Of a DNA stretch of 64,000 nucleotides, positions 1 through 64,000 are shown in pieces. Below the pieces are notes generated by a model. The model saw nothing but the letters and a program-made list of their open reading frames with translations, had not been told where the DNA came from and did not search any database. Origin of the DNA: Streptomyces sp. NBC_00654 (GTDB lineage: Bacteria > Actinomycetota > Actinomycetes > Streptomycetales > Streptomycetaceae); NCBI RefSeq assembly GCF_026341775.1, contig NZ_JAPEOB010000001.1:1984001-2048000 (forward strand), read 5' to 3'. A program made the translations under genes and the position numbers. How positions within the stretch are numbered: position 1 is the first letter of the stretch; each line of letters starts with the position of its first letter.

Positions 1-2
1 CC

Positions 3-3000
3 AACTACGCCACCAACGTGGACGACGTGCCCTGGCTGTTACGCGTACTGCAGCAGGCCTCCGTGCCCGCCATCGGCCTGCTCGTCATCGCCATGGTGGT
101 CGGGCAGGTCGTTGTCTACCGGCTGGAGAACCCCGCCCCGGCCCAGGTGGACTGGCCGCGTGACCGTGTGCCGTATCCGGGGCTCGACGCGTTCGACGAG
201 GACGAGGCCGGGGCCTTCTTCGGCCGGGACGCGCAGGCCGCCGAGCTGACACGCAGGCTCCATACCTCGTCACGGCGACCCGGTGACCGGTATCTCGTCC
301 TTGTCGGAGCATCCGGGAGCGGCAAGTCCTCATTGGTCAGAGCCGGCGTGATGCCGCGGTTGCGCGGGCGCCGATGGACGGTTCTGCCTGCCTTCGCGCC
401 GGGGCCGAACCCGCTCGGTGCCCTGGCCGGGTCCCTCGTGACGGCCGGTGGAGGGCAGGAACAGGTGAGTACCGTCCTGAGGCGCCTTCGGCAGACCCCT
501 GCCGCCCTGCCGGTGGAGTTGTCGAGGCTGCGCGGAGGCCGCTTCCGGCACACACTCCTGGTGATCGACCAGTTGGAGGAAGTGGTCACGCTCGCCGGGG
601 AGCGGGAGCGGGAGCAATTCCTCGAAGCGCTGCAGACCTGTGTGGCGCAGGACTCCACGATCAGGGTTCTGGCCACTCTGCGAGTCGACTTTCTCGGGCA
701 GCTTCTCGCCACCGGATTCGCCGATCTCGTACAACACCCCATTGCCATCGGTGCTTTGAGTTCAGGACAGCTCGCGCAGGCCGTGGAGAGGCCCGGAACG
801 CTGGTGGGCCTTTCGTTCGCTCCCGGGGTGGTCAACAGCATCGTGGACGAGGTGGGCACGGACGACGCCCTGCCGCTGCTCGCCTACCTCCTTCAGGAGC
901 TCTACTTCGCCTCCGGGCCCGGCGAGACCGTGACGGAGGAGCTCTACCGCGACCTGGGCGGTGTCGCCGGGGCACTCGCCCGGCAGGCCGACCAGACCGT
1001 GGCACAGATCGGAGCTGATTCCGGTGCGGGGGACGGCGGTATCGGTCTCGTACTCCGCGTTCTCCTCAAGTTCGTCACCGTCCAGGGGCAGGAGGTGGCA
1101 CGCAGGCGCGTCCCGCTGTCCGAACTCACCGACCGGGAGCGCCATATCGTCGACGCGTTCGTGGACGCCCGGCTTCTGATGTCGGGCGTCCACGGCGAGG
1201 GCGCTTCCGGCCCGGAGCCCTACGCCCAGGTGACTCACGAAGCGCTCTTCCGCCAGTGGGCGCCCCTGCGGCAGGAAGTCGAAGCGCGCGTCGGGCAGCT
1301 GCGCCAGCGCGCCGAACTCGAACGATGGGCCGACGACTGGGCTCGATCCGGTCGCAGTACCGACTACCTGCTCACCGGTGAACGGCTGTCCCTCGCCCAG
1401 CGCTGGGTCGTGGCGCTGGAGGAGACCGGCCGGACGTCCGAGTCGGCGCGCCTGCTCATCGAGTCCTCGCAGCGACGCGATCAAGCCTTTTTGCGCCGTG
1501 TCTCCGACAACATCGGCAGGCATGTGCTCGAAACCGCCGCGAGCCATCCGGAGCAGGCGATACTCCTCGCCCTCGCCGCGGTCGGCGAGTGCGCGCCGGT
1601 GCCGTCCGCCCGCCGCGGACTGATGACGGCACTGGCATCCAGCCACGCACGCATGCGGCTCGACGGACACACCGACACGGTCCGCCACATTGCCTGGTCA
1701 CCTGATGGTGACGCGCTGGCGACGGCATCCAGGGACGGCACCGCCCGTGTCTTCGACGCGAGGTCCGGACGCGTACGGGTGGTGCTCCCGTCGGACGGAG
1801 TGATGGTCGAGGGAATCACCTGGTCCCCTGACTCCTCCCGGATCGCCACCGCAGGCCGGGACAGGGTCGTACGGATCTGGAACGCGGTTTCGGGAGACCC
1901 CGTTCGGTTGCTGACCGGCGCCACCGACATCGGACGCCAGGTGGCCTGGTCGCCCGACGGCCGGTTCGTTGCCGCCACGTCGAAGGACCGCGTCGTCAGG
2001 GTCTGGGACGCCGGAACCGGTGAACTCGTCCACGAGCTGCACGGGCACCGCGACGACGTGTGGGGTGTCGCCTGGGCGCCGGACAGCACACGCCTGGCTT
2101 CGGCCTCCCATGATCAGACGGCGATCGTGTGGGATCTGGCAACGGCCTCGGCGCTGACGACGCTGACCGGCCACGCCGACTTCGTCGAGGGCATCGCCTG
2201 GTCCCCGGACGGACTCAGCATCGCCACCGGTTCGGGCGACCACACCGTGAGGATCTCCGACGCACGCAGTGGAGACCTGCGTATGCTCCTGCGCGGGCAC
2301 GACGACTATGTGTGGAACGTCGCCTGGTCCCCGGACGGCCGGACACTAGCCTCCGCTTCTTCCGACCGGACCGTACGGGTAGTCCGTGTCAGCGATGCGC
2401 AGGTTCTGGCAGTACTTCGGGGCCACACCGAAACCGTATGGGGAGTTGCCTGGTCGCCCTCGGGGCGTCAGCTCGCCACCAGCTCGACCGACGGGACCGG
2501 TCATGTGTGGGATCTGAGGCCCAGAGGTGCCGAAAGCGTATTGTTCGACGGGCACGGCGGCCCCGTGAACCAGGCGGCCTGGTCCGGTGACGAGCGCCGC
2601 ATCGCCACCGCCTCCGACGACGGCACCGTCCGGCTGTGGGACGCGACGACGGGCAGTCCCACCGGGCAGTGCGCAGAGGTGGACGACCGTGTATGGAGCG
2701 TGACTTGGTCGCCGCACGGGGGCCGGCTCGCCTTCAGCACCAACGCCGGGGCATTCCGTGTCATGGACCAGGACCTCACCACCGTCTTCGAGCACCGACG
2801 CGAGGTCATCGAGGCCTGCGCCTGGTCGCCCGACGGCAGCCGGATCGCCACCGGCGGCCATGACGGAACCGTACGGGTATGGGCGGCCCACTCCGGCACC
2901 GAACTCGTCACCCTGACCGGGCATCAGGACTGGGTCGGCCGCATCGCCTGGTCACCCAGCGGCCGGATGCTCGCCAGCTCTTCCGACGACCGCACGTGCC

Positions 3001-3497
3001 GGGTGTGGGACGTCGCGGAGAGCCGCCAGTTCACCGTCCTGCGGGGACACGAGAACTATGTGGACGATGTCGCGTGGTCTCCGGACGAGCTGCGCATCGC
3101 CACTGCCTCCGGTGACTGGACCGCCGGCGTATGGGACACCACCACAGGGCGCCGAATCGACACCATGAAGGGACACGAAGGGCGTGTCCGCGCCGTGGCC
3201 TGGTCGCCGGACGGGCGGCATATCGCCACGGGTTCCGACGACCGCACTGTACGGATCTGGTCCGCCGGTACCTTCGAGGAGGTCATGGTTGTCGGAGTCC
3301 ATCAGGACAAGGTGACCTCTGTCGGCTGGTCGAGCGACAGCACCCGACTGTTGACGGCCTCCAGCGATGGAACGGCCCGGGTCTGGTGTGCGGAGCCGGA
3401 CTTCGGCCAGTTGGAGGCGCACGCGCGAGGACGGGTCTTCCGGACACTCGGGGAGGAGGAACGGGGCCACCACATGCTTCCCCTCACGCCGCAGTAG
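3..3497 (+). CDS. nSTAND-type P-loop NTPase with C-terminal WD40 repeats, 5' partial
   Basis: The frame is open to the left window edge, so the N-terminus lies outside; the first in-frame start visible is GTG at 18 (numbering below from there). A membrane segment (about residues 17-36) is followed by a STAND-like NTPase: entry motif YPGLDAFDEDEAGAFFGRD, Walker A GASGSGKSS (Lys103) and Walker B LLVIDQLEE (Asp184). From about residue 546 to 1125 I count 14 WD40 repeats built on AWSPDG...IATASDD...VRVWD, enough for two seven-bladed propellers. Proteins of this layout are predicted signalling or conflict-system ATPases in multicellular bacteria: the propeller senses a ligand and the NTPase oligomerises. 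The effector would be expected upstream, outside the window. Specific function unknown. Confidence 0.85.
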   Translation, partial: NYATNVDDVPWLLRVLQQASVPAIGLLVIAMVVGQVVVYRLENPAPAQVDWPRDRVPYPGLDAFDEDEAGAFFGRDAQAAELTRRLHTSSRRPGDRYLVLVGASGSGKSSLVRAGVMPRLRGRRWTVLPAFAPGPNPLGALAGSLVTAGGGQEQVSTVLRRLRQTPAALPVELSRLRGGRFRHTLLVIDQLEEVVTLAGEREREQFLEALQTCVAQDSTIRVLATLRVDFLGQLLATGFADLVQHPIAIGALSSGQLAQAVERPGTLVGLSFAPGVVNSIVDEVGTDDALPLLAYLLQELYFASGPGETVTEELYRDLGGVAGALARQADQTVAQIGADSGAGDGGIGLVLRVLLKFVTVQGQEVARRRVPLSELTDRERHIVDAFVDARLLMSGVHGEGASGPEPYAQVTHEALFRQWAPLRQEVEARVGQLRQRAELERWADDWARSGRSTDYLLTGERLSLAQRWVVALEETGRTSESARLLIESSQRRDQAFLRRVSDNIGRHVLETAASHPEQAILLALAAVGECAPVPSARRGLMTALASSHARMRLDGHTDTVRHIAWSPDGDALATASRDGTARVFDARSGRVRVVLPSDGVMVEGITWSPDSSRIATAGRDRVVRIWNAVSGDPVRLLTGATDIGRQVAWSPDGRFVAATSKDRVVRVWDAGTGELVHELHGHRDDVWGVAWAPDSTRLASASHDQTAIVWDLATASALTTLTGHADFVEGIAWSPDGLSIATGSGDHTVRISDARSGDLRMLLRGHDDYVWNVAWSPDGRTLASASSDRTVRVVRVSDAQVLAVLRGHTETVWGVAWSPSGRQLATSSTDGTGHVWDLRPRGAESVLFDGHGGPVNQAAWSGDERRIATASDDGTVRLWDATTGSPTGQCAEVDDRVWSVTWSPHGGRLAFSTNAGAFRVMDQDLTTVFEHRREVIEACAWSPDGSRIATGGHDGTVRVWAAHSGTELVTLTGHQDWVGRIAWSPSGRMLASSSDDRTCRVWDVAESRQFTVLRGHENYVDDVAWSPDELRIATASGDWTAGVWDTTTGRRIDTMKGHEGRVRAVAWSPDGRHIATGSDDRTVRIWSAGTFEEVMVVGVHQDKVTSVGWSSDSTRLLTASSDGTARVWCAEPDFGQLEAHARGRVFRTLGEEERGHHMLPLTPQ

Positions 3498-3503
3498 CCG
3501 ATG

Positions 3504-3803
3504 TCAGTAGCGCTCCTCCACGGTGCGGTCGTCGGTGTGCACCAGGTAGGTGTCGGGGTCGAGTCCCATCTCCTCACGGGCCGGTGAGGACCAGTAGAAA
3601 GCGTTGCGCTCGGCGAACGTCTCGGGACCGTCGTACGAGATCAGCCAGACGAAATGGCTGCGCTCCCGGTCGACCCACGCTCCGCCGATCGTGAAGCCCA
3701 ACTCCAGTCTGAGCGGGACGATTTCCTCACGCCACCGTGTCACCCACTCATCAAGCATTCCTTCACGGACGGTGTAGGTGCGGAGCTGGGTGGTTCTGGG
3801 CAT
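3504..3803 (-). CDS. NIPSNAP-family-like small protein
   Basis: A 99-residue protein beginning MPRTTQLRTYTVREG and ending in a dimeric alpha/beta-barrel-like pattern. I chose ATG 3803 because AAGGAGG lies about 7 nt upstream; the open frame runs further upstream but without support. The LRTYTVREG start and the (F/Y)xWLxxY(D)GPETFAERNAFYWSS segment resemble NIPSNAP/ABM-domain proteins common in Streptomyces. It converges with the WD40 gene, with only 6 nt between the two stop codons. No catalytic residues can be assigned. The family is often found as a stand-alone gene of unknown role. Confidence 0.75.
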   Translation of the reverse strand: MPRTTQLRTYTVREGMLDEWVTRWREEIVPLRLELGFTIGGAWVDRERSHFVWLISYDGPETFAERNAFYWSSPAREEMGLDPDTYLVHTDDRTVEERY

Positions 3804-3916
3804 GGAACAGACCTCCTTGGTCCTGGTTCGACAGGCGGCAACAGCACATGACGACCACGAGCGGCGGCACTTGTGGGTTCGGACAGGCCGAGCGGCTGAC
3901 ACCGTACCGACTCCCC

Positions 3917-4801
3917 TCAGTAGGAGCCACCGCAGCCGCTCCCGGATGAGCAGCTGTGGTGGGCGGCGCCGTCGGGCGGGCTGCTGTGGCTGTCGCCGCT
4001 GTCGTCCGCTCCCGGTCCCGGGTGTCTGTCGTCCTCGCGGTCCAGGGCCTTGCCGAGCTTGACCAGGGTCCGCCCGACCGAGGGGAAGCCGTGGTGGGTC
4101 CCGGGAGGTGCCCGCCTCGGCGCGGGTTCCCCGGGCAGTCCGGTCCGTTCGCCCGCGATCACGGCCACGAGGTCCGAGGCTGCCCACGGGGCGCCGCGCC
4201 GCAGTCGGGCGAGCCACCGCCGGCCCGCCGGTGTCAGCTCGCCGTGTGTGGGGCACGCCACCCGTACGGTCAGGCCGCAGGCGGTGAGGGTGAGCAGTGC
4301 CACCGGGTGCGGCAGCTCCAGGGCGAAAGCGGACACCGTGAGCGCCGCTGTCGCGCACACGGTGCCGAGGAGTACCCGGCCTGTGATCCGCCGCGCCCGC
4401 GCGTGTCCGGGGCGGAGCAGCAGGCCGTCATGGACGAGACGGGTCCCGGTCTCCCGCACGGCGCCGCTGCGCACCGCACGGGCCCGCAGCCGCGCGGGCG
4501 CCGTACCGCCCGGGGCCCGCCATGCCGCGATCAGGGCGCGCTCCACCGGGCCGTCGATGCCCTCCGGCGGTGCGGGGAGCCGGAGCCGCCCCGCCGTACG
4601 GGCGGGCACGGCGCTGTCGCCCCACAGCCGGTGCAGAGCGGCTTCCACCACGCGCTCCGGTCCGCCCGCGAGACGCGCCGCCTCGTACGGATCGGGATCA
4701 CGGGCCGGGGCGCGGCCGCTGCGCCGTCCGCGGAGCGCGAGCGAGAGGGCGCAGAGCACCGACACGGTCACACCGTCGGCCCATACGGCCATGGTCCACA
4801 C
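3917..4801 (-). CDS. TIGR04222-type membrane protein with Cys/Gly/Ser-rich tail
   Basis: A 294-residue protein with a membrane segment at residues 3-22, an Ala/Arg-rich cytoplasmic region, two further hydrophobic stretches around the LLGTVCATAALTVSAFAL and HPVALLTLTACGL segments, and a C-terminus ending in Ser, Gly and Cys (SSGSGCGGSY). This plan (few membrane helices, then a low-complexity Cys/Gly-rich end) is that of the TIGR04222 family of Actinobacteria, whose role is unknown. It lies downstream of the glg cluster, separated by about 150 bp that holds the glgB terminator. The function is not known, and the family call rests on architecture. Confidence 0.7.
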   Translation of the reverse strand: MWTMAVWADGVTVSVLCALSLALRGRRSGRAPARDPDPYEAARLAGGPERVVEAALHRLWGDSAVPARTAGRLRLPAPPEGIDGPVERALIAAWRAPGGTAPARLRARAVRSGAVRETGTRLVHDGLLLRPGHARARRITGRVLLGTVCATAALTVSAFALELPHPVALLTLTACGLTVRVACPTHGELTPAGRRWLARLRRGAPWAASDLVAVIAGERTGLPGEPAPRRAPPGTHHGFPSVGRTLVKLGKALDREDDRHPGPGADDSGDSHSSPPDGAAHHSCSSGSGCGGSY

Positions 4802-4907
4802 AACGCCCCCGACTCCGTGAAACCCCCAGGAGCTGGATACTTGCCCGAATGTCGGTATCTGGCAAGCAAGTGGGTTCTCTGCAGGCCGCGTTCACCACAG
4901 GGACCGT

Positions 4908-4926
4908 GCCCGCCGCTTCGGCGGGC
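4908..4926 (-). terminator. Hairpin downstream of glgB
   Basis: Seven-base-pair GC stem (GCCCGCC/GGCGGGC) with a GCTTC loop, 31 nt beyond the glgB stop codon on the minus strand. No U-tract, as is usual in Streptomyces. Confidence 0.45.
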
Positions 4927-4956
4927 CGAGTGCGCGGTGTGTCCGGCGGACCGGTG

Positions 4957-7416
4957 TCAGGCGGGGCGGAACCACACCGTCGCCAGCGGCGGCAGCGTCA
5001 CCGCGACGCTCGCCGGCCTGCCGTGCGCGGCCACCGCCTCCGGCCGCACCGGTTCCTCGTTGCGCACCCCGCCACCGCCGTAACGGACCGCGTCCGTGTT
5101 CAGCACCTCCACCCAGGCCTCCGGCGCCTCGGGGACGCCGAGGCGGTAGTCGTGCCGTACGACGGGGGAGAAGTGGGAGACCGCGAGCAGCGGTGAGCCG
5201 TCCGCGTCGTACCGCAGGAACGCGAACACATTGTCCTCGGACGCGCCCCCGTCCACCCAGCTGAAGCCCTCCGGCACCGTGTCGCACTGCCAGAGGGCGG
5301 GCAGCGCCCCGTAGACCGCGTTCAGATCGCCGACCAGGGTGCGTACGCCGCGGTGGTCGGCCGACGCCCCGTACGACGGGTCGAGCAGCCACCAGTCCGG
5401 ACCGTGCCCCTCGGACCACTCGGCTCCCTGGGCGAACTCCTGTCCCATGAAGAGGAGTTGCTTGCCCGGGTGCGCCCACATGAAGCCCAGGTACGCCCGG
5501 TGGTTGGCCCGCTGCTGCCACCAGTCGCCGGGCATCTTGCTGACCAGCGAACGCTTTCCGTGCACCACCTCGTCGTGCGAGATCGGCAGAACGTAGTTCT
5601 CGCTGTACGCGTACACCATGGAGAAGGTCATCTCGCCGTGGTGGTACTTGCGGTGCACCGGCTCCTTCTCCACGTAGCCGAGCGAGTCGTGCATCCAGCC
5701 CATGTTCCACTTCAGCCCGAAGCCGAGACCGCCGAAGCCGCCGGGGCCCGCATGGTGCGTGGCGCGGGTGACACCGTCCCAGGCGGTGGACTCCTCGGCG
5801 ATGGTGACGACCCCGGGGTTGCGCCGGTACACGGTCGCGTTCATCTCCTGGAGGAAGGAGACGGCGTCCAGATTCTCCCGGCCGCCGTGCTCGTTCGGCG
5901 ACCACTCGCCGTCCTCGCGGGAGTAGTCGAGGTAGAGCATCGAGGCGACGGCGTCCACCCGCAGCCCGTCGATGTGGAACTCCTCGCACCAGTAAGTGGC
6001 GTTGGAGACAAGGAAGTTACGCACCTCCTTGCGGCCGAAGTCGAACTCCAGGGTCCCCCAGTCCGGGTGTGCGGCCCGCGAGGGGTCCGAGTGCTCGTAC
6101 AGCGCGCGCCCGTCGAATTCCGCCAGCGCCCAGTCGTCGCGCGGGAAGTGCGCGGGCACCCAGTCGGCGATCACGCCGACACCCGCCCCGTGCAGCGCGT
6201 CCACCAGGAACCGGAAGTCGTCCGGCGTCCCCATGCGTGAGGTCGGCGCGAAGAACCCCGTGACCTGGTAGCCCCAGGAGCCCCCGAAGGGGTGCTCGGA
6301 GACCGGCATCAGCTCCACATGCGTGAAGCCCAGGTCCTTGACGTACGAGGGCAGTTGGTCCGCGAGCTGACGATAGGTCAGGCCCGGTCGCCAGGACGGA
6401 AGATGCACCTCGTAGACCGAGAAGGGTGCCTCGTGCACCGGACGGTCCCCCCGGTGTGCCATCCACTCGGCGTCCTGCCACTCGTGGTGCGAGGCCGTGA
6501 CCACCGAGGCGTTGGCGGGCGGCACCTCGGCGTGCCGGGCCATCGGGTCGGCCCGCAGAGTGTGCGAACCGTCGGGGCGGCAGATGTCGAACTTGTACAG
6601 GGCGCCCTCGCCGACGGCGGGCACGAACAGCTCCCACACCCCCGTGGAGCCGAGCGAACGCATCGGGAAGCCCGTGCCGTCCCAGTAGTTGAAGTCGCCG
6701 CTCACCCGCACCCCGCGAGCGTTCGGCGCCCACAGGGTGAACCGGGTCCCCGCGACTCCCTGGTGTTCCATGGGCCGGGCGCCGAGCGCCGTCCACAGCT
6801 CCTCGTGCCGCCCCTCGCCGATCAGATGCAGATCGAGATCACCGAGCGCGGGCAGGAAGCGGTACGGGTCCTGTGCCTCGGCCTCGTTGTCCTCGTAGAC
6901 CACGTGGAGCCGGTACTCGGGTACCGAGGGCATCGGCAGGATCCCGGAGAAGAAGCCGTCCCCGTCCTCGTGCAGTTCGGCACGCAGGCCCTTGCCGAGC
7001 ACCGTGACCGAGCGGGCGAACGGGCGCAGCACCCGCAGGACCACCCCGCTCCGGGTCAGACGCGCTCCCAGCAGATCGTGCGGCGCGTGGTGCTCGCCGG
7101 CCAGCAGCCGGGCCCGTTCCCCGCCGTCCAGGGGAGGGGCCGGCCGGACACCCGCCCCGCCCCCACCGTGCCGGGGCCGGGGCGGGGCGGCTGCGGGTAC
7201 GGCGGCCGGAGCGGTGATCCCGCCGGGTGGGGGCTGCTGAACGGGCGCGACCTCGACGGACTCGGCGGCCCGGACGGCCCGGACGGCCTCGGTGACCTCG
7301 GCGGCCTGGACGAACTCGACGGCCTCGGTGGCCCGGACGGCCTCGGCGACGGCCTCGACCGCCTCGGCGGACTTGCGTGAACGGGACGGCTTGCGGGACG
7401 GCTTGCGGGCGGTCAC
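4957..7416 (-). CDS. glgB: 1,4-alpha-glucan branching enzyme GlgB
   Basis: GH13 branching enzyme, 819 residues, which transfers alpha-1,4 segments to alpha-1,6 branch points on the glucan made by GlgE. The first 95 residues are a Streptomyces-type low-complexity Ala/Glu/Val/Pro extension. N-terminal carbohydrate-binding (CBM48) modules follow, then the GH13 barrel. Visible motifs: [15 protein letters not shown] with nucleophile Asp488, IAEES with acid/base Glu541, and [10 protein letters not shown] with the third catalytic Asp. The GTG start at 7416 has GAGGAGG upstream. It is last in the minus-strand order glgE-treS-pep2-glgB, 65 bp after pep2. Length and order match the glgB1 locus of S. 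coelicolor. Confidence 0.97.
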
Positions 7417-7481
7417 GGGGGACTGCCTCCTCGGAGGGTGTCGGGAACCAGGGGTGTGGAGGGGGCGGTGGCCAGGACGGT

Positions 7482-8915
7482 TCAGGCCGTGGGGGCCGTG
7501 GCCAGCCGGTGGATGGCGGCCATCGGGACCGGCAGCCAGTCGGGGCGGTGCCGGGCCTCGTACAGCACCTCGTACACCGCCTTGTCGGTCTCATGGGCGC
7601 GCAGCAGCTCCGGTTCGCTGCGCGGATCGGCGCCCGAGGCCTCCGCGTAGCCCTCGCAGTACGCGGCACGGCAGCGGGCCGCCCACTCCGCGTTCCACGG
7701 GTGGTGCGAGCGGGCCGCGTAGTCGAAGGAACGGAGCATGCCCGCGACATCGCGTACCGGTGGCTGCGGGCGGCGGCGCTCCGGGAGCGGGCGGGACGGC
7801 TCGCCCTCGAAGTCGATCAGTGACCAGAATCCGTCGTCGGCGCGGAGCGTCTGGCCGAGGTGCAGATCGCCGTGGATCCGCTGGGCGGCCCAGTCGCGGC
7901 CCTGGTGCCCGAGGGCGGTGACGGCGTCGAACGAGGTGCGCAGCCCGGGGACGTACGGCACGAGGTCCGGCACCGCCTGCGCCGCCGCCTCCAGCCGTCG
8001 GGTCATCCGGGCGACGAGGTGCGTGGTCTGCGGGCCCTGCAGCGCGGGAGTGGGCAGGGCGGCGGCGAGCGCGGTGTGCACCTCGGCGGTGGCCCGGCCC
8101 ACCGCCCGCGCCTCGGGGACGAAGTCGCGGCCCTCGGCCAGCGCGGCCAGGGCCAGCTGCCAGCCGTCCCGGGCGCCGCGCAGAAAGGGCTGGAGCACCC
8201 CCAGGGTGAGCGGTTCGGGAGCGGCGGCCTCGAACCACGCGACCGGGGCCGGTACCCGCCCGCATCCCTCGCGGGTCAGCGCGAGGGGCAGTTCGAGGTC
8301 GGGGTTGGTGCCGGGGAAGACCCGCCGGAAGATCTTGAGGATGTACGCGTCGCCGTAGACGAGCGAGGAGTTGGACTGCTCGGCGTCCAGCACCCGTGGG
8401 GCGAGCCCGGCCGGGACCGGGGCGGTCCGCTCGAAGCGGAGGGGGCCGAGGGAACCGGGTCGGCGGAATCGTTCCAGCAGCAGGCCGGCCAGGCGTGGGT
8501 CGTGCAGCCCGTCGTACACGGTGCGCCCGGCCAGCGGCCCCTGGGTCACCTCGCCGATCAGCGCGGGTGCGAGCAGGGGAGGCAGTGACTCCCGTACGCC
8601 GAGCAGGAGTTGGTAGCAGTCGTCGGCGGGGCGGGCGGACAGGGACGGCTGCTGGACCTGGACGAGCAGATGGATCAGTCCGGGGCCGGGGCCGTCCACC
8701 GGCAGCATCTCCGTCGCCGATACGAGGGAGAAGCCGGTGACCGGCTGCCCCTTGCCGGCGAACCACCGCTGCCGGGGCAGCCATTCATGGAGCAGGGGGG
8801 CGAGGGACGGAAGCAGCGCTCCGTCCACCGGACCGCCCGGCGTCGGACCGTGCTTCGCCGCGCTGTTCCTTGTGCTCTTCGCCAGGGCGACGTGAGTGGA
8901 TGCAGCCTCCGACAT
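7482..8915 (-). CDS. pep2: Maltokinase Pep2
   Basis: ATP-dependent maltose 1-kinase of 477 residues, making the maltose-1-phosphate used by GlgE. The kinase-like fold is shown by the catalytic loop HGDLHLGQ (Asp350) and the metal-binding segment [15 protein letters not shown]; the N-terminal cap has [12 protein letters not shown], typical of maltokinases. The start ATG 8915 is preferred over ATG 8945 because AAAGGA lies 9 nt upstream. It sits between treS and glgB. In several mycobacteria and actinomycetes treS and pep2 are adjacent or fused, and their products form one complex. A hairpin in the 220-bp gap to treS may tune read-through. Confidence 0.95.
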
Positions 8916-9087
8916 GGCATCGCGTCCTTTCCCCGGGCACACCACAGGATGCGAAGAGTGTCCCGGATTGCGGCAATGGCTGTCCGGCTGTGCGGGACGT
9001 GTCGGGTGAGGATGGTCCGTACGGACTCGGCCCGATGAGCCCCGAAGGGCCCGGCGGAGTCCGGAAGAGCTCGATGTGGGGGAGAGT

Positions 9088-9125
9088 GCCCCGTGCGGGT
9101 CGGTGGAAACCGCGGCGCACGGGGC
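9088..9125 (-). terminator. Hairpin between treS and pep2
   Basis: Ten-base-pair perfect stem (GCCCCGTGCG/CGCACGGGGC) that can extend inward through CGGT/ACCG, just past the treS stop codon on the minus strand. It could be a partial terminator or an mRNA-stabilising element within the glgE-treS-pep2-glgB transcription unit. No U-tract. Confidence 0.5.
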
Positions 9126-9135
9126 GGCGGTGGCA

Positions 9136-10842
9136 TCAGGCCGCCGGGGCGTCCTTGCGCAGCCGGAACCAGTAGAAGCCGTGTCCCGCGAGGGTCAGCA
9201 GGTAGGGCCACTGGCCGACGGCGGGGAAGCGGACCCCGCCGATCAGCTCCACCGGATGACGCCCGGTGAACGACCGCAGGTCCAGCTCCGTGGGCTGGGC
9301 GAAGCGCGAGAAGTTGTGGACGCACAGCACGAGGTCGTCCTTGTACTCCCGCGTGAACGCCAGCACCGCCGGGTTCGAGGAGGGCAGTTCGTCGTACGAG
9401 CCGAGGCCGAAGGCCGGATTCTGCTTACGGATCTCGATCATCCGCCGCGTCCAGTGCAGCAGCGAGGACGGCGAGGCCATCGCCGCCTCGACATTGGTGA
9501 CCTGGTAGCCGTATACCGGGTCCATGATCGTGGGGAGGTAGAGCCGCCCGGGATCGCTGGAGGAGAAACCGGCGTTCCGGTCGGGTGTCCACTGCATCGG
9601 CGTCCGGACCGCGTCCCGGTCGCCCAGCCAGATGTTGTCGCCCATCCCGATCTCGTCCCCGTAGTAGAGGATCGGGGACCCGGGCAGGGACAGCAGCAGA
9701 GCGGTGAACAGCTCGATCTGGTTGCGGTCGTTGTCCAGGAGGGGCGCCAGCCGCCGCCGGATGCCGATGTTGGCGCGCATCCGCGGGTCCTTGGCGTACT
9801 CCGCGTACATGTAGTCGCGCTCTTCGTCCGTGACCATTTCGAGCGTCAGCTCGTCGTGGTTGCGCAGGAAGATGCCCCACTGGCAGTTCTTCGGGATCGC
9901 CGGTGTCTTCGCCAGGATTTCCGAGACCGGGTAGCGGCTCTCGCGCCGTACGGCCATGAAGATCCGCGGCATCACCGGGAAGTGGAACGCCATGTGGCAC
10001 TCGTCGCCGCCGGCCCGGTAGTCGCCGAAGTAGTCGACCACGTCCTCGGGCCACTGGTTGGCCTCGGCGAGCAGCACGGTGTCCGGGTAGTTGGCGTCGA
10101 TCTCCTTGCGGACCCGCTTGAGGAATTCATGGGTCTCGGGGAGGTTCTCGCAGTTGGTGCCCTCGCGCTGGTAGAGGTAGGGCACGGCGTCGACGCGGAA
10201 CCCGTCGATGCCGAGGTCCAGCCAGAAGCGCAGCGCGGAGACGATCTCCTCCTGCACCGCCGGGTTCTCGTAGTTGAGATCGGGCTGGTGGGAGAAGAAG
10301 CGGTGCCAGTAGTACTGCTTGCGCACCGGGTCGAAGGTCCAGTTGGACGTCTCGGTGTCGACGAAGATGATCCGGGCGTCCTGGAACTGTTTGTCGTCGT
10401 CGGCCCAGACGTAGTAGTCGCCGTACGGGCCGTCGGGATCGCTGCGGGACTGCTGGAACCAGTCGTGCTGATCGCTCGTGTGGTTCATGACGAAGTCGAT
10501 GATCACGCGCATGCCGCGCTGGTGCGCGGCGTCCACGAACTCCACGAAGTCGGCGAGATCGCCGAACTCCGGCAGCACGGCGGTGTAGTCGGACACGTCG
10601 TAGCCGCCGTCGCGCAGCGGTGACTTGAAGAACGGCGGCAGCCAGAGGCAGTCGACGCCCAGCCACTGTAGATAGTCCAGCTTGGCGGTGATGCCCTTGA
10701 GGTCGCCGATGCCGTCGCCGTTGGAGTCCTGGAAGGACCGGACGAGTACCTCGTAGAAGACGGCGCGCTTGAACCAGTCGGGATCGCGGTCCTTGGCGGG
10801 AGTGTCCTCGAACGTGTCGTGGACAGGCTCATTGACGATCAT
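9136..10842 (-). CDS. treS: Trehalose synthase TreS (maltose alpha-D-glucosyltransferase)
   Basis: GH13 enzyme of 568 residues interconverting trehalose and maltose, feeding maltose to Pep2. Motifs: [24 protein letters not shown] with nucleophile Asp218, [18 protein letters not shown] with acid/base Glu260, and [12 protein letters not shown]. The 42-residue distance between nucleophile and acid/base matches mycobacterial TreS. The ATG start overlaps the glgE stop codon (ATGA), which implies translational coupling. There is no C-terminal maltokinase fusion; that activity is the separate downstream pep2. Confidence 0.96.
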
Positions 10843-13007
10843 GGTGTGGGTGACCCTCCGGTCGGCGGGGACGGTCGCAGGACGACGATGTGCGCGGGCG
10901 TGATGCCCGGCTCTAGGCGCACATAGAAGGTCCTGCCCCAGTGATAGGTGTCGCCGGTGAGCTCATCGCGCACCGGTACGGTCTCGTGCCAGTCGAGGCA
11001 GAGCTTCGGCATGTCCAACGAGACCGTGGCCTCCTGGGTGTGGTGCGGATCGAGGTTCACCACGACCAGAACGATGTCCGGGCCGGAGCGCTTGCTGTAC
11101 GCGATCAGCGCCTCGTTGTCGACGTCGTGGAAATGCACGTCGCGCAGCTGCTGGAGCGCGGGGTGGCGGCGCCGGATCCGGTTGAGCGAGGTGATCAGCG
11201 GGGCCAGCGAACGGCCCGCACGCTCGGCCGACTCCCAGTCCCTCGGCCTGAGTTGGTACTTCTCCGAGTGCAGGTACTCCTCGCTCCCCGGCCCCGCGGC
11301 GGTGTTCTCGCACAGTTCGAAGCCCGCGTACACCCCCCAGGACGGGGCCAGCGTGGCGGCGAGCACCGCACGGGCCTCGAAGGCCGGACGGCCGCCGTCC
11401 TGGAGATAGCCGGGCAGGATGTCCGGCGTGTTCACGAAGAAGTTGGGCCGCATGTACGAGGCGGTCTCGCCGGCCAGTTCGGTGACGTACTCCGTGAGCT
11501 CCCGTTTGGTGTTGCGCCAGGTGAAGTACGTGTAGGACTGCTGGAACCCGATCGCGCCGAGCGTCCGCATCATCGCGGGGCGGGTGAACGCCTCGGCCAG
11601 GAAGATCACATCGGGGTCGGTGCCGTTGATGTCGGCGATCACCTTCTCCCAGAAGACCACCGGCTTGGTGTGCGGATTGTCGACGCGGAAGATCCGTACC
11701 CCGTGGTCCATCCAGAACCGAAGGATGCGCACCGTCTCGGCGACCAGGCCGCGCAGATCCCTGTCGAAGGCGATCGGATAGATGTCCTGGTACTTCTTGG
11801 GCGGATTCTCGGCGTACGCGATGCTGCCGTCCGGCCGGTGATGGAACCACTCGGGGTGTTCCTTCACCCAGGGGTGGTCGGGGGAGCACTGGAGCGCGAA
11901 GTCCAGCGCGATCTCCATCCGCAGGGTGCGGGCCGTCGCGACGAAGTGGCCGAAGTCCTCCAGGGTGCCCAGCTCCGGGTGGACGGCGTCGTGACCGCCG
12001 TCGGCCGAACCGATCGCCCAGGGCACCCCGGGGTCGTCGGCGCCGGGGGAGAGGGAGTTGTCGCGGCCCTTGCGGTGGGTGGTGCCGATGGGATGGATCG
12101 GCGGGAGGTACACGACGTCGAAGCCCATCGCGGCGACGGCGGGCAGCCGCTCGGCGGCCGTCCGGAAGGTGCCGCTGACGAGGCGGGTGGGGGCGGGGCC
12201 CGGCCGGGCCGCCCTGCCCCGGGCCCTCTTCCCCGGGGGCTCGCACGGCTCCGCCCCGGCGCCCTCGGAGCGCGGGAACAGCTCGTACCAGGAGCCGTAC
12301 AGGGCCCGCCGGCGCTCCACCATCACCGGCAGCGGGCGGGAGCGGGTGACCAGTTCGCGCAGGGGATGACGGGCGAGCGCCGCGTCCGCCGCCGGGGTCA
12401 GCGCCGCCGCCAGCCGCGACGCGGCCGGGCGGGCCGTGTCGCGCAGCGCGTCGGCCGCGGCCAGCACCGCCTCGCGCCCGTCCCTCTTCGGTACGCCGGC
12501 GGCGGCCCGCTCGTACAGCGCGGCGCCCTCCGCCAGCACCAGGGCCGTGTCGATGCCCGCCGGGATCTTGACCGCGGCGGCGCGGCGCCAGGTGGTGACC
12601 GGATCGCTCCAGGCCTCGACCGTGTACGTCCAGCGTCCCTCGCTGCCGGGTGTGACCCCGGCGCCCCAGCGGTCCGTACCGGGGGCCAGCTCACGCATCG
12701 GTGTCCAGGGGCCGGTGCGTCCGTTCGGATCGCGCAGCACGGCATTGGCGGCGACCGCGTCATGGCCTTCGCGGAAGACGGTGGCGGTGACCTCGAAGGT
12801 CTCGCCGACCACGGCCTTCGCCGGCCGTCTTCCGCAGTCGAGACGAGGACGGACGTCCAGGACGGGAATTCGACCGATCATGGAATCACCTGGGGGCTGG
12901 GCGTGCACGGGGTGCGGCACGGATGCGGAGGACCGACCGCGCATGTCGCGATGATGGGGATCTGTCCTTTTTAGCTGCTCCGTTGTCGGGTGACGGGCTG
13001 TGGGCAT
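10839..13007 (-). CDS. glgE: Alpha-1,4-glucan:maltose-1-phosphate maltosyltransferase GlgE
   Basis: GH13_3 enzyme that extends alpha-1,4-glucans with maltosyl units from maltose-1-phosphate. From ATG 13007 (AGGAG 5 nt upstream) it has 722 residues; an alternative ATG at 12881 with a weaker AGGTGA would give 680. Key motifs: [29 protein letters not shown] with nucleophile Asp443, and FLAEAFTRP with acid/base Glu472 (401 and 430 from the shorter start). The 29-residue spacing equals that of S. coelicolor GlgE (Asp394/Glu423). After FPRSEG there is an Arg/Pro/Ala-rich insertion of roughly 20-25 residues that I do not recall from the S. coelicolor enzyme. First gene of the minus-strand operon. 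Confidence 0.96.
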
Positions 13008-13565
13008 GGCCGCTCCTGTCCGCGTTCACTCCAATGGCACTCGAATGGATGGGTCGCGGGTGTTCACACACGGATGACGTGCGCGAAGAACGTGTGGGGG
13101 CCCGGGCGGGCCGCGTACCGGGAAAGCCTTCCCCGAGGCCTCGGGTGGGCAATCCGGCGCCCGTGTCAACGACCCGGTCGTGGCCGGGCTCCCGGCGCGC
13201 GCCCCGGTGGGCGTACGGGGCCGGGGCGCCTCCACAGGTTTCCGGATACCCGTTGTGCGGCGCCACACGGCAGCCTTCCCTGTGGTGCGAGGGTCCACAA
13301 GGCCGCGCACGGAGGAGAAACCGGCCAAACCCCCAGGTGAACGGTGAGGCGGAACGGTGCCCGCGGTGACAGTGGGGCGTCCGGGAGAGGTGCGCGAGAG
13401 GTGCGGGGGCGGGCGGGGCGGGAAGCCACCGGACCCTGTGAGCCGTCCGCGCGCCGTGGCCGCTGTCGGCGGGCCGCCACTAGGGTCGGTCGTCGAGGGT
13501 GACGGAGCGGCGCACACCGTGGTGCGTCCCCTCGGATCCGTACGTCCCCTGTAAAGGTGGAATAC
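13008..13565. other. Divergent glgE-glgP intergenic region (about 560 bp)
   Basis: No convincing gene is present; the reading frames here are extensions of shadows. It must hold promoters for both directions. On the plus strand TAGGGT at 13481-13486 is a plausible -10 for glgP. A short dyad around GGCGCC at 13256-13268 (GTG-c-GGCGCC-a-CAC) is the only symmetric element I noticed. Nothing else could be assigned. Confidence 0.4.
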
Positions 13566-16232
13566 GTGAAGGCCATTCGTCGATTCACCGTGCGTCCCGT
13601 CCTCCCCGAATCCCTGCGACCCCTCCATGACCTCGCCCGCAATCTGCGCTGGTCCTGGCACAACGAGACCCGTGAGCTCTTCCGGTCCGCCGACCCCGAG
13701 GGCTGGCGGCCCGCGGACGCCGACCCCGTACGCCTGCTCGGCTCCCTGTCCGCGGGACGGCTCGCCGAGCTGGCCCGGGACGAGGAGTTCCTGACCCGGC
13801 TCGCCGGGGCGTCCGAGAACCTCCGGCAGTATCTGGAGGACCCCCGGTGGTACCAGAACCGACTGGCCGAGGGTGCTGAACTGCCCGCCGCCATCGCCTA
13901 CTTCTCCCCCGAGTTCGGGGTGACGGCCGCACTGCCGCAGTACTCCGGCGGACTCGGCATCCTGGCGGGCGACCACCTCAAGGCCGCCAGCGACCTCGGC
14001 GTACCGCTCATCGGGGTCGGCCTGCTCTACCGGCACGGCTACTTCCGCCAGACCCTCTCCCGCGACGGCTGGCAGCAGGAGCACTATCCCGTCCTGGACC
14101 CCAACGAACTCCCGCTCGACCTGCTCAGGGAGGCCGACGGCACCCCCGCCCGGGTGGTGCTCGCCCTGCCCGGCGGACGCTGTCTGCACGCCTGCGTCTG
14201 GCAGGCCCGGGTCGGCCGCGTGCCCCTGCTGCTGCTCGACTCCGACGTCGAGGAGAACGCGCCGGGCGAGCGCGATGTCACCGACCGGCTGTACGGCGGT
14301 GGCAGCGACCACCGGCTCCTCCAGGAGATGCTGCTCGGCATCGGCGGAGTGCGGGCCGTGCGCACCTACTGCCGGCTCACCGGGACGCCGGACCCCGAGG
14401 TGTTCCACACCAATGAGGGGCACGCCGGATTCCTCGGCCTGGAGCGGATCCGGGAACTCTCCGGGGACGGCCTCGGGTTCGACGCGGCGCTGGAAGTGGT
14501 CCGGGCCGGCACCGTCTTCACCACGCACACCCCGGTCCCCGCCGGGATAGACCGGTTCGACCGGCAGCTGATCGCCCGCCACTTCGGCGAGGGCGGCGAA
14601 CTGCCGGGCGTCGGCGTCGAGCGGATCCTCCGGCTCGGCCAGGAGACCCACCCCGGCGACGGCGCGCCGGACCTGTTCAACATGGCGGTCATGGGGCTGC
14701 GGCTCGCCCAGCGCGCCAACGGGGTCTCCACCCTGCACGGGGCCGTCAGCCGCGAGATGTTCTCCGGCCTCTGGCCCGGCTTCGACCCCGCGGAGGTGCC
14801 GATCACCTCGGTGACCAACGGGGTCCACGCCCCGACCTGGGTCGCCCCGGAAGTCCTCCGGCTCGGCGCCCGGCACTTCGGCACCGACCGGGCGCAGGAC
14901 GCCCTGACCGGCGGCGAAGTGGCCGGTGAGCGCCGCTCCGGTACGCCCCGGCGGTGGAACGCCGTGACCGCCGTCCCCGACCGGGAGATCTGGGACCTGC
15001 GCCGGACGCTGCGCGAACAACTGGTGAGCGAGGTGCGCAAACGGCTCTACGCCTCCTGGCGCAGGCGTGGCGCCGGCACGGCCGAACTCGGCTGGATCGA
15101 CGGTGTCCTCGACCCGGACGTCCTCACCATCGGCTTCGCCCGCCGCGTCCCCTCGTACAAACGGCTCACGCTGATGCTGCGCGACCGCGACCGGCTGCGG
15201 GCACTGCTCCTGCACCCGGGCCGGCCGATCCAGATCGTCGTCGCGGGCAAGGCGCACCCGGCCGACGACGGCGGGAAGCGGCTGGTCCAGGAGCTGGTGC
15301 GGTTCGCGGACGACCCGCAGGTGCGCCACCGCATCGTCTTCCTGCCGGACTACGGCATGGCGATGGCGCAGAAGCTCTACCCGGGCTGCGACGTCTGGCT
15401 CAACAACCCGCTGCGCCCGCTGGAGGCGTGCGGCACCAGCGGGATGAAGGCGGCGCTGAACGGCTGTCTCAATCTCTCGGTGCGCGACGGCTGGTGGGAC
15501 GAGTGGTTCGAGCCGGACTTCGGCTGGGCGATCCCGACCGCCGACGGTTCGGCCGTCGACGAGGACCGGCGCGACGAGCTGGAGGCCAACGCCCTGTACG
15601 AACTGATCGAGAACCGGGTCGCGCCCCGCTTCTACGACCGCGACGGCGAGGGACTGCCCGAGCGCTGGGTCGAGATGGTCCGCCGCACCCTGGTCACGCT
15701 GGGCCCCAAGGTGCTCGCGGGACGCATGGTGCGTGAGTATGTGGAGCGGCTGTACGCCCCCGCCGCACGGGCCAGGCGGGCTCTGGGGCCGGAAGCGGCC
15801 CGGGAGCTCGCGGAGTGGAAGGCCCGCGTCCGGGCCGCCTGGCCGAAGGTGTCCGTCGACCATGTGGAGGCCGTGACCGGCAGCGCCGCGGGCGGTTCGG
15901 CGGAGCTGGGCTCCACCCTGGCGCTCCGGGTCCGCATCGCGCTCGGCGGTCTCGACCCGGACGACGTGGAGGTGCAGGCGGTCGCCGGGCGGGTCGATTC
16001 CGGGGACGCCATCGCGGACGCCCAGGTCTTCCCGCTGAAACCGGCGGGCGGCCATGACCTGGAGGGCCGGCTGCTGTACGGGGGGCCGCTGGCCCTGGAC
16101 CGCACGGGACCGTACGGCTACACCGTGCGCGTCCTGCCGGCCCACCCGCTGCTGGCCTCCGGCGCCGAACTGGGCCTCGTCGCGCTGCCGACGGACGCGA
16201 CGGGGGAGGGCGAGGGAGCGCCGACGCGCTGA
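13566..16232 (+). CDS. glgP: Alpha-glucan phosphorylase GlgP
   Basis: GT35 phosphorylase of 888 residues, releasing glucose-1-phosphate from alpha-glucans. The pyridoxal phosphate lysine is Lys628 in CGTSGMKAALNG. The start of the protein, KAIRRFTVRPVLPESL, with the following NLRWSWHNETRELF is the N-terminal DUF3417 region of the actinobacterial alpha-glucan phosphorylase class. I chose GTG 13566 over the in-frame GTG 13557 because AAAGGTGG lies 5-6 nt before it. It is transcribed divergently from the glgE operon, which separates breakdown from synthesis, and ends at a strong bidirectional terminator. Confidence 0.95.
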   Translation: MKAIRRFTVRPVLPESLRPLHDLARNLRWSWHNETRELFRSADPEGWRPADADPVRLLGSLSAGRLAELARDEEFLTRLAGASENLRQYLEDPRWYQNRLAEGAELPAAIAYFSPEFGVTAALPQYSGGLGILAGDHLKAASDLGVPLIGVGLLYRHGYFRQTLSRDGWQQEHYPVLDPNELPLDLLREADGTPARVVLALPGGRCLHACVWQARVGRVPLLLLDSDVEENAPGERDVTDRLYGGGSDHRLLQEMLLGIGGVRAVRTYCRLTGTPDPEVFHTNEGHAGFLGLERIRELSGDGLGFDAALEVVRAGTVFTTHTPVPAGIDRFDRQLIARHFGEGGELPGVGVERILRLGQETHPGDGAPDLFNMAVMGLRLAQRANGVSTLHGAVSREMFSGLWPGFDPAEVPITSVTNGVHAPTWVAPEVLRLGARHFGTDRAQDALTGGEVAGERRSGTPRRWNAVTAVPDREIWDLRRTLREQLVSEVRKRLYASWRRRGAGTAELGWIDGVLDPDVLTIGFARRVPSYKRLTLMLRDRDRLRALLLHPGRPIQIVVAGKAHPADDGGKRLVQELVRFADDPQVRHRIVFLPDYGMAMAQKLYPGCDVWLNNPLRPLEACGTSGMKAALNGCLNLSVRDGWWDEWFEPDFGWAIPTADGSAVDEDRRDELEANALYELIENRVAPRFYDRDGEGLPERWVEMVRRTLVTLGPKVLAGRMVREYVERLYAPAARARRALGPEAARELAEWKARVRAAWPKVSVDHVEAVTGSAAGGSAELGSTLALRVRIALGGLDPDDVEVQAVAGRVDSGDAIADAQVFPLKPAGGHDLEGRLLYGGPLALDRTGPYGYTVRVLPAHPLLASGAELGLVALPTDATGEGEGAPTR

Positions 16233-16316
16233 GGGGCCGCCCCGGCGGGGTGCTCGGGAGACCCTGACGCACGCGGACGGCCCGGCCTGATCCGGGGGAT
16301 GGCCGGCGCGGACGCC

Positions 16317-16355
16317 GGAACGGCCCGGGAGGACGGAATCCTCCCGGGCCGTTCC
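16317..16355. terminator. Perfect 17-bp stem between convergent genes
   Basis: GGAACGGCCCGGGAGGA and its exact complement surround a 5-nt loop. It lies between glgP (plus) and the metalloprotease (minus) and can serve both strands. Confidence 0.85.
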
Positions 16356-16413
16356 TGTGCGCGGTGCGTGCGACCCGTGCGGGCGATCGGAGGCGTCCGG
16401 CCTCCGCCCGCGA

Positions 16414-18447
16414 CTAGAAGGTCAGCTTGAAGCTGTTGATGCGTCCGGTGTCCTGCGAGGCGATGTCCTGGACCTTGAGCTTCCAGGTGCCGTTGGCCAC
16501 CTCGGACGAGGCGTTGACCGTGAAGGTCTCCACCACGTTGTCCGCGGAGTCGCCGGAGGAGGAGTTCTTCAGGCGGTACGCGGTTCCGTCCGGCGCGACC
16601 AGGTCGACGACCAGGTCACCGCGCCAGGTGTGGCTGATGTCCACGCCGACCTTGAGGGCGCTGGGGGCGTTGCCCGTACGGCCGGTGACGTTGACCGAGC
16701 TGGTGACGGCAGCGCCGTTGTCCGGGATGGCGACCGCGGTGGTGTTCTCGAAGACCACACCGCCCGGGTCGGTACCGCCGGGACGCGCACCGACGTTGAT
16801 GCCGGCCCAGGCGTGGGCCACGGCCGCGTACTCGGGGCTGGTGGCGCCGTACAGCTCACTGGCCACGGCGAGCGTGCCGGTGCGGGCGGCGGCGTAGTTC
16901 GTCGTGGAGGTGAACTTGGTGGTGAGCGCCTTGAACCAGATCTGCAGGGCCTTGTCCCGGCCGATGCCGGTCACCGGCAGACCGTCGGAGGTCGGGGAGT
17001 CGTAGTTGACCCCGTTGACCGTCTTGGCGCCGCTGCCCTCGGAGAGCAGGTAGAACCAGTGGTTCGCCGGGCCCGAGGAGTAGTGGACGTCGACGTTGCC
17101 GATACCGGAGTACCAGGCGTCCTTGGACGCGCCGTCCTTGCTCGGCTTGTCCATGTAGCGCAGCGGGGTGCCGTCGCCGTTGATGTCGATCTTCTCGCCG
17201 ACGAGGTAGTCGCCCGGGTCCTGGGCGGTGTTGGAGTAGAACTCCACGCCCGCGGCGAAGATGTCGGAGGTGGCCTCGTTCAGGCCGCCGGACTCACCGC
17301 TGTAGACCAGGTTGGCCGTGGCGGCGGTGACGCCGTGCGTCATCTCGTGGGCGGCCACGTCGAGCGAGGTCAGCGGTGCGGCGTTGCCGCTGCCGTCCCC
17401 GTACGTCATGCAGAAGCAGCTGTCCTGCCAGAACGCGTTGACGTAGTTGTTGCCGTAGTGGACGCGGGAGTACGCGCCGACACCGTCACCGCGGATACCG
17501 GTGCGGCCGTGCACGTTCTTGTAGTAGTCCCAGGTCTCGGCGGCGCCGTAGTGGGCGTCGGCCCCGGCGGTCTCGACGTTCTGCGGGGTGCCGTCGCCCC
17601 AGATGTCGTCGGAGCCGGAGAACAGCGTCCCGGTGCCGGACGAACCGTGGTTCAGGTTGTACGTCTTGTGGTTGCCGCGGGTGGTGTCCGTCAGGGTGTA
17701 CGACGGCGCGGTGCCCAGCGTGACCTGGCCGCTGTACTGGGTGTTGCCGGTGCCGTTCTCGACACCCTGCCACTCGTACAGCTTGGCGCCGGTGGAGGCG
17801 TCGGTCACGACGTGCAGCTCGTTGGGGGTGCCGTCGTGCTGGAGACCGCCGACGACGGTCTCGTACGCCAGCTGCGGGGTGCCGCCGGCCAGCCAGACGA
17901 CCTTGCGCGGGGCCTCGCTCGCCTCGGTCTGCTTCGAGCCCTCGGCCTTCGCCGCGCCGAGTGCCTGCTTCTCGGCGGCGGCCGGGGCCACGTCGGCCGA
18001 GAGGCCGACGGCCTTCAGCTGGGCGGTGGTCGCCCGCGATGCCTTGGTGACGCCCTCGGTCTTCCCGGCCTTGGTCTGCTGGACGACCAGGTCGCCGCCG
18101 AGGACGGGCAGCCCGGCGAGGGTGCGCTCGTAGCGGGTGTGCGTGGTGCCGTCCTGGTCCTGCACGACATCGCGGACGACGAGCTTCTCCCCGGACCCGA
18201 GTCCGAGCTCCTTGGCGGTGGCCGCCCTGGTGGAGTTGGCCTCGCTGATCAGCTCGGCGCGCTCGGCGGGCGAGAGCTTCGCGGGGAGCGAACCGGGGTC
18301 GGCCTTGGAGGCCGCCGCCGGGACGGCGCCGGGGGCGCTGCCGGGGGTGGCGGTCGCGGTGCCGGACTGGACACCGACAGCGAGGAGGGCTGCTGCGGCT
18401 ATCAGAGCGCCGGTCGCGGTGGCACGACGGCTGGGCGTGGATCTCAC
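16414..18447 (-). CDS. Secreted neutral zinc metalloprotease (M4, thermolysin type) with P domain
   Basis: Preproenzyme of 677 residues. A signal peptide with an Arg-rich start (MRSTPSRRATATGALIA, then a hydrophobic core) is followed by an FTP-like propeptide to roughly residue 210. The M4 catalytic domain has zinc ligands His367 and His371 with Glu368 in AAHEMTHGVT, and Glu391 in GGLNEATSD. The spacing of 24 between first His and third ligand equals thermolysin's. The C-terminal ~110 residues form a proprotein-convertase P domain (SVNVTGRTGNAPSALKVGVD region, DLVAPDGTAYRL). The GTG start has AGAAGGAG upstream. Extracellular protein degradation; single-gene unit. Confidence 0.95.
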   Translation of the reverse strand: MRSTPSRRATATGALIAAAALLAVGVQSGTATATPGSAPGAVPAAASKADPGSLPAKLSPAERAELISEANSTRAATAKELGLGSGEKLVVRDVVQDQDGTTHTRYERTLAGLPVLGGDLVVQQTKAGKTEGVTKASRATTAQLKAVGLSADVAPAAAEKQALGAAKAEGSKQTEASEAPRKVVWLAGGTPQLAYETVVGGLQHDGTPNELHVVTDASTGAKLYEWQGVENGTGNTQYSGQVTLGTAPSYTLTDTTRGNHKTYNLNHGSSGTGTLFSGSDDIWGDGTPQNVETAGADAHYGAAETWDYYKNVHGRTGIRGDGVGAYSRVHYGNNYVNAFWQDSCFCMTYGDGSGNAAPLTSLDVAAHEMTHGVTAATANLVYSGESGGLNEATSDIFAAGVEFYSNTAQDPGDYLVGEKIDINGDGTPLRYMDKPSKDGASKDAWYSGIGNVDVHYSSGPANHWFYLLSEGSGAKTVNGVNYDSPTSDGLPVTGIGRDKALQIWFKALTTKFTSTTNYAAARTGTLAVASELYGATSPEYAAVAHAWAGINVGARPGGTDPGGVVFENTTAVAIPDNGAAVTSSVNVTGRTGNAPSALKVGVDISHTWRGDLVVDLVAPDGTAYRLKNSSSGDSADNVVETFTVNASSEVANGTWKLKVQDIASQDTGRINSFKLTF

Positions 18448-18863
18448 GCGGACTCCTTCTGCGAGGGGGGTACCGGCGGCGCTGGTGGCCGTCCGGACAG
18501 TGCAGGCGGTGCGCAGAACGGGGGAAGAGTGTCAGCAGATGCGTACTCGTGTCAGGACCGCGTCAACAAGTTGGCCGGAATTCGTTCGTTGCCGAAAAGG
18601 TCATGTTCGTTAAGCGGACGTTTCGTCGATCATCACCGCAATGTCACCCGGGGGGCCCGGGAGCCCGTATTCACAGCGTGCGCACAGGATTGGCCGTCAG
18701 TCGTCGTGTTCGAACAGCGAACGGGGAAGCGGCATCCGACCACTTGTTGAGACCGAGCGCCGCTCTGGCGCGTTCCGGCCACCGCTCGCGTGCCGTTCGT
18801 GCGCCGCCCATGCGCCGTGCGCGAGTGCGGGAGCGGTCTCGGGCGGGCCGTCACCCGGGCATG
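18448..18863. other. Upstream region of the metalloprotease
   Basis: About 415 bp with no supported gene. It should hold the minus-strand metalloprotease promoter; the best candidate is TTGACG (complement of 18561-18566) and TACGCA (complement of 18540-18545), although the 15-bp spacer is short. Base composition is less GC-rich around 18570-18640. The right end holds the terminator of the next ABC gene. Confidence 0.35.
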
Positions 18864-18902
18864 GCGAAGCCGGCGCCGCCCGTTCGGCGGCACCGGCTTC
18901 GT
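18864..18902 (-). terminator. Terminator of ABC exporter operon
   Basis: Seventeen-nucleotide arms (GCGAAGCCGGCGCCGCC and near-complement, one internal mismatch) with a CGTTC loop, 45 nt downstream of the stop codon at 18947 on the minus strand. Confidence 0.75.
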
Positions 18903-18946
18903 CACGCCCCCGGCGACGGGGACGAGGGCCCGGGGGAGGGGAGCGG

Positions 18947-20860
18947 TCAGGCCAGGCTGTCCCGCCACGCTCGGTGCAGACCGGCGAACCGGCCCGTTCC
19001 GCCGATCAGTTCGGCCGGGGCGCCGTCCTCCACGATGCGGCCGTGCTCCATCACCAGCACCCGGTCCGCGATCTCCACGGTCGACAGCCGGTGCGCGATC
19101 ACCACCGCCGTACGGCCGTGCAGCACCGTGTCCATGGCCTGCTGTACCGCGCGCTCACCGGGGATGTCCAGCGAACTGGTCGCCTCGTCGAGGATCAGTA
19201 CCGCCGGGTCGGCCAGCAGGGCCCGCGCGAACGCGACCAACTGGCGCTGACCGGCGGAGATCCGGCCGCCCCGCTTGCGTACGTCCGTGTCGTAGCCCTC
19301 GGGGAGACCGGCGATGAACTCGTGCGCCCCGATGGCCCTGGCCGCCCGCTCGATGTCCGCGGGCGTCGCGTCCGGGCGGCCGATCGCGATGTTCTCGGCG
19401 ACCGTGCCGGAGAACAGGAACGCCTCCTGGGTCACCATCACCACCCCCTTGCGCAGCCCGGCGGTGTCGAGGTCGCGCAGGTCGACGCCGTCCAGCAGGA
19501 CCCGGCCGTCGGTCGGATCGTAGAACCGGGCCAGCAGCTTGGCGAGCGTCGACTTCCCGGCGCCCGTGGATCCGACCACGGCCACGGTCTGCCCGGCCGG
19601 GATGCTCAGGCCGAAGCGGGGCAGGACCTCGCCGCCCGTGCGGTAGGCGAAGCTCACCCCGTCGAACGTGACCTCGCGGCCCGGGTGTTCGCCGGAGCGG
19701 GCGGGCAGCTCCTTCGGATCGGCGGTCTCCGGAACGGTGGGCGTCTGCGCCAGCAGCCCGGCGATCTTGTCCAACGACGCGGCGGCCGACTGGTAGGAGT
19801 TGAGGAACATCCCGAGCCGGTCGATCGGGTCGTACAGCCGCCGCAGATACAGCACCGCCGCGGCCAGCACCCCCAGTGCCAGCGTGCCGGACGCCACCCG
19901 GTAGGCGCCCCACAGCACCATCCCCGCAACCGCCGTGTTGGCGACCAGCCGGGAGCCGACGACATAGCGGGCCATCTCCAGCAGCGCGTCCCCGTTCGTC
20001 CGCTCGTGGCGGTGGTTGAGCGTGTCGAACGCCGCGTCGTTGGTGCGCTCCCGGCGGAAGGCCTGGACCGGGCGGATGCCGTTCATCGTCTCCGCGAACT
20101 TCACGATGACCGCGGCGATCGCCGTGGACCGGGCCGCGAAGACCCGGCCCGCCCGTCGCCGGTACAGCTGCACCAGCAGATACAGCGGTACGAAGGAGAA
20201 CACCGCGATCGCTCCGATGCCCAGGTCCAGCCAGAGCAGCATCACCGAGATGGAGACGAACGACAGGACCACGCCGATCAGTTCCTGCAGCCCCTCACCC
20301 AGGAGTTCGCGCAGTGACTCCACATCCGTCGTGGACCGCGAGATCAGCCGGCCCGAGGTGTAGCGCTCGTGGAAGTCCACGCTGAGGGCCTGGGCGTGGC
20401 GGAAGATCCGCCCGCGCAGATCGAGCAGGACGTCCTGGTTGATCCGTGCGGCCGCCCTGATGAACGCGTACTGGAGGACTCCCGCGCCGATGGAACAGAG
20501 CGCGTAGCCGACGGCCACCGCGATAAGCGGCCCGTAGTCGTGGTCCCGGAAGGCCGGCACACCGCGGTCGATGGCGTACGCCACCAGCAGCGGGCCCGCC
20601 TGCACGGCGGCCTGCTGGAGGAGCAGGAAGAGGACGGCGACGACGACCCGCCCGCGCATCGGCGCGAGCAGCGAGGCCAGCAGCGCCCTGGTCGCCCCGC
20701 GCGGTGCGGGCAGGGCGTCCCGGTCGAACGAGTCCCCGGAGTCCCCTGAGTCCCCCGAGTCCCCGGAGCCCTTGGTGTCCTCGGCGGCCCCGGGGCGCGG
20801 CGCGGCATCGCGCGCCAGGTCGTCGTCCGCGGGTGCGGCGTCGTCGGTGGTGGTCGTCAT
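18947..20860 (-). CDS. ABC exporter half-transporter, catalytic-site subunit
   Basis: Fused membrane/ATPase subunit of 637 residues. The N-terminal ~50 residues are acidic and include a GDS triplet repeat; six membrane helices and the NBD follow. Walker A is GSTGAGKS. Walker B LILDEATSSLD carries the canonical catalytic Glu559, but the signature is ISAGQRQ rather than LSGGQ. The start ATG overlaps the stop of the upstream ABC gene (ATGA at 20857-20860), so the two are co-translated and surely form a heterodimer. The sequence does not show whether the substrate is a drug, lipid or peptide. Confidence 0.93.
   Translation of the reverse strand: MTTTTDDAAPADDDLARDAAPRPGAAEDTKGSGDSGDSGDSGDSFDRDALPAPRGATRALLASLLAPMRGRVVVAVLFLLLQQAAVQAGPLLVAYAIDRGVPAFRDHDYGPLIAVAVGYALCSIGAGVLQYAFIRAAARINQDVLLDLRGRIFRHAQALSVDFHERYTSGRLISRSTTDVESLRELLGEGLQELIGVVLSFVSISVMLLWLDLGIGAIAVFSFVPLYLLVQLYRRRAGRVFAARSTAIAAVIVKFAETMNGIRPVQAFRRERTNDAAFDTLNHRHERTNGDALLEMARYVVGSRLVANTAVAGMVLWGAYRVASGTLALGVLAAAVLYLRRLYDPIDRLGMFLNSYQSAAASLDKIAGLLAQTPTVPETADPKELPARSGEHPGREVTFDGVSFAYRTGGEVLPRFGLSIPAGQTVAVVGSTGAGKSTLAKLLARFYDPTDGRVLLDGVDLRDLDTAGLRKGVVMVTQEAFLFSGTVAENIAIGRPDATPADIERAARAIGAHEFIAGLPEGYDTDVRKRGGRISAGQRQLVAFARALLADPAVLILDEATSSLDIPGERAVQQAMDTVLHGRTAVVIAHRLSTVEIADRVLVMEHGRIVEDGAPAELIGGTGRFAGLHRAWRDSLA
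20727..20768 (-). repeat. GDS-encoding short tandem repeat
   Basis: Imperfect 9-bp direct repeats of the GAGTCCCC(G/T) type inside the 5' end of the ABC gene. They encode GSGDSGDSGDSGDS in the presumed disordered cytoplasmic tail. Confidence 0.7.
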
Positions 20861-22743
20861 CGCGTACTGCCCTCCTTCGAGGGGGTGAGCTCGGCGCCCG
20901 ACATCAGCCAGGCGTACTCGGCGTTGCCACGCAGCAGTTCCTGATGGGTGCCGACCGCGCTGATCCGGCCGTCGGAGAGCAGAGCCACCCGGTCCGCGAG
21001 CATCACGGTGGACGGCCGGTGGGCGACCACCACGGCGGTCGTGTGCTCCAGCACGCGCCGCAGCGCCGCCTCCACCAGGGTCTCCGTGTGCACGTCCAGG
21101 GCCGAGAGCGGGTCGTCGAGCACCAGGAAACGGGGCTTCCCGACCACCGCGCGGGCCAGCGCGAGCCGCTGCCGCTGGCCGCCGGAGAGGCTGAGCCCCT
21201 GCTCGCCGACCTGGGTGTCGAGCCCGTGCGGCAGGTCGTACACGAAGTCCGCCTGCGCGACCGAGAGCGCCCGCCGCAGCTCCTCCTCGCCGGCCCCCTC
21301 GGCGCCCATCAGCACGTTCTCGCCGACGGTCGCCGAGAAGAGGGTGGGCTCCTCGAACGCCACCGACACCAGTTCGCGCAGCCGGGGCCGCTCCATCGCG
21401 GCGATGTCCTCGCCGTCCAGGGTGATCCGCCCGGCGGTCAGCTCGTGCAGCCGCGGGACCAGCGCGGTGAGCGTGGTCTTCCCGGAACCGGTGGCCCCCA
21501 CCAGGGCCATCGTCTCGCCGGGCCGGATGCGCAGATCGATCCGCTTCAGTACGGGCACGGAGCCGGGGGCGGCGTCGGGGTAGCGGAACCCGACCCCCTC
21601 GAAGGCCAGTCCGCCCCGGTCACGGTCACGGTCACGGTCGCCGGCACCGGATGGGGCGGGCAGAAGGCCCGGGGAGAGGGAGCGTGAGGAGGAGTGCGCG
21701 GGCGCGGGGCCGGTGTCCGGTCCGGCCTTGGCCGCCGCCTCCGTACCGAGCTCCTCCGCCACGTCCATGACCTCGAAATACCGCTCGGTCGCGGTCGCCG
21801 ACTCCTGACTGATCGCCAGCAGGAAGCCGATCGACTCCACCGGCCAGCGCAGCGCGAGAGCCGTCGACAGGAACGCCACGAGCGTGCCCGCCGACAGGTC
21901 CCCGTCGGCCACCTGGACCGTACCGAGCACCAGCGCGGCACCGATCGCCAGCTCGGGGATGGCGGTGATGAGGGCCCAGATACCGGCGAGCAGCCTGGCC
22001 TTGCCCAGCTCCGTGGTGCGCAGCCGCCGCGAGAGCTCCCGGAAGGCCAGCGCCTGGCTGCGGTGCCGGCCGAAGCCCTTGATGATGCGGATGCCCAGGA
22101 CGCTCTCCTCGACGACCGTCGTGAGGTCCCCGACCTGGTCCTGGGCCCGGCGCGCGACCACCGCGTACTTCGTCTCGAAGAGCGAGCACAGGATCATCAG
22201 CGGGACCGCCGGTGCCAGCAGCACCAGACCGAGCGACCAGTCCTGAGCGAACAGGATGAGGAAACCGACCACGATCGTGGTGGCGTTGACCAGCAGGAAC
22301 GTCAACGGGAACGCCAGGAACAACCGCAGCAGCATCAGATCCGTGGTTCCGCGCGACAGCAACTGCCCCGAGGGCCAACGGTCGTGGAAGGCCACCGGCA
22401 GCCGCTGCAGGTGCCGGTAGAGGGCGGCGCGCATCGACGCCTCCACCCCGGCCAGCGGCCGGGCCACCAGCCATCGGCGCAGCCCGAACAGCAGCGCCTC
22501 CACGATGCCCAGCAGCAGGAGGTACAGCGCGCCGAGCCAGACACCGCCCGGGTCACGGTCCGCGACCGGGCCGTCCACCATCCACTTCAGCACGAGGGGG
22601 ATCGCCAGCCCCAGACAGGAGGCGAGGATCGCCACGACAGCGGCGCTGACCAGGCGGAATCGGACGGGGCGGACATAGGGCCACAGGCGCAGGAGGGAGC
22701 GCACGGCGGACCGTTCCGTGTGCTCAGCAGGTTTTTCGGGCAT
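20857..22743 (-). CDS. ABC exporter half-transporter, degenerate-site subunit
   Basis: Fused membrane/ATPase subunit of 628 residues with six N-terminal helices. Walker A is GATGSGKTT and the signature LSGGQRQRLALARA is canonical, but Walker B reads FLVLDDPLSALD with Asp544 where the catalytic Glu normally stands. Together with the ISAGQ signature of the partner this gives one degenerate and one active ATP site, as in TM287/288 or BmrCD. A linker between membrane part and NBD (about residues 340-380) contains a (DR)n run from a CGGTCA repeat at 21616-21642. The start lacks an obvious Shine-Dalgarno sequence; TAGGGT lies 8 nt before the ATG on the minus strand, so the mRNA may be leaderless. 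Confidence 0.93.
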   Translation of the reverse strand: MPEKPAEHTERSAVRSLLRLWPYVRPVRFRLVSAAVVAILASCLGLAIPLVLKWMVDGPVADRDPGGVWLGALYLLLLGIVEALLFGLRRWLVARPLAGVEASMRAALYRHLQRLPVAFHDRWPSGQLLSRGTTDLMLLRLFLAFPLTFLLVNATTIVVGFLILFAQDWSLGLVLLAPAVPLMILCSLFETKYAVVARRAQDQVGDLTTVVEESVLGIRIIKGFGRHRSQALAFRELSRRLRTTELGKARLLAGIWALITAIPELAIGAALVLGTVQVADGDLSAGTLVAFLSTALALRWPVESIGFLLAISQESATATERYFEVMDVAEELGTEAAAKAGPDTGPAPAHSSSRSLSPGLLPAPSGAGDRDRDRDRGGLAFEGVGFRYPDAAPGSVPVLKRIDLRIRPGETMALVGATGSGKTTLTALVPRLHELTAGRITLDGEDIAAMERPRLRELVSVAFEEPTLFSATVGENVLMGAEGAGEEELRRALSVAQADFVYDLPHGLDTQVGEQGLSLSGGQRQRLALARAVVGKPRFLVLDDPLSALDVHTETLVEAALRRVLEHTTAVVVAHRPSTVMLADRVALLSDGRISAVGTHQELLRGNAEYAWLMSGAELTPSKEGSTR

Positions 22744-22821
22744 CAGAGCCGACCCTACGTTTCACCACGGACATCGGTCCTGTGGATTTCCGACCGACGT
22801 CACCGGCCCGGAGGTCGTAGC

Positions 22822-22849
22822 CCGGCATCAACCGATCGGCTGATGCCGG
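22822..22849. promoter_or_regulatory. 28-bp near-perfect palindrome, likely operator
   Basis: CCGGCATCA and TGATGCCGG arms enclose ACCGATCGGC, whose core CCGATCGG is itself palindromic; only one pair of the 28-bp dyad mismatches. It lies 54 bp before the ABC-2 exporter start and about 80 bp from the divergent exporter start, so a dimeric regulator bound here could control either or both. Confidence 0.6.
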
Positions 22850-22903
22850 TTCGAGCGGTCCGGCCGATACCGCCGGACCCCGCCCGCCGGAATCCTTGTG
22901 GTC

Positions 22904-23821
22904 ATGGCGATCATCGAAGTGAACGGACTGCACAAGGCGTACGGGGGGCGGCCCGTGGTCGACGGGGTGAGCTTCCGCGTCGACGAGGGGGAGATCTTCG
23001 GGATCCTCGGTCCCAACGGCGCGGGCAAGACCACCACCGTCGAATGCGTGGAGGGACTGCGCGTCCCCGACGCCGGTACGGTCCGGGTCGCCGGGTTCGA
23101 CCCCGTCGCCGACCACGACCGGGTGACCGGGCTCCTCGGCGCCCAGCTCCAGGAGAGCGAACTCCAGGCCCGGCTCACCGTGCGCGAAGCGCTGGAGCTC
23201 TACAGCGCGTTCTACCCGGCCCCCGCCGACTGGCGGCCACTCGTCGGGCGGCTCGGCCTGGAGGACCGGCTCACCACCCGCTTCGGGAAGCTCTCCGGCG
23301 GCCAGAAGCAGCGGCTGTTCATCGCGCTCGCCCTGATCGGCAACCCCCGGGTCGTCGTCCTCGACGAGCTGACCACCGGTCTGGACCCACGGGCCCGGCG
23401 AGACACCTGGAAGCTCATCGAGGACATCCGCGAGAGCGGGGTGACCGTCCTGCTCGTCACCCACTTCATGGAGGAGGCCCAGCGCCTCTGCGACCGGATC
23501 GCGGTCATCGACCGGGGCCGCGTCGTCGCCCTGGACACCCCGTCAGGACTCGTCCGGCAGGCCACCGGCTCCACCGTCGTCTCCTTCGTCCCCACCCGCG
23601 CCCTCACCGGACCGGAGCTCGCGGACCTCGCCGGGCTGCAGGGCGTCGCGTCCGTGACGCCCCCGGACGGCGACGGCACCGTCGTCCTGCACGCCACCGA
23701 CGACACCGTCACGCCGCTCATCTCGCTGCTGGCCGGGCTCGGCATCACCGCCCACCGGCTGCGGGTCACCGAAACCACCCTCGACGAAGCCTTTCTCGAC
23801 CTCACCGGACAGGACGCCTGA
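22904..23821 (+). CDS. ABC-2 type exporter ATP-binding protein (DrrA-like)
   Basis: A 305-residue ATPase: Walker A GPNGAGKTTT, signature LSGGQKQRLFIALALIG, Walker B VVVLDELTTGLDPRAR and the switch His in LLVTHFMEEAQ. The C-terminal ~85 residues match the DrrA-type extension (VRQATGSTVVSFVP region). ATG 22904 is chosen; an in-frame GTG two codons upstream is possible, and no good ribosome site is visible for either. It is followed after 1 nt by its membrane partner and then by a sensor kinase and response regulator, a common layout for antibiotic- or lipid-responsive export systems. Confidence 0.93.
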   Translation: MAIIEVNGLHKAYGGRPVVDGVSFRVDEGEIFGILGPNGAGKTTTVECVEGLRVPDAGTVRVAGFDPVADHDRVTGLLGAQLQESELQARLTVREALELYSAFYPAPADWRPLVGRLGLEDRLTTRFGKLSGGQKQRLFIALALIGNPRVVVLDELTTGLDPRARRDTWKLIEDIRESGVTVLLVTHFMEEAQRLCDRIAVIDRGRVVALDTPSGLVRQATGSTVVSFVPTRALTGPELADLAGLQGVASVTPPDGDGTVVLHATDDTVTPLISLLAGLGITAHRLRVTETTLDEAFLDLTGQDA

Positions 23822-23822
23822 C

Positions 23823-24635
23823 ATGACCACCGCGCCCACCACCCGGGACACCCCGGCCCCCGCTCCCGCCGGCACCGGGACCGTCGCCCGGCGCCGCGGA
23901 TCCGCACGCGCCGTCCTGAGGGCCGAGACCCGGCTGTTCCTCCGCGAACCGGGCGGTCTCTTCTGGACCCTGGCCTTCCCCTCCGCCCTCCTGGTGGTCC
24001 TCGGCTTCGTCCCGCCCTTCATGGAAGCGCAGGACGACCTGGGGGGACGCCGCGTCATCGACCTGTACGTCCCGGTCTCCGTCCTGCTCGCCATGATCAT
24101 GGCCGGGATCCAGACCATGCCCCCGGTGCTCACCACCTACCGCGAACGCGGCATCCTGCGCCGGATGTCGACCACGCCTGTGCGGCCGTCCGCCCTGCTC
24201 ACCGCCCAGATCGTGCTGCACGGAGCGGCCGCGCTCGGCTCGGCTGCCATGGCCCTCGCCGTCGGCCGGCTCGCCTACGGCGTCCGGCTGCCCGGACAAC
24301 TCGCCGGATACACACTGGCGCTGCTGCTCGCCGTCGCCGGTGTGCTGGCCCTCGGCGCCACGATCAGCGCCCTGTCCCGCACGACGAAGGCGGCCGGAGC
24401 GGTCGGGTCGGTCTCCTACCTCGTGATGATGTTCACCGCCGGGGTGTGGCTGCCGGTCCAGACGATGCCCGGCACTCTGCGCCGTATCGTGGAGATCACC
24501 CCGCTCGGCGCCGCCTCCCAGGCCCTGGACCAGGCGGTCTCCGGTCAGTGGCCGAGCTGGGCCCACCTCGGGACCGTCGCCCTGTGGACCGTGGTGCTGA
24601 GCTTCACGGCCAGCCGCGTCTTCCGGTGGGAGTAG
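23823..24635 (+). CDS. ABC-2 type transporter permease
   Basis: A 270-residue integral membrane protein with six predicted helices after a Pro/Thr/Ala-rich N-terminus. Characteristic segments are YRERGILRRMSTTPVRPS in the cytoplasmic loop, FTAGVWLPVQTMP and IVEITPLGAASQALDQA before the last helix. The start lies 1 nt after the stop of the ATPase gene, so the two are translationally coupled. It pairs with the upstream DrrA-like ATPase; the substrate is unknown. Confidence 0.92.
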   Translation: MTTAPTTRDTPAPAPAGTGTVARRRGSARAVLRAETRLFLREPGGLFWTLAFPSALLVVLGFVPPFMEAQDDLGGRRVIDLYVPVSVLLAMIMAGIQTMPPVLTTYRERGILRRMSTTPVRPSALLTAQIVLHGAAALGSAAMALAVGRLAYGVRLPGQLAGYTLALLLAVAGVLALGATISALSRTTKAAGAVGSVSYLVMMFTAGVWLPVQTMPGTLRRIVEITPLGAASQALDQAVSGQWPSWAHLGTVALWTVVLSFTASRVFRWE

Positions 24636-24670
24636 TGACGGGTACCGGGCGCCCGGGGGAGACTGTGCGC

Positions 24671-25960
24671 ATGACGCAGGCGCTCCGTACCCCGAACATG
24701 CCCGGAGCGGGCGGTCCGAACCGGGCCGACCAGCGCTGGGAGCAGTTCTACCGCTACGGCTCCTACGCCATCCTCACCCTCGCCACCCTCGTCGCGGCCG
24801 TCGCGGCCGGCCTGATCATGACCCGTACCGAGATGTACGTGGCCGGGGTGCTGGTCGCGGCGGCGTACGCCCTTCAGTTCTGGTGGGGCCGTGTCCGCCC
24901 GCGCACCGCCCCCGGCGCCCCGGCCGGTCAGGTCTACTACGCCCTGCGCACCGTCCTCGCCTTCGCGCTGAGCTGGCTCAACCCCTTCTTCTCGATCTAC
25001 GCGGGCCTCGGCTACTTCGACGTCGAACCCCTGCTCCCCAAGCGGCTGCTCCGTGTCGGGCTGTTCGCCACCGCGGTCACCATGGCCGGTTCGGAGAGCG
25101 GGGGACTGCCGCCCGCCTCCCTGCTGAACTGGGTCGCCTTCGGGGCGCTGTTCGTCCTCAACGCCTCGCTGGTCGAGTTCTTCAGCAACGTCGGGGCCAA
25201 GGAGGCGGAGAAGGCCCGGATCCAGGCCGAGACCATCGCCGAACTGGAGCGCACCAACCTCCGGCTGGAGGCGGCCATGGCCGAGAACGCGGCCCTGCAC
25301 GCCCAACTCCTCGTCCAGGCCCGTGAGGCCGGGGTCGACGACGAACGCCGCAGGCTCGCCGCCGAGATCCACGACACCCTCGCCCAGGGCCTCACCGGCA
25401 TCATCGCCCAGCTCCAGGTCGTCACCTCCCTCGCGGAGAGCGACCCGGCAGCCGCCCGCGTCCACCTCGACCGGGCCGTCGGGCTCGCCCGGCACAGCCT
25501 CGGCGAGGCCCGGCGCTCCGTCCACAATCTGGCCCCCGCCGCCCTCGACCACGACGACCTGGTGGGCGCGCTGAAGGGGATGGTGGCCGACTGGGGCCGG
25601 CAGCACCGGGTCCGGGCCGACTTCACCGTGACCGGCACCGTCGAGCCGGTCCACGACGAGATCGCCGCCACCCTGGTGCGCATCGCGGGCGAGGCCCTCG
25701 CCAACGCCGGGCGGCACGCCGGGGCGGGCCGGGTGGGCGTCACCCTGTCCTTCATGGACGACGAACTCGCCCTGGACGTCCGGGACGACGGACGCGGTTT
25801 CGACCCGGACGCCGTGCCCCCGGCGGGCCGCACCGGCGGATTCGGCCTCGGCGGCATGCGGGCGCGCGCCGAACGGGTCGCCGGTTCGGTCGACGTGGAG
25901 TCCGGACCGGGCCGGGGTACGGCGGTCTCCGCGCGGCTGCCCCTGGTCCGCCAGGGGTGA
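24671..25960 (+). CDS. Membrane sensor histidine kinase (NarL-partner type)
   Basis: A 429-residue kinase. Several hydrophobic helices occupy residues ~25-165, followed by a coiled coil (EKARIQAETIAELERTNLRL) and a HisKA_3 dimerisation helix with phospho-acceptor His234 in AAEIHDTLAQGL. The HATPase domain shows ALANAGRHAGAGRV (N box) and DVRDDGRGFDP (G box), with GGFGLGGMRARA. ATG 24671 has GGGGGAGA upstream; a GTG at 24635 overlapping the previous stop is an alternative. It partners the next gene. The short extracellular loops suggest sensing within the membrane, as in systems that respond to membrane-active compounds. Confidence 0.93.
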   Translation: MTQALRTPNMPGAGGPNRADQRWEQFYRYGSYAILTLATLVAAVAAGLIMTRTEMYVAGVLVAAAYALQFWWGRVRPRTAPGAPAGQVYYALRTVLAFALSWLNPFFSIYAGLGYFDVEPLLPKRLLRVGLFATAVTMAGSESGGLPPASLLNWVAFGALFVLNASLVEFFSNVGAKEAEKARIQAETIAELERTNLRLEAAMAENAALHAQLLVQAREAGVDDERRRLAAEIHDTLAQGLTGIIAQLQVVTSLAESDPAAARVHLDRAVGLARHSLGEARRSVHNLAPAALDHDDLVGALKGMVADWGRQHRVRADFTVTGTVEPVHDEIAATLVRIAGEALANAGRHAGAGRVGVTLSFMDDELALDVRDDGRGFDPDAVPPAGRTGGFGLGGMRARAERVAGSVDVESGPGRGTAVSARLPLVRQG

Positions 25961-25983
25961 TCACGCGTACCGTTCGGCCTGCC

Positions 25984-26634
25984 ATGACTGAGGAATCCGC
26001 ACGCGTCATCACACTCATCGTCGTCGACGACCACCCCGTCGTACGCGACGGTCTGCGCGGCATGTTCGCGTCGGCCCCGGGCTTCCGGGTCCTCGGGGAG
26101 GCCGGGGACGGGCCCGAGGGCGTCGCCCTGGCCGTCCGCCTGGACCCCGATGTCGTCCTGATGGACCTGCGGATGCCGGGCGGCGGCGGGGTCGCGGCCA
26201 TCGCCGAGCTGACCCGGCGCGGCACCCGCTGCAGGGTCCTCGTCCTCACGACGTACGACACCGACTCCGACACGCTGCCCGCGATCGAGGCGGGCGCCAC
26301 CGGCTATCTGCTCAAGGACGCCCCGCGCGAGGAGCTGTTCGCCGCCGTCCGGGCCGCCGCCGACGGCCGCAGCGTCCTGTCGCCCGCCGTCGCCTCCCGG
26401 CTGATGACCCGGGTCCGTACCCCCGCCGCCCCCGTCGACGACTCCCTCTCCGCCCGGGAACGCGAGGTGCTGGCCCTGGTGGCGCGGGGCACCACCAACC
26501 GGGAGATCGCCGCCGAACTGTTCATCAGCGAGGCGACCGTGAAGACCCATCTGACCCATGTCTTCGCCAAGCTCGGCGCCAAGGACCGGGCCGCGGCCGT
26601 TGCCGTGGGCTACGACCGGGGCATCCTCGGCTGA
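25984..26634 (+). CDS. NarL/LuxR-family response regulator
   Basis: A 216-residue regulator. The receiver domain has VVDDHPVVRDGLRGMF, phospho-acceptor Asp61 in VLMDLRMPG, Thr in VLTTYDTD and Lys in YLLKDAPREELF. A LuxR-type helix-turn-helix follows (LSAREREVLALVARGTTNRE and ATVKTHLTHVFAKLG). ATG 25984 lacks a Shine-Dalgarno sequence; a GTG at 25957 overlapping the kinase stop codon (GTGA) would add nine residues and couple translation. It probably regulates the upstream ABC-2 exporter genes of the same operon. Confidence 0.93.
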   Translation: MTEESARVITLIVVDDHPVVRDGLRGMFASAPGFRVLGEAGDGPEGVALAVRLDPDVVLMDLRMPGGGGVAAIAELTRRGTRCRVLVLTTYDTDSDTLPAIEAGATGYLLKDAPREELFAAVRAAADGRSVLSPAVASRLMTRVRTPAAPVDDSLSAREREVLALVARGTTNREIAAELFISEATVKTHLTHVFAKLGAKDRAAAVAVGYDRGILG

Positions 26635-26674
26635 CCGCCCGCCTCTCGCCGTCTCGCCCCACGCCGTCTCGCCC

Positions 26675-28897
<2,223 letters not shown>

Positions 28898-29076
28898 CTG
28901 TCGGCCTCCTGCGGCTCGTACGGACGGGTACCGGAGGGAGGGCGCGCGGCGTCCCGGCCGCGGCCCTCCCGGTGCGGTGCTCCCCCCCTGTTCTTCCCAG
29001 GGGACGACGGGGGCAGCCCTCGGGGCCGTCTGCGCGCCCACGTTTCCCCCGACCGGCCCTGGTCGTTGGGGGAGGC

Positions 29077-30303
29077 GTGAACCACGAAGCGAAGAGAGCA
29101 CGGGCGGGTTCGGCCGCCGTGCTGACATGGGCAGGACTACTCACCGTGCTGGCCGTACTGACCGGCTGCACCGACGGAACACCCGCCGTCCTCAACGGCA
29201 AGCCGCGTACGCCGGACGACTCGATCCGGATCGTCCCCGCGGACGGTGCCAAGGATGTCGGGGCGGACACCCGGATCGAGGTGACCATTCCCGACGGGCA
29301 CCTGGAGAGCGTGCAGGTGCGGCGGATCGAGGACGCGCAGCGGGAGGAGGTGGCGGGCCGGATCTCCCGGGACGGGCTGTCCTGGGCTCCCGAGCCCGGC
29401 GCGGTCCGGATCGGGCCGGCCGCGAAGTACAGCGTCGACGCGGTGGCCGTGGACGGCGAGGGACGCCGCTCGGCCCGCCACACCACCTTCACCACCGGAA
29501 TCCCCGAACACCGCTTCATCGGCTACTTCAAGCCGGAGAACCGGTCCACCGTCGGGACCGGGATGATCGTCTCCTTCTCCTTCAACCGGCCGATCACGAA
29601 CCGGGCCGCGGTTGAGAAGGCCATCCGGATCACCGCCGAACCGGCGGTGGAGGTCGTGGGCCACTGGTTCGGCAAGGACCGCCTCGACTTCCGCCCCGCC
29701 GGCTACTGGAAGCCCGGCACCGAGGTCACCGTGGACGTGGGGCTGCGCGATGTGCAGGGTGCCCGCGGTGTGTACGGCAGCCAGGACAAGAAGGTCGCCT
29801 TCACGGTGGGCCGGTCCCAGGTGTCCCTGGTGGACGCGGAGGAGCACACCATGGAGGTACGCCGCGACGGGGAGCTGATCAGCACCGTCCCGATCTCCGC
29901 GGGCGCCGAGAAGACGACCACGTACAACGGGAAGATGGTGGTCACCGAGATGCACGAGGTGACCCGGATGAACGGTGACACGGTCGGCTTCGGCGGTGAG
30001 TACGACATCAAGGACGTGCCGCACGCCATCCGGCTCACCGAGTCGGGCACCTTCCTGCACGGCAACTACTGGGCGTCGCACGACACGTTCGGCGAGGTCA
30101 ACACCAGTCACGGCTGTGTGGGGCTGCGCGATGTGAAGGGCGGCAGCGGCGACACCCCGGCGGGCTGGTTCTTCGACCGGACGCTCATCGGGGATGTGGT
30201 CGAGGTGATCAACTCCCGCGACAGGAAGGTCGCTCCGGACAACGGTCTCGGCGGCTGGAACCTCGGCTGGAAGCAGTGGAAGGCGGGCTCGGCCCTGCGC
30301 TGA
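29077..30303 (+). CDS. Lipoprotein L,D-transpeptidase (first of a tandem pair)
   Basis: A 408-residue cell-wall cross-linking enzyme. The signal has lipobox LTGC after a hydrophobic stretch, so it is anchored outside the membrane. Two Ig-like domains (about residues 45-250) precede the YkuD catalytic domain with HGNYW and SHGCVGLRD; the nucleophile is Cys347. It forms 3-3 peptide cross-links. GTG 29077 is taken as start because it gives a full lipoprotein signal, although GGAGG is unusually close. It is divergent from glgX and 242 bp upstream of a close paralogue, with long stretches of near-identical DNA. Confidence 0.92.
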   Translation: MNHEAKRARAGSAAVLTWAGLLTVLAVLTGCTDGTPAVLNGKPRTPDDSIRIVPADGAKDVGADTRIEVTIPDGHLESVQVRRIEDAQREEVAGRISRDGLSWAPEPGAVRIGPAAKYSVDAVAVDGEGRRSARHTTFTTGIPEHRFIGYFKPENRSTVGTGMIVSFSFNRPITNRAAVEKAIRITAEPAVEVVGHWFGKDRLDFRPAGYWKPGTEVTVDVGLRDVQGARGVYGSQDKKVAFTVGRSQVSLVDAEEHTMEVRRDGELISTVPISAGAEKTTTYNGKMVVTEMHEVTRMNGDTVGFGGEYDIKDVPHAIRLTESGTFLHGNYWASHDTFGEVNTSHGCVGLRDVKGGSGDTPAGWFFDRTLIGDVVEVINSRDRKVAPDNGLGGWNLGWKQWKAGSALR

Positions 30304-30474
30304 TCCCCGGGCGGTACGGCGTCGGCTCCGGCCCGGTCCGGGGCCGGCGTCCCGGTCCGGCCCGCCCGCCGAACCCGGCACCCCGCACCACCTGCGCAGG
30401 TCCCGGACGGGTTGGGACTGAACGGTGACATTCGAGGCACAGACCTCCCACTCCCGGTGTGATTATCTTGCGCA

Positions 30475-30549
30475 ATGCGTGCACGAACAGCGCGCGGGGG
30501 TGCGGGCCATGGCGGGGCCAGGCCGTGCGAGGGGAGACGACCACATTGA
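30475..30549 (+). CDS. Possible 24-codon upstream ORF before second L,D-transpeptidase
   Basis: ATG 30475 opens a short frame (MRARTARGGAG...) whose TGA stop overlaps the TTG start of the downstream gene (TTGA). TATCTT lies at 30464-30469, 5 nt before this ATG. If translated it could couple initiation at the weak TTG. This is inferred from geometry only; the peptide has no recognisable feature. Confidence 0.25.
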   Translation: MRARTARGGAGHGGARPCEGRRPH

Positions 30550-31796
30550 ACGGGCAGCCGATATCGGGGGCATCGGCCGGGGCGGGCAGGGGACGGCGCG
30601 GGCGCGGGGGCCCGGGACTCCTGGCTCTGGTACTGGGTGCGCTGCTGTTGCTGGTGACGGCATGCGGCGGCGGGGACACCGCGGGGGGCAAGGGCGGCTC
30701 GGGTGACGGCGGGAAGGCCGAGGACACCAGCGCCTCGCAGGCGGTGGTGACCGTCGCGCCGAAGGACGGTGCCGAGTCCGTGGCGACCAGCGGAGCGCTG
30801 AAGGTCGCGGCCGAACAGGGCAAGCTGACCACGGTGAAGGTGGCCGACCCGAAGGGCAACGCGGTCGAGGGCAAGATCGCCGCCGACGGGGCCAGCTGGA
30901 CGCCGGAGCGGCATCTGGCCGCTGCCACCAAGTACACGGTGCACGCGGTGGCCAAGGACGAGAAGGGCCGTGAGTCGGCCAAGGACACGTCGTTCACCAC
31001 GCTGGTTCCGCAGAACACCTTCATCGGGCAGTACACGCCGGAGGACGGTTCGACCGTCGGCGTCGGGATGCCGGTGTCGATCCACTTCACCCGGGGCATC
31101 ACGGACCCGGACGCCGTGAAGAACGCGATCAAGGTGACATCGGAGCCGGCCGTCGAGATCGCCGGCCACTGGTTCGGCAACGACCGCCTCGACTTCCGCC
31201 CGGAGAACTACTGGGCCGCGGGCACCAAGGTGACCGTGGAGCTCAACCTCGACGGCGTCGAGGGACGGCCGGGGGTCTACGGCAAGCAGTCCAGGACGGT
31301 GAAGTTCACCATCGGCCGCAGCCAGGTCTCCACGGTCGACGCGAGCACCCACCGGATGAAGGTGGTCCGGGACGGCACGGAGATCAAGGACATCCCGATC
31401 TCCGCGGGCGCCCCGGCGACGACCACGTACAACGGGCAGATGGTCATCAGTGAGAAGCTCAAGGTGACCCGGATGAACGGCGACACGGTCGGCTTCGGCG
31501 GTGAGTACGACATCAAGGACGTGCCGCACGCGATGCGCCTGTCCACGTCCGGCACCTTCCTCCACGGAAACTACTGGGGCAGCTCGGGCATCTTCGGCAC
31601 GTCCAACACCAGCCACGGCTGCGTCGGTCTGCGCGATGTGCGCGGCGGCTACGACGGCCAGACCCCGGCCGCCTGGTTCTACAACAAGTCGCTCATCGGT
31701 GACGTGGTGATCGTGAAGAACTCCAACGACAAGACGATCGCGCCGGACAACGGCCTCAACGGCTGGAACATGGACTGGTCGGAGTGGACCAAGTAG
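30546..31796 (+). CDS. Lipoprotein L,D-transpeptidase (second of a tandem pair)
   Basis: Paralogue of the preceding gene, 416 residues from TTG 30546 (AGGGGAG about 9 nt upstream); an in-frame GTG at 30525 is the alternative. The lipobox LVTAC follows the hydrophobic LALVLGALLLL. Two Ig-like repeats lead to a YkuD domain with HGNYWGSSG and SHGCVGLRDVRGG, nucleophile Cys359. Like its neighbour it should act on peptidoglycan at the outer face of the membrane. The pair differ mainly in the N-terminal Ig domain. A strong terminator follows after 22 nt. Confidence 0.92.
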   Translation: MNGQPISGASAGAGRGRRGRGGPGLLALVLGALLLLVTACGGGDTAGGKGGSGDGGKAEDTSASQAVVTVAPKDGAESVATSGALKVAAEQGKLTTVKVADPKGNAVEGKIAADGASWTPERHLAAATKYTVHAVAKDEKGRESAKDTSFTTLVPQNTFIGQYTPEDGSTVGVGMPVSIHFTRGITDPDAVKNAIKVTSEPAVEIAGHWFGNDRLDFRPENYWAAGTKVTVELNLDGVEGRPGVYGKQSRTVKFTIGRSQVSTVDASTHRMKVVRDGTEIKDIPISAGAPATTTYNGQMVISEKLKVTRMNGDTVGFGGEYDIKDVPHAMRLSTSGTFLHGNYWGSSGIFGTSNTSHGCVGLRDVRGGYDGQTPAAWFYNKSLIGDVVIVKNSNDKTIAPDNGLNGWNMDWSEWTK

Positions 31797-31818
31797 GTCC
31801 GCCGCGGACGGAGAAGTG

Positions 31819-31857
31819 AAGGGGCCCGGTGCTGTGACCAACAGCACCGGGCCCCTT
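31819..31857 (+). terminator. Perfect 17-bp stem terminator
   Basis: AAGGGGCCCGGTGCTGT and its exact complement enclose GACCA. It closes the L,D-transpeptidase unit and ends only 28 nt before the next start codon. Confidence 0.9.
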
Positions 31858-31872
31858 CGCGTTAGCGTTGGT

Positions 31873-31878
31873 TAACCT
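31873..31878 (+). promoter_or_regulatory. Putative -10 (TAACCT) of a leaderless promoter
   Basis: TAACCT fits TANNNT and ends 7 nt before ATG 31886, so transcription would begin at the start codon. No Shine-Dalgarno sequence is present, and there is little room after the upstream terminator. Confidence 0.5.
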
Positions 31879-31885
31879 GCTTCCC

Positions 31886-32653
31886 ATGACCGTAACCCTG
31901 GAAGTACGCGACAACGTCGGCACGATCCGGCTGGACCGGCCGCCGATGAACGCCCTGGACATCGCCGTCCAGGACCGGCTGCGCGAGCTGGCGGACGAGG
32001 TGACCCGGCGCGACGACGTGCGCGCCGTGATCCTCTACGGCGGTGAGAAGGTGTTCGCGGCGGGTGCGGACATCAAGGAGATGCAGCAGATGGACCACAC
32101 GGCGATGATCGTGCGGTCCAAGGCGCTCCAGGACTCCTTCACCGCCGTCGCCCGCATCCCCAAGCCCGTCGTCGCCGCGGTGACCGGCTACGCCCTCGGC
32201 GGCGGGTGCGAACTGGCGCTCTGCGCCGACTTCCGGGTCGCGGCGGACAACGCCAAGCTCGGCCAGCCCGAGATCCTGCTCGGGCTGATCCCGGGGGCCG
32301 GGGGTACCCAGCGTCTGGCCCGGCTGGTCGGTCCGTCCAAGGCCAAGGACCTCATCTTCACCGGCCGGCAGGTGAAGGCCGACGAGGCGCTGGCGATGGG
32401 TCTGGTCGACCGGGTCGTGCCGGCCGCCGAGGTGTACGAGCACGCGCACGCATGGGCCGCCCGGCTGGCGAAGGGGCCCGCGCTGGCCCTGCGCGCGGCC
32501 AAGGAGGCGGTGGACGGCGGGCTGGAGACCGACATCGACACCGGGCTCACCATCGAGCGGAACTGGTTCGCCGGTCTGTTCGCCACGGAGGACCGCGAGC
32601 GCGGCATGCGCAGCTTCGTGGAAGAGGGTCCGGGCAAGGCCAGCTTCCTCTGA
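31886..32653 (+). CDS. Enoyl-CoA hydratase/isomerase family protein
   Basis: Crotonase-fold protein of 255 residues, likely in fatty-acid or amino-acid catabolism. Oxyanion-hole segments are VFAAGADIKEM and GYALGGGCELALCADF. The Glu of QPEILLGLIPGAGGTQRL corresponds to catalytic Glu144 of rat mitochondrial hydratase. The second catalytic Glu (Glu164) seems to be Asp in PSKAKDLIFTGR, so hydratase activity may be altered. The ATG start has no ribosome-binding site and may be leaderless. Single gene between two strong hairpins. Confidence 0.9.
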   Translation: MTVTLEVRDNVGTIRLDRPPMNALDIAVQDRLRELADEVTRRDDVRAVILYGGEKVFAAGADIKEMQQMDHTAMIVRSKALQDSFTAVARIPKPVVAAVTGYALGGGCELALCADFRVAADNAKLGQPEILLGLIPGAGGTQRLARLVGPSKAKDLIFTGRQVKADEALAMGLVDRVVPAAEVYEHAHAWAARLAKGPALALRAAKEAVDGGLETDIDTGLTIERNWFAGLFATEDRERGMRSFVEEGPGKASFL

Positions 32654-32707
32654 CCGAACGTCAGTTGGGTTGTCCTTGACGGTGGTTCATCCGTGCGGGC
32701 GGATTAT

Positions 32708-32736
32708 GCGGGCCTTAAGGCAGCCTTAAGGCCCGC
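32708..32736 (+). terminator. Terminator after enoyl-CoA hydratase
   Basis: Fourteen-nucleotide self-complementary arms (GCGGGCCTTAAGGC/GCCTTAAGGCCCGC) separated by one base, so about 12 bp of stem form around a small loop. Confidence 0.75.
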
Positions 32737-32846
32737 GTGCGCTCCGGCGCGGCGATTCCCGACAGGGGGAGCGTCCCCGCAGGTCAGCCCGGCTGAAGGG
32801 GTGGACCTCTTGCCTGTGGTATATGCCGAACCGCCTGCCTGGAATT

Positions 32847-32881
32847 GGCCGTTCCGGGGGGCGGATTCCCCCGGAACGGCC
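32847..32881 (+). promoter_or_regulatory. 14-bp hairpin in the 5' region of the HATPase gene
   Basis: GGCCGTTCCGGGGG and its exact complement flank a 7-nt loop, ending 22 nt before the start codon. A promoter-like TTGCCT/TATATG stretch lies just upstream (about 32810-32825), so the hairpin would be in the leader. It may be an attenuator or affect ribosome access. Confidence 0.5.
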
Positions 32882-32903
32882 CCGGAAGGCGCATGGTGCG
32901 GCC

Positions 32904-33419
32904 ATGATGGTGGACATGGCGGGCCTGGAGGGTGTGGAACAGCCGCGACCGCGCAGCAGCGCGACAGCGGCACGCTTGACGTCGACGATCGAGGACGAAC
33001 AGGCGTTCAAGGCACTGGAGTTGTACGGAAATCCGACCGAAGGTGAGGTCCGGCTCCCGTCCCGGCCGGAATCCGCGGCGACCGCGCGGCGGCTGACCTC
33101 CTGTGTGATGCTCCGGCAATGGGCGCTCTCCCCGCAGACCGCCGAATTCGCCGTGCTGCTCGTCTCCGAGCTCGTCGGCAACGCGGTGCGGCACACGGGC
33201 GCCCGGGTCTTCGGGCTGCGGATGCTGCGCCGTCGCGGCTGGATCCGGATCGAGGTGCGCGACCCCTCGCGCGGGCTGCCCTGCCTGATGCCCGTCCGCG
33301 AGATGGACGTCAGCGGGCGCGGCCTGTTCCTCGTCGACAAGCTCTCCGACCGCTGGGGGGTGGATCTGCTGCCGCGCGGCAAGACCACCTGGTTCGAGAT
33401 GCGGATCGCCGACCGCTGA
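32904..33419 (+). CDS. HATPase_c regulator (anti-sigma-factor-like serine kinase)
   Basis: A 171-residue protein with a single GHKL ATPase domain: N box LLVSELVGNAVRHTGARVFG, G1 EVRDPSRGLP and G2 VSGRGLFLVDKLSDRWG. Such short ATPases, numerous in Streptomyces, resemble RsbW/SpoIIAB and usually phosphorylate anti-anti-sigma factors or bind sigma factors. No partner is adjacent. ATG 32904 is chosen from several clustered starts (32907 and 32916 are in frame); the ribosome site is unclear. The N-terminal ~55 residues before the domain have no recognised motif. Confidence 0.85.
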   Translation: MMVDMAGLEGVEQPRPRSSATAARLTSTIEDEQAFKALELYGNPTEGEVRLPSRPESAATARRLTSCVMLRQWALSPQTAEFAVLLVSELVGNAVRHTGARVFGLRMLRRRGWIRIEVRDPSRGLPCLMPVREMDVSGRGLFLVDKLSDRWGVDLLPRGKTTWFEMRIADR

Positions 33420-33440
33420 CGCACGTGACACGTGTGACGC

Positions 33441-33487
33441 GCAGAAGCCCCCGGTCGGCCGTGGTGCGGCGCTGCGGGGGCTTCTGC
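33441..33487 (+). terminator. Terminator after the HATPase gene
   Basis: Thirteen-base-pair stem GCAGAAGCCCCCG/CGGGGGCTTCTGC with a 21-nt loop. Confidence 0.75.
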
Positions 33488-33772
33488 GGGAGGCCGTGAG
33501 CTGGGGGGTGTGTTCACGGCCGCTTGTGACGACCTTGCCCGGGTCAATGGGGGTCGTGTCACCGACTATGGCAGACGGGCGACCCCGGTGCCAAAGTTGC
33601 ATTTCGCCCCATAGTGCCCAAAAGCGGATGGGTGGTGGGTGAATCGTAGGTGTGTTGGGTCACTCGCCTGGTATTCGGTGAATTCTTATGGCATTCGATG
33701 GATATTTCATAGATCATCTATCGGATCGGTCAATCGTTAAATATCGGGCACGCCGCCTCTACTGTGTCGGCC
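33488..33772 (+). promoter_or_regulatory. AT-rich promoter region of the deacetylase-like operon
   Basis: A 285-bp gene-free stretch; 33600-33750 is strikingly AT-rich for this chromosome and includes the near-palindrome ATAGATCATCTAT at 33708-33720. TACTGT at 33760-33765 fits TANNNT and ends 7 nt before ATG 33773, which has no Shine-Dalgarno sequence, so a leaderless start is likely. Confidence 0.5.
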
Positions 33773-34597
33773 ATGAACGGTCGCGAACCAGAGGTGTGCC
33801 GACGCGGTGCCCTGCGCGCGGGCGCCGCGGCGCTCACGGCCGGCGCTCTCCTCGCGGGCTGTGCGGATCGCCGGGGCGACACGCGCCCCACGGTCGCCGC
33901 GACCTCCGCGACCTCCGCGACCTCCGCGACCTCCGCGACCTCCACGGCCGCCGCCCCCGCCCACGCCCCGGCCCCCACCCCACGCCGCTTCCCGGGGCAG
34001 CCGGTCCAGGTGGACCACGGCCCCCGGGCCCGGCCCCGCGTCGCCCTCACCTTCCACGGACAGGGCGACCCCGCCGTCGCCGGAGCCGTACTCGCCGAGG
34101 CCGAACGGGCCGGGGCCCGCCTCACCGTGCTCGCCGTCGGCAGCTGGCTCGACGAACACCCCGGCATGGCCCGCCGGATCCTCGACGGGGGTCACGACCT
34201 CGGCAACCACACCCAGCGCCACCTCGACATCAACACGATGAGCGAGAGCGAGGCGTACGCGGAGATCACCGCCTGCGCCCAGCGGCTGCGCCGGCTCACC
34301 GGGTCCATCGGCACCTGGTTCCGGCCCTCGCGCACCCGGTACGCCACCCCGCTCGTCCAGCGGCTCGCCCGCCGGGCCGGATACCCGCACGTCCTCTCGT
34401 ACGACGTGGACTCCCTCGACTTCACCTCGCCCGGCGTCGCGGCCGTCACCCGTAAGGTCGCCGGGGAGATCCGCAACGGATCCGTGGTGAGCCTGCACTT
34501 CGGCTACGCGGACACCGTCGCCGCGCTGCCCCTTCTCCTCGCCGAAATCAACCGGCGCCGACTGCGCGCGGTGACGACCACGGAGCTGCTGACCTGA
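33773..34597 (+). CDS. NodB-like polysaccharide deacetylase lipoprotein with altered catalytic motif
   Basis: A 274-residue exported lipoprotein. RRGALRAG followed by a hydrophobic stretch and lipobox LLAGC suggests a Tat or Sec lipoprotein signal. An ATS triplet repeat (9-bp DNA repeat) and a Pro/Ala linker lead to the NodB fold. Metal ligands of the family are present (His146 and His150 in NHTQRH; His242 in VSLHF), but motif 1, normally TFDDG, reads TFHGQGD (His95), so the catalytic Asp pair is missing. It may be inactive or have a different mechanism. Its stop overlaps the next start (TGATG), so it works with the following beta-propeller lipoprotein. Confidence 0.85.
   Translation: MNGREPEVCRRGALRAGAAALTAGALLAGCADRRGDTRPTVAATSATSATSATSATSTAAAPAHAPAPTPRRFPGQPVQVDHGPRARPRVALTFHGQGDPAVAGAVLAEAERAGARLTVLAVGSWLDEHPGMARRILDGGHDLGNHTQRHLDINTMSESEAYAEITACAQRLRRLTGSIGTWFRPSRTRYATPLVQRLARRAGYPHVLSYDVDSLDFTSPGVAAVTRKVAGEIRNGSVVSLHFGYADTVAALPLLLAEINRRRLRAVTTTELLT
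33898..33943 (+). repeat. 9-bp tandem repeat encoding ATS triplets
   Basis: About five copies of GCGACCTCC in the linker of the deacetylase-like lipoprotein. The 9-bp unit keeps the reading frame when copies are gained or lost. Confidence 0.8.
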
Positions 34598-35796
34598 TGC
34601 TTCCCACCACGCGCCCCACCACCACCGCAGGCACCGCCGTACTGCTCGGGGGCCTTCTCGTGGCCGCGCTCGCCGGCTGCGCCGGGCCCGCCGACCAGGA
34701 CCGTCCCCGGGCCCGGAACACCGAGGCCGCCGCCCCCGCGAAGCCGGTCCGTGCCGCCACCCCGCCCGCACTGCCGGGAATGCCGCCGGTGCTCGACCCG
34801 AAGGACATCTACGCGGCCGACCGGCCGGGCAGGCTGGCCCCGGCGGTCAGGAACTTCCCGCCCCGCGTGTACGTCCCCAACACCAGCTCCAACACGGTGT
34901 CGGTGATCGACCCGAAGACGTACAAGGTCATCGAGACCATCCCGGTCGGCAACCAGCCGCAGCACGTGGTGCCGTCCTGGGACATGAAGACGCTCTGGGT
35001 CAACAACGACCTCGGCGACAGCCTGACCGCCATCGACCCGGCCACCGGGAGGACCGGCCGGACCGTCGAGGTCTCCGACCCGTACAACCTCTACTTCACC
35101 CCGAACGGCAAGTACGCCGTCGTCATGGCCTCCATGGACCGCGAGCTGGTCTTCCGCGACCCGCGGACCATGGACCGGGTCAAGACGGTCCCGGTGACCT
35201 GCGCGGGCGTCAATCACGCCGACTTCTCGGCGGACGGCAGGTACTTCATCGTCTCGTGCGAGTTCTCCGGCGAACTCCTCAAGGTCGACACGGAGCGGAT
35301 GAAGGTCGTCGGGCAGCGGAAACTGCCGCGGGCGGGCGCGATGCCGCAGGACGTCAAGCTCTCCCCGGACGGGAAGACCTTCTACATCGCCGACATGATG
35401 GCGCACGGCATGTGGGTGCTGGACGGGGAGAAGTTCACCGCCCCGAAGCTGCTGCCCACCGGCAAGGGCTGCCACGGTCTCTACGTCAGCCGCGACTCCC
35501 GGGAGATGTACATCTCCAACCGGGGTGAGGGCTCGGTGTCCGTCTTCGACTTCGCGCGGAACCGGCTGACGAAGAAGTGGCACCTGCCGGACGGCGGCAG
35601 CCCCGACATGGGCGGCGTGTCCGCCGACGGCAAGGTGCTGTGGCTGTCGGGCCGTTACGACGCCGAGGTGTACGCGATCGACACCGGCAGCGGCAAGCAG
35701 CTGGCCCGCATCCCGGTGGGCGGCGGGCCGCACGGGCTCGCCGTGTACCCGCAGCCGGGCCGCTACTCGCTGGGCCATACCGGCATCTTCCGCTGA
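34597..35796 (+). CDS. YncE/YVTN-family beta-propeller lipoprotein
   Basis: A 399-residue exported lipoprotein: hydrophobic signal then lipobox LAGC, a Pro/Ala linker to about residue 75, then a seven-bladed-type propeller with blade motifs such as YVPNTSSNTVSVIDPKTYKV and YISNRGEGSVSVFD. It is translationally coupled to the deacetylase-like gene (TGATG overlap). YncE-type propellers bind nucleic acids or other ligands, or act as scaffolds; no catalytic site is evident. The two lipoproteins probably form a surface complex, perhaps acting on cell-wall or capsular glycans. Confidence 0.88.
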   Translation: MLPTTRPTTTAGTAVLLGGLLVAALAGCAGPADQDRPRARNTEAAAPAKPVRAATPPALPGMPPVLDPKDIYAADRPGRLAPAVRNFPPRVYVPNTSSNTVSVIDPKTYKVIETIPVGNQPQHVVPSWDMKTLWVNNDLGDSLTAIDPATGRTGRTVEVSDPYNLYFTPNGKYAVVMASMDRELVFRDPRTMDRVKTVPVTCAGVNHADFSADGRYFIVSCEFSGELLKVDTERMKVVGQRKLPRAGAMPQDVKLSPDGKTFYIADMMAHGMWVLDGEKFTAPKLLPTGKGCHGLYVSRDSREMYISNRGEGSVSVFDFARNRLTKKWHLPDGGSPDMGGVSADGKVLWLSGRYDAEVYAIDTGSGKQLARIPVGGGPHGLAVYPQPGRYSLGHTGIFR

Positions 35797-35812
35797 TCCG
35801 GCCGCGGCGCCC

Positions 35813-35860
35813 CGGGCCGCCCCCGCCACGTCCCGCCGCACGGGGCGCAGGGGCGGCCCG
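35813..35860 (+). terminator. Hairpin downstream of the propeller gene
   Basis: Eleven-base-pair stem CGGGCCGCCCC/GGGGCGGCCCG with a structured 26-nt loop. TAATCT, a possible -10 for the next gene, follows directly at 35862-35867. Confidence 0.55.
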
Positions 35861-35902
35861 ATAATCTGACCTCGACAGTCGGCATGACGAAGGGGCGGAA
35901 CA

Positions 35903-36118
35903 GTGGCGGACATCGAGTCGGCGCGCAAGGCATTCGAGCGGTTCGACCAGAACGGCGACGGCCTGATAACGGCAGCCGAGTACAAGAGCGTGATGGCCCA
36001 GCTCGGCGACCCCTATGTCACCGAGACGGTGGCACAGGCGGTCATCAACTCCCATGACGTGAACGGTGACGGACAGCTCACCTTCGACGAGTTCTGGGCA
36101 GCTCAGAACAAGGCCTGA
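35903..36118 (+). CDS. Small EF-hand calcium-binding protein
   Basis: A 71-residue protein with two canonical EF-hand loops, DQNGDGLITAAE and DVNGDGQLTFDE, each with the Dx[DN]xDG pattern and a final Glu that ligates calcium. It resembles the small calmodulin-like proteins (CabD/CalD type) known from Streptomyces, where calcium affects aerial development. GTG 35903 follows GAAGGGGCGG. A possible -10 TAATCT lies at 35862-35867. Cytoplasmic, no signal peptide; partner unknown. Confidence 0.93.
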   Translation: MADIESARKAFERFDQNGDGLITAAEYKSVMAQLGDPYVTETVAQAVINSHDVNGDGQLTFDEFWAAQNKA

Positions 36119-36127
36119 CCGCCGGGG

Positions 36128-36153
36128 GACCCCCGGCCCCACCGGCCGGGGTC
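36128..36153. terminator. Bidirectional hairpin between EF-hand gene and esterase
   Basis: Imperfect stem GACCCCCGGCC/GGCCGGGGTC (one bulged C) between convergent genes. Confidence 0.5.
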
Positions 36154-36191
36154 CGTCGCCGCCCACGCACGCTCCCGAAGCCGCCGCGGGC

Positions 36192-37661
36192 CTACCGGGG
36201 CCAGCCGCCCAGCTCGTCGTCGCGCGGGGCCAGGACCACCGCGGGCGCGCCGGGGCCGAAGCCCATGACCGGGCGGGTCGCGTCCCAGGACTGCCACCCG
36301 GGATCGCCCGTGGCGGCGAACCCCACCCACGCCGCGTGCATCGCGTCCGCCAGCTCCTGCGGGGCGTCCGGGCCGGTCAGGGCCACGGTGTCGGGGTGGG
36401 CGAGGGTGTCGAACACGAAGCCGATCTCCAGCGCGTGGCAGGCTCCGAGGCCCTGCACGGGGGAGGGCCAGCCGAACTCGAAGAGGTACGTCGCCCCGGC
36501 GGCGTCCGTGCGGGCGTCGGCCAGCCGGTTCAGCGGCACCCGCAGCAGCAGGTCCGTGGCGAGCGCGCCCAGCAGCTCACCCGGCGTGGCACCCGGACGG
36601 TTGGCCCGGTAGGTGCGCGCGGTGGCGGCGGGCACCTTGAACTTCAGCAGGGCGAGCCGGAGCTTGAACCTTCCCAGCTTCTCGATCAGACCACTGGGGA
36701 CGAACCAGAGCCGGTACTCCTCGGCGGTCGTCCCCATCAGCAGATCGACATCGGACGCCATGCCGTCCCGCAGCGCCTCGGCGGGGTGGCGCGGCAGCAG
36801 ATCGCCGTCCACCACGATCTGGAAGGAATTCCCGCCGGTCAGCGGTGATCCGCCGCTCGTCACCGCGGTCTGCGCGGCGAGCAGCTCCGCCGGGTCCACG
36901 GCGGCCAGCGCGGCGGCCGTCGCCGGGACACCGAGCCGTTTCGCGATCAGTTCCGTCGTGCCGCGGCCGGCCTCCACGGAGAGCGCGGTGGGCGCCCCGC
37001 TCTGGAGCACCGCCCGCCGGAACAGCCCCGCCGCCCGGGGTGCGGCCAGCAGCGCCCCGATGCTTATCGCGCCCGCCGACTCACCGGCCACCGTCACCCG
37101 GTGCGGGTCGCCGCCGAACGCCGCGATGTTGTCCCGCACCCACTCCAGGGCCGCGATCTGGTCCAGCAGCCCCCGGTTGGCGGGCGCGTCCGGGAACACC
37201 CCGAAGCCCTCGATGCCCAGGCGGTAGTTGACCGAGACGAGCACCACCCCGTCCCGGGCGAACGCGGCCCCGTCGTACACCGGCACCGCACTGGAGCCGT
37301 GCAGCAGCGAACCGCCGTGGATCCACACGATCACGGGCAGCCCGGCCGGTTCCGTCGACGGAGTCCACACATTGAGGTTCAGCCAGTCCTCGCCCGGCAC
37401 CTCCGGGTCCGGCAGCAGTTGGTCCAGCGGCGGGGAGTAGGGCCGCTTGGGGGCCGTCGGCCCGTAGGCCACCGCCTCCCGGACGCCCTGCCACGGCTCC
37501 GGCGGCTCCGGGGCCCGGAACCGGCGCGCGCCCACCGGCGGCGCCGCGTACGGAATGCCCCGGAAGACCGCCACGCCGTGTTCCACCGTGCCGCGCACGG
37601 TGCCGTGGGCGGTGTGCGCCCGCGGGGGTATCTCCACCTTGGTATCGGACATGGTGTGCAT
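36192..37661 (-). CDS. Type-B carboxylesterase (alpha/beta hydrolase)
   Basis: A 489-residue esterase of the para-nitrobenzyl esterase/cholinesterase class. Visible: FRGIPYAAPPVGARRF, EDWLNLNVWTP, oxyanion segment VIVWIHGGSLLHGSS, nucleophile Ser195 in VAGESAGAIS, Glu in GTTAEEYRLW and His in CHALEIGFVF. No signal peptide, so probably cytoplasmic. The ATG at 37661 follows AAAGGG closely; ATG 37652 (MSDTKVE) is equally possible. It stands alone, 163 bp downstream of the acyl-CoA ligase on the same strand. Confidence 0.94.
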   Translation of the reverse strand: MHTMSDTKVEIPPRAHTAHGTVRGTVEHGVAVFRGIPYAAPPVGARRFRAPEPPEPWQGVREAVAYGPTAPKRPYSPPLDQLLPDPEVPGEDWLNLNVWTPSTEPAGLPVIVWIHGGSLLHGSSAVPVYDGAAFARDGVVLVSVNYRLGIEGFGVFPDAPANRGLLDQIAALEWVRDNIAAFGGDPHRVTVAGESAGAISIGALLAAPRAAGLFRRAVLQSGAPTALSVEAGRGTTELIAKRLGVPATAAALAAVDPAELLAAQTAVTSGGSPLTGGNSFQIVVDGDLLPRHPAEALRDGMASDVDLLMGTTAEEYRLWFVPSGLIEKLGRFKLRLALLKFKVPAATARTYRANRPGATPGELLGALATDLLLRVPLNRLADARTDAAGATYLFEFGWPSPVQGLGACHALEIGFVFDTLAHPDTVALTGPDAPQELADAMHAAWVGFAATGDPGWQSWDATRPVMGFGPGAPAVVLAPRDDELGGWPR

Positions 37662-37824
37662 CAGCCCTTTCGCGGTTCGACGGCCGAGGCGCCGTGCGGA
37701 TGATGGGTGGACCGGTGATCCGATACATACCCGTTCCGGCGCGGCGGCCGTCGGAACGCGGTGGCCGGGCCCGGGACGGGTGGCAGTGAGGACGGGGCGG
37801 CGGTCAGGACGGGGTGGCCGGGGC

Positions 37825-39318
37825 TCAGGACGCGGTGGCGGTCAGGGCCCGCTTGAGGATCTTGCCGGTCGGGCCGAGCGGCAGCCGCTCGGTGAACCGG
37901 ACGATCCGCGGGTACTTGTGCCGCCCCAGCCGCTCCTTGGACCAGGCGATCAGCTCGTCCCCGGTGACCGGTTCCGCGTCCGGCCGTACCACCACGACCG
38001 CGCAGATCTCCTCACCGCGCTCCTCGTCCGGCACCCCGATCACCGCGACCTCGCTGACCGCCGGATGCCGTATTAGGACCTCCTCGACCTCGCGCGGGTA
38101 GATGTTGAACCCGCCCCGGATGACCAGGTCCTTCTTGCGGTCCACGATGCGCAGGAAACCGTCCTCGTCCCGCACGCCCAGGTCCCCGGTGCGGAACCAG
38201 CCGTCCACGATCGCCGCCGCCGTCGCCTCCGGGTCGTCCAGATAGCCCGCGAACACACAGTGCCCGCGCACCACGACCTCACCGGTCTCCCCGTCCGCCA
38301 GCAGCCGCACCTCGTCGTCCACCGCGGCGTCGGCGATCCCGATCTCCACCCCCCACACCGGATGCCCGACCGTACCGGGCCGCCGGCCCAGCTCCGGCTG
38401 GTTGAACGTCGCGGCCGGGGAGGTCTCCGTCAGCCCGTACCCCTCCAGGACCTGCGTCGAGAACGCCGCCTCGAACCGCTCCAGCACCGCCACCGGGAGC
38501 GCCGCGCCGCCCGACACGGCCGCCCGCAGGGTCGGCCCGGCCGCCGCCTCCCCGCTCCGCGCCGCCGCCTCGACCAGGGCGTGGTACATCGTCGGCACGC
38601 CCATGAAGACGCTCACGTTCTCCGCCGCCAGCGCGGACAGCGCCCCGGCACCGGTGAAGCGCGGCATCAGCACGAGCGTCGCGCCGACCCGCATCGTCGC
38701 GTTCATCGCACAGGTCTGGCCGTAGCTGTGGAACAGCGGAAGGCAGCCCAGCACCACATCGTCGGGGCCGAGACGGAGCAGGTCCGTGGTGATCACGGAC
38801 GCGTTCATCACGATGTTGAGATGGGTCAGCAGGGCACCCTTGGGGCGGCCCGTCGTCCCGCTGGTGTACAGGATCACGGCGATGTCCTCGGCCCCGGCGG
38901 GCTCGGCGGCGGTGAGCGGCTCACCGTCCGGAGCCCCGTTCAGCCCCCGTACGCCCGCCGCCCGCGCGGCCTGTTCGGCCAGCGGCCACAGCGGTCCCGC
39001 ACTGATCAGCGCCACCGAACCGCTGTGCCGCAGCACGTACGCCACCTCGTCCGCGACGAGCAGCGCGTGCACCGGGACCACCGTCGCCCCGGCGGCCAGC
39101 GCCCCGTAGTACGCGTACAGGAAGTCCGCGGAGTTCGGCAGCAGCACCGCCACCCGGTCGCCCGGCCGTACCCCGGAGGCCCGCAGCGCCCCCGCGCAGC
39201 GCAGCGACCGCTCCCACAGCTCCGCGTAGGTCAGCCGCACCTCGCCGTCCACCACGGCGGTACGGGCGGGATACCGGCGGGCGGACTCGCCCAGGACAGA
39301 GGCGACGGTGAGAGACAT
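37825..39318 (-). CDS. Long-chain fatty acyl-CoA ligase (AMP-binding)
   Basis: A 497-residue acyl-activating enzyme that converts a carboxylic acid to its CoA thioester through an acyl-adenylate. Motifs: P-loop ILYTSGTTGRPKGALLTH, GYGLTETSPA, WFRTGDLGVRDEDGFLRIVD, YPREVEEVLIRHP, and catalytic Lys in PLGPTGKILKRAL near the C-terminus. ATG 39318 has GGAG 7 nt upstream; the frame extends another 172 codons without support. It is divergent from a PucR-type regulator that may control it. Substrate chain length cannot be read from the sequence. Confidence 0.93.
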   Translation of the reverse strand: MSLTVASVLGESARRYPARTAVVDGEVRLTYAELWERSLRCAGALRASGVRPGDRVAVLLPNSADFLYAYYGALAAGATVVPVHALLVADEVAYVLRHSGSVALISAGPLWPLAEQAARAAGVRGLNGAPDGEPLTAAEPAGAEDIAVILYTSGTTGRPKGALLTHLNIVMNASVITTDLLRLGPDDVVLGCLPLFHSYGQTCAMNATMRVGATLVLMPRFTGAGALSALAAENVSVFMGVPTMYHALVEAAARSGEAAAGPTLRAAVSGGAALPVAVLERFEAAFSTQVLEGYGLTETSPAATFNQPELGRRPGTVGHPVWGVEIGIADAAVDDEVRLLADGETGEVVVRGHCVFAGYLDDPEATAAAIVDGWFRTGDLGVRDEDGFLRIVDRKKDLVIRGGFNIYPREVEEVLIRHPAVSEVAVIGVPDEERGEEICAVVVVRPDAEPVTGDELIAWSKERLGRHKYPRIVRFTERLPLGPTGKILKRALTATAS

Positions 39319-39468
39319 GGCACGCTCCGGGAAACAAGGCGTCAACACGGCTGATGCCCCCCAGAATCGGTCGTCGCCGTATCTCCGCACAATGTGCAGG
39401 TGCCCACCATCCAGCCCGCTCACCTGGGCAGCGGCACCCGCAGTCGTGCACCCGTCGCGGCATTCGCC

Positions 39469-39474
39469 TAATCT
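39469..39474 (+). promoter_or_regulatory. Putative -10 (TAATCT) of a leaderless promoter
   Basis: TAATCT ends 7 nt before ATG 39482 of the PucR-type gene; no Shine-Dalgarno sequence is visible. Confidence 0.55.
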
Positions 39475-39481
39475 CGCTGTC

Positions 39482-40870
39482 ATGGCGTCCGCACCAGCCC
39501 CCCGGAGTTCCCGGAGTGTCCCGAGCCCGCAGGACCCGCGGAGTGCGCGGTCCGACGGCGGCGAGGACATCGCGCTGCGGCGCACCCTCGCCGCCGCCCT
39601 GCTGCCGGAGCTCGACGAGCTGACCCACCGGGTCGTCGACGACATCCACGCGCACAGCGGCACGTACGCCGCGCAGAACCTCGTCAGCCGCGAGGACCTG
39701 TGGCGCATCTGCCGCGACAACCTGGTCTGCGCGCTGGAGGACTTCGGCGGGCTGCCGCCCACCGGCGGCGACCTCGAACACGCGGCGCGCGAGACCGGAC
39801 GGCGCAGGGCCGAGCAGAACCTCCCGCTGGACACCGTGCTCCAGGCCTACCGGCGCGGCGGCCGGGTGATGTGGCAGGTCATGGCCGAATATCTGCGCGC
39901 GGGCACCGGCCGCACACCGGGAAACCCGCAGGAGCCGGAACCGGAACACGGGGGGCCGGGGCACGGGGGGCCGGGGCACCGGGAGGCCGCCAGGGTGGAC
40001 CGCCGTGATCTGGAGCTCGACATGGCGGGCGCCGTCTGGGAGACCATCGACCGGTACTCCCTGGTCATGGCGGAGTCGTACCGGCTGACCCAGCTGGAGA
40101 TGCAGGGCCGCCAGGACACCCGGCGCGTCGCCCTCTTCGAGGCGCTGCTCGACGGGCGCGGCTCCGACCCGGCGGTCGCCTCGGCGGCCGCCGCCGCACT
40201 CGGCGTACCGCTGCACGACCGGTATGTGATCGTGGTCGCGGCCCAGGACCCGGCCGCCCCGCCCAATCCCGCACCGGTGCTGGACGAGCACGGCCTCTGG
40301 TCGTTCTGGCGGCCGCGCTCGGGGCGGTACGCGGGCATCGTGCGGCTGGCCGCGGGGGAGTCGGGCATGCTGCTGGAGCTGCTGCGCGAGCGGACCGGGG
40401 CGACCGCCGGGGTGTCCCCGGAGTTCGACCGGCTGGACGGGGCCGGCCGCGCCCTGCGGCTGGCCGAGCAGACGCTGCGTACGCTGCCCGCCAAGAGCGG
40501 CGAGGCGGCGGCGTTCGACGACCGGCTGACCGAGGTCCTGCTCGCCGGGCGCCACGAGATCGCCGACCGGATCGTCGCCCGGTACCTCGGCCCGGTCCTG
40601 GACACCACGTCCGAACGCGAGGCCCTGCTCGGCACGCTGCGCATCTGGCTGGACAACGGCTGTTCGGCGGCGCGGGCCGCCGAGCTCCTCTACTGCCACC
40701 GCAACACGGTCCTCAACCGGATCGGCCGGGTCGCCGAACTCACCGGCGGATCCGCCGAGTCGGGTGAGGACCGGCTGGGGTGGGCACTGGCCCTGCGGGC
40801 CCTGCCGCTGTCGGGCACCGGCGGCGAACCGGTGCCCGACGACGGCTACTGGGAGGGAACTCCTCCCTGA
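39482..40870 (+). CDS. PucR/CdaR-type transcriptional regulator
   Basis: A 462-residue regulator. The N-terminal helical sensor region (about residues 15-190) contains a Pro/Gly/His-rich insertion (the GPGHGGPGH area). A GGDEF-like central region follows, and the C-terminus is the PucR helix-turn-helix: WLDNGCSAARAAELLYCHRN and TVLNRIGRVAELTG. Family members regulate purine, fatty-acid or sugar-acid use. The gene is divergent from the acyl-CoA ligase with 163 bp between starts, so it likely regulates it. ATG 39482 lacks a ribosome-binding site but has TAATCT 7 nt upstream (leaderless). Confidence 0.88.
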   Translation: MASAPAPRSSRSVPSPQDPRSARSDGGEDIALRRTLAAALLPELDELTHRVVDDIHAHSGTYAAQNLVSREDLWRICRDNLVCALEDFGGLPPTGGDLEHAARETGRRRAEQNLPLDTVLQAYRRGGRVMWQVMAEYLRAGTGRTPGNPQEPEPEHGGPGHGGPGHREAARVDRRDLELDMAGAVWETIDRYSLVMAESYRLTQLEMQGRQDTRRVALFEALLDGRGSDPAVASAAAAALGVPLHDRYVIVVAAQDPAAPPNPAPVLDEHGLWSFWRPRSGRYAGIVRLAAGESGMLLELLRERTGATAGVSPEFDRLDGAGRALRLAEQTLRTLPAKSGEAAAFDDRLTEVLLAGRHEIADRIVARYLGPVLDTTSEREALLGTLRIWLDNGCSAARAAELLYCHRNTVLNRIGRVAELTGGSAESGEDRLGWALALRALPLSGTGGEPVPDDGYWEGTPP

Positions 40871-40873
40871 GGC

Positions 40874-43195
40874 CTACTTGAGGTAGACGAGCCCGTCCGT
40901 GGTGAGGGCCGGCCGGCCCGTCGTGCCGACCACCACGATCTTGACGGTGTGCTTGCCGCTGGAGGCCCAGGACTTCGTCCAGATCGCCTCGCGGTACTTG
41001 GTGGTGGAGGACCTCAGGTCCACCGTGGCCGCCTTGACGCCGTCCACGTAGACGTACGCCTGACCGGAGGTCGAGGCCCGGGAGACCACCCAGGCGGCCG
41101 ACCGGCCGGTGAACGTCCAGGTCAGGCTGGAGTTCTTGGTGCTGCTCGCGTACGACCTGCCGCCGAGGTAGCTGGAGGAGGACTTCGTCGACCAGGTGCC
41201 GGACTTCTTCGCCGCGGACTCCTGGAGGATCACCGGAGTGCCGGTGACCGAGGCGGCCGCGGTGTTGCCCGCACGGTCGTACGCCGTCAGCCTCCAGGCG
41301 GTCGCCACGGCGGGCTTCGCCGTGTGCGAGGCGCTCGTGGTGGCCGGGCCGTAGGTCTTCGCGACGGGGGCGGTGAGCCTGACCTCCTTGAGGGAAGCCG
41401 CGTCGGTGGCCTTCCACTTCAGCGTCAGCGGGACGGACGTGGTGCTCACCGTGCCCTTGCGCAGCGACAGGTTCGGCTTGGTGGAGAAGACCGGTGCCGT
41501 ACGGTCGGCGACCACGGTCGCGACGGCCGAGAGGCTGGTGCTCCCCGACTGGTGGGTGGCGCGGACCTGGACCCGGTGGCTGCCGGCGGCGAGTGCGGCC
41601 CCGGCGGATACGGCGTTGCCCTGGGTGGTGGCCACGGCCTTGCCGTCGACCAGCAGTTCGTACTTCGTGATGAAGGCGGCGGGAGTGGCCGCCTTCCAGC
41701 CGACGGTGATGTTCGACTTGGTGTAGTACGTGCTGCCGGAGGCGCTCGCTCCGGTCACCGACGTGATGGCGAGACCGGTGACGGGCCCGGCGGCGAGAGC
41801 GCGGACGGCGGAGAGCTGTCCGTAGAGCTTCGTGCCGGGGCACTGGGTGTTGAAGCCGTCCCGGTGGCCGGAGATCTGCTTGAAGGTGTACGCGGACCCG
41901 GCGGTGAACTTGGTACCGGCGAAGTTGCCGCCCGCCGCACCGGCCGTCAGCGTCGTCGAGCCGGCCGGGTTTCCGCCGTACTGCCCGAGCTTCCAGGCGG
42001 CGATCCGGGCGACCGAGGCGGTCGCGGCGCTCGCGGCGTTCGTGTCGGTGTACATACCGATCACGGCGATACCGGCGGTGTCACGGTTGAAGCCGTAGGT
42101 GTGCGCGCCCTGGACCGGCCGGTCCACGCCGCCCTTGCGGCCTTCGAAGATCTTTCCGCACTTGTCGACCAGGAAGTTGTAGCCGAGGTCCTTCCAGCCG
42201 TTCGACTGCACATGGAAGGCGTGCAGACCGCGCACGATGGCGGCCGAATCGGCGCAGGAGTAGCTGTTGGTCTGTGCGGTGTGGTGGACGAAGACGGCCT
42301 TGACCTTGTCCAGGTAGTCCGGCTGCTCGCTGTTGAGCGATTCGACCGCGCCCCAGCCGGCCCGGGAGGTGATCGGCGGCTGCGGGACCGTGGACTGCGG
42401 GGCGGGCGGCAGCGCCGCCGTCGGCTCGGCGGTCACGGACGGCGCCGTGGAGGCCGGCCCGGACGGATCCGGGGACGTCGGGTCCGGTTCCGGTTCGGCA
42501 CTGGGGGTTTCGGGGGGCTCCGTCGTCGCGGAGGGATCCGGAGCGGCCGTGGTCTCCGCCGGATCGGGCGACGGCGGGGTGACGGGCGGCTCCGTCGGCT
42601 CCTCGGTGGCCGCGGGGTCACCGGTGGGCTCGGCCGGCACGAGGTCGGCGGCCACGTGGGCGGCCGGTCCGGCGGCGGCGTACGCGGCCGGGGCCGAGCC
42701 CTTCCCGGGATCCACGGTGTCCAGCCGCAGTCCCGCGGGGAGTCCCGCCGACACGCCGTTCCCGGCGCTGACGCGGACCTCGACGCCGTTGGACGGGCCG
42801 ACCCAGCGGGGTTCGGTGGTGCCCCGTACGCCGGGGCGGCCGGTCTCGGTGCGACCGTCGATCTCCGTGTCGAGCGGCAGCCAGCCGGTCCACCTGCCCG
42901 TGACGGCGGACCGGGTACGTGCCTCGACCTCACCCGTCACCCTGGCGGCCGGGTCGGTCCAGGTGACGCCGAGCAGGCTGAACGGTTCCGCGTCGGGCTG
43001 CCGCAGGGAGGCGGAGCCGCCGTCCGCGGACACCTTCAGCGCGGTCCTGCGCACATCGACCTGTGCGGGACCGGACTTGGCGTCGGAGCCCTCGCCCGAG
43101 GGGGATGTGCCGGTCACCCCCTGGAAGACCAGGACACCCGCCACGGCTGCCGTGGTGACGGCAGCCGTGGCCCATATTCTTCGTTTTGCTCTCAC
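40874..43195 (-). CDS. Secreted N-acetylmuramoyl-L-alanine amidase (PGRP/Amidase_2)
   Basis: A 773-residue exported protein. The signal/anchor is VRAKRRIWATAAVTTAAVAG. An N-terminal region to about residue 185 is followed by a Pro/Thr/Glu-rich linker (about 195-270). The zinc amidase domain spans about 275-455, with ligands His304 in VHHTAQ, His444 in SGHRDG and Cys452 in TQCPG. The C-terminal ~310 residues form Ig-like and beta-sandwich repeats. It should cleave the glycan-peptide bond in peptidoglycan. GTG 43195 follows GGGGAA. Its stop converges with that of the PucR gene, 3 nt apart, with no room for a dedicated terminator. Confidence 0.93.
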   Translation of the reverse strand: MRAKRRIWATAAVTTAAVAGVLVFQGVTGTSPSGEGSDAKSGPAQVDVRRTALKVSADGGSASLRQPDAEPFSLLGVTWTDPAARVTGEVEARTRSAVTGRWTGWLPLDTEIDGRTETGRPGVRGTTEPRWVGPSNGVEVRVSAGNGVSAGLPAGLRLDTVDPGKGSAPAAYAAAGPAAHVAADLVPAEPTGDPAATEEPTEPPVTPPSPDPAETTAAPDPSATTEPPETPSAEPEPDPTSPDPSGPASTAPSVTAEPTAALPPAPQSTVPQPPITSRAGWGAVESLNSEQPDYLDKVKAVFVHHTAQTNSYSCADSAAIVRGLHAFHVQSNGWKDLGYNFLVDKCGKIFEGRKGGVDRPVQGAHTYGFNRDTAGIAVIGMYTDTNAASAATASVARIAAWKLGQYGGNPAGSTTLTAGAAGGNFAGTKFTAGSAYTFKQISGHRDGFNTQCPGTKLYGQLSAVRALAAGPVTGLAITSVTGASASGSTYYTKSNITVGWKAATPAAFITKYELLVDGKAVATTQGNAVSAGAALAAGSHRVQVRATHQSGSTSLSAVATVVADRTAPVFSTKPNLSLRKGTVSTTSVPLTLKWKATDAASLKEVRLTAPVAKTYGPATTSASHTAKPAVATAWRLTAYDRAGNTAAASVTGTPVILQESAAKKSGTWSTKSSSSYLGGRSYASSTKNSSLTWTFTGRSAAWVVSRASTSGQAYVYVDGVKAATVDLRSSTTKYREAIWTKSWASSGKHTVKIVVVGTTGRPALTTDGLVYLK

Positions 43196-43390
43196 GTGAT
43201 TCCCCGGGGACGTTGGTGGAAGGAACTGCGTTCCGACAGGTGATGCGCTGTCTGGGGGAACAGCGGCTCGATCGGCTCTGCCGACGGTCACCTGCGGATG
43301 TATACGCTTCAACAGTCTTCCATGCGATCATCTCTGATCTGTCCCGCCCTGTCCCGACCTGTCAGGACTCGGTCCGGTCACGGTTGAGCG

Positions 43391-43427
43391 GGACCCGGGG
43401 CCCCCTCGGCGGGGATTCCCCGGGTCC
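43391..43427 (-). terminator. Terminator downstream of terpene synthase
   Basis: Ten-base-pair stem GGACCCGGGG/CCCCGGGTCC with a GC-rich inner loop, 42 nt beyond the terpene synthase stop on the minus strand. Confidence 0.6.
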
Positions 43428-43468
43428 TGCGAGCGACGTCCGGTTCCGTGCGGTGCGGAACGGCTCTC

Positions 43469-44852
<1,384 letters not shown>

Positions 44853-44858
44853 TATGGT
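44853..44858 (+). promoter_or_regulatory. Putative -10 (TATGGT) of leaderless leader-peptide promoter
   Basis: TATGGT ends 7 nt before ATG 44866 of the leader peptide; no Shine-Dalgarno sequence is present. Confidence 0.55.
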
Positions 44859-44865
44859 CCTCCGC

Positions 44866-44937
44866 ATGTCTACGTTGTTCGGGTGGTATCCGCGCTTTAC
44901 GCCGGCTCCGGGTGGAGCCGGTGGTCACATGCGCTGA
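44866..44937 (+). CDS. Aromatic leader peptide of a probable attenuator
   Basis: A 23-codon ORF upstream of the DAHP synthase gene. The peptide begins MSTLFGWYPRFTPAPGG and so contains Phe, adjacent Trp-Tyr and another Phe within seven residues. Its codons 7-8 (44884-44889) lie just before an 8-bp hairpin (44902-44921) and the ORF ends 28 nt before an intrinsic terminator. This is the arrangement of ribosome-mediated attenuation: slow translation at Trp/Tyr/Phe codons under aromatic amino-acid shortage would change RNA folding and let transcription continue into the first enzyme of the aromatic pathway. Confidence 0.7.
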   Translation: MSTLFGWYPRFTPAPGGAGGHMR

Positions 44938-44960
44938 TCACCGACCGAGCACCCGGAGCC
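44902..44960 (+). promoter_or_regulatory. Alternative RNA pairings of the DAHP synthase leader
   Basis: Two mutually exclusive structures share 44904-44914: a local hairpin CCGGCTCC/GGAGCCGG (44902-44921) and a long-range 11-bp perfect pairing of GGCTCCGGGTG with CACCCGGAGCC (44950-44960). The ribosome position on the leader ORF could choose between them. I did not find a clear antiterminator that overlaps the terminator stem itself. Confidence 0.5.
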
Positions 44961-44965
44961 AGCAG

Positions 44966-44991
44966 GGCAGAGACGTTCGTCTCTGCCTTTT
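44966..44991 (+). terminator. Intrinsic terminator of the DAHP synthase attenuator
   Basis: Nine-base-pair stem GGCAGAGAC/GTCTCTGCC with GTTC loop followed directly by TTTT. A U-tract is rare among terminators in this window, which supports a real attenuator. It lies 86 nt before the DAHP synthase start codon. Confidence 0.75.
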
Positions 44992-45077
44992 CGTCGTTGA
45001 GGCGGCTGGTAGCGGGTGATGCGGACGTAGCACCGCGGGACCGGGACCCTGCCTCGGCACAGAGACAGGATCACCCC

Positions 45078-46202
45078 ATGACCACGCCCACGACGGGCCA
45101 CCCCCGCACCGACGCGCCGCGCACCAACGACCTGCGCGTCACCGGTTTCCAGCCCCTGATCGCCCCGTCCGCCCTGCTCGCGGACCTGCCGCTGGGTCCT
45201 GCCCGCGCCGCGCTGGTCCAGGACAGCCGACGCGCCGTCAGGGACGTCCTCGCCGGCGAGGACGACCGCCTGCTGGTGGTCGTCGGCCCGTGCTCCGTCC
45301 ATGACCCGGCCGCCGCCCGGGAGTACGCGCAGCGCCTCGCCGCCGCCGTCGCCCCGCTCGCCGACGACCTCTGTGTGGTGATGCGGGTGTACTTCGAGAA
45401 GCCGCGCACGACGCTCGGGTGGAAGGGCCTCATCAACGACCCGCACCTGGACGGGACGCACGATGTCCAGCACGGGCTGCGGACCGCCCGCCAGGTGCTG
45501 CTCGATGTGCTCGACACCGGACTGCCGGTGGGCTGCGAGTTCCTGGAGCCGAACAGTCCGCAGTACATCTCGGACGCGGTGACCTGGGGCGCGATCGGCG
45601 CGCGCACTCCGGAGAGCCAGGTGCACCGCCAGCTGGCCTCGGGCCTGTCGATGCCCGTGGGCTTCAAGAACGCGACCGACGGCGTCGTGCAGCCCGCCGT
45701 CGACGGATGCCGGGCCGCCGCGGGCGAGCACGTCTTCTTCGGCCTCGACGAACAGGGCTGCGGCTCCATCGTCTCCACGAGCGGCAACCCCGACTGCCAC
45801 ATCATCCTGCGCGGCGGGCGCGGCGGCCCCAACTACGGCCCCGAGGACGTCCGCGACGCCCTGGCGGTGCTGGCCGGAGCGGGGATGCGCGAACGTCTGG
45901 TCATCGACGCCAGCCACGCCAACAGCGGCAAGGACCACCACCGGCAGGCGGCGGTCGTCGTCGAGATCGCGGAGCGGATCGCCGGGGGCGAGGAGGGGAT
46001 CGCCGGGCTGATGGTGGAGAGCTTCCTGCGGGAGGGGCGCCAGGAGCCGGGCCCCCTCGACACTCTGACGTACGGGCAGAGCGTGACCGACGCCTGCGTC
46101 GGATGGGAGCGGACCGAGGCGCTGCTGGACGCGTTGGCGGCAGCGGTGCGCGGGCGCCGCGCGGCGCGGCGGGAGTCCGCGGCGCAGCACCCGCCCCGCT
46201 GA
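45078..46202 (+). CDS. Class I 3-deoxy-7-phosphoheptulonate (DAHP) synthase
   Basis: A 374-residue AroF/AroG/AroH-type enzyme condensing phosphoenolpyruvate with erythrose-4-phosphate, the first step of the shikimate pathway. Motifs: LVVVGPCSVHDPAAAREYA, KPRTTLGWKGLINDPHLDGT, CEFLEPNSPQYISD, GFKNATDG, IILRGGRGGPNY, VIDASHANSGKDH and MVESFLREGRQ. ATG 45078 (AGGA 8 nt upstream) is chosen; the longer open frame starting at 44814 runs through the attenuator and is not real. Streptomyces housekeeping DAHP synthases are usually class II, so this enzyme may be an accessory isoenzyme for a specialised pathway. Confidence 0.95.
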   Translation: MTTPTTGHPRTDAPRTNDLRVTGFQPLIAPSALLADLPLGPARAALVQDSRRAVRDVLAGEDDRLLVVVGPCSVHDPAAAREYAQRLAAAVAPLADDLCVVMRVYFEKPRTTLGWKGLINDPHLDGTHDVQHGLRTARQVLLDVLDTGLPVGCEFLEPNSPQYISDAVTWGAIGARTPESQVHRQLASGLSMPVGFKNATDGVVQPAVDGCRAAAGEHVFFGLDEQGCGSIVSTSGNPDCHIILRGGRGGPNYGPEDVRDALAVLAGAGMRERLVIDASHANSGKDHHRQAAVVVEIAERIAGGEEGIAGLMVESFLREGRQEPGPLDTLTYGQSVTDACVGWERTEALLDALAAAVRGRRAARRESAAQHPPR

Positions 46203-46224
46203 TCACGCCGGGTCCGCCGGGCGG

Positions 46225-47439
46225 TCACAGGACAACGGGCAGTGCCCGGAACCCGTTCGAGATGAACGACTCCAGGGGCACCAGGTCCTGCGGCCCCCCG
46301 GCGAGCGCCAGACCGGGGAACCGCTCGAAGAGGGCCGGCAGGGCGATGCGTGCTTCGAGGCGGGCCAGCGGCGCCCCGACACACATGTGCACACCGTGAC
46401 CGAACGCCAGATGCCCCTGCGCGGGCCGGGTGATGTCGAACGAGCCGGCGTCCGCCCCGTGCTGTGCGGGGTCCCGGCCCGCCGCGGCGTAGGCGGGGAG
46501 GATCGCCTCGCCCCGGCGGATCGTGCGGCCGTCGGGGAGCGGGATGTCGTCCACGGCGAAGCGCAGCGGCAGACTGGCCACGCTCGGTGCCCAGCGCAGG
46601 GTCTCCTCGACGACATCGCTCCACGAAGCCTCGCCCGCGACGACGAGCCGGAGCTGCCCGGGGTGGGTGAGGAGCGCGTGCACCGCGTTGCCGATGAGGT
46701 TCACGGTGGTCTCGAACCCGGCGGAGATCACGAGCCACAGCGTGTGCATCAGCTCCTCCTCGCTCAGCCGGGCGCCGCCCTCGTCCCGGGCGGAGATGAG
46801 GACACTGGTCATGTCGTCGCCGGGGTCGGGGCGCTTGAGCGCGACCAGTTCGCGCAGTACCTCCTGGATCTCCTGCCAGGTGGACGCGGCCTCCTCCGGG
46901 CCGATGTCGGTGTCGAAGATGCGGGCGATGACCGCCGCGGTACGGGGCCGCAGCCCTTCGGGGATCCCGAAGAGCCGGCACATGACCTGCATCGGCAGCG
47001 GGTGCGCGTACCGGGCGCGCAGATCCACCGTCCGGCCGGGCGGCTCGGCGGCCATGGAGTCGAGCAGCCGCCCGGCCACCTTCTCGATGTCGCCGGCCAG
47101 CTCCTCGGTGCGGCGGGCGGTGAACGCCGGGGCGACGAGTTTGCGCAGCCGCCGGTGGTCCTGCCCGTACGCCGTGAACATGTTGACCACGCCGAGCCAG
47201 GTGTGCAGCCAGGAGTCGGGGGTGATCTCCCCCCGCTGCCAGGTGGGCCAGTGCGCGCGGGGGTCCTTGCTCACCCGGTCGTCGGTGAGGAGCTGCTTGA
47301 TCAGCGAGTGATGGCTGACGGCCCAGGCGGTGACCCCGCCGGGCAGGGTCACGGGAGTCGCGGGTCCGGCCGCGCGGAGCCGTGCGCCCTCGCCGGGAAT
47401 GTCGCTCCCGGCCGGGTCGATGGCGAAGGGCACGTCCAC
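46225..47439 (-). CDS. Cytochrome P450
   Basis: A 404-residue soluble bacterial P450. I-helix segment [15 protein letters not shown] (Glu-Thr in place of the usual Asp/Glu-Thr pair), EETLR of the K helix, and heme loop [17 protein letters not shown] with heme ligand Cys353. GTG 47439 follows AGGAG. It converges with the DAHP synthase (22 bp between stops). No ferredoxin or ferredoxin reductase is adjacent. It may hydroxylate the product of the terpene synthase or an aromatic compound; the sequence cannot decide. Confidence 0.94.
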
Positions 47440-47807
47440 GGTACGGCTCCTGTACTGGTCGTGGGGGGACCGGGGGTGGGTAACGGGCGAAACAGCGGGG
47501 GACGCCCGCCGGTATCAGGCTGTCCATGATCAGGCTACTGATCGGCCGCCGTCCGGTCCGCGACCGAGGGCGCATTGAGCACGATGGAAGACGTGCCCCC
47601 TGTACACCTTCGATGCGTGGGTGGACGCGGTCGCGGCGATCGTCGCCACACGGGCTCGAAGCACGGTCGAGGATGCCGCGACACGGACCGGCCGTCCGGG
47701 CGGGGACGTAGCCGCCCGTGCCGGTTCGAGAGGGCTTCGAGGAAGGCCCCGGCACGGCCCGGAGTCCTGCGCGGTGATGCCTCGCGCACGTGAGCCCAGA
47801 CCGTGAC
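47440..47807. other. Gene-free region between P450 and the SoxR-type operator
   Basis: About 370 bp. Several overlapping short frames on both strands are GC-driven artefacts without ribosome sites or recognisable protein pattern. It should contain the P450 promoter on the minus strand; nothing more can be assigned. Confidence 0.35.
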
Positions 47808-47838
47808 TTGACCTCAAGTTTGGTTGAGGTAGCCCAAT
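47808..47838 (+). promoter_or_regulatory. SoxR/MerR-type operator-promoter
   Basis: TTGACC (-35, 47808-47813) overlaps the dyad ACCTCAA-gtttgg-TTGAGGT (47811-47830). This closely matches the SoxR box core CCTCAAG...TTGAGG, and in MerR-family promoters the dyad fills a long 19-bp spacer; CCCAAT at 47833-47838 is at the expected -10 place. It lies 46 nt before the next start codon. Confidence 0.7.
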
Positions 47839-47883
47839 GGGGACCGGCTACCGGCCACGGCCGAACAACCGGAGGAGAGCGCT

Positions 47884-48600
47884 ATGACGACTGAACACAC
47901 CGACCGCGACCAGGTGGATTTCTGGTTCGACCCCCTGTGCGGCTGGACCTGGCTCGCGTACCAGTGGTTACGCCAGGTGGAAAGCGTGCGTGAGGTGTCG
48001 GTGCGCCTTCGTCCCACCGGGCTCGCGCTGATGCGCGCACGGACCGGGCAGGTGGATGTGAACCCGGAGTACCACGAGCTCGCGCAGGGCCCGGCACGGG
48101 TGATCGCGGCGGCCCACGCCCTGCGCGGCGACGAGATCCTGGCACCGCTCTACGACGCGGTCGGTTCGCGCCTGCACGCCCCGGGCGGCGTCCTGGAGGG
48201 CACCTTCGGGCGGGCGCGCGATCTGTCGCCCGAGGACCGCAGGCTGGTCCAGCTGGAGGTGCTGGGGAAGGCCGAAGGGGCGGTCGCCGCCGCACTCACC
48301 GAGGTGGGGCTGTCACCGGACCTGACGGAGCAGATGCGCTCCACGGAGTGGGACGGGGCCCTGAGCGACTCCCACGCCTCGATTCCCCTCGACGGCCGGC
48401 GGATCGAGCTCATCGGTGTCCCGGTGATCTCCGTCAAAGGCGGCAACGGCTGGTTCGGCCCCGTGCTCAGCGCGATCCCCGCGGGGGAACGGGCGGGGCG
48501 GCTGTGGGACGGTTTCCGGCTGGTCGCGGCCGAGGAGCTGGTCGGCGAGATGAAGGTGGTCGGGGACCGTACGGTGCCCCGGCCGCGGCTGGTGTTCTGA
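47884..48600 (+). CDS. DsbA-family / mycothiol-dependent nitroreductase-like protein
   Basis: A 238-residue protein of the DsbA/FrnE-like thioredoxin fold, resembling actinobacterial Rv2466c-type mycothiol-dependent nitroreductases (MRARTGQVDVNPEYH and GVPVISVKGGNGWFGPVLS segments). The active-site region FDPLCGWTWLAYQW has the first Cys (Cys19) but Thr at the second CxxC position, so it would act as a single-cysteine enzyme. ATG 47884 follows GGAGGAG. The SoxR/MerR-type operator upstream and the MFS exporter downstream (36 nt) suggest a response to redox-active or electrophilic compounds. Confidence 0.8.
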   Translation: MTTEHTDRDQVDFWFDPLCGWTWLAYQWLRQVESVREVSVRLRPTGLALMRARTGQVDVNPEYHELAQGPARVIAAAHALRGDEILAPLYDAVGSRLHAPGGVLEGTFGRARDLSPEDRRLVQLEVLGKAEGAVAAALTEVGLSPDLTEQMRSTEWDGALSDSHASIPLDGRRIELIGVPVISVKGGNGWFGPVLSAIPAGERAGRLWDGFRLVAAEELVGEMKVVGDRTVPRPRLVF

Positions 48601-48636
48601 CCGTCATGGCCCGATCCGAGGAGGGATGTACCAGCC

Positions 48637-50307
48637 ATGGCTGAGGCAGTCGCCGCACATGAGGATCCGAAGTACCCCGAGCTCAGCCGGCGGACCATCA
48701 CCCTGGTGGTGACGGGGCTCCTGCTCGCGGTCTTCATGTCCGCACTCGACGGCATGATCATGGCCACCGCGATGCGGACGGTCGCCGACAACCTGCACGG
48801 GCAGACCCTGCAGGCCTGGGCCACCACCGGCTATCTGATCACCGCGACCATTTCCCTGCCGCTCTACGGAAAACTCTCCGACATCTACGGCCGCAAGCGG
48901 CTGTACATGATCGCGATCGTGCTCTTCCTGCTGGGTTCGCTGCTCTGCGCGATGGCCCAGTCGATGTACGAACTCGCCCTGTACCGCGGCATCCAGGGGC
49001 TGGGCGGCGGTGGACTGGGCTCGGTCGCCCTGGCCGTGCTGGCCGACATGCTGCCGCCGGAGCAGCGGGTGCGCTACCAGGCGAACTTCGGCGCGGTCTT
49101 CGGGATCGCGAGCGTCCTGGGCCCGGCCGTGGGCGGGCTGTTCGCGGGCATGGACAGCTTCCTGGGCGTCGCGGGATGGCGCTGGATCTTCCTCATCAAT
49201 CTGCCGATCGGTCTGATCACGCTCGTCGTCGTCGGGAAGCTGTTCACGTTCAGGAACGTCCGGATCCCCCAGCGCGTCGACTACCGGGGGGCCACCGCGC
49301 TGGTCGCCGGGCTGGTGCCGCTGCTGCTGGTCGCCGAACAGGGCAAGCAGTGGGGCTGGACGTCGCCGCTCTCGCTGGGGCTGTTCGTCCTGGGCGCGGC
49401 CGGCCTGGCGTGGTTCCTGCTCGTGGAGCGCAGGATGGGCGACGAGGCGCTGATGCCGCCCCGGCTCTTCCGCAACAGCGCGTTCACCCAGGTGAACGTG
49501 GTGAACTTCATCGGCGGTATCGGCGCCTTCACCTCCATGACGTTCCTGCCGCTCTACCTCCAGATCGTGCAGGGCCTGTCGCCCACCACCGCGGGCCTGC
49601 TGCTGCTTCCGCAGTCGCTGGCGACCACCGTGGGAGCCAAGTTCGCCGGCCCCGTCGTCGCCAGGACCGAGCGCTACAAGTTCATGCTGGCCGGCGGACT
49701 GGCCATGCTCGGCGCCACCTACCTGGTCCTGAGCACGGTCGGCGTGGACACCTCGCTGTGGGTCATGGGCGCGCTGGCCGTCGCGATGGGCCTGGGGCTC
49801 GGCATCTTCATGCAGACGGTCCTCACGGCCCTGCAGAACAGTGTTCCCCCGCAGGACATGGGTGTGGCCAGCGGGCTGTACAGCTTCTCGCGGCAACTCG
49901 GCGCGATCTCCGGTACGGCCGTCTTCCTCTCGGTCATGTTCGGTATCGCCGCCGGCCGGATCATCGACTCCTTCGCCTCGGTGCGGAACACGCCCGCACT
50001 GCAGGCCGCGATGAACGACCCGGCGGTGCTGTCCAGCGCGGCGGACCAGAAGGTGCTCACCGGGCTGCTCGGCGGCACCGAGGGCATCGACCTCGACAAC
50101 ACGGCGGTGCTCGACACCCTCGACCCGCGCGTCGCGCGCCCGATCCTGGAGGGCATGGGGAGCAGCATCAACACGGTCTTCCTCGTCCTGGGCGGCCTCG
50201 GCCTCCTCGCGGCACTCGTATCGCTCACGATCAGGGAGAAGGCCGGATCCAAGGCGCCGGCCGAACAGAGCGACGGGGCCGGGGAACGGCTCGCCGCCAC
50301 GGAGTGA
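48637..50307 (+). CDS. MFS drug exporter, DHA2 family (14 helices)
   Basis: A 556-residue proton-coupled efflux pump of the EmrB/QacA group. TM1 motif D1 is seen in FMSALDGMIMATAMRTVAD, motif A in GKLSDIYGRKR, and motif C in GIASVLGPAVGGLFAG; the length and hydrophobic pattern fit 14 helices. GAGGAGGG precedes the ATG. It is co-transcribed with the nitroreductase-like gene under the SoxR-type operator, which suggests export of a redox-cycling or nitroaromatic compound, self-made or foreign. A strong terminator follows. Confidence 0.93.
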   Translation: MAEAVAAHEDPKYPELSRRTITLVVTGLLLAVFMSALDGMIMATAMRTVADNLHGQTLQAWATTGYLITATISLPLYGKLSDIYGRKRLYMIAIVLFLLGSLLCAMAQSMYELALYRGIQGLGGGGLGSVALAVLADMLPPEQRVRYQANFGAVFGIASVLGPAVGGLFAGMDSFLGVAGWRWIFLINLPIGLITLVVVGKLFTFRNVRIPQRVDYRGATALVAGLVPLLLVAEQGKQWGWTSPLSLGLFVLGAAGLAWFLLVERRMGDEALMPPRLFRNSAFTQVNVVNFIGGIGAFTSMTFLPLYLQIVQGLSPTTAGLLLLPQSLATTVGAKFAGPVVARTERYKFMLAGGLAMLGATYLVLSTVGVDTSLWVMGALAVAMGLGLGIFMQTVLTALQNSVPPQDMGVASGLYSFSRQLGAISGTAVFLSVMFGIAAGRIIDSFASVRNTPALQAAMNDPAVLSSAADQKVLTGLLGGTEGIDLDNTAVLDTLDPRVARPILEGMGSSINTVFLVLGGLGLLAALVSLTIREKAGSKAPAEQSDGAGERLAATE

Positions 50308-50339
50308 GCCCCGCGGCCGTGGCCGGGATCACCCAACGG

Positions 50340-50372
50340 GAGCCCCCACCGGACCGGGTCCGGTGGGGGCTC
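50340..50372. terminator. Perfect 15-bp stem between MFS gene and sdaA
   Basis: GAGCCCCCACCGGAC and exact complement with a 3-nt loop, then ATTTCC. It serves the two convergent units. Confidence 0.88.
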
Positions 50373-50378
50373 ATTTCC

Positions 50379-51764
50379 CTAGCACTCGATGATGTTCACC
50401 GCGAGCCCGCCCCGCGCCGTCTCCTTGTACTTGACGCTCATGTCGGCGCCCGTCTCCTTCATGGTCTTGATGACCTTGTCGAGGGAGACCTTGTGGCTGC
50501 CGTCGCCGCGCAGCGCCATCTTCGCCGCGGTGACCGCCTTGACGGCCGCCATGCCGTTGCGCTCGATGCACGGGATCTGGACCAGGCCGCCGACCGGGTC
50601 GCAGGTCAGGCCGAGGTTGTGTTCCATGCCGATCTCGGCGGCGTTCTCGACCTGCTCGGGGGAGCCGCCGAGGACCTCGGCCAGCGCGCCCGCGGCCATG
50701 GAGCAGGCGGAGCCGACCTCGCCCTGGCAGCCGACCTCGGCGCCGGAGATGGAGGCGTTCTCCTTGAAGAGCATGCCGATGGCTCCGGCGGCGAGCAGGA
50801 AGCGGACGACGCTGTCCTCCTTCTCGGCCTCGGTGCAGCCGCCGGCCGCGAAGTTCATGTAGTAGTGCAGGACGGCGGGGATGATGCCCGCGGCGCCGTT
50901 GGTGGGGGCCGTGACGACGCGGCCGCCCGCCGCGTTCTCCTCGTTGACCGCCATCGCGTAGAGGGTGATCCACTCCATCGCGTGGGCCTGCGGGTCGCCC
51001 TCGGCGCGCAGCTGGCGGGCGGAGTTCGCGGCGCGGCGGCGGACCTTCAGGCCGCCGGGGAGGATGCCCTCGCGGGACATGCCGCGCGAGACACAGGCCT
51101 GCATGACGCGCCAGATGTCCAGCAGACCCGAGCGGATCTCGTCCTCGGTGCGCCAGGCCTTCTCGTTCTCCAGCATCAGCGAGGAGATGGACAGGCCGGT
51201 TTCGCCGGAGAGCCGCAGCAGCTCGTCGCCGGTGCGGAAGGGGTGCTTGAGGGCGGTGTCGTCCGGGACGATCGGGTTCTCGCCCTGGACCGCGTCCTCG
51301 TCCACGACGAAGCCGCCGCCGACGGAGTAGTAGGTCTTCTCCAGGAGCGGGGCGCCCTCGTGGTCGTACGCGAAGATCGTCATGCCGTTGGCGTGGTACG
51401 GCAGGGCCTTGCGGCGGTGCAGGACCAGCTGCTCGTCGGCGTCGAAGGGGATCTCGTGCGCCCCGAGCAGGTTGATCCGGCCGGTGGCGCGGATCTCCTC
51501 GACGCGGGCGTCGGCGGACTCCACATCGACGGTGCGGGGCGACTCGCCCTCCAGGCCGAGCAGGACCGCCTTGGGCGTGCCGTGCCCGTGGCCGGTCGCG
51601 CCGAGCGAACCGTACAGCTCGGCCCGTATCGAGGCGGTGTGGGCCAGCAGGCCCTCGTTCTTCAGGCGGCGCGCGAACATCCGGGCGGCGCGCATCGGTC
51701 CCACCGTGTGGGAGCTGGACGGGCCGATACCGACCGAGAACAGGTCGAAGACCGAGATGGCCAC
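50379..51764 (-). CDS. sdaA: L-serine ammonia-lyase SdaA
   Basis: A 461-residue single-chain iron-sulfur serine deaminase producing pyruvate and ammonia. The N-terminal domain begins [20 protein letters not shown]. Cluster cysteines lie in [15 protein letters not shown] and [15 protein letters not shown]. The chain ends in IIEC, and such a C-terminal Cys is known in this family to act as a fourth cluster ligand that serine displaces. GTG 51764 follows AGGAG. It is last in the riboswitch-led operon gcvT-gcvH-glyA-sdaA and would consume serine made from glycine. Confidence 0.96.
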
Positions 51765-51917
51765 GGGATGACTCCTAAGGGTGGGAAGACGCCGTTGTCT
51801 GCCGGGTGGTGCGGTACGGGCCGGGTCGGCCCGAAGAGCGAGGACAAGGGTGGGGGCACCGCGCTCACTGTCCAGTGTGCGTGGTGCCCCGCCCGAAACG
51901 TGCGAACTGCTTCCGGA

Positions 51918-53177
51918 CTACTTCAGACCGGGGTACAGCGGGAACTTCTCGGCAAGTGCCGTGACACGGGCCTTCAGGCCGGCGGCGTCGTACGACGGCT
52001 TCAGCGCGGCGGCGATGATCTCCGCCACCTCGGTGAAGTCCTCGTTCTGGAAACCGCGGGTCGCCAGGGCCGGGGTGCCGATCCGCAGACCCGAGGTGAC
52101 CATCGGCGGCCGCGGGTCGTTCGGGACCGCGTTCCGGTTGACCGTGATGCCGACCTCGTGGAGGCGGTCCTCGGCCTGCTGGCCGTCCAGCTCGGAGTCG
52201 CGCAGGTCGACGAGGACCAGGTGCACGTCCGTGCCGCCGGACAGGACGGAGACGCCGGCCTCGGTGACGTCCGGCTGCACCAGACGCTCGGCGAGGATGC
52301 GGGCGCCGTCCAGGGTGCGCTGCTGGCGCTCCTTGAACTCCTCGGTCGCCGCGACCTTGAACGAGACCGCCTTGGCCGCGATCACGTGCTCCAGCGGGCC
52401 ACCCTGCTGACCGGGGAAGACCGCCGAGTTGATCTTCTTGGCGAGCTCCTGCGTCGACAGGATGACGCCACCGCGCGGACCGCCGAGGGTCTTGTGCGTG
52501 GTGGTCGTGACGACATGGGCGTGCGGCACCGGGTTGGGGTGCAGACCCGCGGCCACCAGGCCCGCGAAGTGCGCCATGTCGACCATCAGGTACGCGCCGA
52601 CCTCGTCCGCGATGCGGCGGAAGGCGGCGAAGTCGAGCTGGCGCGGGTAGGCGGACCAGCCCGCGACGATCAGCTTCGGCTTGGTCTCCTTGGCCAGGCG
52701 CTCGACCTCGGCCATGTCCACGGTGCCGGTGTCGTCGACGTGGTACGGGACCACGTTGTAGAGCTTGCCGGAGAAGTTGATCTTCATGCCGTGGGTCAGG
52801 TGACCGCCGTGGGCCAGGTTCAGGCCCATGATCGTGTCGCCCGGCTTCAGCAGCGCGAACATCGCGGCGGCGTTCGCCTGCGCACCGGAGTGCGGCTGGA
52901 CGTTCGCGGCCTCGGCGCCGAACAGGGCCTTGATCCGGTCGATCGCGATCTGCTCGACCACGTCGACGTGCTCACAGCCGCCGTAGTAGCGGCGGCCGGG
53001 GTAGCCCTCGGCGTACTTGTTGGTGAGGACGGAGCCCTGGGCCTCCATGACGGCGACCGGAGCGAAGTTCTCCGAGGCGATCATTTCGAGGGTGGACTGC
53101 TGACGGTGGAGCTCGGCGTCGACGGCTGCGGCGACGTCCGGGTCCAGCTCGTGGAGGGAGGAGTTGAGAAGCGACAT
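51918..53177 (-). CDS. glyA: Serine hydroxymethyltransferase GlyA
   Basis: A 419-residue PLP enzyme interconverting glycine and serine with methylene-tetrahydrofolate. Motifs: [48 protein letters not shown], and PLP-lysine Lys229 in [14 protein letters not shown]. It is only 18 bp downstream of gcvH on the minus strand, so co-transcribed. In this operon it joins the one-carbon unit released by the glycine cleavage system to a second glycine, giving serine for SdaA. Confidence 0.97.
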
Positions 53178-53195
53178 CAGGGGATCCCTAGGGTC

Positions 53196-53573
53196 TCAGT
53201 TGCCGGAGAACGCGGTGTATTCGTCGGCGGAGAGCAGGTCGTCCGGCTCCTCCGCCACCCGTACCTTGAACAGCCAGCCGCCCTCGAACGGAGCGGAGTT
53301 CACCAGCGACGGGTCGTCCACGACGTCCTGGTTCGCCGCGACGACCTCACCCGTGATGGGGGAGTACAGGTCGCTGACCGACTTGGTCGACTCCAGCTCG
53401 CCGCAGGTCTCGCCCGCGGTCACCGTGTCGCCGACGTCGGGGAGCTGCGCGTAGACGACGTCACCGAGCGCGTTGGCCGCGTACTCGGTGATACCGATCG
53501 TGGCGACACCGTCCTCGACGGCCGACAGCCACTCGTGCTCCTTGCTGTACCGCAGCTGCTGGGGGTTGCTCAT
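53196..53573 (-). CDS. gcvH: Glycine cleavage system H protein GcvH
   Basis: A 125-residue lipoyl carrier that shuttles the aminomethyl group between the P, T and L proteins. The lipoylation site is Lys64 in [30 protein letters not shown] and [19 protein letters not shown] are standard. ATG 53573 has AGGAGA about 10 nt upstream. It is the second gene of the operon after gcvT. The P protein gene (gcvP) is not in the window. Confidence 0.97.
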
Positions 53574-53673
53574 GACCTGAATTCTCCTGTACGCGGGGGA
53601 GTGCTGATGAACGGTGGTCTTACGGTGTGAGACGCGATTACGTCACTTCCGGGGCGGTGCGATGCCCGGAATG

Positions 53674-54789
53674 TCACTTCTCGCGCTTGTAGAACGGCAG
53701 GGCGACGACCTCGTAGGGCTCGTGCGTGCCGCGGATGTCCACGCCGACGCCCTCGGTGCCGGGCGCGGCGAACGCCGCGTCCACGTACGCCATGGCGATC
53801 GGCCTGCCCAGGGTGGGCGACGGGGCGCCGGAGGTGACCTCGCCGATCACCTCGCCGCCCGCGACGACCTGGAATCCGGCGCGCGGGACCCGGCGGCCCT
53901 CGGCGATCAGGCCGACGAGCTTGCGGGGCGGGGCGGTCTCGGCGCGCGCGGCGGCGGCCACGAGGGCCTCGCGCCCGACGAAGTCGCCCTCCTTCTCGAA
54001 CTTCACGACCCGGCCCAGGCCCGCGTCGAACGGGGTCAGCGCGGTCGTCAGCTCGTGCCCGTACAGCGGCATGCCCGCCTCCAGGCGGAGCGTGTCACGG
54101 CAGGAGAGCCCGCAGGGGATCAGGCCGTGCGCCGTACCGGCCTCGGTGAGCGCCCGCCACAGCTGCTCGGCGTGCTCGGGGGCCACGAACAGCTCGAAGC
54201 CGTCCTCGCCGGTGTAGCCGGTACGGGCGATCAGCGCGGGCACCCCGGCGACCGTGCCGGGCAGGCCCGCGTAGTACTTCAGCCCGTCCAGGTCGGCGTC
54301 CGTGACGGCCTTCATGATCGCGGGCGACTCCGGGCCCTGCACGGCGAGCAGCGCGTACGCGTCACGGTCGTCGCGCACCTCGGCGTCGAAACCGGCCACC
54401 CGGTCCCGCAGCGCGTCCAGCACGATCTGCGCGTTGCCCGCGTTGGCGACGACCATGTACTCGGTCTCGCCCAGCCGGTAGACGATCAGGTCGTCCAGGA
54501 TGCCGCCGTCGCTCCCGACGATCATCGTGTAGCGGGCGCGGCCGGCGCCGACGGTGGCGATGTTGCCCACCAGCGCGTAGCTCAGGAAGGCGGCGGCCTG
54601 CGGCCCGGTGACCGTGATCTCACCCATGTGGGACAGGTCGAAGAGACCCGCCCGGGTGCGTACGGCGTTGTGCTCGTCGCGCTCGCTCGCGTACCGCAGC
54701 GGCATGTCCCAGCCGGCGAAGTCGGTCATGGTGGCGCCCAGCGAACGGTGCAGGGCGTCCAGGGCGGTGAGACGGGGGGCGTTGCTCAT
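53674..54789 (-). CDS. gcvT: Glycine cleavage system aminomethyltransferase GcvT
   Basis: A 371-residue T protein that transfers the methylene group from aminomethyl-GcvH to tetrahydrofolate and releases ammonia. Motifs: ATMTDFAGWDMPLRY, GLFDLSHMGEITVTGPQA, ARTGYTGEDGFELF, and GLSCRDTLRLEAGMPLYGHE. ATG 54789 (GGAG 9 nt upstream) is chosen over the longer frame to 54834 because the latter would run into the riboswitch. First gene of the operon, directly behind a tandem glycine riboswitch. Confidence 0.96.
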   Translation of the reverse strand: MSNAPRLTALDALHRSLGATMTDFAGWDMPLRYASERDEHNAVRTRAGLFDLSHMGEITVTGPQAAAFLSYALVGNIATVGAGRARYTMIVGSDGGILDDLIVYRLGETEYMVVANAGNAQIVLDALRDRVAGFDAEVRDDRDAYALLAVQGPESPAIMKAVTDADLDGLKYYAGLPGTVAGVPALIARTGYTGEDGFELFVAPEHAEQLWRALTEAGTAHGLIPCGLSCRDTLRLEAGMPLYGHELTTALTPFDAGLGRVVKFEKEGDFVGREALVAAAARAETAPPRKLVGLIAEGRRVPRAGFQVVAGGEVIGEVTSGAPSPTLGRPIAMAYVDAAFAAPGTEGVGVDIRGTHEPYEVVALPFYKREK

Positions 54790-54823
54790 GGATTCGGCTC
54801 CAGGGCATGACGACAGAGGACGA

Positions 54824-55040
54824 TCCCTCCCCATCTGTCATCGGAACCTGAGAGGTTCGCCGAAAGGCCCTGAAGGGGGTCAGCCCTCGCCGGGTTCGGC
54901 TTGCACCTTGGGTGGAGCCGCCGGGCGGCTCGCTTTTCAGATCTGCCTCATCCACGCGGTACGGGGCCTGAGAGATTCAAGGGAGGAACTTGCTCCTTCG
55001 GCGCCCGGTACACACAGTGACCGGAACTCTCCCGCGCGGA
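54824..55040 (-). ncRNA. Tandem glycine riboswitch
   Basis: On the minus strand two aptamer-like units precede gcvT. The first has GCGGGAGAGTTCC, the conserved GCGCCGAAGGAGCAA and AATCTCTCAGG. The second has GGGCCTTTCGGCGAACC and CCTCTCAGGTTCCG, followed by GACAGATGGGGAGG. The repeated CTCTCAGG and GCCGAAGG-type cores are diagnostic of glycine aptamers. Binding glycine should turn on expression of the gcvT-gcvH-glyA-sdaA operon. The exact ends are estimated. Confidence 0.9.
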
Positions 55041-55137
55041 TTCAAACGGCCGGTATGCAGTTGGCGGGGTCATCATCGCACGGCTTGCGGAAGAGTGGGG
55101 CGTCCGGTCTCCCACCCGACACGGGCCGCAGGCCCGG

Positions 55138-55165
55138 TTGTGCCGCATTACCTTTTCTTTACACT
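55138..55165 (+). promoter_or_regulatory. Candidate promoter of the P-loop kinase-like gene
   Basis: TTGTGC and TACACT with a 16-bp spacer in a locally AT-rich stretch, about 40 nt before ATG 55204. Confidence 0.4.
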
Positions 55166-55203
55166 TCTTGGGCAGGTGTGGGTGACCCGACAGGGGGAGG
55201 GCG

Positions 55204-55878
55204 ATGGACTTGCAGCGGTACGCGACGACCGCGGGGGTCGCGCACGGCGCGATGCCTGCGCAGCCGGGCGCACCCGCCCGGGAAATGCTGGGCACGCACG
55301 CGCCGGTGGTACGTGACCTCCGGGGGCGCGCCGGGCGCAGCCCGCACAGCCTGGACTTCGCGTCCGGCGATCTCGTGGTGGTCTCCGGGCTGCCCGGAAG
55401 CGGAAAGTCGACACTGATCCGGCGGGCCGTCACGGACCGCGCCATCGATTCCCAGAACACCCGGGACACCTGGGCCGGGGCCCTGCCCCGCTTACTCCCG
55501 TACGCCCTCTACCGCCCGCTGGTCCGGGTGGCCCACTACTACGGGCTGTGGCGGGCACTCCGCTCCGGCGAGTCCGTCGTGGTGCACGACTGCGGCACCC
55601 AGGCCTGGGTGCGCCGCTGGCTGGCCCGGGACGCCCGGCGGCGGGTCCGCACCCTCCACCTCGTCCTGCTCGACGTCACGCCCAAGGTGGCGCGGGAAGG
55701 GCAGCGCGAGCGCGGCCGGGGCGTCTCCGGGTACGCCTTCTCCCGGCACCGGCGCTCGGTCGGCCGGCTGCTGCACGACACGGAGCGGGGTCTGCTGCCC
55801 CCGGGATGCGCCTCGGCGGTGCTGCTGGACCGTGAGGCGGCGGGGGTGCTCGGCCGGATCTCGTTCGCGGACGAGTAG
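55204..55878 (+). CDS. AAA-type P-loop ATPase/kinase-like protein
   Basis: A 224-residue nucleotide-binding protein. Walker A is VVVSGLPGSGKSTLIRRAV (about residues 58-76). Further segments are QNTRDTWAGALPRLLPYALYR, VVVHDCGTQAWVRRWLA, and LVLLDVTPKVAREGQRERGR as a lid with Arg residues. The fold resembles AAA_33/zeta-toxin-like small-molecule kinases. Substrate unknown. ATG 55204 has GGGGGAGGG upstream. Transcribed divergently from the gcv operon; followed by a GC-rich hairpin. Confidence 0.85.
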   Translation: MDLQRYATTAGVAHGAMPAQPGAPAREMLGTHAPVVRDLRGRAGRSPHSLDFASGDLVVVSGLPGSGKSTLIRRAVTDRAIDSQNTRDTWAGALPRLLPYALYRPLVRVAHYYGLWRALRSGESVVVHDCGTQAWVRRWLARDARRRVRTLHLVLLDVTPKVAREGQRERGRGVSGYAFSRHRRSVGRLLHDTERGLLPPGCASAVLLDREAAGVLGRISFADE

Positions 55879-55882
55879 GGCT

Positions 55883-55931
55883 CGCGGGGCGTACGGGGCC
55901 GAGCGGGGCGTACGGGGGCCGAGCGGGGCGG
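55883..55931. repeat. About 20-bp direct repeat downstream of the kinase-like gene
   Basis: GCGGGGCGTACGGGG(G)CCGA occurs twice in tandem, plus a partial third copy, between two genes. Confidence 0.6.
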
Positions 55932-55989
55932 GCGTCACGCGCGGGCCCCGTACGCAGGCGCACCGCCGGCGGGCTCACGGCCGGCGGGC

Positions 55990-56026
55990 GCCCGCCGGGC
56001 CGTCCGGCTGCCGGACGGCGGGCGGG
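55990..56026 (+). terminator. GC-rich hairpin after the kinase-like gene
   Basis: Arms of about 17 nt (GCCCGCCGGGCCGTCCGG with near-complement CCGGACGGCGGGCGGGC) around a CT-containing loop. Confidence 0.65.
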
Positions 56027-56112
56027 CACGCCGTCGGACACGCCGCCGGGCAGTGGACCCGGGAGGCTAGGGTTTCCGCCGGAACGCAGGTCGAGAGAGG
56101 GACACAGGGGCA

Positions 56113-56883
56113 GTGGACATTCCGGTACCGGCACAGACATATCCGCACCAGGGATGGCCGGCCAATGAGCTCGAAGAGGTGCTCGCCGCCTCGATCGGAG
56201 TCCCGGAGGCGGGCGGCCGGCTCGTCGAGGTGCTCGGCCGCAGCGCGCTCTGGGTGCCGCTGCCCAACGGCGGCAGTCCCGAAAGCCCCGATCTCGACCT
56301 GCCGATGATGGAGATCGACGGCGTCGCCTACGTCCCCGTGTTCAGCTCCGAATCGCAGTTCCTCGGCTGCGTCGGCACCCAGATGTCCTTCACCGTGGCG
56401 CCCGCCCGGGACTTCGCCCGCGGACTGCCGCCGCAGGTCGGGATAGCCGTGAACCCGGGCGGCGCGGTCGGCGTGCCACTGCCGCCCCCCGCTGTCGCCG
56501 AGCTCTGCCGGGCCGGCCGCACGCCCCTGGACGGGCCCGCGAGCGGCGCCCGGGTCCGCCTGTTCGAGCCCGACTGGCAGGAGGAACCCGTCGACTTCCT
56601 CGCCGCGGTGGCCGGGGAGTTCCAGGAGAGCGGCGTGGTGAGCACCGCCCGCCGGACGCTCGCCAGCATCGAGGGCGGCGACCCCGTCCTTTTCATCGGC
56701 GTCGAGTTCGCCACCTGGGACGGCGCGGGACAGAGCGCCCCGATGGACGCGCTGGGCCGGGCGCTGGGCCGGGTCCAGGTGCCGTGGCCCGTCAACCTGG
56801 TCCTGCTCGATGTGGCCCAGGACCTCGTCGGCGACTGGATGCGGGAGAAGGTCCGGCCGTTCTACCGGCGTGAGGGGCACTGA
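56113..56883 (+). CDS. SseB-like protein
   Basis: A 256-residue cytoplasmic protein with SseB N- and C-terminal-like regions: ASIGVPEAGGRLVEVLGRSA, LWVPLPNGG, FLGCVGTQMSF, and a C-terminal half with GDPVLFIGVEFATWDG and MREKVRPFYRREG. SseB was named in E. coli for an effect on serine sensitivity; the molecular function is not established. The presence of a serine/glycine operon close by may be coincidental. GTG 56113 is used; TAGGGT at about 56067-56072 may be its -10. Followed by a paralogue. Confidence 0.85.
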   Translation: MDIPVPAQTYPHQGWPANELEEVLAASIGVPEAGGRLVEVLGRSALWVPLPNGGSPESPDLDLPMMEIDGVAYVPVFSSESQFLGCVGTQMSFTVAPARDFARGLPPQVGIAVNPGGAVGVPLPPPAVAELCRAGRTPLDGPASGARVRLFEPDWQEEPVDFLAAVAGEFQESGVVSTARRTLASIEGGDPVLFIGVEFATWDGAGQSAPMDALGRALGRVQVPWPVNLVLLDVAQDLVGDWMREKVRPFYRREGH

Positions 56884-57096
56884 TCCACCGGTGTGAGGGG
56901 CTTTGACCGCACCGCCGGCGAGGGTGCCGGCCACACCCGGGGTCGGGGTCAACCGTCGTTGCCGGGTGGCGACGTCGATCCTTGGCGTCAAGTCGGTGTC
57001 AGCGGCGGCGCATAAGCTGGTTTGATGGCGGGGTCGCTCCCGTGTGCCCGGGAGCGGGGACGCGACACAGCGGATCGATGAGGGGCGGAACACAGG

Positions 57097-57882
57097 GTGA
57101 GTGCAGGCACTGCGGCGGCCGGGCAGGTCGAGCACATGCTGCGCCAGGTGACCCCCGGGCGCTACGACGCCTACGAGGCGCTGCTGGCGGCCCTCGCCGA
57201 CGGCCGGATCTGGATGCTCCTCTGGCACGGCACGGCCGGTTCGCCCGACGCCCAGTACGGGAACATGGAGATCGACGGCCAGGGATACGCCCCGTGCGTG
57301 ACCTCCGCCCAGGAGCTCTCCGCCAGCGGCTGGAACCGGGCCCACGAGCTCGTCACCGGCCGCGACATCGCCCGCGCCCTGTTCCCCGACCGCTGGGGAA
57401 TCTGGCTCAACCCGCATGCCCCGGGCGGCGGCGTCGGTATTCCCTGGCTGGACCTGCGCCGTATCGCCACCGGCCTCGACCGGCTGCCCGCCGGACCCCT
57501 GCGGCTCTCCGAGCCCGCCGTCGACATCCCCCAGTTCTACGCGCTGCTCACGCAGAACGCCCACCGCACCCCGGCGGTCCGCTCGCTGCGCCGTGCCTGG
57601 GTGCATCCCGCCGTCGGTGTTCCGTACCTCGCGATCGGCCTCGATCTCTACGACACGGGCCGCGCCTCCGTCGACTCGGTGCGCGAGATGATGCGGCAGT
57701 CGATCGGCGCGGTCCCCGAGGGGCTGCCCGTCTCCACCGTCGCCATGTCCGACGAGTACGACCCGGTCGCGATGTGGCTGCGCGCCAACTCCCGCCCGTT
57801 CTACGACCGTGAGGCGCACGCCCAGGCCGGCCCGCCGCCCGCCGCCGTGCCCGGCTACGGGTACCCGCACCGGCCCCGCTGA
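57097..57882 (+). CDS. SseB-like protein, second paralogue
   Basis: A 261-residue protein sharing the SseB layout with its neighbour: ALLAALADGRIWMLLWHG, NMEIDGQGYAPCVTSAQELS, GIWLNPHAPGGGVGIPWLDL, and C-terminal MWLRANSRPFYDREAH, comparable to the FYRREG ending of the first copy. The GTG start at 57097 follows GAGGGGCGG. TAAGCT around 57012 may be its -10. Tandem paralogues suggest a heteromeric pair. Molecular role unknown. Confidence 0.83.
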   Translation: MSAGTAAAGQVEHMLRQVTPGRYDAYEALLAALADGRIWMLLWHGTAGSPDAQYGNMEIDGQGYAPCVTSAQELSASGWNRAHELVTGRDIARALFPDRWGIWLNPHAPGGGVGIPWLDLRRIATGLDRLPAGPLRLSEPAVDIPQFYALLTQNAHRTPAVRSLRRAWVHPAVGVPYLAIGLDLYDTGRASVDSVREMMRQSIGAVPEGLPVSTVAMSDEYDPVAMWLRANSRPFYDREAHAQAGPPPAAVPGYGYPHRPR

Positions 57883-58099
57883 ACCGCGACGAGCGCGACG
57901 TTCGGTCACCGAGCGTCGAACACCCCTTGACGTCCGGCTTGTTGGCTTCCCGCGCGAGGATGTCCCGGAACTGGACGGTTTGTTTACTGTCCGGGTCTCG
58001 ACTAGGTCTCACCGCTATCCGGACTGTTCTCTTGCGGCGGGCACCGTCTGTAGTGTGCGGCCATCAAACCTCACCACATGGCGAACCAGGGGTGGACCC

Positions 58100-59770
58100 A
58101 TGCGAATATTCAAGTCCCGGGCTGTCCGGGCGATCACGACAGCGGTCGCTGTCGGTCTGATCGCCACGGGCTGTTCCAGCGAGCGGGACGAGGGCGGCTC
58201 CAAGGGGGGCGACAAGGACACCTTCGTCTTCGCCGGAGCTGGTGACCCCGGTTCCCTCGACCCGGCCCTCGCGAGCGACGGCGAGACGTTCCGCGTCACC
58301 CGTCAGGCCTTCGAGGCGCTCCTGGAGCACGAGCCCGGCGGCAGCAAGCTCGTCGGCGGTCTCGCCGAGAAGTGGGAGAGCGACAAGGCCGGCAAGGTCT
58401 GGACGTTCAACCTGCGCCAGAACGTGAAGTTCCACGACGGCGAGGCGTTCAACGCCGCCGCGGTCTGCGCGAACTACGACCACTGGTTCAACTGGAAGGG
58501 CACGTACCAGTCCAGCGCGGTCTCCTACTACTGGCAGACCATCATGGGCGGGTTCGCGAAGAACGAGGACGCCGAGGCGCCCAAGCCCAACTACAAGTCC
58601 TGCACCGCCAAGGACGAGAACACGGCCGTCATCGAGGTGAACGAGCCCTCGGCGAACCTGCCGGGCGGATTCTCCCTCCAGGCGCTCGCGATCCACTCGC
58701 CGAAGGCGATCAAGGAGTACGAGAAGCAGGACGCGACCGCCAAGGGCGACGCGATCACGTACCCCAAGTACAGCCAGGAGGCCGGCACGGTCGCCGGCAC
58801 CGGCCCGTACAGGATCACGAAGTGGAACAAGGGGAACAAGGAAGTCTCCCTGCAGCGCTTCGACGACTACTGGGGCGCCAAGGCCAAGGTGAAGAACCTG
58901 GTCTTCCGCACCATCTCCACCGAGGAGACCCGCCGCCAGGCGCTCCAGGCGGGTGACATCGACGGCTACGACCTGGTCGCGCCGGCCGATGTGACCACGC
59001 TGGAGAAGGAGGGTTACGAGGTCCCGACCCGTGACGTCTTCAACATCTTCTACCTCGGCATGAGCCAGTCGGCGAACCCGGCGCTGAAGAAGCCCGAGGT
59101 CCGTCAGGCCATCACGCACGCCATCGACCGCGAGAACCTTGTCAAGACCCAGCTGCCCGAGGGCGGCAAGGTCGCGAGCCAGTTCATGCCCGACACGGTC
59201 GCCGGCTTCTCGGACAAGGTGAAGACGTACCCGTTCGACACCGCCCGGGCGAAGAACCTCCTCAAGCAGGCCGGCGAGGAGAAGCTGAAGATCGACTTCT
59301 GCTACCCGACCGAGGTCACCCGCCCGTACATGCCTGCCCCGCAGGACATGTTCGAGCTGATGAAGGCCGACCTGGAGAAGGCCGGCATCACCATCGTCCC
59401 GAAGGCCATGAAGTGGGCCCCGGACTACCTGGACGCCACCGAGGCGGGCTCCTGCGCCCTGCACATGCTCGGCTGGACCGGTGACTTCAACGACGGCTAC
59501 AACTTCATCGGCACCTGGTTCGCCGGGCCCGACAAGCAGTGGGGCTTCAAGGACCAGAAGGTCTTCGACGCCGTGAACGCCGCCTCCGAGGTCGTCGACC
59601 CGGCCGCCCGTACCGAGGCCTACAAGAAGGCCAACGAGGCGATCGCGGAGTACGTCCCGGGCGTGCCGATCTCGTCGTCGCCCCCGGCCATCGCGTTCGC
59701 CAAGAACGTCAACCCGCCGAAGGTCTCCCCGCTGACACAGGAGAACTTCGCCGAGGTCTCCTTCAAGTAA
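58100..59770 (+). CDS. Peptide/oligopeptide ABC transporter substrate-binding lipoprotein
   Basis: A 556-residue family 5 solute-binding protein. The lipoprotein signal is MRIFKSRAVRAITTAVAVGL with lipobox IATGC. The mature protein shows AGDPGSLDPALASDGETFRV, LAEKWESDKAGKVWTFNLRQ, and VRQAITHAIDRENLVK, standard for DppA/OppA. It captures peptides, or possibly nickel or other ligands, outside the membrane. ATG 58100 follows AGGGGTGG. TAGTGT at 58051-58056 is a candidate -10. First gene of the five-gene importer operon, separated from the permease by a strong hairpin. Confidence 0.95.
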   Translation: MRIFKSRAVRAITTAVAVGLIATGCSSERDEGGSKGGDKDTFVFAGAGDPGSLDPALASDGETFRVTRQAFEALLEHEPGGSKLVGGLAEKWESDKAGKVWTFNLRQNVKFHDGEAFNAAAVCANYDHWFNWKGTYQSSAVSYYWQTIMGGFAKNEDAEAPKPNYKSCTAKDENTAVIEVNEPSANLPGGFSLQALAIHSPKAIKEYEKQDATAKGDAITYPKYSQEAGTVAGTGPYRITKWNKGNKEVSLQRFDDYWGAKAKVKNLVFRTISTEETRRQALQAGDIDGYDLVAPADVTTLEKEGYEVPTRDVFNIFYLGMSQSANPALKKPEVRQAITHAIDRENLVKTQLPEGGKVASQFMPDTVAGFSDKVKTYPFDTARAKNLLKQAGEEKLKIDFCYPTEVTRPYMPAPQDMFELMKADLEKAGITIVPKAMKWAPDYLDATEAGSCALHMLGWTGDFNDGYNFIGTWFAGPDKQWGFKDQKVFDAVNAASEVVDPAARTEAYKKANEAIAEYVPGVPISSSPPAIAFAKNVNPPKVSPLTQENFAEVSFK

Positions 59771-59780
59771 TCGCACACCA

Positions 59781-59825
59781 GCGGGTCCGCCCGGCCACAG
59801 CAACCAGGTGGCCGGGCGGACCCGC
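59781..59825 (+). terminator. Perfect 18-bp hairpin between binding protein and permease
   Basis: GCGGGTCCGCCCGGCCAC and exact complement with a 9-nt loop, no U-tract. Inside the operon it probably protects the upstream mRNA or partly terminates, giving more binding protein than membrane subunits. Confidence 0.8.
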
Positions 59826-59855
59826 ATCGATGCACGTGAGAAAGGGGCATGCGGG

Positions 59856-60860
59856 GTGCTGCGACTCGTCGTAAGAAGACTTCTCCAGCTCATTCCCACC
59901 CTGCTCGGCCTGTCGGTCCTGCTGTTCCTCTGGCTGAACCGACTGCCCGGCGGACCCGCGTCAGCGATCCTGGGCGAGCGGGCGACCGAAGCCGAAGTAG
60001 CGAGAATCAACCGGGCACTCGGGCTCGACGAGCCGGTCCACGTCCAGTACTGGCGGTTCCTCAAGCGCATCTTCGAGCTCGACCTCGGAACCTCCACCCA
60101 GACCGGCCAGCCGGTGTGGGACGAATTCACCCTTCGCTTCCCGGCCACCGTGGAGCTCAGCGTCGCCGCGATCCTGATCGCCGTGGTCGTGGGCATCCCG
60201 ATGGGCTACCTGGCGGCCAAGCACCGCGGCGGCTGGCTGGACGTCGCCTCCGTCTCCGGATCACTGCTCGGCATCTGCATCCCGGTCTTCTTCCTGGCGA
60301 TGCTGCTGCGCGGGATCTTCTCCGTGGAGCTGGGCTGGTTCCCGAGCCAGGGCCGGCTCACCACCGGACTCGACGCGACCGACATCACCGGATTCTCCGT
60401 CCTGGACGGGTTGCTGACCGGTGAGTTCGACGCGAGCTGGGACGCGATCATGCACTTGATCCTGCCCGCCGTCGCGCTGGCCTCGATCCCGCTCGCCGTC
60501 ATCGTCCGGATGACCCGCGCCAGCGTCCTGGAAGTGCTCGGCGAGGACTACATCCGCACCGCCGAGTCCAAGGGCCTGGACAAGCGCGTCGTGCGTGGCC
60601 GCCATGTGCTGCGCAACGCCCTGCTGCCCGTGATCACCGCGGTCGGCCTGCTGACCGGCAGTCTGCTGTCCGGTGCGGTGCTCACCGAGTCCGTCTTCGA
60701 CTTCGGCGGCATCGGATCCTTCATCCGTACCGCGATCGACGGGCGCGACTACCCGGTCCTCGTCGGGTTCATTCTCTTCATCGCGATGGTGTACGTGCTG
60801 ATCAACCTGCTGGTCGACCTCGCGTACAGCATCATCGACCCGAGAGTGCGGGTGCACTGA
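59856..60860 (+). CDS. Oligopeptide ABC transporter permease (OppB/DppB type)
   Basis: A 334-residue inner-membrane permease with six helices. The N-terminus LRLVVRRLLQLIPTLLGLSV and the EAA-type loop EDYIRTAESKGLDKRVVRGR identify the DppB/OppB class. GTG 59856 has AAAGGGG 8 nt upstream; the frame extends upstream into the hairpin without support. Pairs with the next permease, whose start lies 1 nt after this stop. Confidence 0.94.
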   Translation: MLRLVVRRLLQLIPTLLGLSVLLFLWLNRLPGGPASAILGERATEAEVARINRALGLDEPVHVQYWRFLKRIFELDLGTSTQTGQPVWDEFTLRFPATVELSVAAILIAVVVGIPMGYLAAKHRGGWLDVASVSGSLLGICIPVFFLAMLLRGIFSVELGWFPSQGRLTTGLDATDITGFSVLDGLLTGEFDASWDAIMHLILPAVALASIPLAVIVRMTRASVLEVLGEDYIRTAESKGLDKRVVRGRHVLRNALLPVITAVGLLTGSLLSGAVLTESVFDFGGIGSFIRTAIDGRDYPVLVGFILFIAMVYVLINLLVDLAYSIIDPRVRVH

Positions 60861-60861
60861 C

Positions 60862-61824
60862 GTGACGATCCTGACCAACAAGGCAGACAAGATCGACCGT
60901 CTCGCCGAGCTGACCCAGAGCTCCGAGACGGTCGCCGGCACCAGCCTGTGGCGCGAGGCGTTCCGCCGGATGCGCTCCAGCAAGATGGCGGTCATCGGCG
61001 CGGTGATCATCGCCGTGTTCGTCCTCGTCGCCGTCGTCGGGCCGATGCTGGCCCCGCACGGAGCCACCGCGCAGAACTGGCGCAGTGAAGTCTTCCCCAA
61101 CCAGGGCAAGTTCGTCGGCATGCGCGGCGAGAACTGGTTCGGCCTGGACCACCTGGGCCGGGACATGTTCTCCCGCTGGCTCGTCGGGGCCCGGCAGACG
61201 CTGCTCGTCGGTGTCGTCTCCATGCTCATCGGCCTGATCGTCGGCGCCCTGGTCGGTGTGCTCTCCGGAGCCGCCGCCACCCTCGGCGGCAAGGCCGGGC
61301 AGCGCGTCGACACCGTGATCATGCGCTGCACCGACATCATGCTGTCGCTGCCCTCGCTGCTGCTCGCCGTCTCCATCGCCGCCGTGCTCGGCCAGTCGCT
61401 GACCACCGTGATGATCGCCGTGGGTGTTGTCCAGATCCCCATCTTCGCCCGCCTGCTGCGCGGTTCGATGCTCGTCCAGGGCGGCGCCGACTACGTGCTC
61501 GCCGCGAAGGCGGTCGGCATCCGGCGCAAGCGGATCGTGCTCACCCAGATCCTGCCGAACTCGCTGAGCCCCGTGATCGTCCAGGCCACCCTGAGCCTGG
61601 CCACCGCGATCATCGAGGCCGCGGCCCTGTCCTACCTGGGGCTCGGCAACCCCGACCCGGCCGTTCCCGAGTGGGGCGTGATGCTCTCCCAGGCACAGCG
61701 CTTCTTCGACAACGAGCCGATGATGGCCGCTTATCCGGCTGTCGGGATCATCATCACCGCCCTCGGCTTCACCCTGCTCGGCGAGGCCATGCGCGAAGCC
61801 CTCGACCCGAAGTTGCGAGGCTGA
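60862..61824 (+). CDS. Oligopeptide ABC transporter permease (OppC/DppC type)
   Basis: A 320-residue permease. The OppC-type N-terminus LWREAFRRMRSSKMAVIGAV, the GLDHLGRDMFSRWLVGARQT segment, the EAA-type loop ADYVLAAKAVGIRRKRIVLT and ALSYLGLGNPDPAVPEWG are all characteristic. The GTG start is 1 nt after the previous stop. It forms the heterodimeric channel with the preceding gene product. Confidence 0.95.
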   Translation: MTILTNKADKIDRLAELTQSSETVAGTSLWREAFRRMRSSKMAVIGAVIIAVFVLVAVVGPMLAPHGATAQNWRSEVFPNQGKFVGMRGENWFGLDHLGRDMFSRWLVGARQTLLVGVVSMLIGLIVGALVGVLSGAAATLGGKAGQRVDTVIMRCTDIMLSLPSLLLAVSIAAVLGQSLTTVMIAVGVVQIPIFARLLRGSMLVQGGADYVLAAKAVGIRRKRIVLTQILPNSLSPVIVQATLSLATAIIEAAALSYLGLGNPDPAVPEWGVMLSQAQRFFDNEPMMAAYPAVGIIITALGFTLLGEAMREALDPKLRG

Positions 61825-61830
61825 AGTCCC

Positions 61831-62819
<989 letters not shown>

Positions 62820-62823
<4 letters not shown>

Positions 62824-63992
62824 GCCTTCTCGAACTGGACGGCGTCAAAGTCCACTTCCCGGTCAAGAAGGGCCTCTTCTTCGACCGTACGGTGGGCCAT
62901 GTCTACGCGGTCGACGGTGTCTCGCTGAGCGTCGAGGCCGGTCAGACGTACGGCCTGGTCGGCGAGTCGGGCTGCGGCAAGACGACGCTCGGCCGCGCGG
63001 TGCTGCGGCTGAACGACATCACCGAGGGCGGGGTCGTCTTCGACGGCACCGACCTGGCGAAGCTGCCGTCCGAGGAGATGCGGGCCTTCCGCCGCCGTCT
63101 CCAGATGGTCTTCCAGGACCCGCTGGGCAGCCTCAACCCCCGGCAGAACATCGAGTCCATCCTCGCCGAGGGCATGGCCGCCCACGGCATCGGCAAGGAC
63201 CAGGCGGAGCGCCGGGAGAAGATCGAGTCCATCCTCGCCAAGGTCGGCCTGCCGTCCAACGCGATGTCCCGCTACCCGCACGAGTTCTCCGGCGGCCAGC
63301 GCCAGCGCATCGGCATCGCCCGCGCGCTGGTGCTGGAGCCGGACGTGATCATCTGCGACGAGCCGGTGTCCGCGCTCGACGTGTCGGTCCAGGCGCAGGT
63401 GATCAACCTGCTGGAGGAGCTCCAGGAGTCGCTGGGCCTGACCTACCTGGTCATCGCGCACGACCTCGCCGTGGTCCGGCACATCTCGGACGTCATCGGG
63501 GTGATGTACCTCGGCGGGCTCGTCGAGGAGGCCCCGAGCGACGCGCTGTACGCGGGGCCCCGGCACCCGTACACCAAGGCGCTGATGTCGGCGGTCCCGG
63601 TGCCCGACCCCGAGGTCGAGGACCGCCGCGAGCGGATCCTGCTCCACGGCGACCTGCCCTCCCCGGCGAACCCGCCGGCCGGCTGCCGGTTCCACACGCG
63701 CTGCCCGTGGGTGCAGGAGACCAAGTGCGCCACGGAGCGCCCGCCGCTGCTGGACACCGGCGACGGGCACAAGGTGGCCTGCCACTTCACGGCGGAGATC
63801 GAGGCCGGGACGGTGAAGCAGACCCTGGCCACGGGCATCGACGCGGTCACCGGCACGGAAACGGTGGCGGCCGAAGCGGTGGAGACCGCGGAGGGCGACG
63901 CACCCGAGACCTCCGCGGAGAAGCCCGCGAAGGTGCCGGGACAGGCCGGAGCACCCGTCGCCGCACCGGCGGAGGACAGTCCGAAGGGGTAG
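62820..63992 (+). CDS. Oligopeptide ABC transporter ATPase (OppF/DppF type)
   Basis: A 390-residue ATPase: Walker A GESGCGKTTLGRAVL, signature FSGGQRQRIGIARALV, Walker B VIICDEPVSALDVSVQ, and VIAHDLAVVRH. The C-terminal extension carries CRFHTRCPWVQETKC. An additional Ala/Glu/Pro-rich tail of roughly 60 residues follows, longer than usual and probably disordered. ATG 62820 overlaps the OppD stop (ATGA); an in-frame upstream extension lies inside oppD and is rejected. Last gene in the window; the stop is 8 nt from the edge. Confidence 0.95.
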
Positions 63993-64000
63993 TACCGGCA

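What the first reader, a model, noticed from the sequence alone, without database searches (positions are those of the whole stretch)
44853..45078. Leaderless aromatic attenuator in front of a class I DAHP synthase
A 23-codon ORF containing Phe, Trp-Tyr and Phe within seven residues is followed by alternative RNA pairings (local hairpin versus an 11-bp long-range helix) and one of the few hairpin-plus-U-tract terminators in the window, all before the first gene of the aromatic pathway. The leader ORF itself looks leaderless (TATGGT, 7 nt, ATG), so ribosomes would engage the RNA as soon as it appears. Attenuators of trp genes are established in actinomycetes. One on a DAHP synthase that may sense Trp, Tyr and Phe together, with a leaderless ORF, is worth testing. 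I could not identify a classical antiterminator overlapping the terminator stem.
Basis: partly seen in the sequence, partly recalled or inferred. Interest (0 to 1): 0.72.

Follow-up and report, generated by a model that had tools for sequence, protein, structure and literature searches.

The report
Aromatic attenuator before DAHP synthase
A short RNA stretch in front of a Streptomyces gene for the first step of aromatic amino acid synthesis looks like a translation-sensing switch that actinobacteria have kept widely and also placed before a second gene of the same pathway.

Summary
At 44853-45078 a leaderless 23-codon ORF (F5, W7-Y8, F11), a long-range helix and a hairpin with U-tract precede a class I DAHP synthase. 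All six of 392 genus genomes with a closely related synthase carry it, as do 52 of 76 readable class I genes in a class-wide draw and 30 of 30 in one family. Both helices covary. The aromatic codons are mostly TAT and TTT, which the downstream genes avoid. The element also precedes chorismate mutase genes, there without Trp codons (0 of 18 leaders against 72 of 85). A related attenuator, aroR-aroF, is known in Corynebacterium glutamicum: a new variant of a known kind. Instead the long-range helix ends 0-1 nt from the stem in 56 of 70 leaders, against 8% in shuffles, and a conserved strand beyond the terminator competes for the same arm. I infer that starvation-stalled ribosomes let this abutting helix form and hinder termination. 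Regulation is untested.

The parts
44853..44858 (+). -10 promoter element TATGGT, 7 nt before the leader start codon (leaderless transcript expected)
   Evidence: TANNNT lies 6-8 nt before the start codon in 81 of 81 leaders (63 at 7 nt) against 1 of 1539 background positions; 30 of 30 in a scan that starts from the -10
44866..44937 (+). leader ORF, 23 codons, aromatic codons TTC 44878, TGG 44884, TAT 44887, TTT 44896
   Evidence: conserved aromatic cluster; codon choice TAT 105/TAC 5 and TTT 81/TTC 17 in 85 leaders
44901..44914 (+). S1: switch strand inside the ORF (GCCGGCTCCGGGTG); pairs with S2 or S3
44914..44919 (+). S2: local partner of S1 (GGAGCC), hairpin inside the ORF; shares its first base with the S1:S3 end
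   Evidence: 89.0% of cells paired, 1 of 6 pairs with change on both sides
44950..44963 (+). S3: long-range partner of S1 (CACCCGGAGCCAGC), ends directly at the terminator stem; also pairs with S6
   Evidence: 91.4% of cells paired, 4 of 13 pairs with change on both sides
44964..44989 (+). S4:S5: intrinsic-terminator-like hairpin, followed by U's to 44991
   Evidence: 98.1% of cells paired, 9 of 10 pairs with change on both sides; not listed by the consensus scan
45005..45018 (+). S6: S1-like strand beyond the terminator (GCTGGTAGCGGGTG) that can take S3 away from S1
   Evidence: S3 against the downstream 60 nt beats shuffles at p<0.05 in 35 of 70 leaders, controls 2-3 of 70; its best site lies 8-19 nt past the hairpin in 64 of 70
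44996..45058 (+). S6:S7 hairpin (44996-45005 with 45049-45058), predicted when S1:S3 holds S3
   Evidence: prediction: P 0.93 with a W7 stall, 0.03 without; fold of the region against shuffles is weak overall, mean z -0.66 over 84
45078..46202 (+). class I DAHP synthase (3-deoxy-7-phosphoheptulonate synthase), 374 aa, the controlled gene
   Evidence: PF00793 E 4.7e-86; TIGR00034 aroFGH 488 bits over cut-off 173

Best explanation
It is a ribosome-mediated transcription attenuator for a class I DAHP synthase, started from a leaderless mRNA. Shown here from sequence: the conserved leaderless ORF with aromatic codons, the conserved S1:S3 helix and terminator hairpin, the S3:S6 alternative, and the spacings. 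Inferred: when aminoacyl-tRNA is plentiful the ribosome runs to the stop codon, sits between S1 and S3 and keeps them apart, so the hairpin with its U-tract ends transcription. When Trp or Tyr (or Phe at codon 5) is short, the ribosome stalls 14-23 nt before S1 and leaves it bare; S1 pairs with S3 in a 13-pair helix that abuts the terminator stem. Because this helix reaches the foot of the stem, the stem cannot close fully in the RNA polymerase exit channel, and transcription reads on. 
For: Presence: 6 of 392 genus genomes by covariance model, the same 6 whose class I synthase is at least 79% identical; 14 other genus genomes with 49-58% identical synthases lack it. Class draw: 78 of 394 genomes have a class I synthase; 52 carry the leader, 24 do not (22 of them one family), 1 masked, 1 not fetched. 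Family draw: 30 of 30. Leaderless start. Covariation: (0 of 500 shuffles reach the observed covariation score; slid versions 0.06-0.11 against 0.30). Codon choice. Re-use before chorismate mutase with Trp lost. Spacing: first aromatic codon to S1 median 17 nt, 34 of 70 exactly 17; S3 to stem 0 or 1 nt in 56 of 70 against 8.4% of 1400 shuffles. Fold model: on a stall at the first aromatic codon P(S1:S3) rises by more than 0.2 in 36 of 70 and falls in 1; in the window, with RNA made up to the end of the U-tract, from 0.13 to 1.0. In one relative (L278) the S1:S3 helix (-26 kcal/mol) includes the 5' arm of a hairpin that runs into six T's, so there the two exclude each other.
Against: In the type-A form P(terminator stem) stays high with and without a stalled ribosome (lowest 0.74, nearly always about 1) and changes by more than 0.1 in 0 of 70, so there is no base-pairing reason for antitermination; abutment is an inference. 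In 34 of 70 leaders P(S1:S3) does not rise by more than 0.2, in most because it is already high without a ribosome, in four because it stays low. In the window model with a W7 stall S3:S6 wins for a while once S6 is out (P(S1:S3) 0.43 at 155 nt, 0.01 at 160) before S1:S3 returns at 190 nt. In L278 the model gives the terminator at 0.95-0.97 and S1:S3 at 0.0 at the U-tract in every ribosome state tried, so its overlap is a matter of layout, not a predicted switch. The plain fold model lets S1:S3 form around a ribosome at the stop codon; that it cannot is my steric argument. F11 lies only 5 nt before S1, where a stall would cover it. One of five covariation measures (further pair types) is reached by 24 of 500 shuffles. 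The U-tract is short in many leaders, and 14 'type B' leaders mostly lack one. No transcript data exist for this window.
Confidence: 0.75

Rival explanations
1. The working switch is S1:S3 against S3:S6, downstream of or on top of the U-tract: S3:S6 encloses the terminator hairpin and gives a second-chance stop (hairpin-driven or Rho-dependent) or shuts the messenger, and the S4:S5 hairpin is not what is regulated.
For: S3:S6 is conserved beyond chance (35 of 70 against 2-3 of 70 in controls and 0 of 64 for the next 60 nt; 7 of 18 chorismate mutase leaders against 0 of 18 with S3 reversed). In the window fold model S3:S6 dominates without a ribosome, and S1:S3 plus S6:S7 dominates in the full leader with a W/Y stall. 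This is full, classical competition for one strand.
Against: S6 is transcribed only after the U-tract, so it cannot affect termination there. In the window no U-tract follows S6. None of 13 type-B rows shows it. Half of the type-A leaders miss p<0.05.
Confidence: 0.27
2. S1:S3 promotes termination: it stacks end to end on the terminator stem and strengthens it, and the ribosome stalled on the last aromatic codon (covering S1) is what allows read-through.
For: The 0-1 nt spacing fits coaxial stacking. The last aromatic codon lies 5 or 8 nt before S1 in 56 of 70 leaders, so a stall there would cover S1. In C. glutamicum Phe limitation, not Tyr, raised aroF transcription (review PMC11802643, passages).
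Against: S1:S3 would then form at W/Y stalls too, making Trp and Tyr codons work the wrong way; in L278 S1:S3 and the terminator share an arm and cannot coexist.
Confidence: 0.17
3. The conserved unit is mainly a coding or promoter relic: a leaderless small protein with a fixed terminator behind it, not a sensor.
For: No response has been measured here, and 13 of 85 DAHP synthase leaders have no Trp codon.
Against: Compensatory changes in two helices, loss of Trp codons where the controlled gene serves only the Phe/Tyr branch, avoided synonyms as aromatic codons, and placement before aromatic-pathway genes in every hit looked at.
Confidence: 0.07

Closest known systems
aroR-aroF attenuator of Corynebacterium glutamicum (Neshat et al. 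2014; seen only through passages of PMC4046766, PMC3890552 and the review PMC11802643)
   Same: Aromatic leader peptide (Phe-Tyr-Phe) upstream of a DAHP synthase gene, reported as transcription attenuation that rises under Phe limitation. An unnamed 2.4-Mb genome from the family draw (L270) has leader MRMWRFYFSKAPEAETS with the same S1, S3 and abutting terminator.
   Different: The window's leader has W-Y and two separated Phe codons and no FYF run. The C. glutamicum sequence itself was not in hand, and the original paper was not looked up.
trpL-type attenuators of actinomycete trp genes (S. venezuelae, C. glutamicum; Seliverstov et al. 2005; S. lividans TrpL1)
   Same: Leader peptide with control codons, alternative helices, terminator; TrpL1 and several other S. 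lividans leaders are leaderless (PMC8079986, passages).
   Different: In the trp case antiterminator and terminator hairpins use shared complementary triples (PMC1262725). Here they abut without sharing. Codons and gene differ.
pheL-pheA and other proteobacterial aromatic attenuators
   Same: Leader codons for the end product control an aromatic-pathway gene (review passage).
   Different: E. coli controls chorismate mutase-prephenate dehydratase this way; here one RNA family serves DAHP synthase and, in other genomes, chorismate mutase.
Leaderless polycysteine ORF attenuators of mycobacteria (Canestrari et al. 2020; seen only as a citation)
   Same: Leaderless short ORF whose codons match the pathway.
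   Different: Not readable here; PMC1262725 reports no conserved terminator hairpin before the mycobacterial cys operons.

Membership tests
Ribosome-mediated amino-acid attenuator, classical (trpL type) | Short leader ORF with codons for the pathway's product | tested here: met
Ribosome-mediated amino-acid attenuator, classical (trpL type) | Terminator hairpin with U-tract between leader and gene | tested here: met
   hairpin conserved and covarying; U-tract modest in the window and not listed by the scan, long before most of the 18 chorismate mutase genes
Ribosome-mediated amino-acid attenuator, classical (trpL type) | Antiterminator that shares an arm with the terminator stem | tested here: not met
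   P(stem) changes by more than 0.1 in 0 of 70 leaders; a shared arm is seen in the relative L278, where the fold model nevertheless predicts no switch at the U-tract
Ribosome-mediated amino-acid attenuator, classical (trpL type) | Control codons placed so that a stalled ribosome frees the switch strand | tested here: met
   first aromatic codon to S1 median 17 nt, range 8-23 over 70 leaders; the footprint of about 13 nt is recalled
Ribosome-mediated amino-acid attenuator, classical (trpL type) | Read-through rises when the amino acid is short | not testable with these tools
   needs transcripts
aroR-aroF type DAHP synthase attenuator | Aromatic leader before a class I DAHP synthase in an actinobacterium | tested here: met
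aroR-aroF type DAHP synthase attenuator | Descent from the same RNA element as C. glutamicum aroR | tested here: inconclusive
   C. glutamicum sequence not fetched; L270 (unnamed, FYF leader, same helices) is suggestive
Any Rfam family | Match at the gathering score | tested here: not met
   only a glycine riboswitch elsewhere in the window; two chance-level hits far below gathering score

The most novel reading that the evidence does not exclude
An actinobacteria-wide attenuator family that antiterminates without competing for the terminator stem: a ribosome-released long-range helix is held flush against the foot of the stem and keeps it from closing inside RNA polymerase. A third strand, S6, acts as a decoy for the same arm, and the family changes its amino-acid specificity by swapping codons when it moves between DAHP synthase (W/Y/F) and chorismate mutase (Y/F).
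Probability: 0.3. Interest if true: 0.78.

Novelty: new variant of a known kind. Interest (0 to 1): 0.62.

Why it matters
A 2005 survey found no conserved RNA regulation before phenylalanine or tyrosine operons in actinobacteria (PMC1262725), and in the papers searched here only the C. glutamicum aroR case turned up since. This element is spread over many families of the class, can be recognised by a model, and sits on the entry step to aromatic amino acids and to many aromatic natural products. Its move to chorismate mutase with loss of Trp codons is a natural test that the codons matter. The abutting helix gives a concrete test of whether antitermination needs pairing competition at all.

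Tried and rejected
Considered and set aside. An Rfam family: none at gathering score, only chance-level hits at E 0.85 and 2. A classical overlapping antiterminator in the window: not found by fold model with ribosome masks. RBS sequestration by the terminator's 3' arm (GTCTCTG with CAGAGAC before the start codon): visible in the window and its nearest relative, not tested across relatives. An S6:S7 hairpin as a conserved unit: weak (mean z -0.66 over 84). Column-based pair counts for S3:S6: the alignment (A2) does not hold S6 in register between lineages, so only the per-sequence shuffle test is used. A sigma-70 promoter scan found nothing in 36000-55900, so the -10 rests on conservation. L278 as proof of polarity: its layout fits, its predicted folding at the U-tract does not switch.

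Limits of the counts. The first 85 leaders were picked by me for aromatic clusters (four by eye) and, where several in-frame starts existed, the start was chosen with the -10 in view; the family scan starts from the -10 and is the fairer test (its listing was sorted by aromatic count; only one locus showed a second candidate). The 85 contain a few near-duplicate strains from two collections. Of the 80 loci, 28 carry the leader by the scan plus reading; the other 52 are mostly outside the actinobacteria, but nine actinobacterial loci (Nocardiopsis-like, bifidobacterial, one Streptosporangiales, one Gryllotalpicola) also lack it. 14 type-B leaders and L021 were dropped before the 70-leader counts; the 38 rows of A1 leave out near-duplicates and several odd type-A rows. 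The Fisher p ignores relatedness. Model R1 found 45 of the 52 leader-bearing synthase genomes of the class draw; the seven missed are six type-B rows and G729. Neshat 2014 was seen only as cited by others; Canestrari 2020 was not held. That no DAHP synthase attenuator outside C. glutamicum is in print rests on paper searches only.

Full report
What is there. The window has TATGGT at 44853-44858, then 7 nt, then ATG at 44866 opening a 23-codon ORF that ends at 44937: MSTLFGWYPRFTPAPGGAGGHMR. Its aromatic codons are TTC (codon 5), TGG-TAT (7-8) and TTT (11). Inside the ORF, S1 (GCCGGCTCCGGGTG, 44901-44914) can fold back on S2 (GGAGCC) or pair with S3 (CACCCGGAGCCAGC, 44950-44963). The next base begins the hairpin AGGGCAGAGAC-GTTC-GTCTCTGCCTT, whose last bases are part of a run of four T's. 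The DAHP synthase starts at 45078; it is class I (PF00793; aroFGH). The genome also holds a full-length class II match and a second, fragmented one, so this gene is an additional synthase.

Is it real. A DNA search of 392 genus genomes gives 14 matches, six of them substantial. Exactly those six hold a class I synthase at least 79% identical, and a covariance-model search of 392 genus genomes finds the element in the same six. Fourteen other genus genomes have 49-58% identical synthases without it. In a class-wide draw 78 of 394 genomes have a class I synthase at E <= 1e-80; 52 have the leader, 24 do not (22 in one family, f17), one is masked and one was not fetched. In a draw of 41 genomes of one family, 30 have the synthase, and a scan from the -10 element outward finds in 30 of 30 a leaderless ORF with at least two aromatic residues in its first 16 (29 of 30 at least three); 23 of these genomes were new.

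The start. In 81 of 81 leaders TANNNT lies 6-8 nt before the start codon, 63 at exactly 7, against 1 hit in 1539 background positions. TAnnnT is the -10 consensus reported for S. lividans, where 17% of transcripts are leaderless, among them several leader peptides (PMC8079986, passages).

The helices. On 38 aligned leaders S1:S3 is paired in 91.4% of cells with 4 of 13 pairs changed on both sides; the hairpin in 98.1% with 9 of 10. No shuffle of 500 reaches the observed covariation score, and slid structures score 0.06-0.11 against 0.30; one of the five measures, further pair types, is reached by 24 of 500. S1:S2 is paired in 89.0% with one of six pairs changed on both sides.

The codons. In 85 DAHP synthase leaders the aromatic codons are TAT 105, TAC 5, TTT 81, TTC 17, TGG 85. 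The matching stretches of the synthase genes behind those of the leaders that lie in loci L015-L094 use TAT 1, TAC 150, TTT 0, TTC 179. The leaders thus use the synonyms these genes avoid. I do not know why: one tRNA is expected to read both codons (recalled), so slower decoding or RNA constraint are the options.

A second controlled gene. Model R1 found 63 of 388 class genomes. 45 of them are leader-bearing synthase genomes; the other 18 (17 of f17, and G623) are not among the synthase hits. In those 18 the element precedes a protein with a chorismate mutase domain: alone in three, behind a partial DAHP_synth_1-like barrel in the rest, by reading the sequences; five (three fusions, two lone domains) were checked against Pfam and all match CM_2. 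None of these 18 leaders has a Trp codon, while 72 of 85 DAHP synthase leaders do (the Fisher p of 4e-12 ignores relatedness). Chorismate mutase serves only the Phe/Tyr branch, so the codons follow the pathway. Most of their U-tracts are long (for example CTGCCTTTTTTGTTTCTT), which supports the hairpin being a terminator.

How it may work. In 70 type-A leaders the first aromatic codon begins a median 17 nt before S1 (34 exactly 17), the last one 5 or 8 nt before (56 of 70), and S3 starts 9-29 nt after the first base of the stop codon. With a ribosome footprint of about 13 nt past the A site (recalled), a stall at the first codons leaves S1 just free, a stall at the last covers part of it, and a ribosome at the stop codon lies between S1 and S3. 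Fold calculations with the window's RNA made up to the end of the U-tract give P(S1:S3) 0.13 without a ribosome and 1.0 with a W7 or Y8 stall; for the whole leader 0.03 and 0.95. In between, when S6 has just been made, S3:S6 wins even with the stall (P(S1:S3) 0.01 at 160 nt), and S1:S3 returns when S7 can hold S6. Over 70 leaders P(S1:S3) rises by more than 0.2 in 36, falls in 1, and P(terminator stem) changes by more than 0.1 in none.

The abutment. What replaces it is spacing. S3 ends 0 or 1 nt from the stem in 56 of 70 leaders, against 8.4% when the stretch between stop codon and stem is shuffled. A helix that reaches the foot of a terminator stem should get in its way inside the RNA exit channel; that is inference. 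One relative, L278, has the classical layout: its S1:S3 helix (-26 kcal/mol) includes the 5' arm of a hairpin that runs into six T's. But the fold model there gives the terminator at 0.95-0.97 and S1:S3 at 0.0 at the U-tract whatever the ribosome does, so this is support by layout only. Stacking could instead strengthen the stem, which is listed as a rival.

The third strand. S6 resembles S1 and has its best site 8-19 nt past the hairpin in 64 of 70 leaders. S3 pairs with the 60 nt beyond the hairpin better than shuffles at p<0.05 in 35 of 70 leaders; control strands do so in 2-3 of 70, and S3 against the next 60 nt in 0 of 64. In the chorismate mutase leaders it is 7 of 18 against 0 of 18 for reversed S3; in type B 0 of 13. 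Its role is open: a decoy for S3, or a second-chance stop.

Known work. C. glutamicum aroF has a Phe-Tyr-Phe leader (PMC4046766, passages), named aroR, with transcription raised under Phe but not Tyr limitation (review PMC11802643, passages). The 2005 comparative survey reports no conserved structures upstream of phenylalanine and tyrosine operons in actinobacteria (PMC1262725, parts 1 and 2 of 3 read). Eight leader peptides listed in S. lividans include none on a DAHP synthase (PMC8079986, passages). Rfam has no matching family. In the papers searched (listings, with passages of nine papers) I saw no report of this element outside Corynebacterium, or before chorismate mutase in actinobacteria.

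Verdict. The finding stands as a real, widely conserved aromatic attenuator by sequence, a new variant of a known kind, with an unusual terminator arrangement. Whether and how it regulates is untested.

Noticed in passing
54947-55044 (-): Glycine riboswitch aptamer, 64.7 bits over a gathering score of 32.
   Followed up: no
43469-44476 (-) and 46225-47439 (-): The synthase gene is flanked by a terpene cyclase-like gene and a cytochrome P450-like gene (best NCBIfam hits far below their cut-offs), so it may serve or sit beside a secondary-metabolite locus.
   Followed up: partly
44814-46202 (+): The synthase reading frame stays open upstream to a GTG at 44814 (462 aa), so a gene caller could extend the gene over the leader and hide it.
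   Followed up: no
L223-L240: The same RNA element before chorismate mutase genes, most fused to a partial DAHP-synthase-like barrel, in several loci just upstream of a gene that reads like DNA polymerase III alpha (by eye); leaders have Phe/Tyr but no Trp.
   Followed up: yes
L278 (genome G786): A variant leader (MHNAYFWFARPARVGTVGGWMR) in which the long-range helix includes the terminator arm and the hairpin runs into six T's; the fold model predicts no switch at the U-tract.
   Followed up: partly
L029-L046 and other type-B leaders: Nocardia, Rhodococcus and Amycolatopsis leaders (YFWF) fold into a different, multi-branched arrangement, mostly without a U-tract; their mode of control may differ.
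   Followed up: partly
window and 85 leaders: Aromatic codons of the leaders are mostly TAT and TTT, synonyms that the downstream genes avoid; no explanation found.
   Followed up: partly
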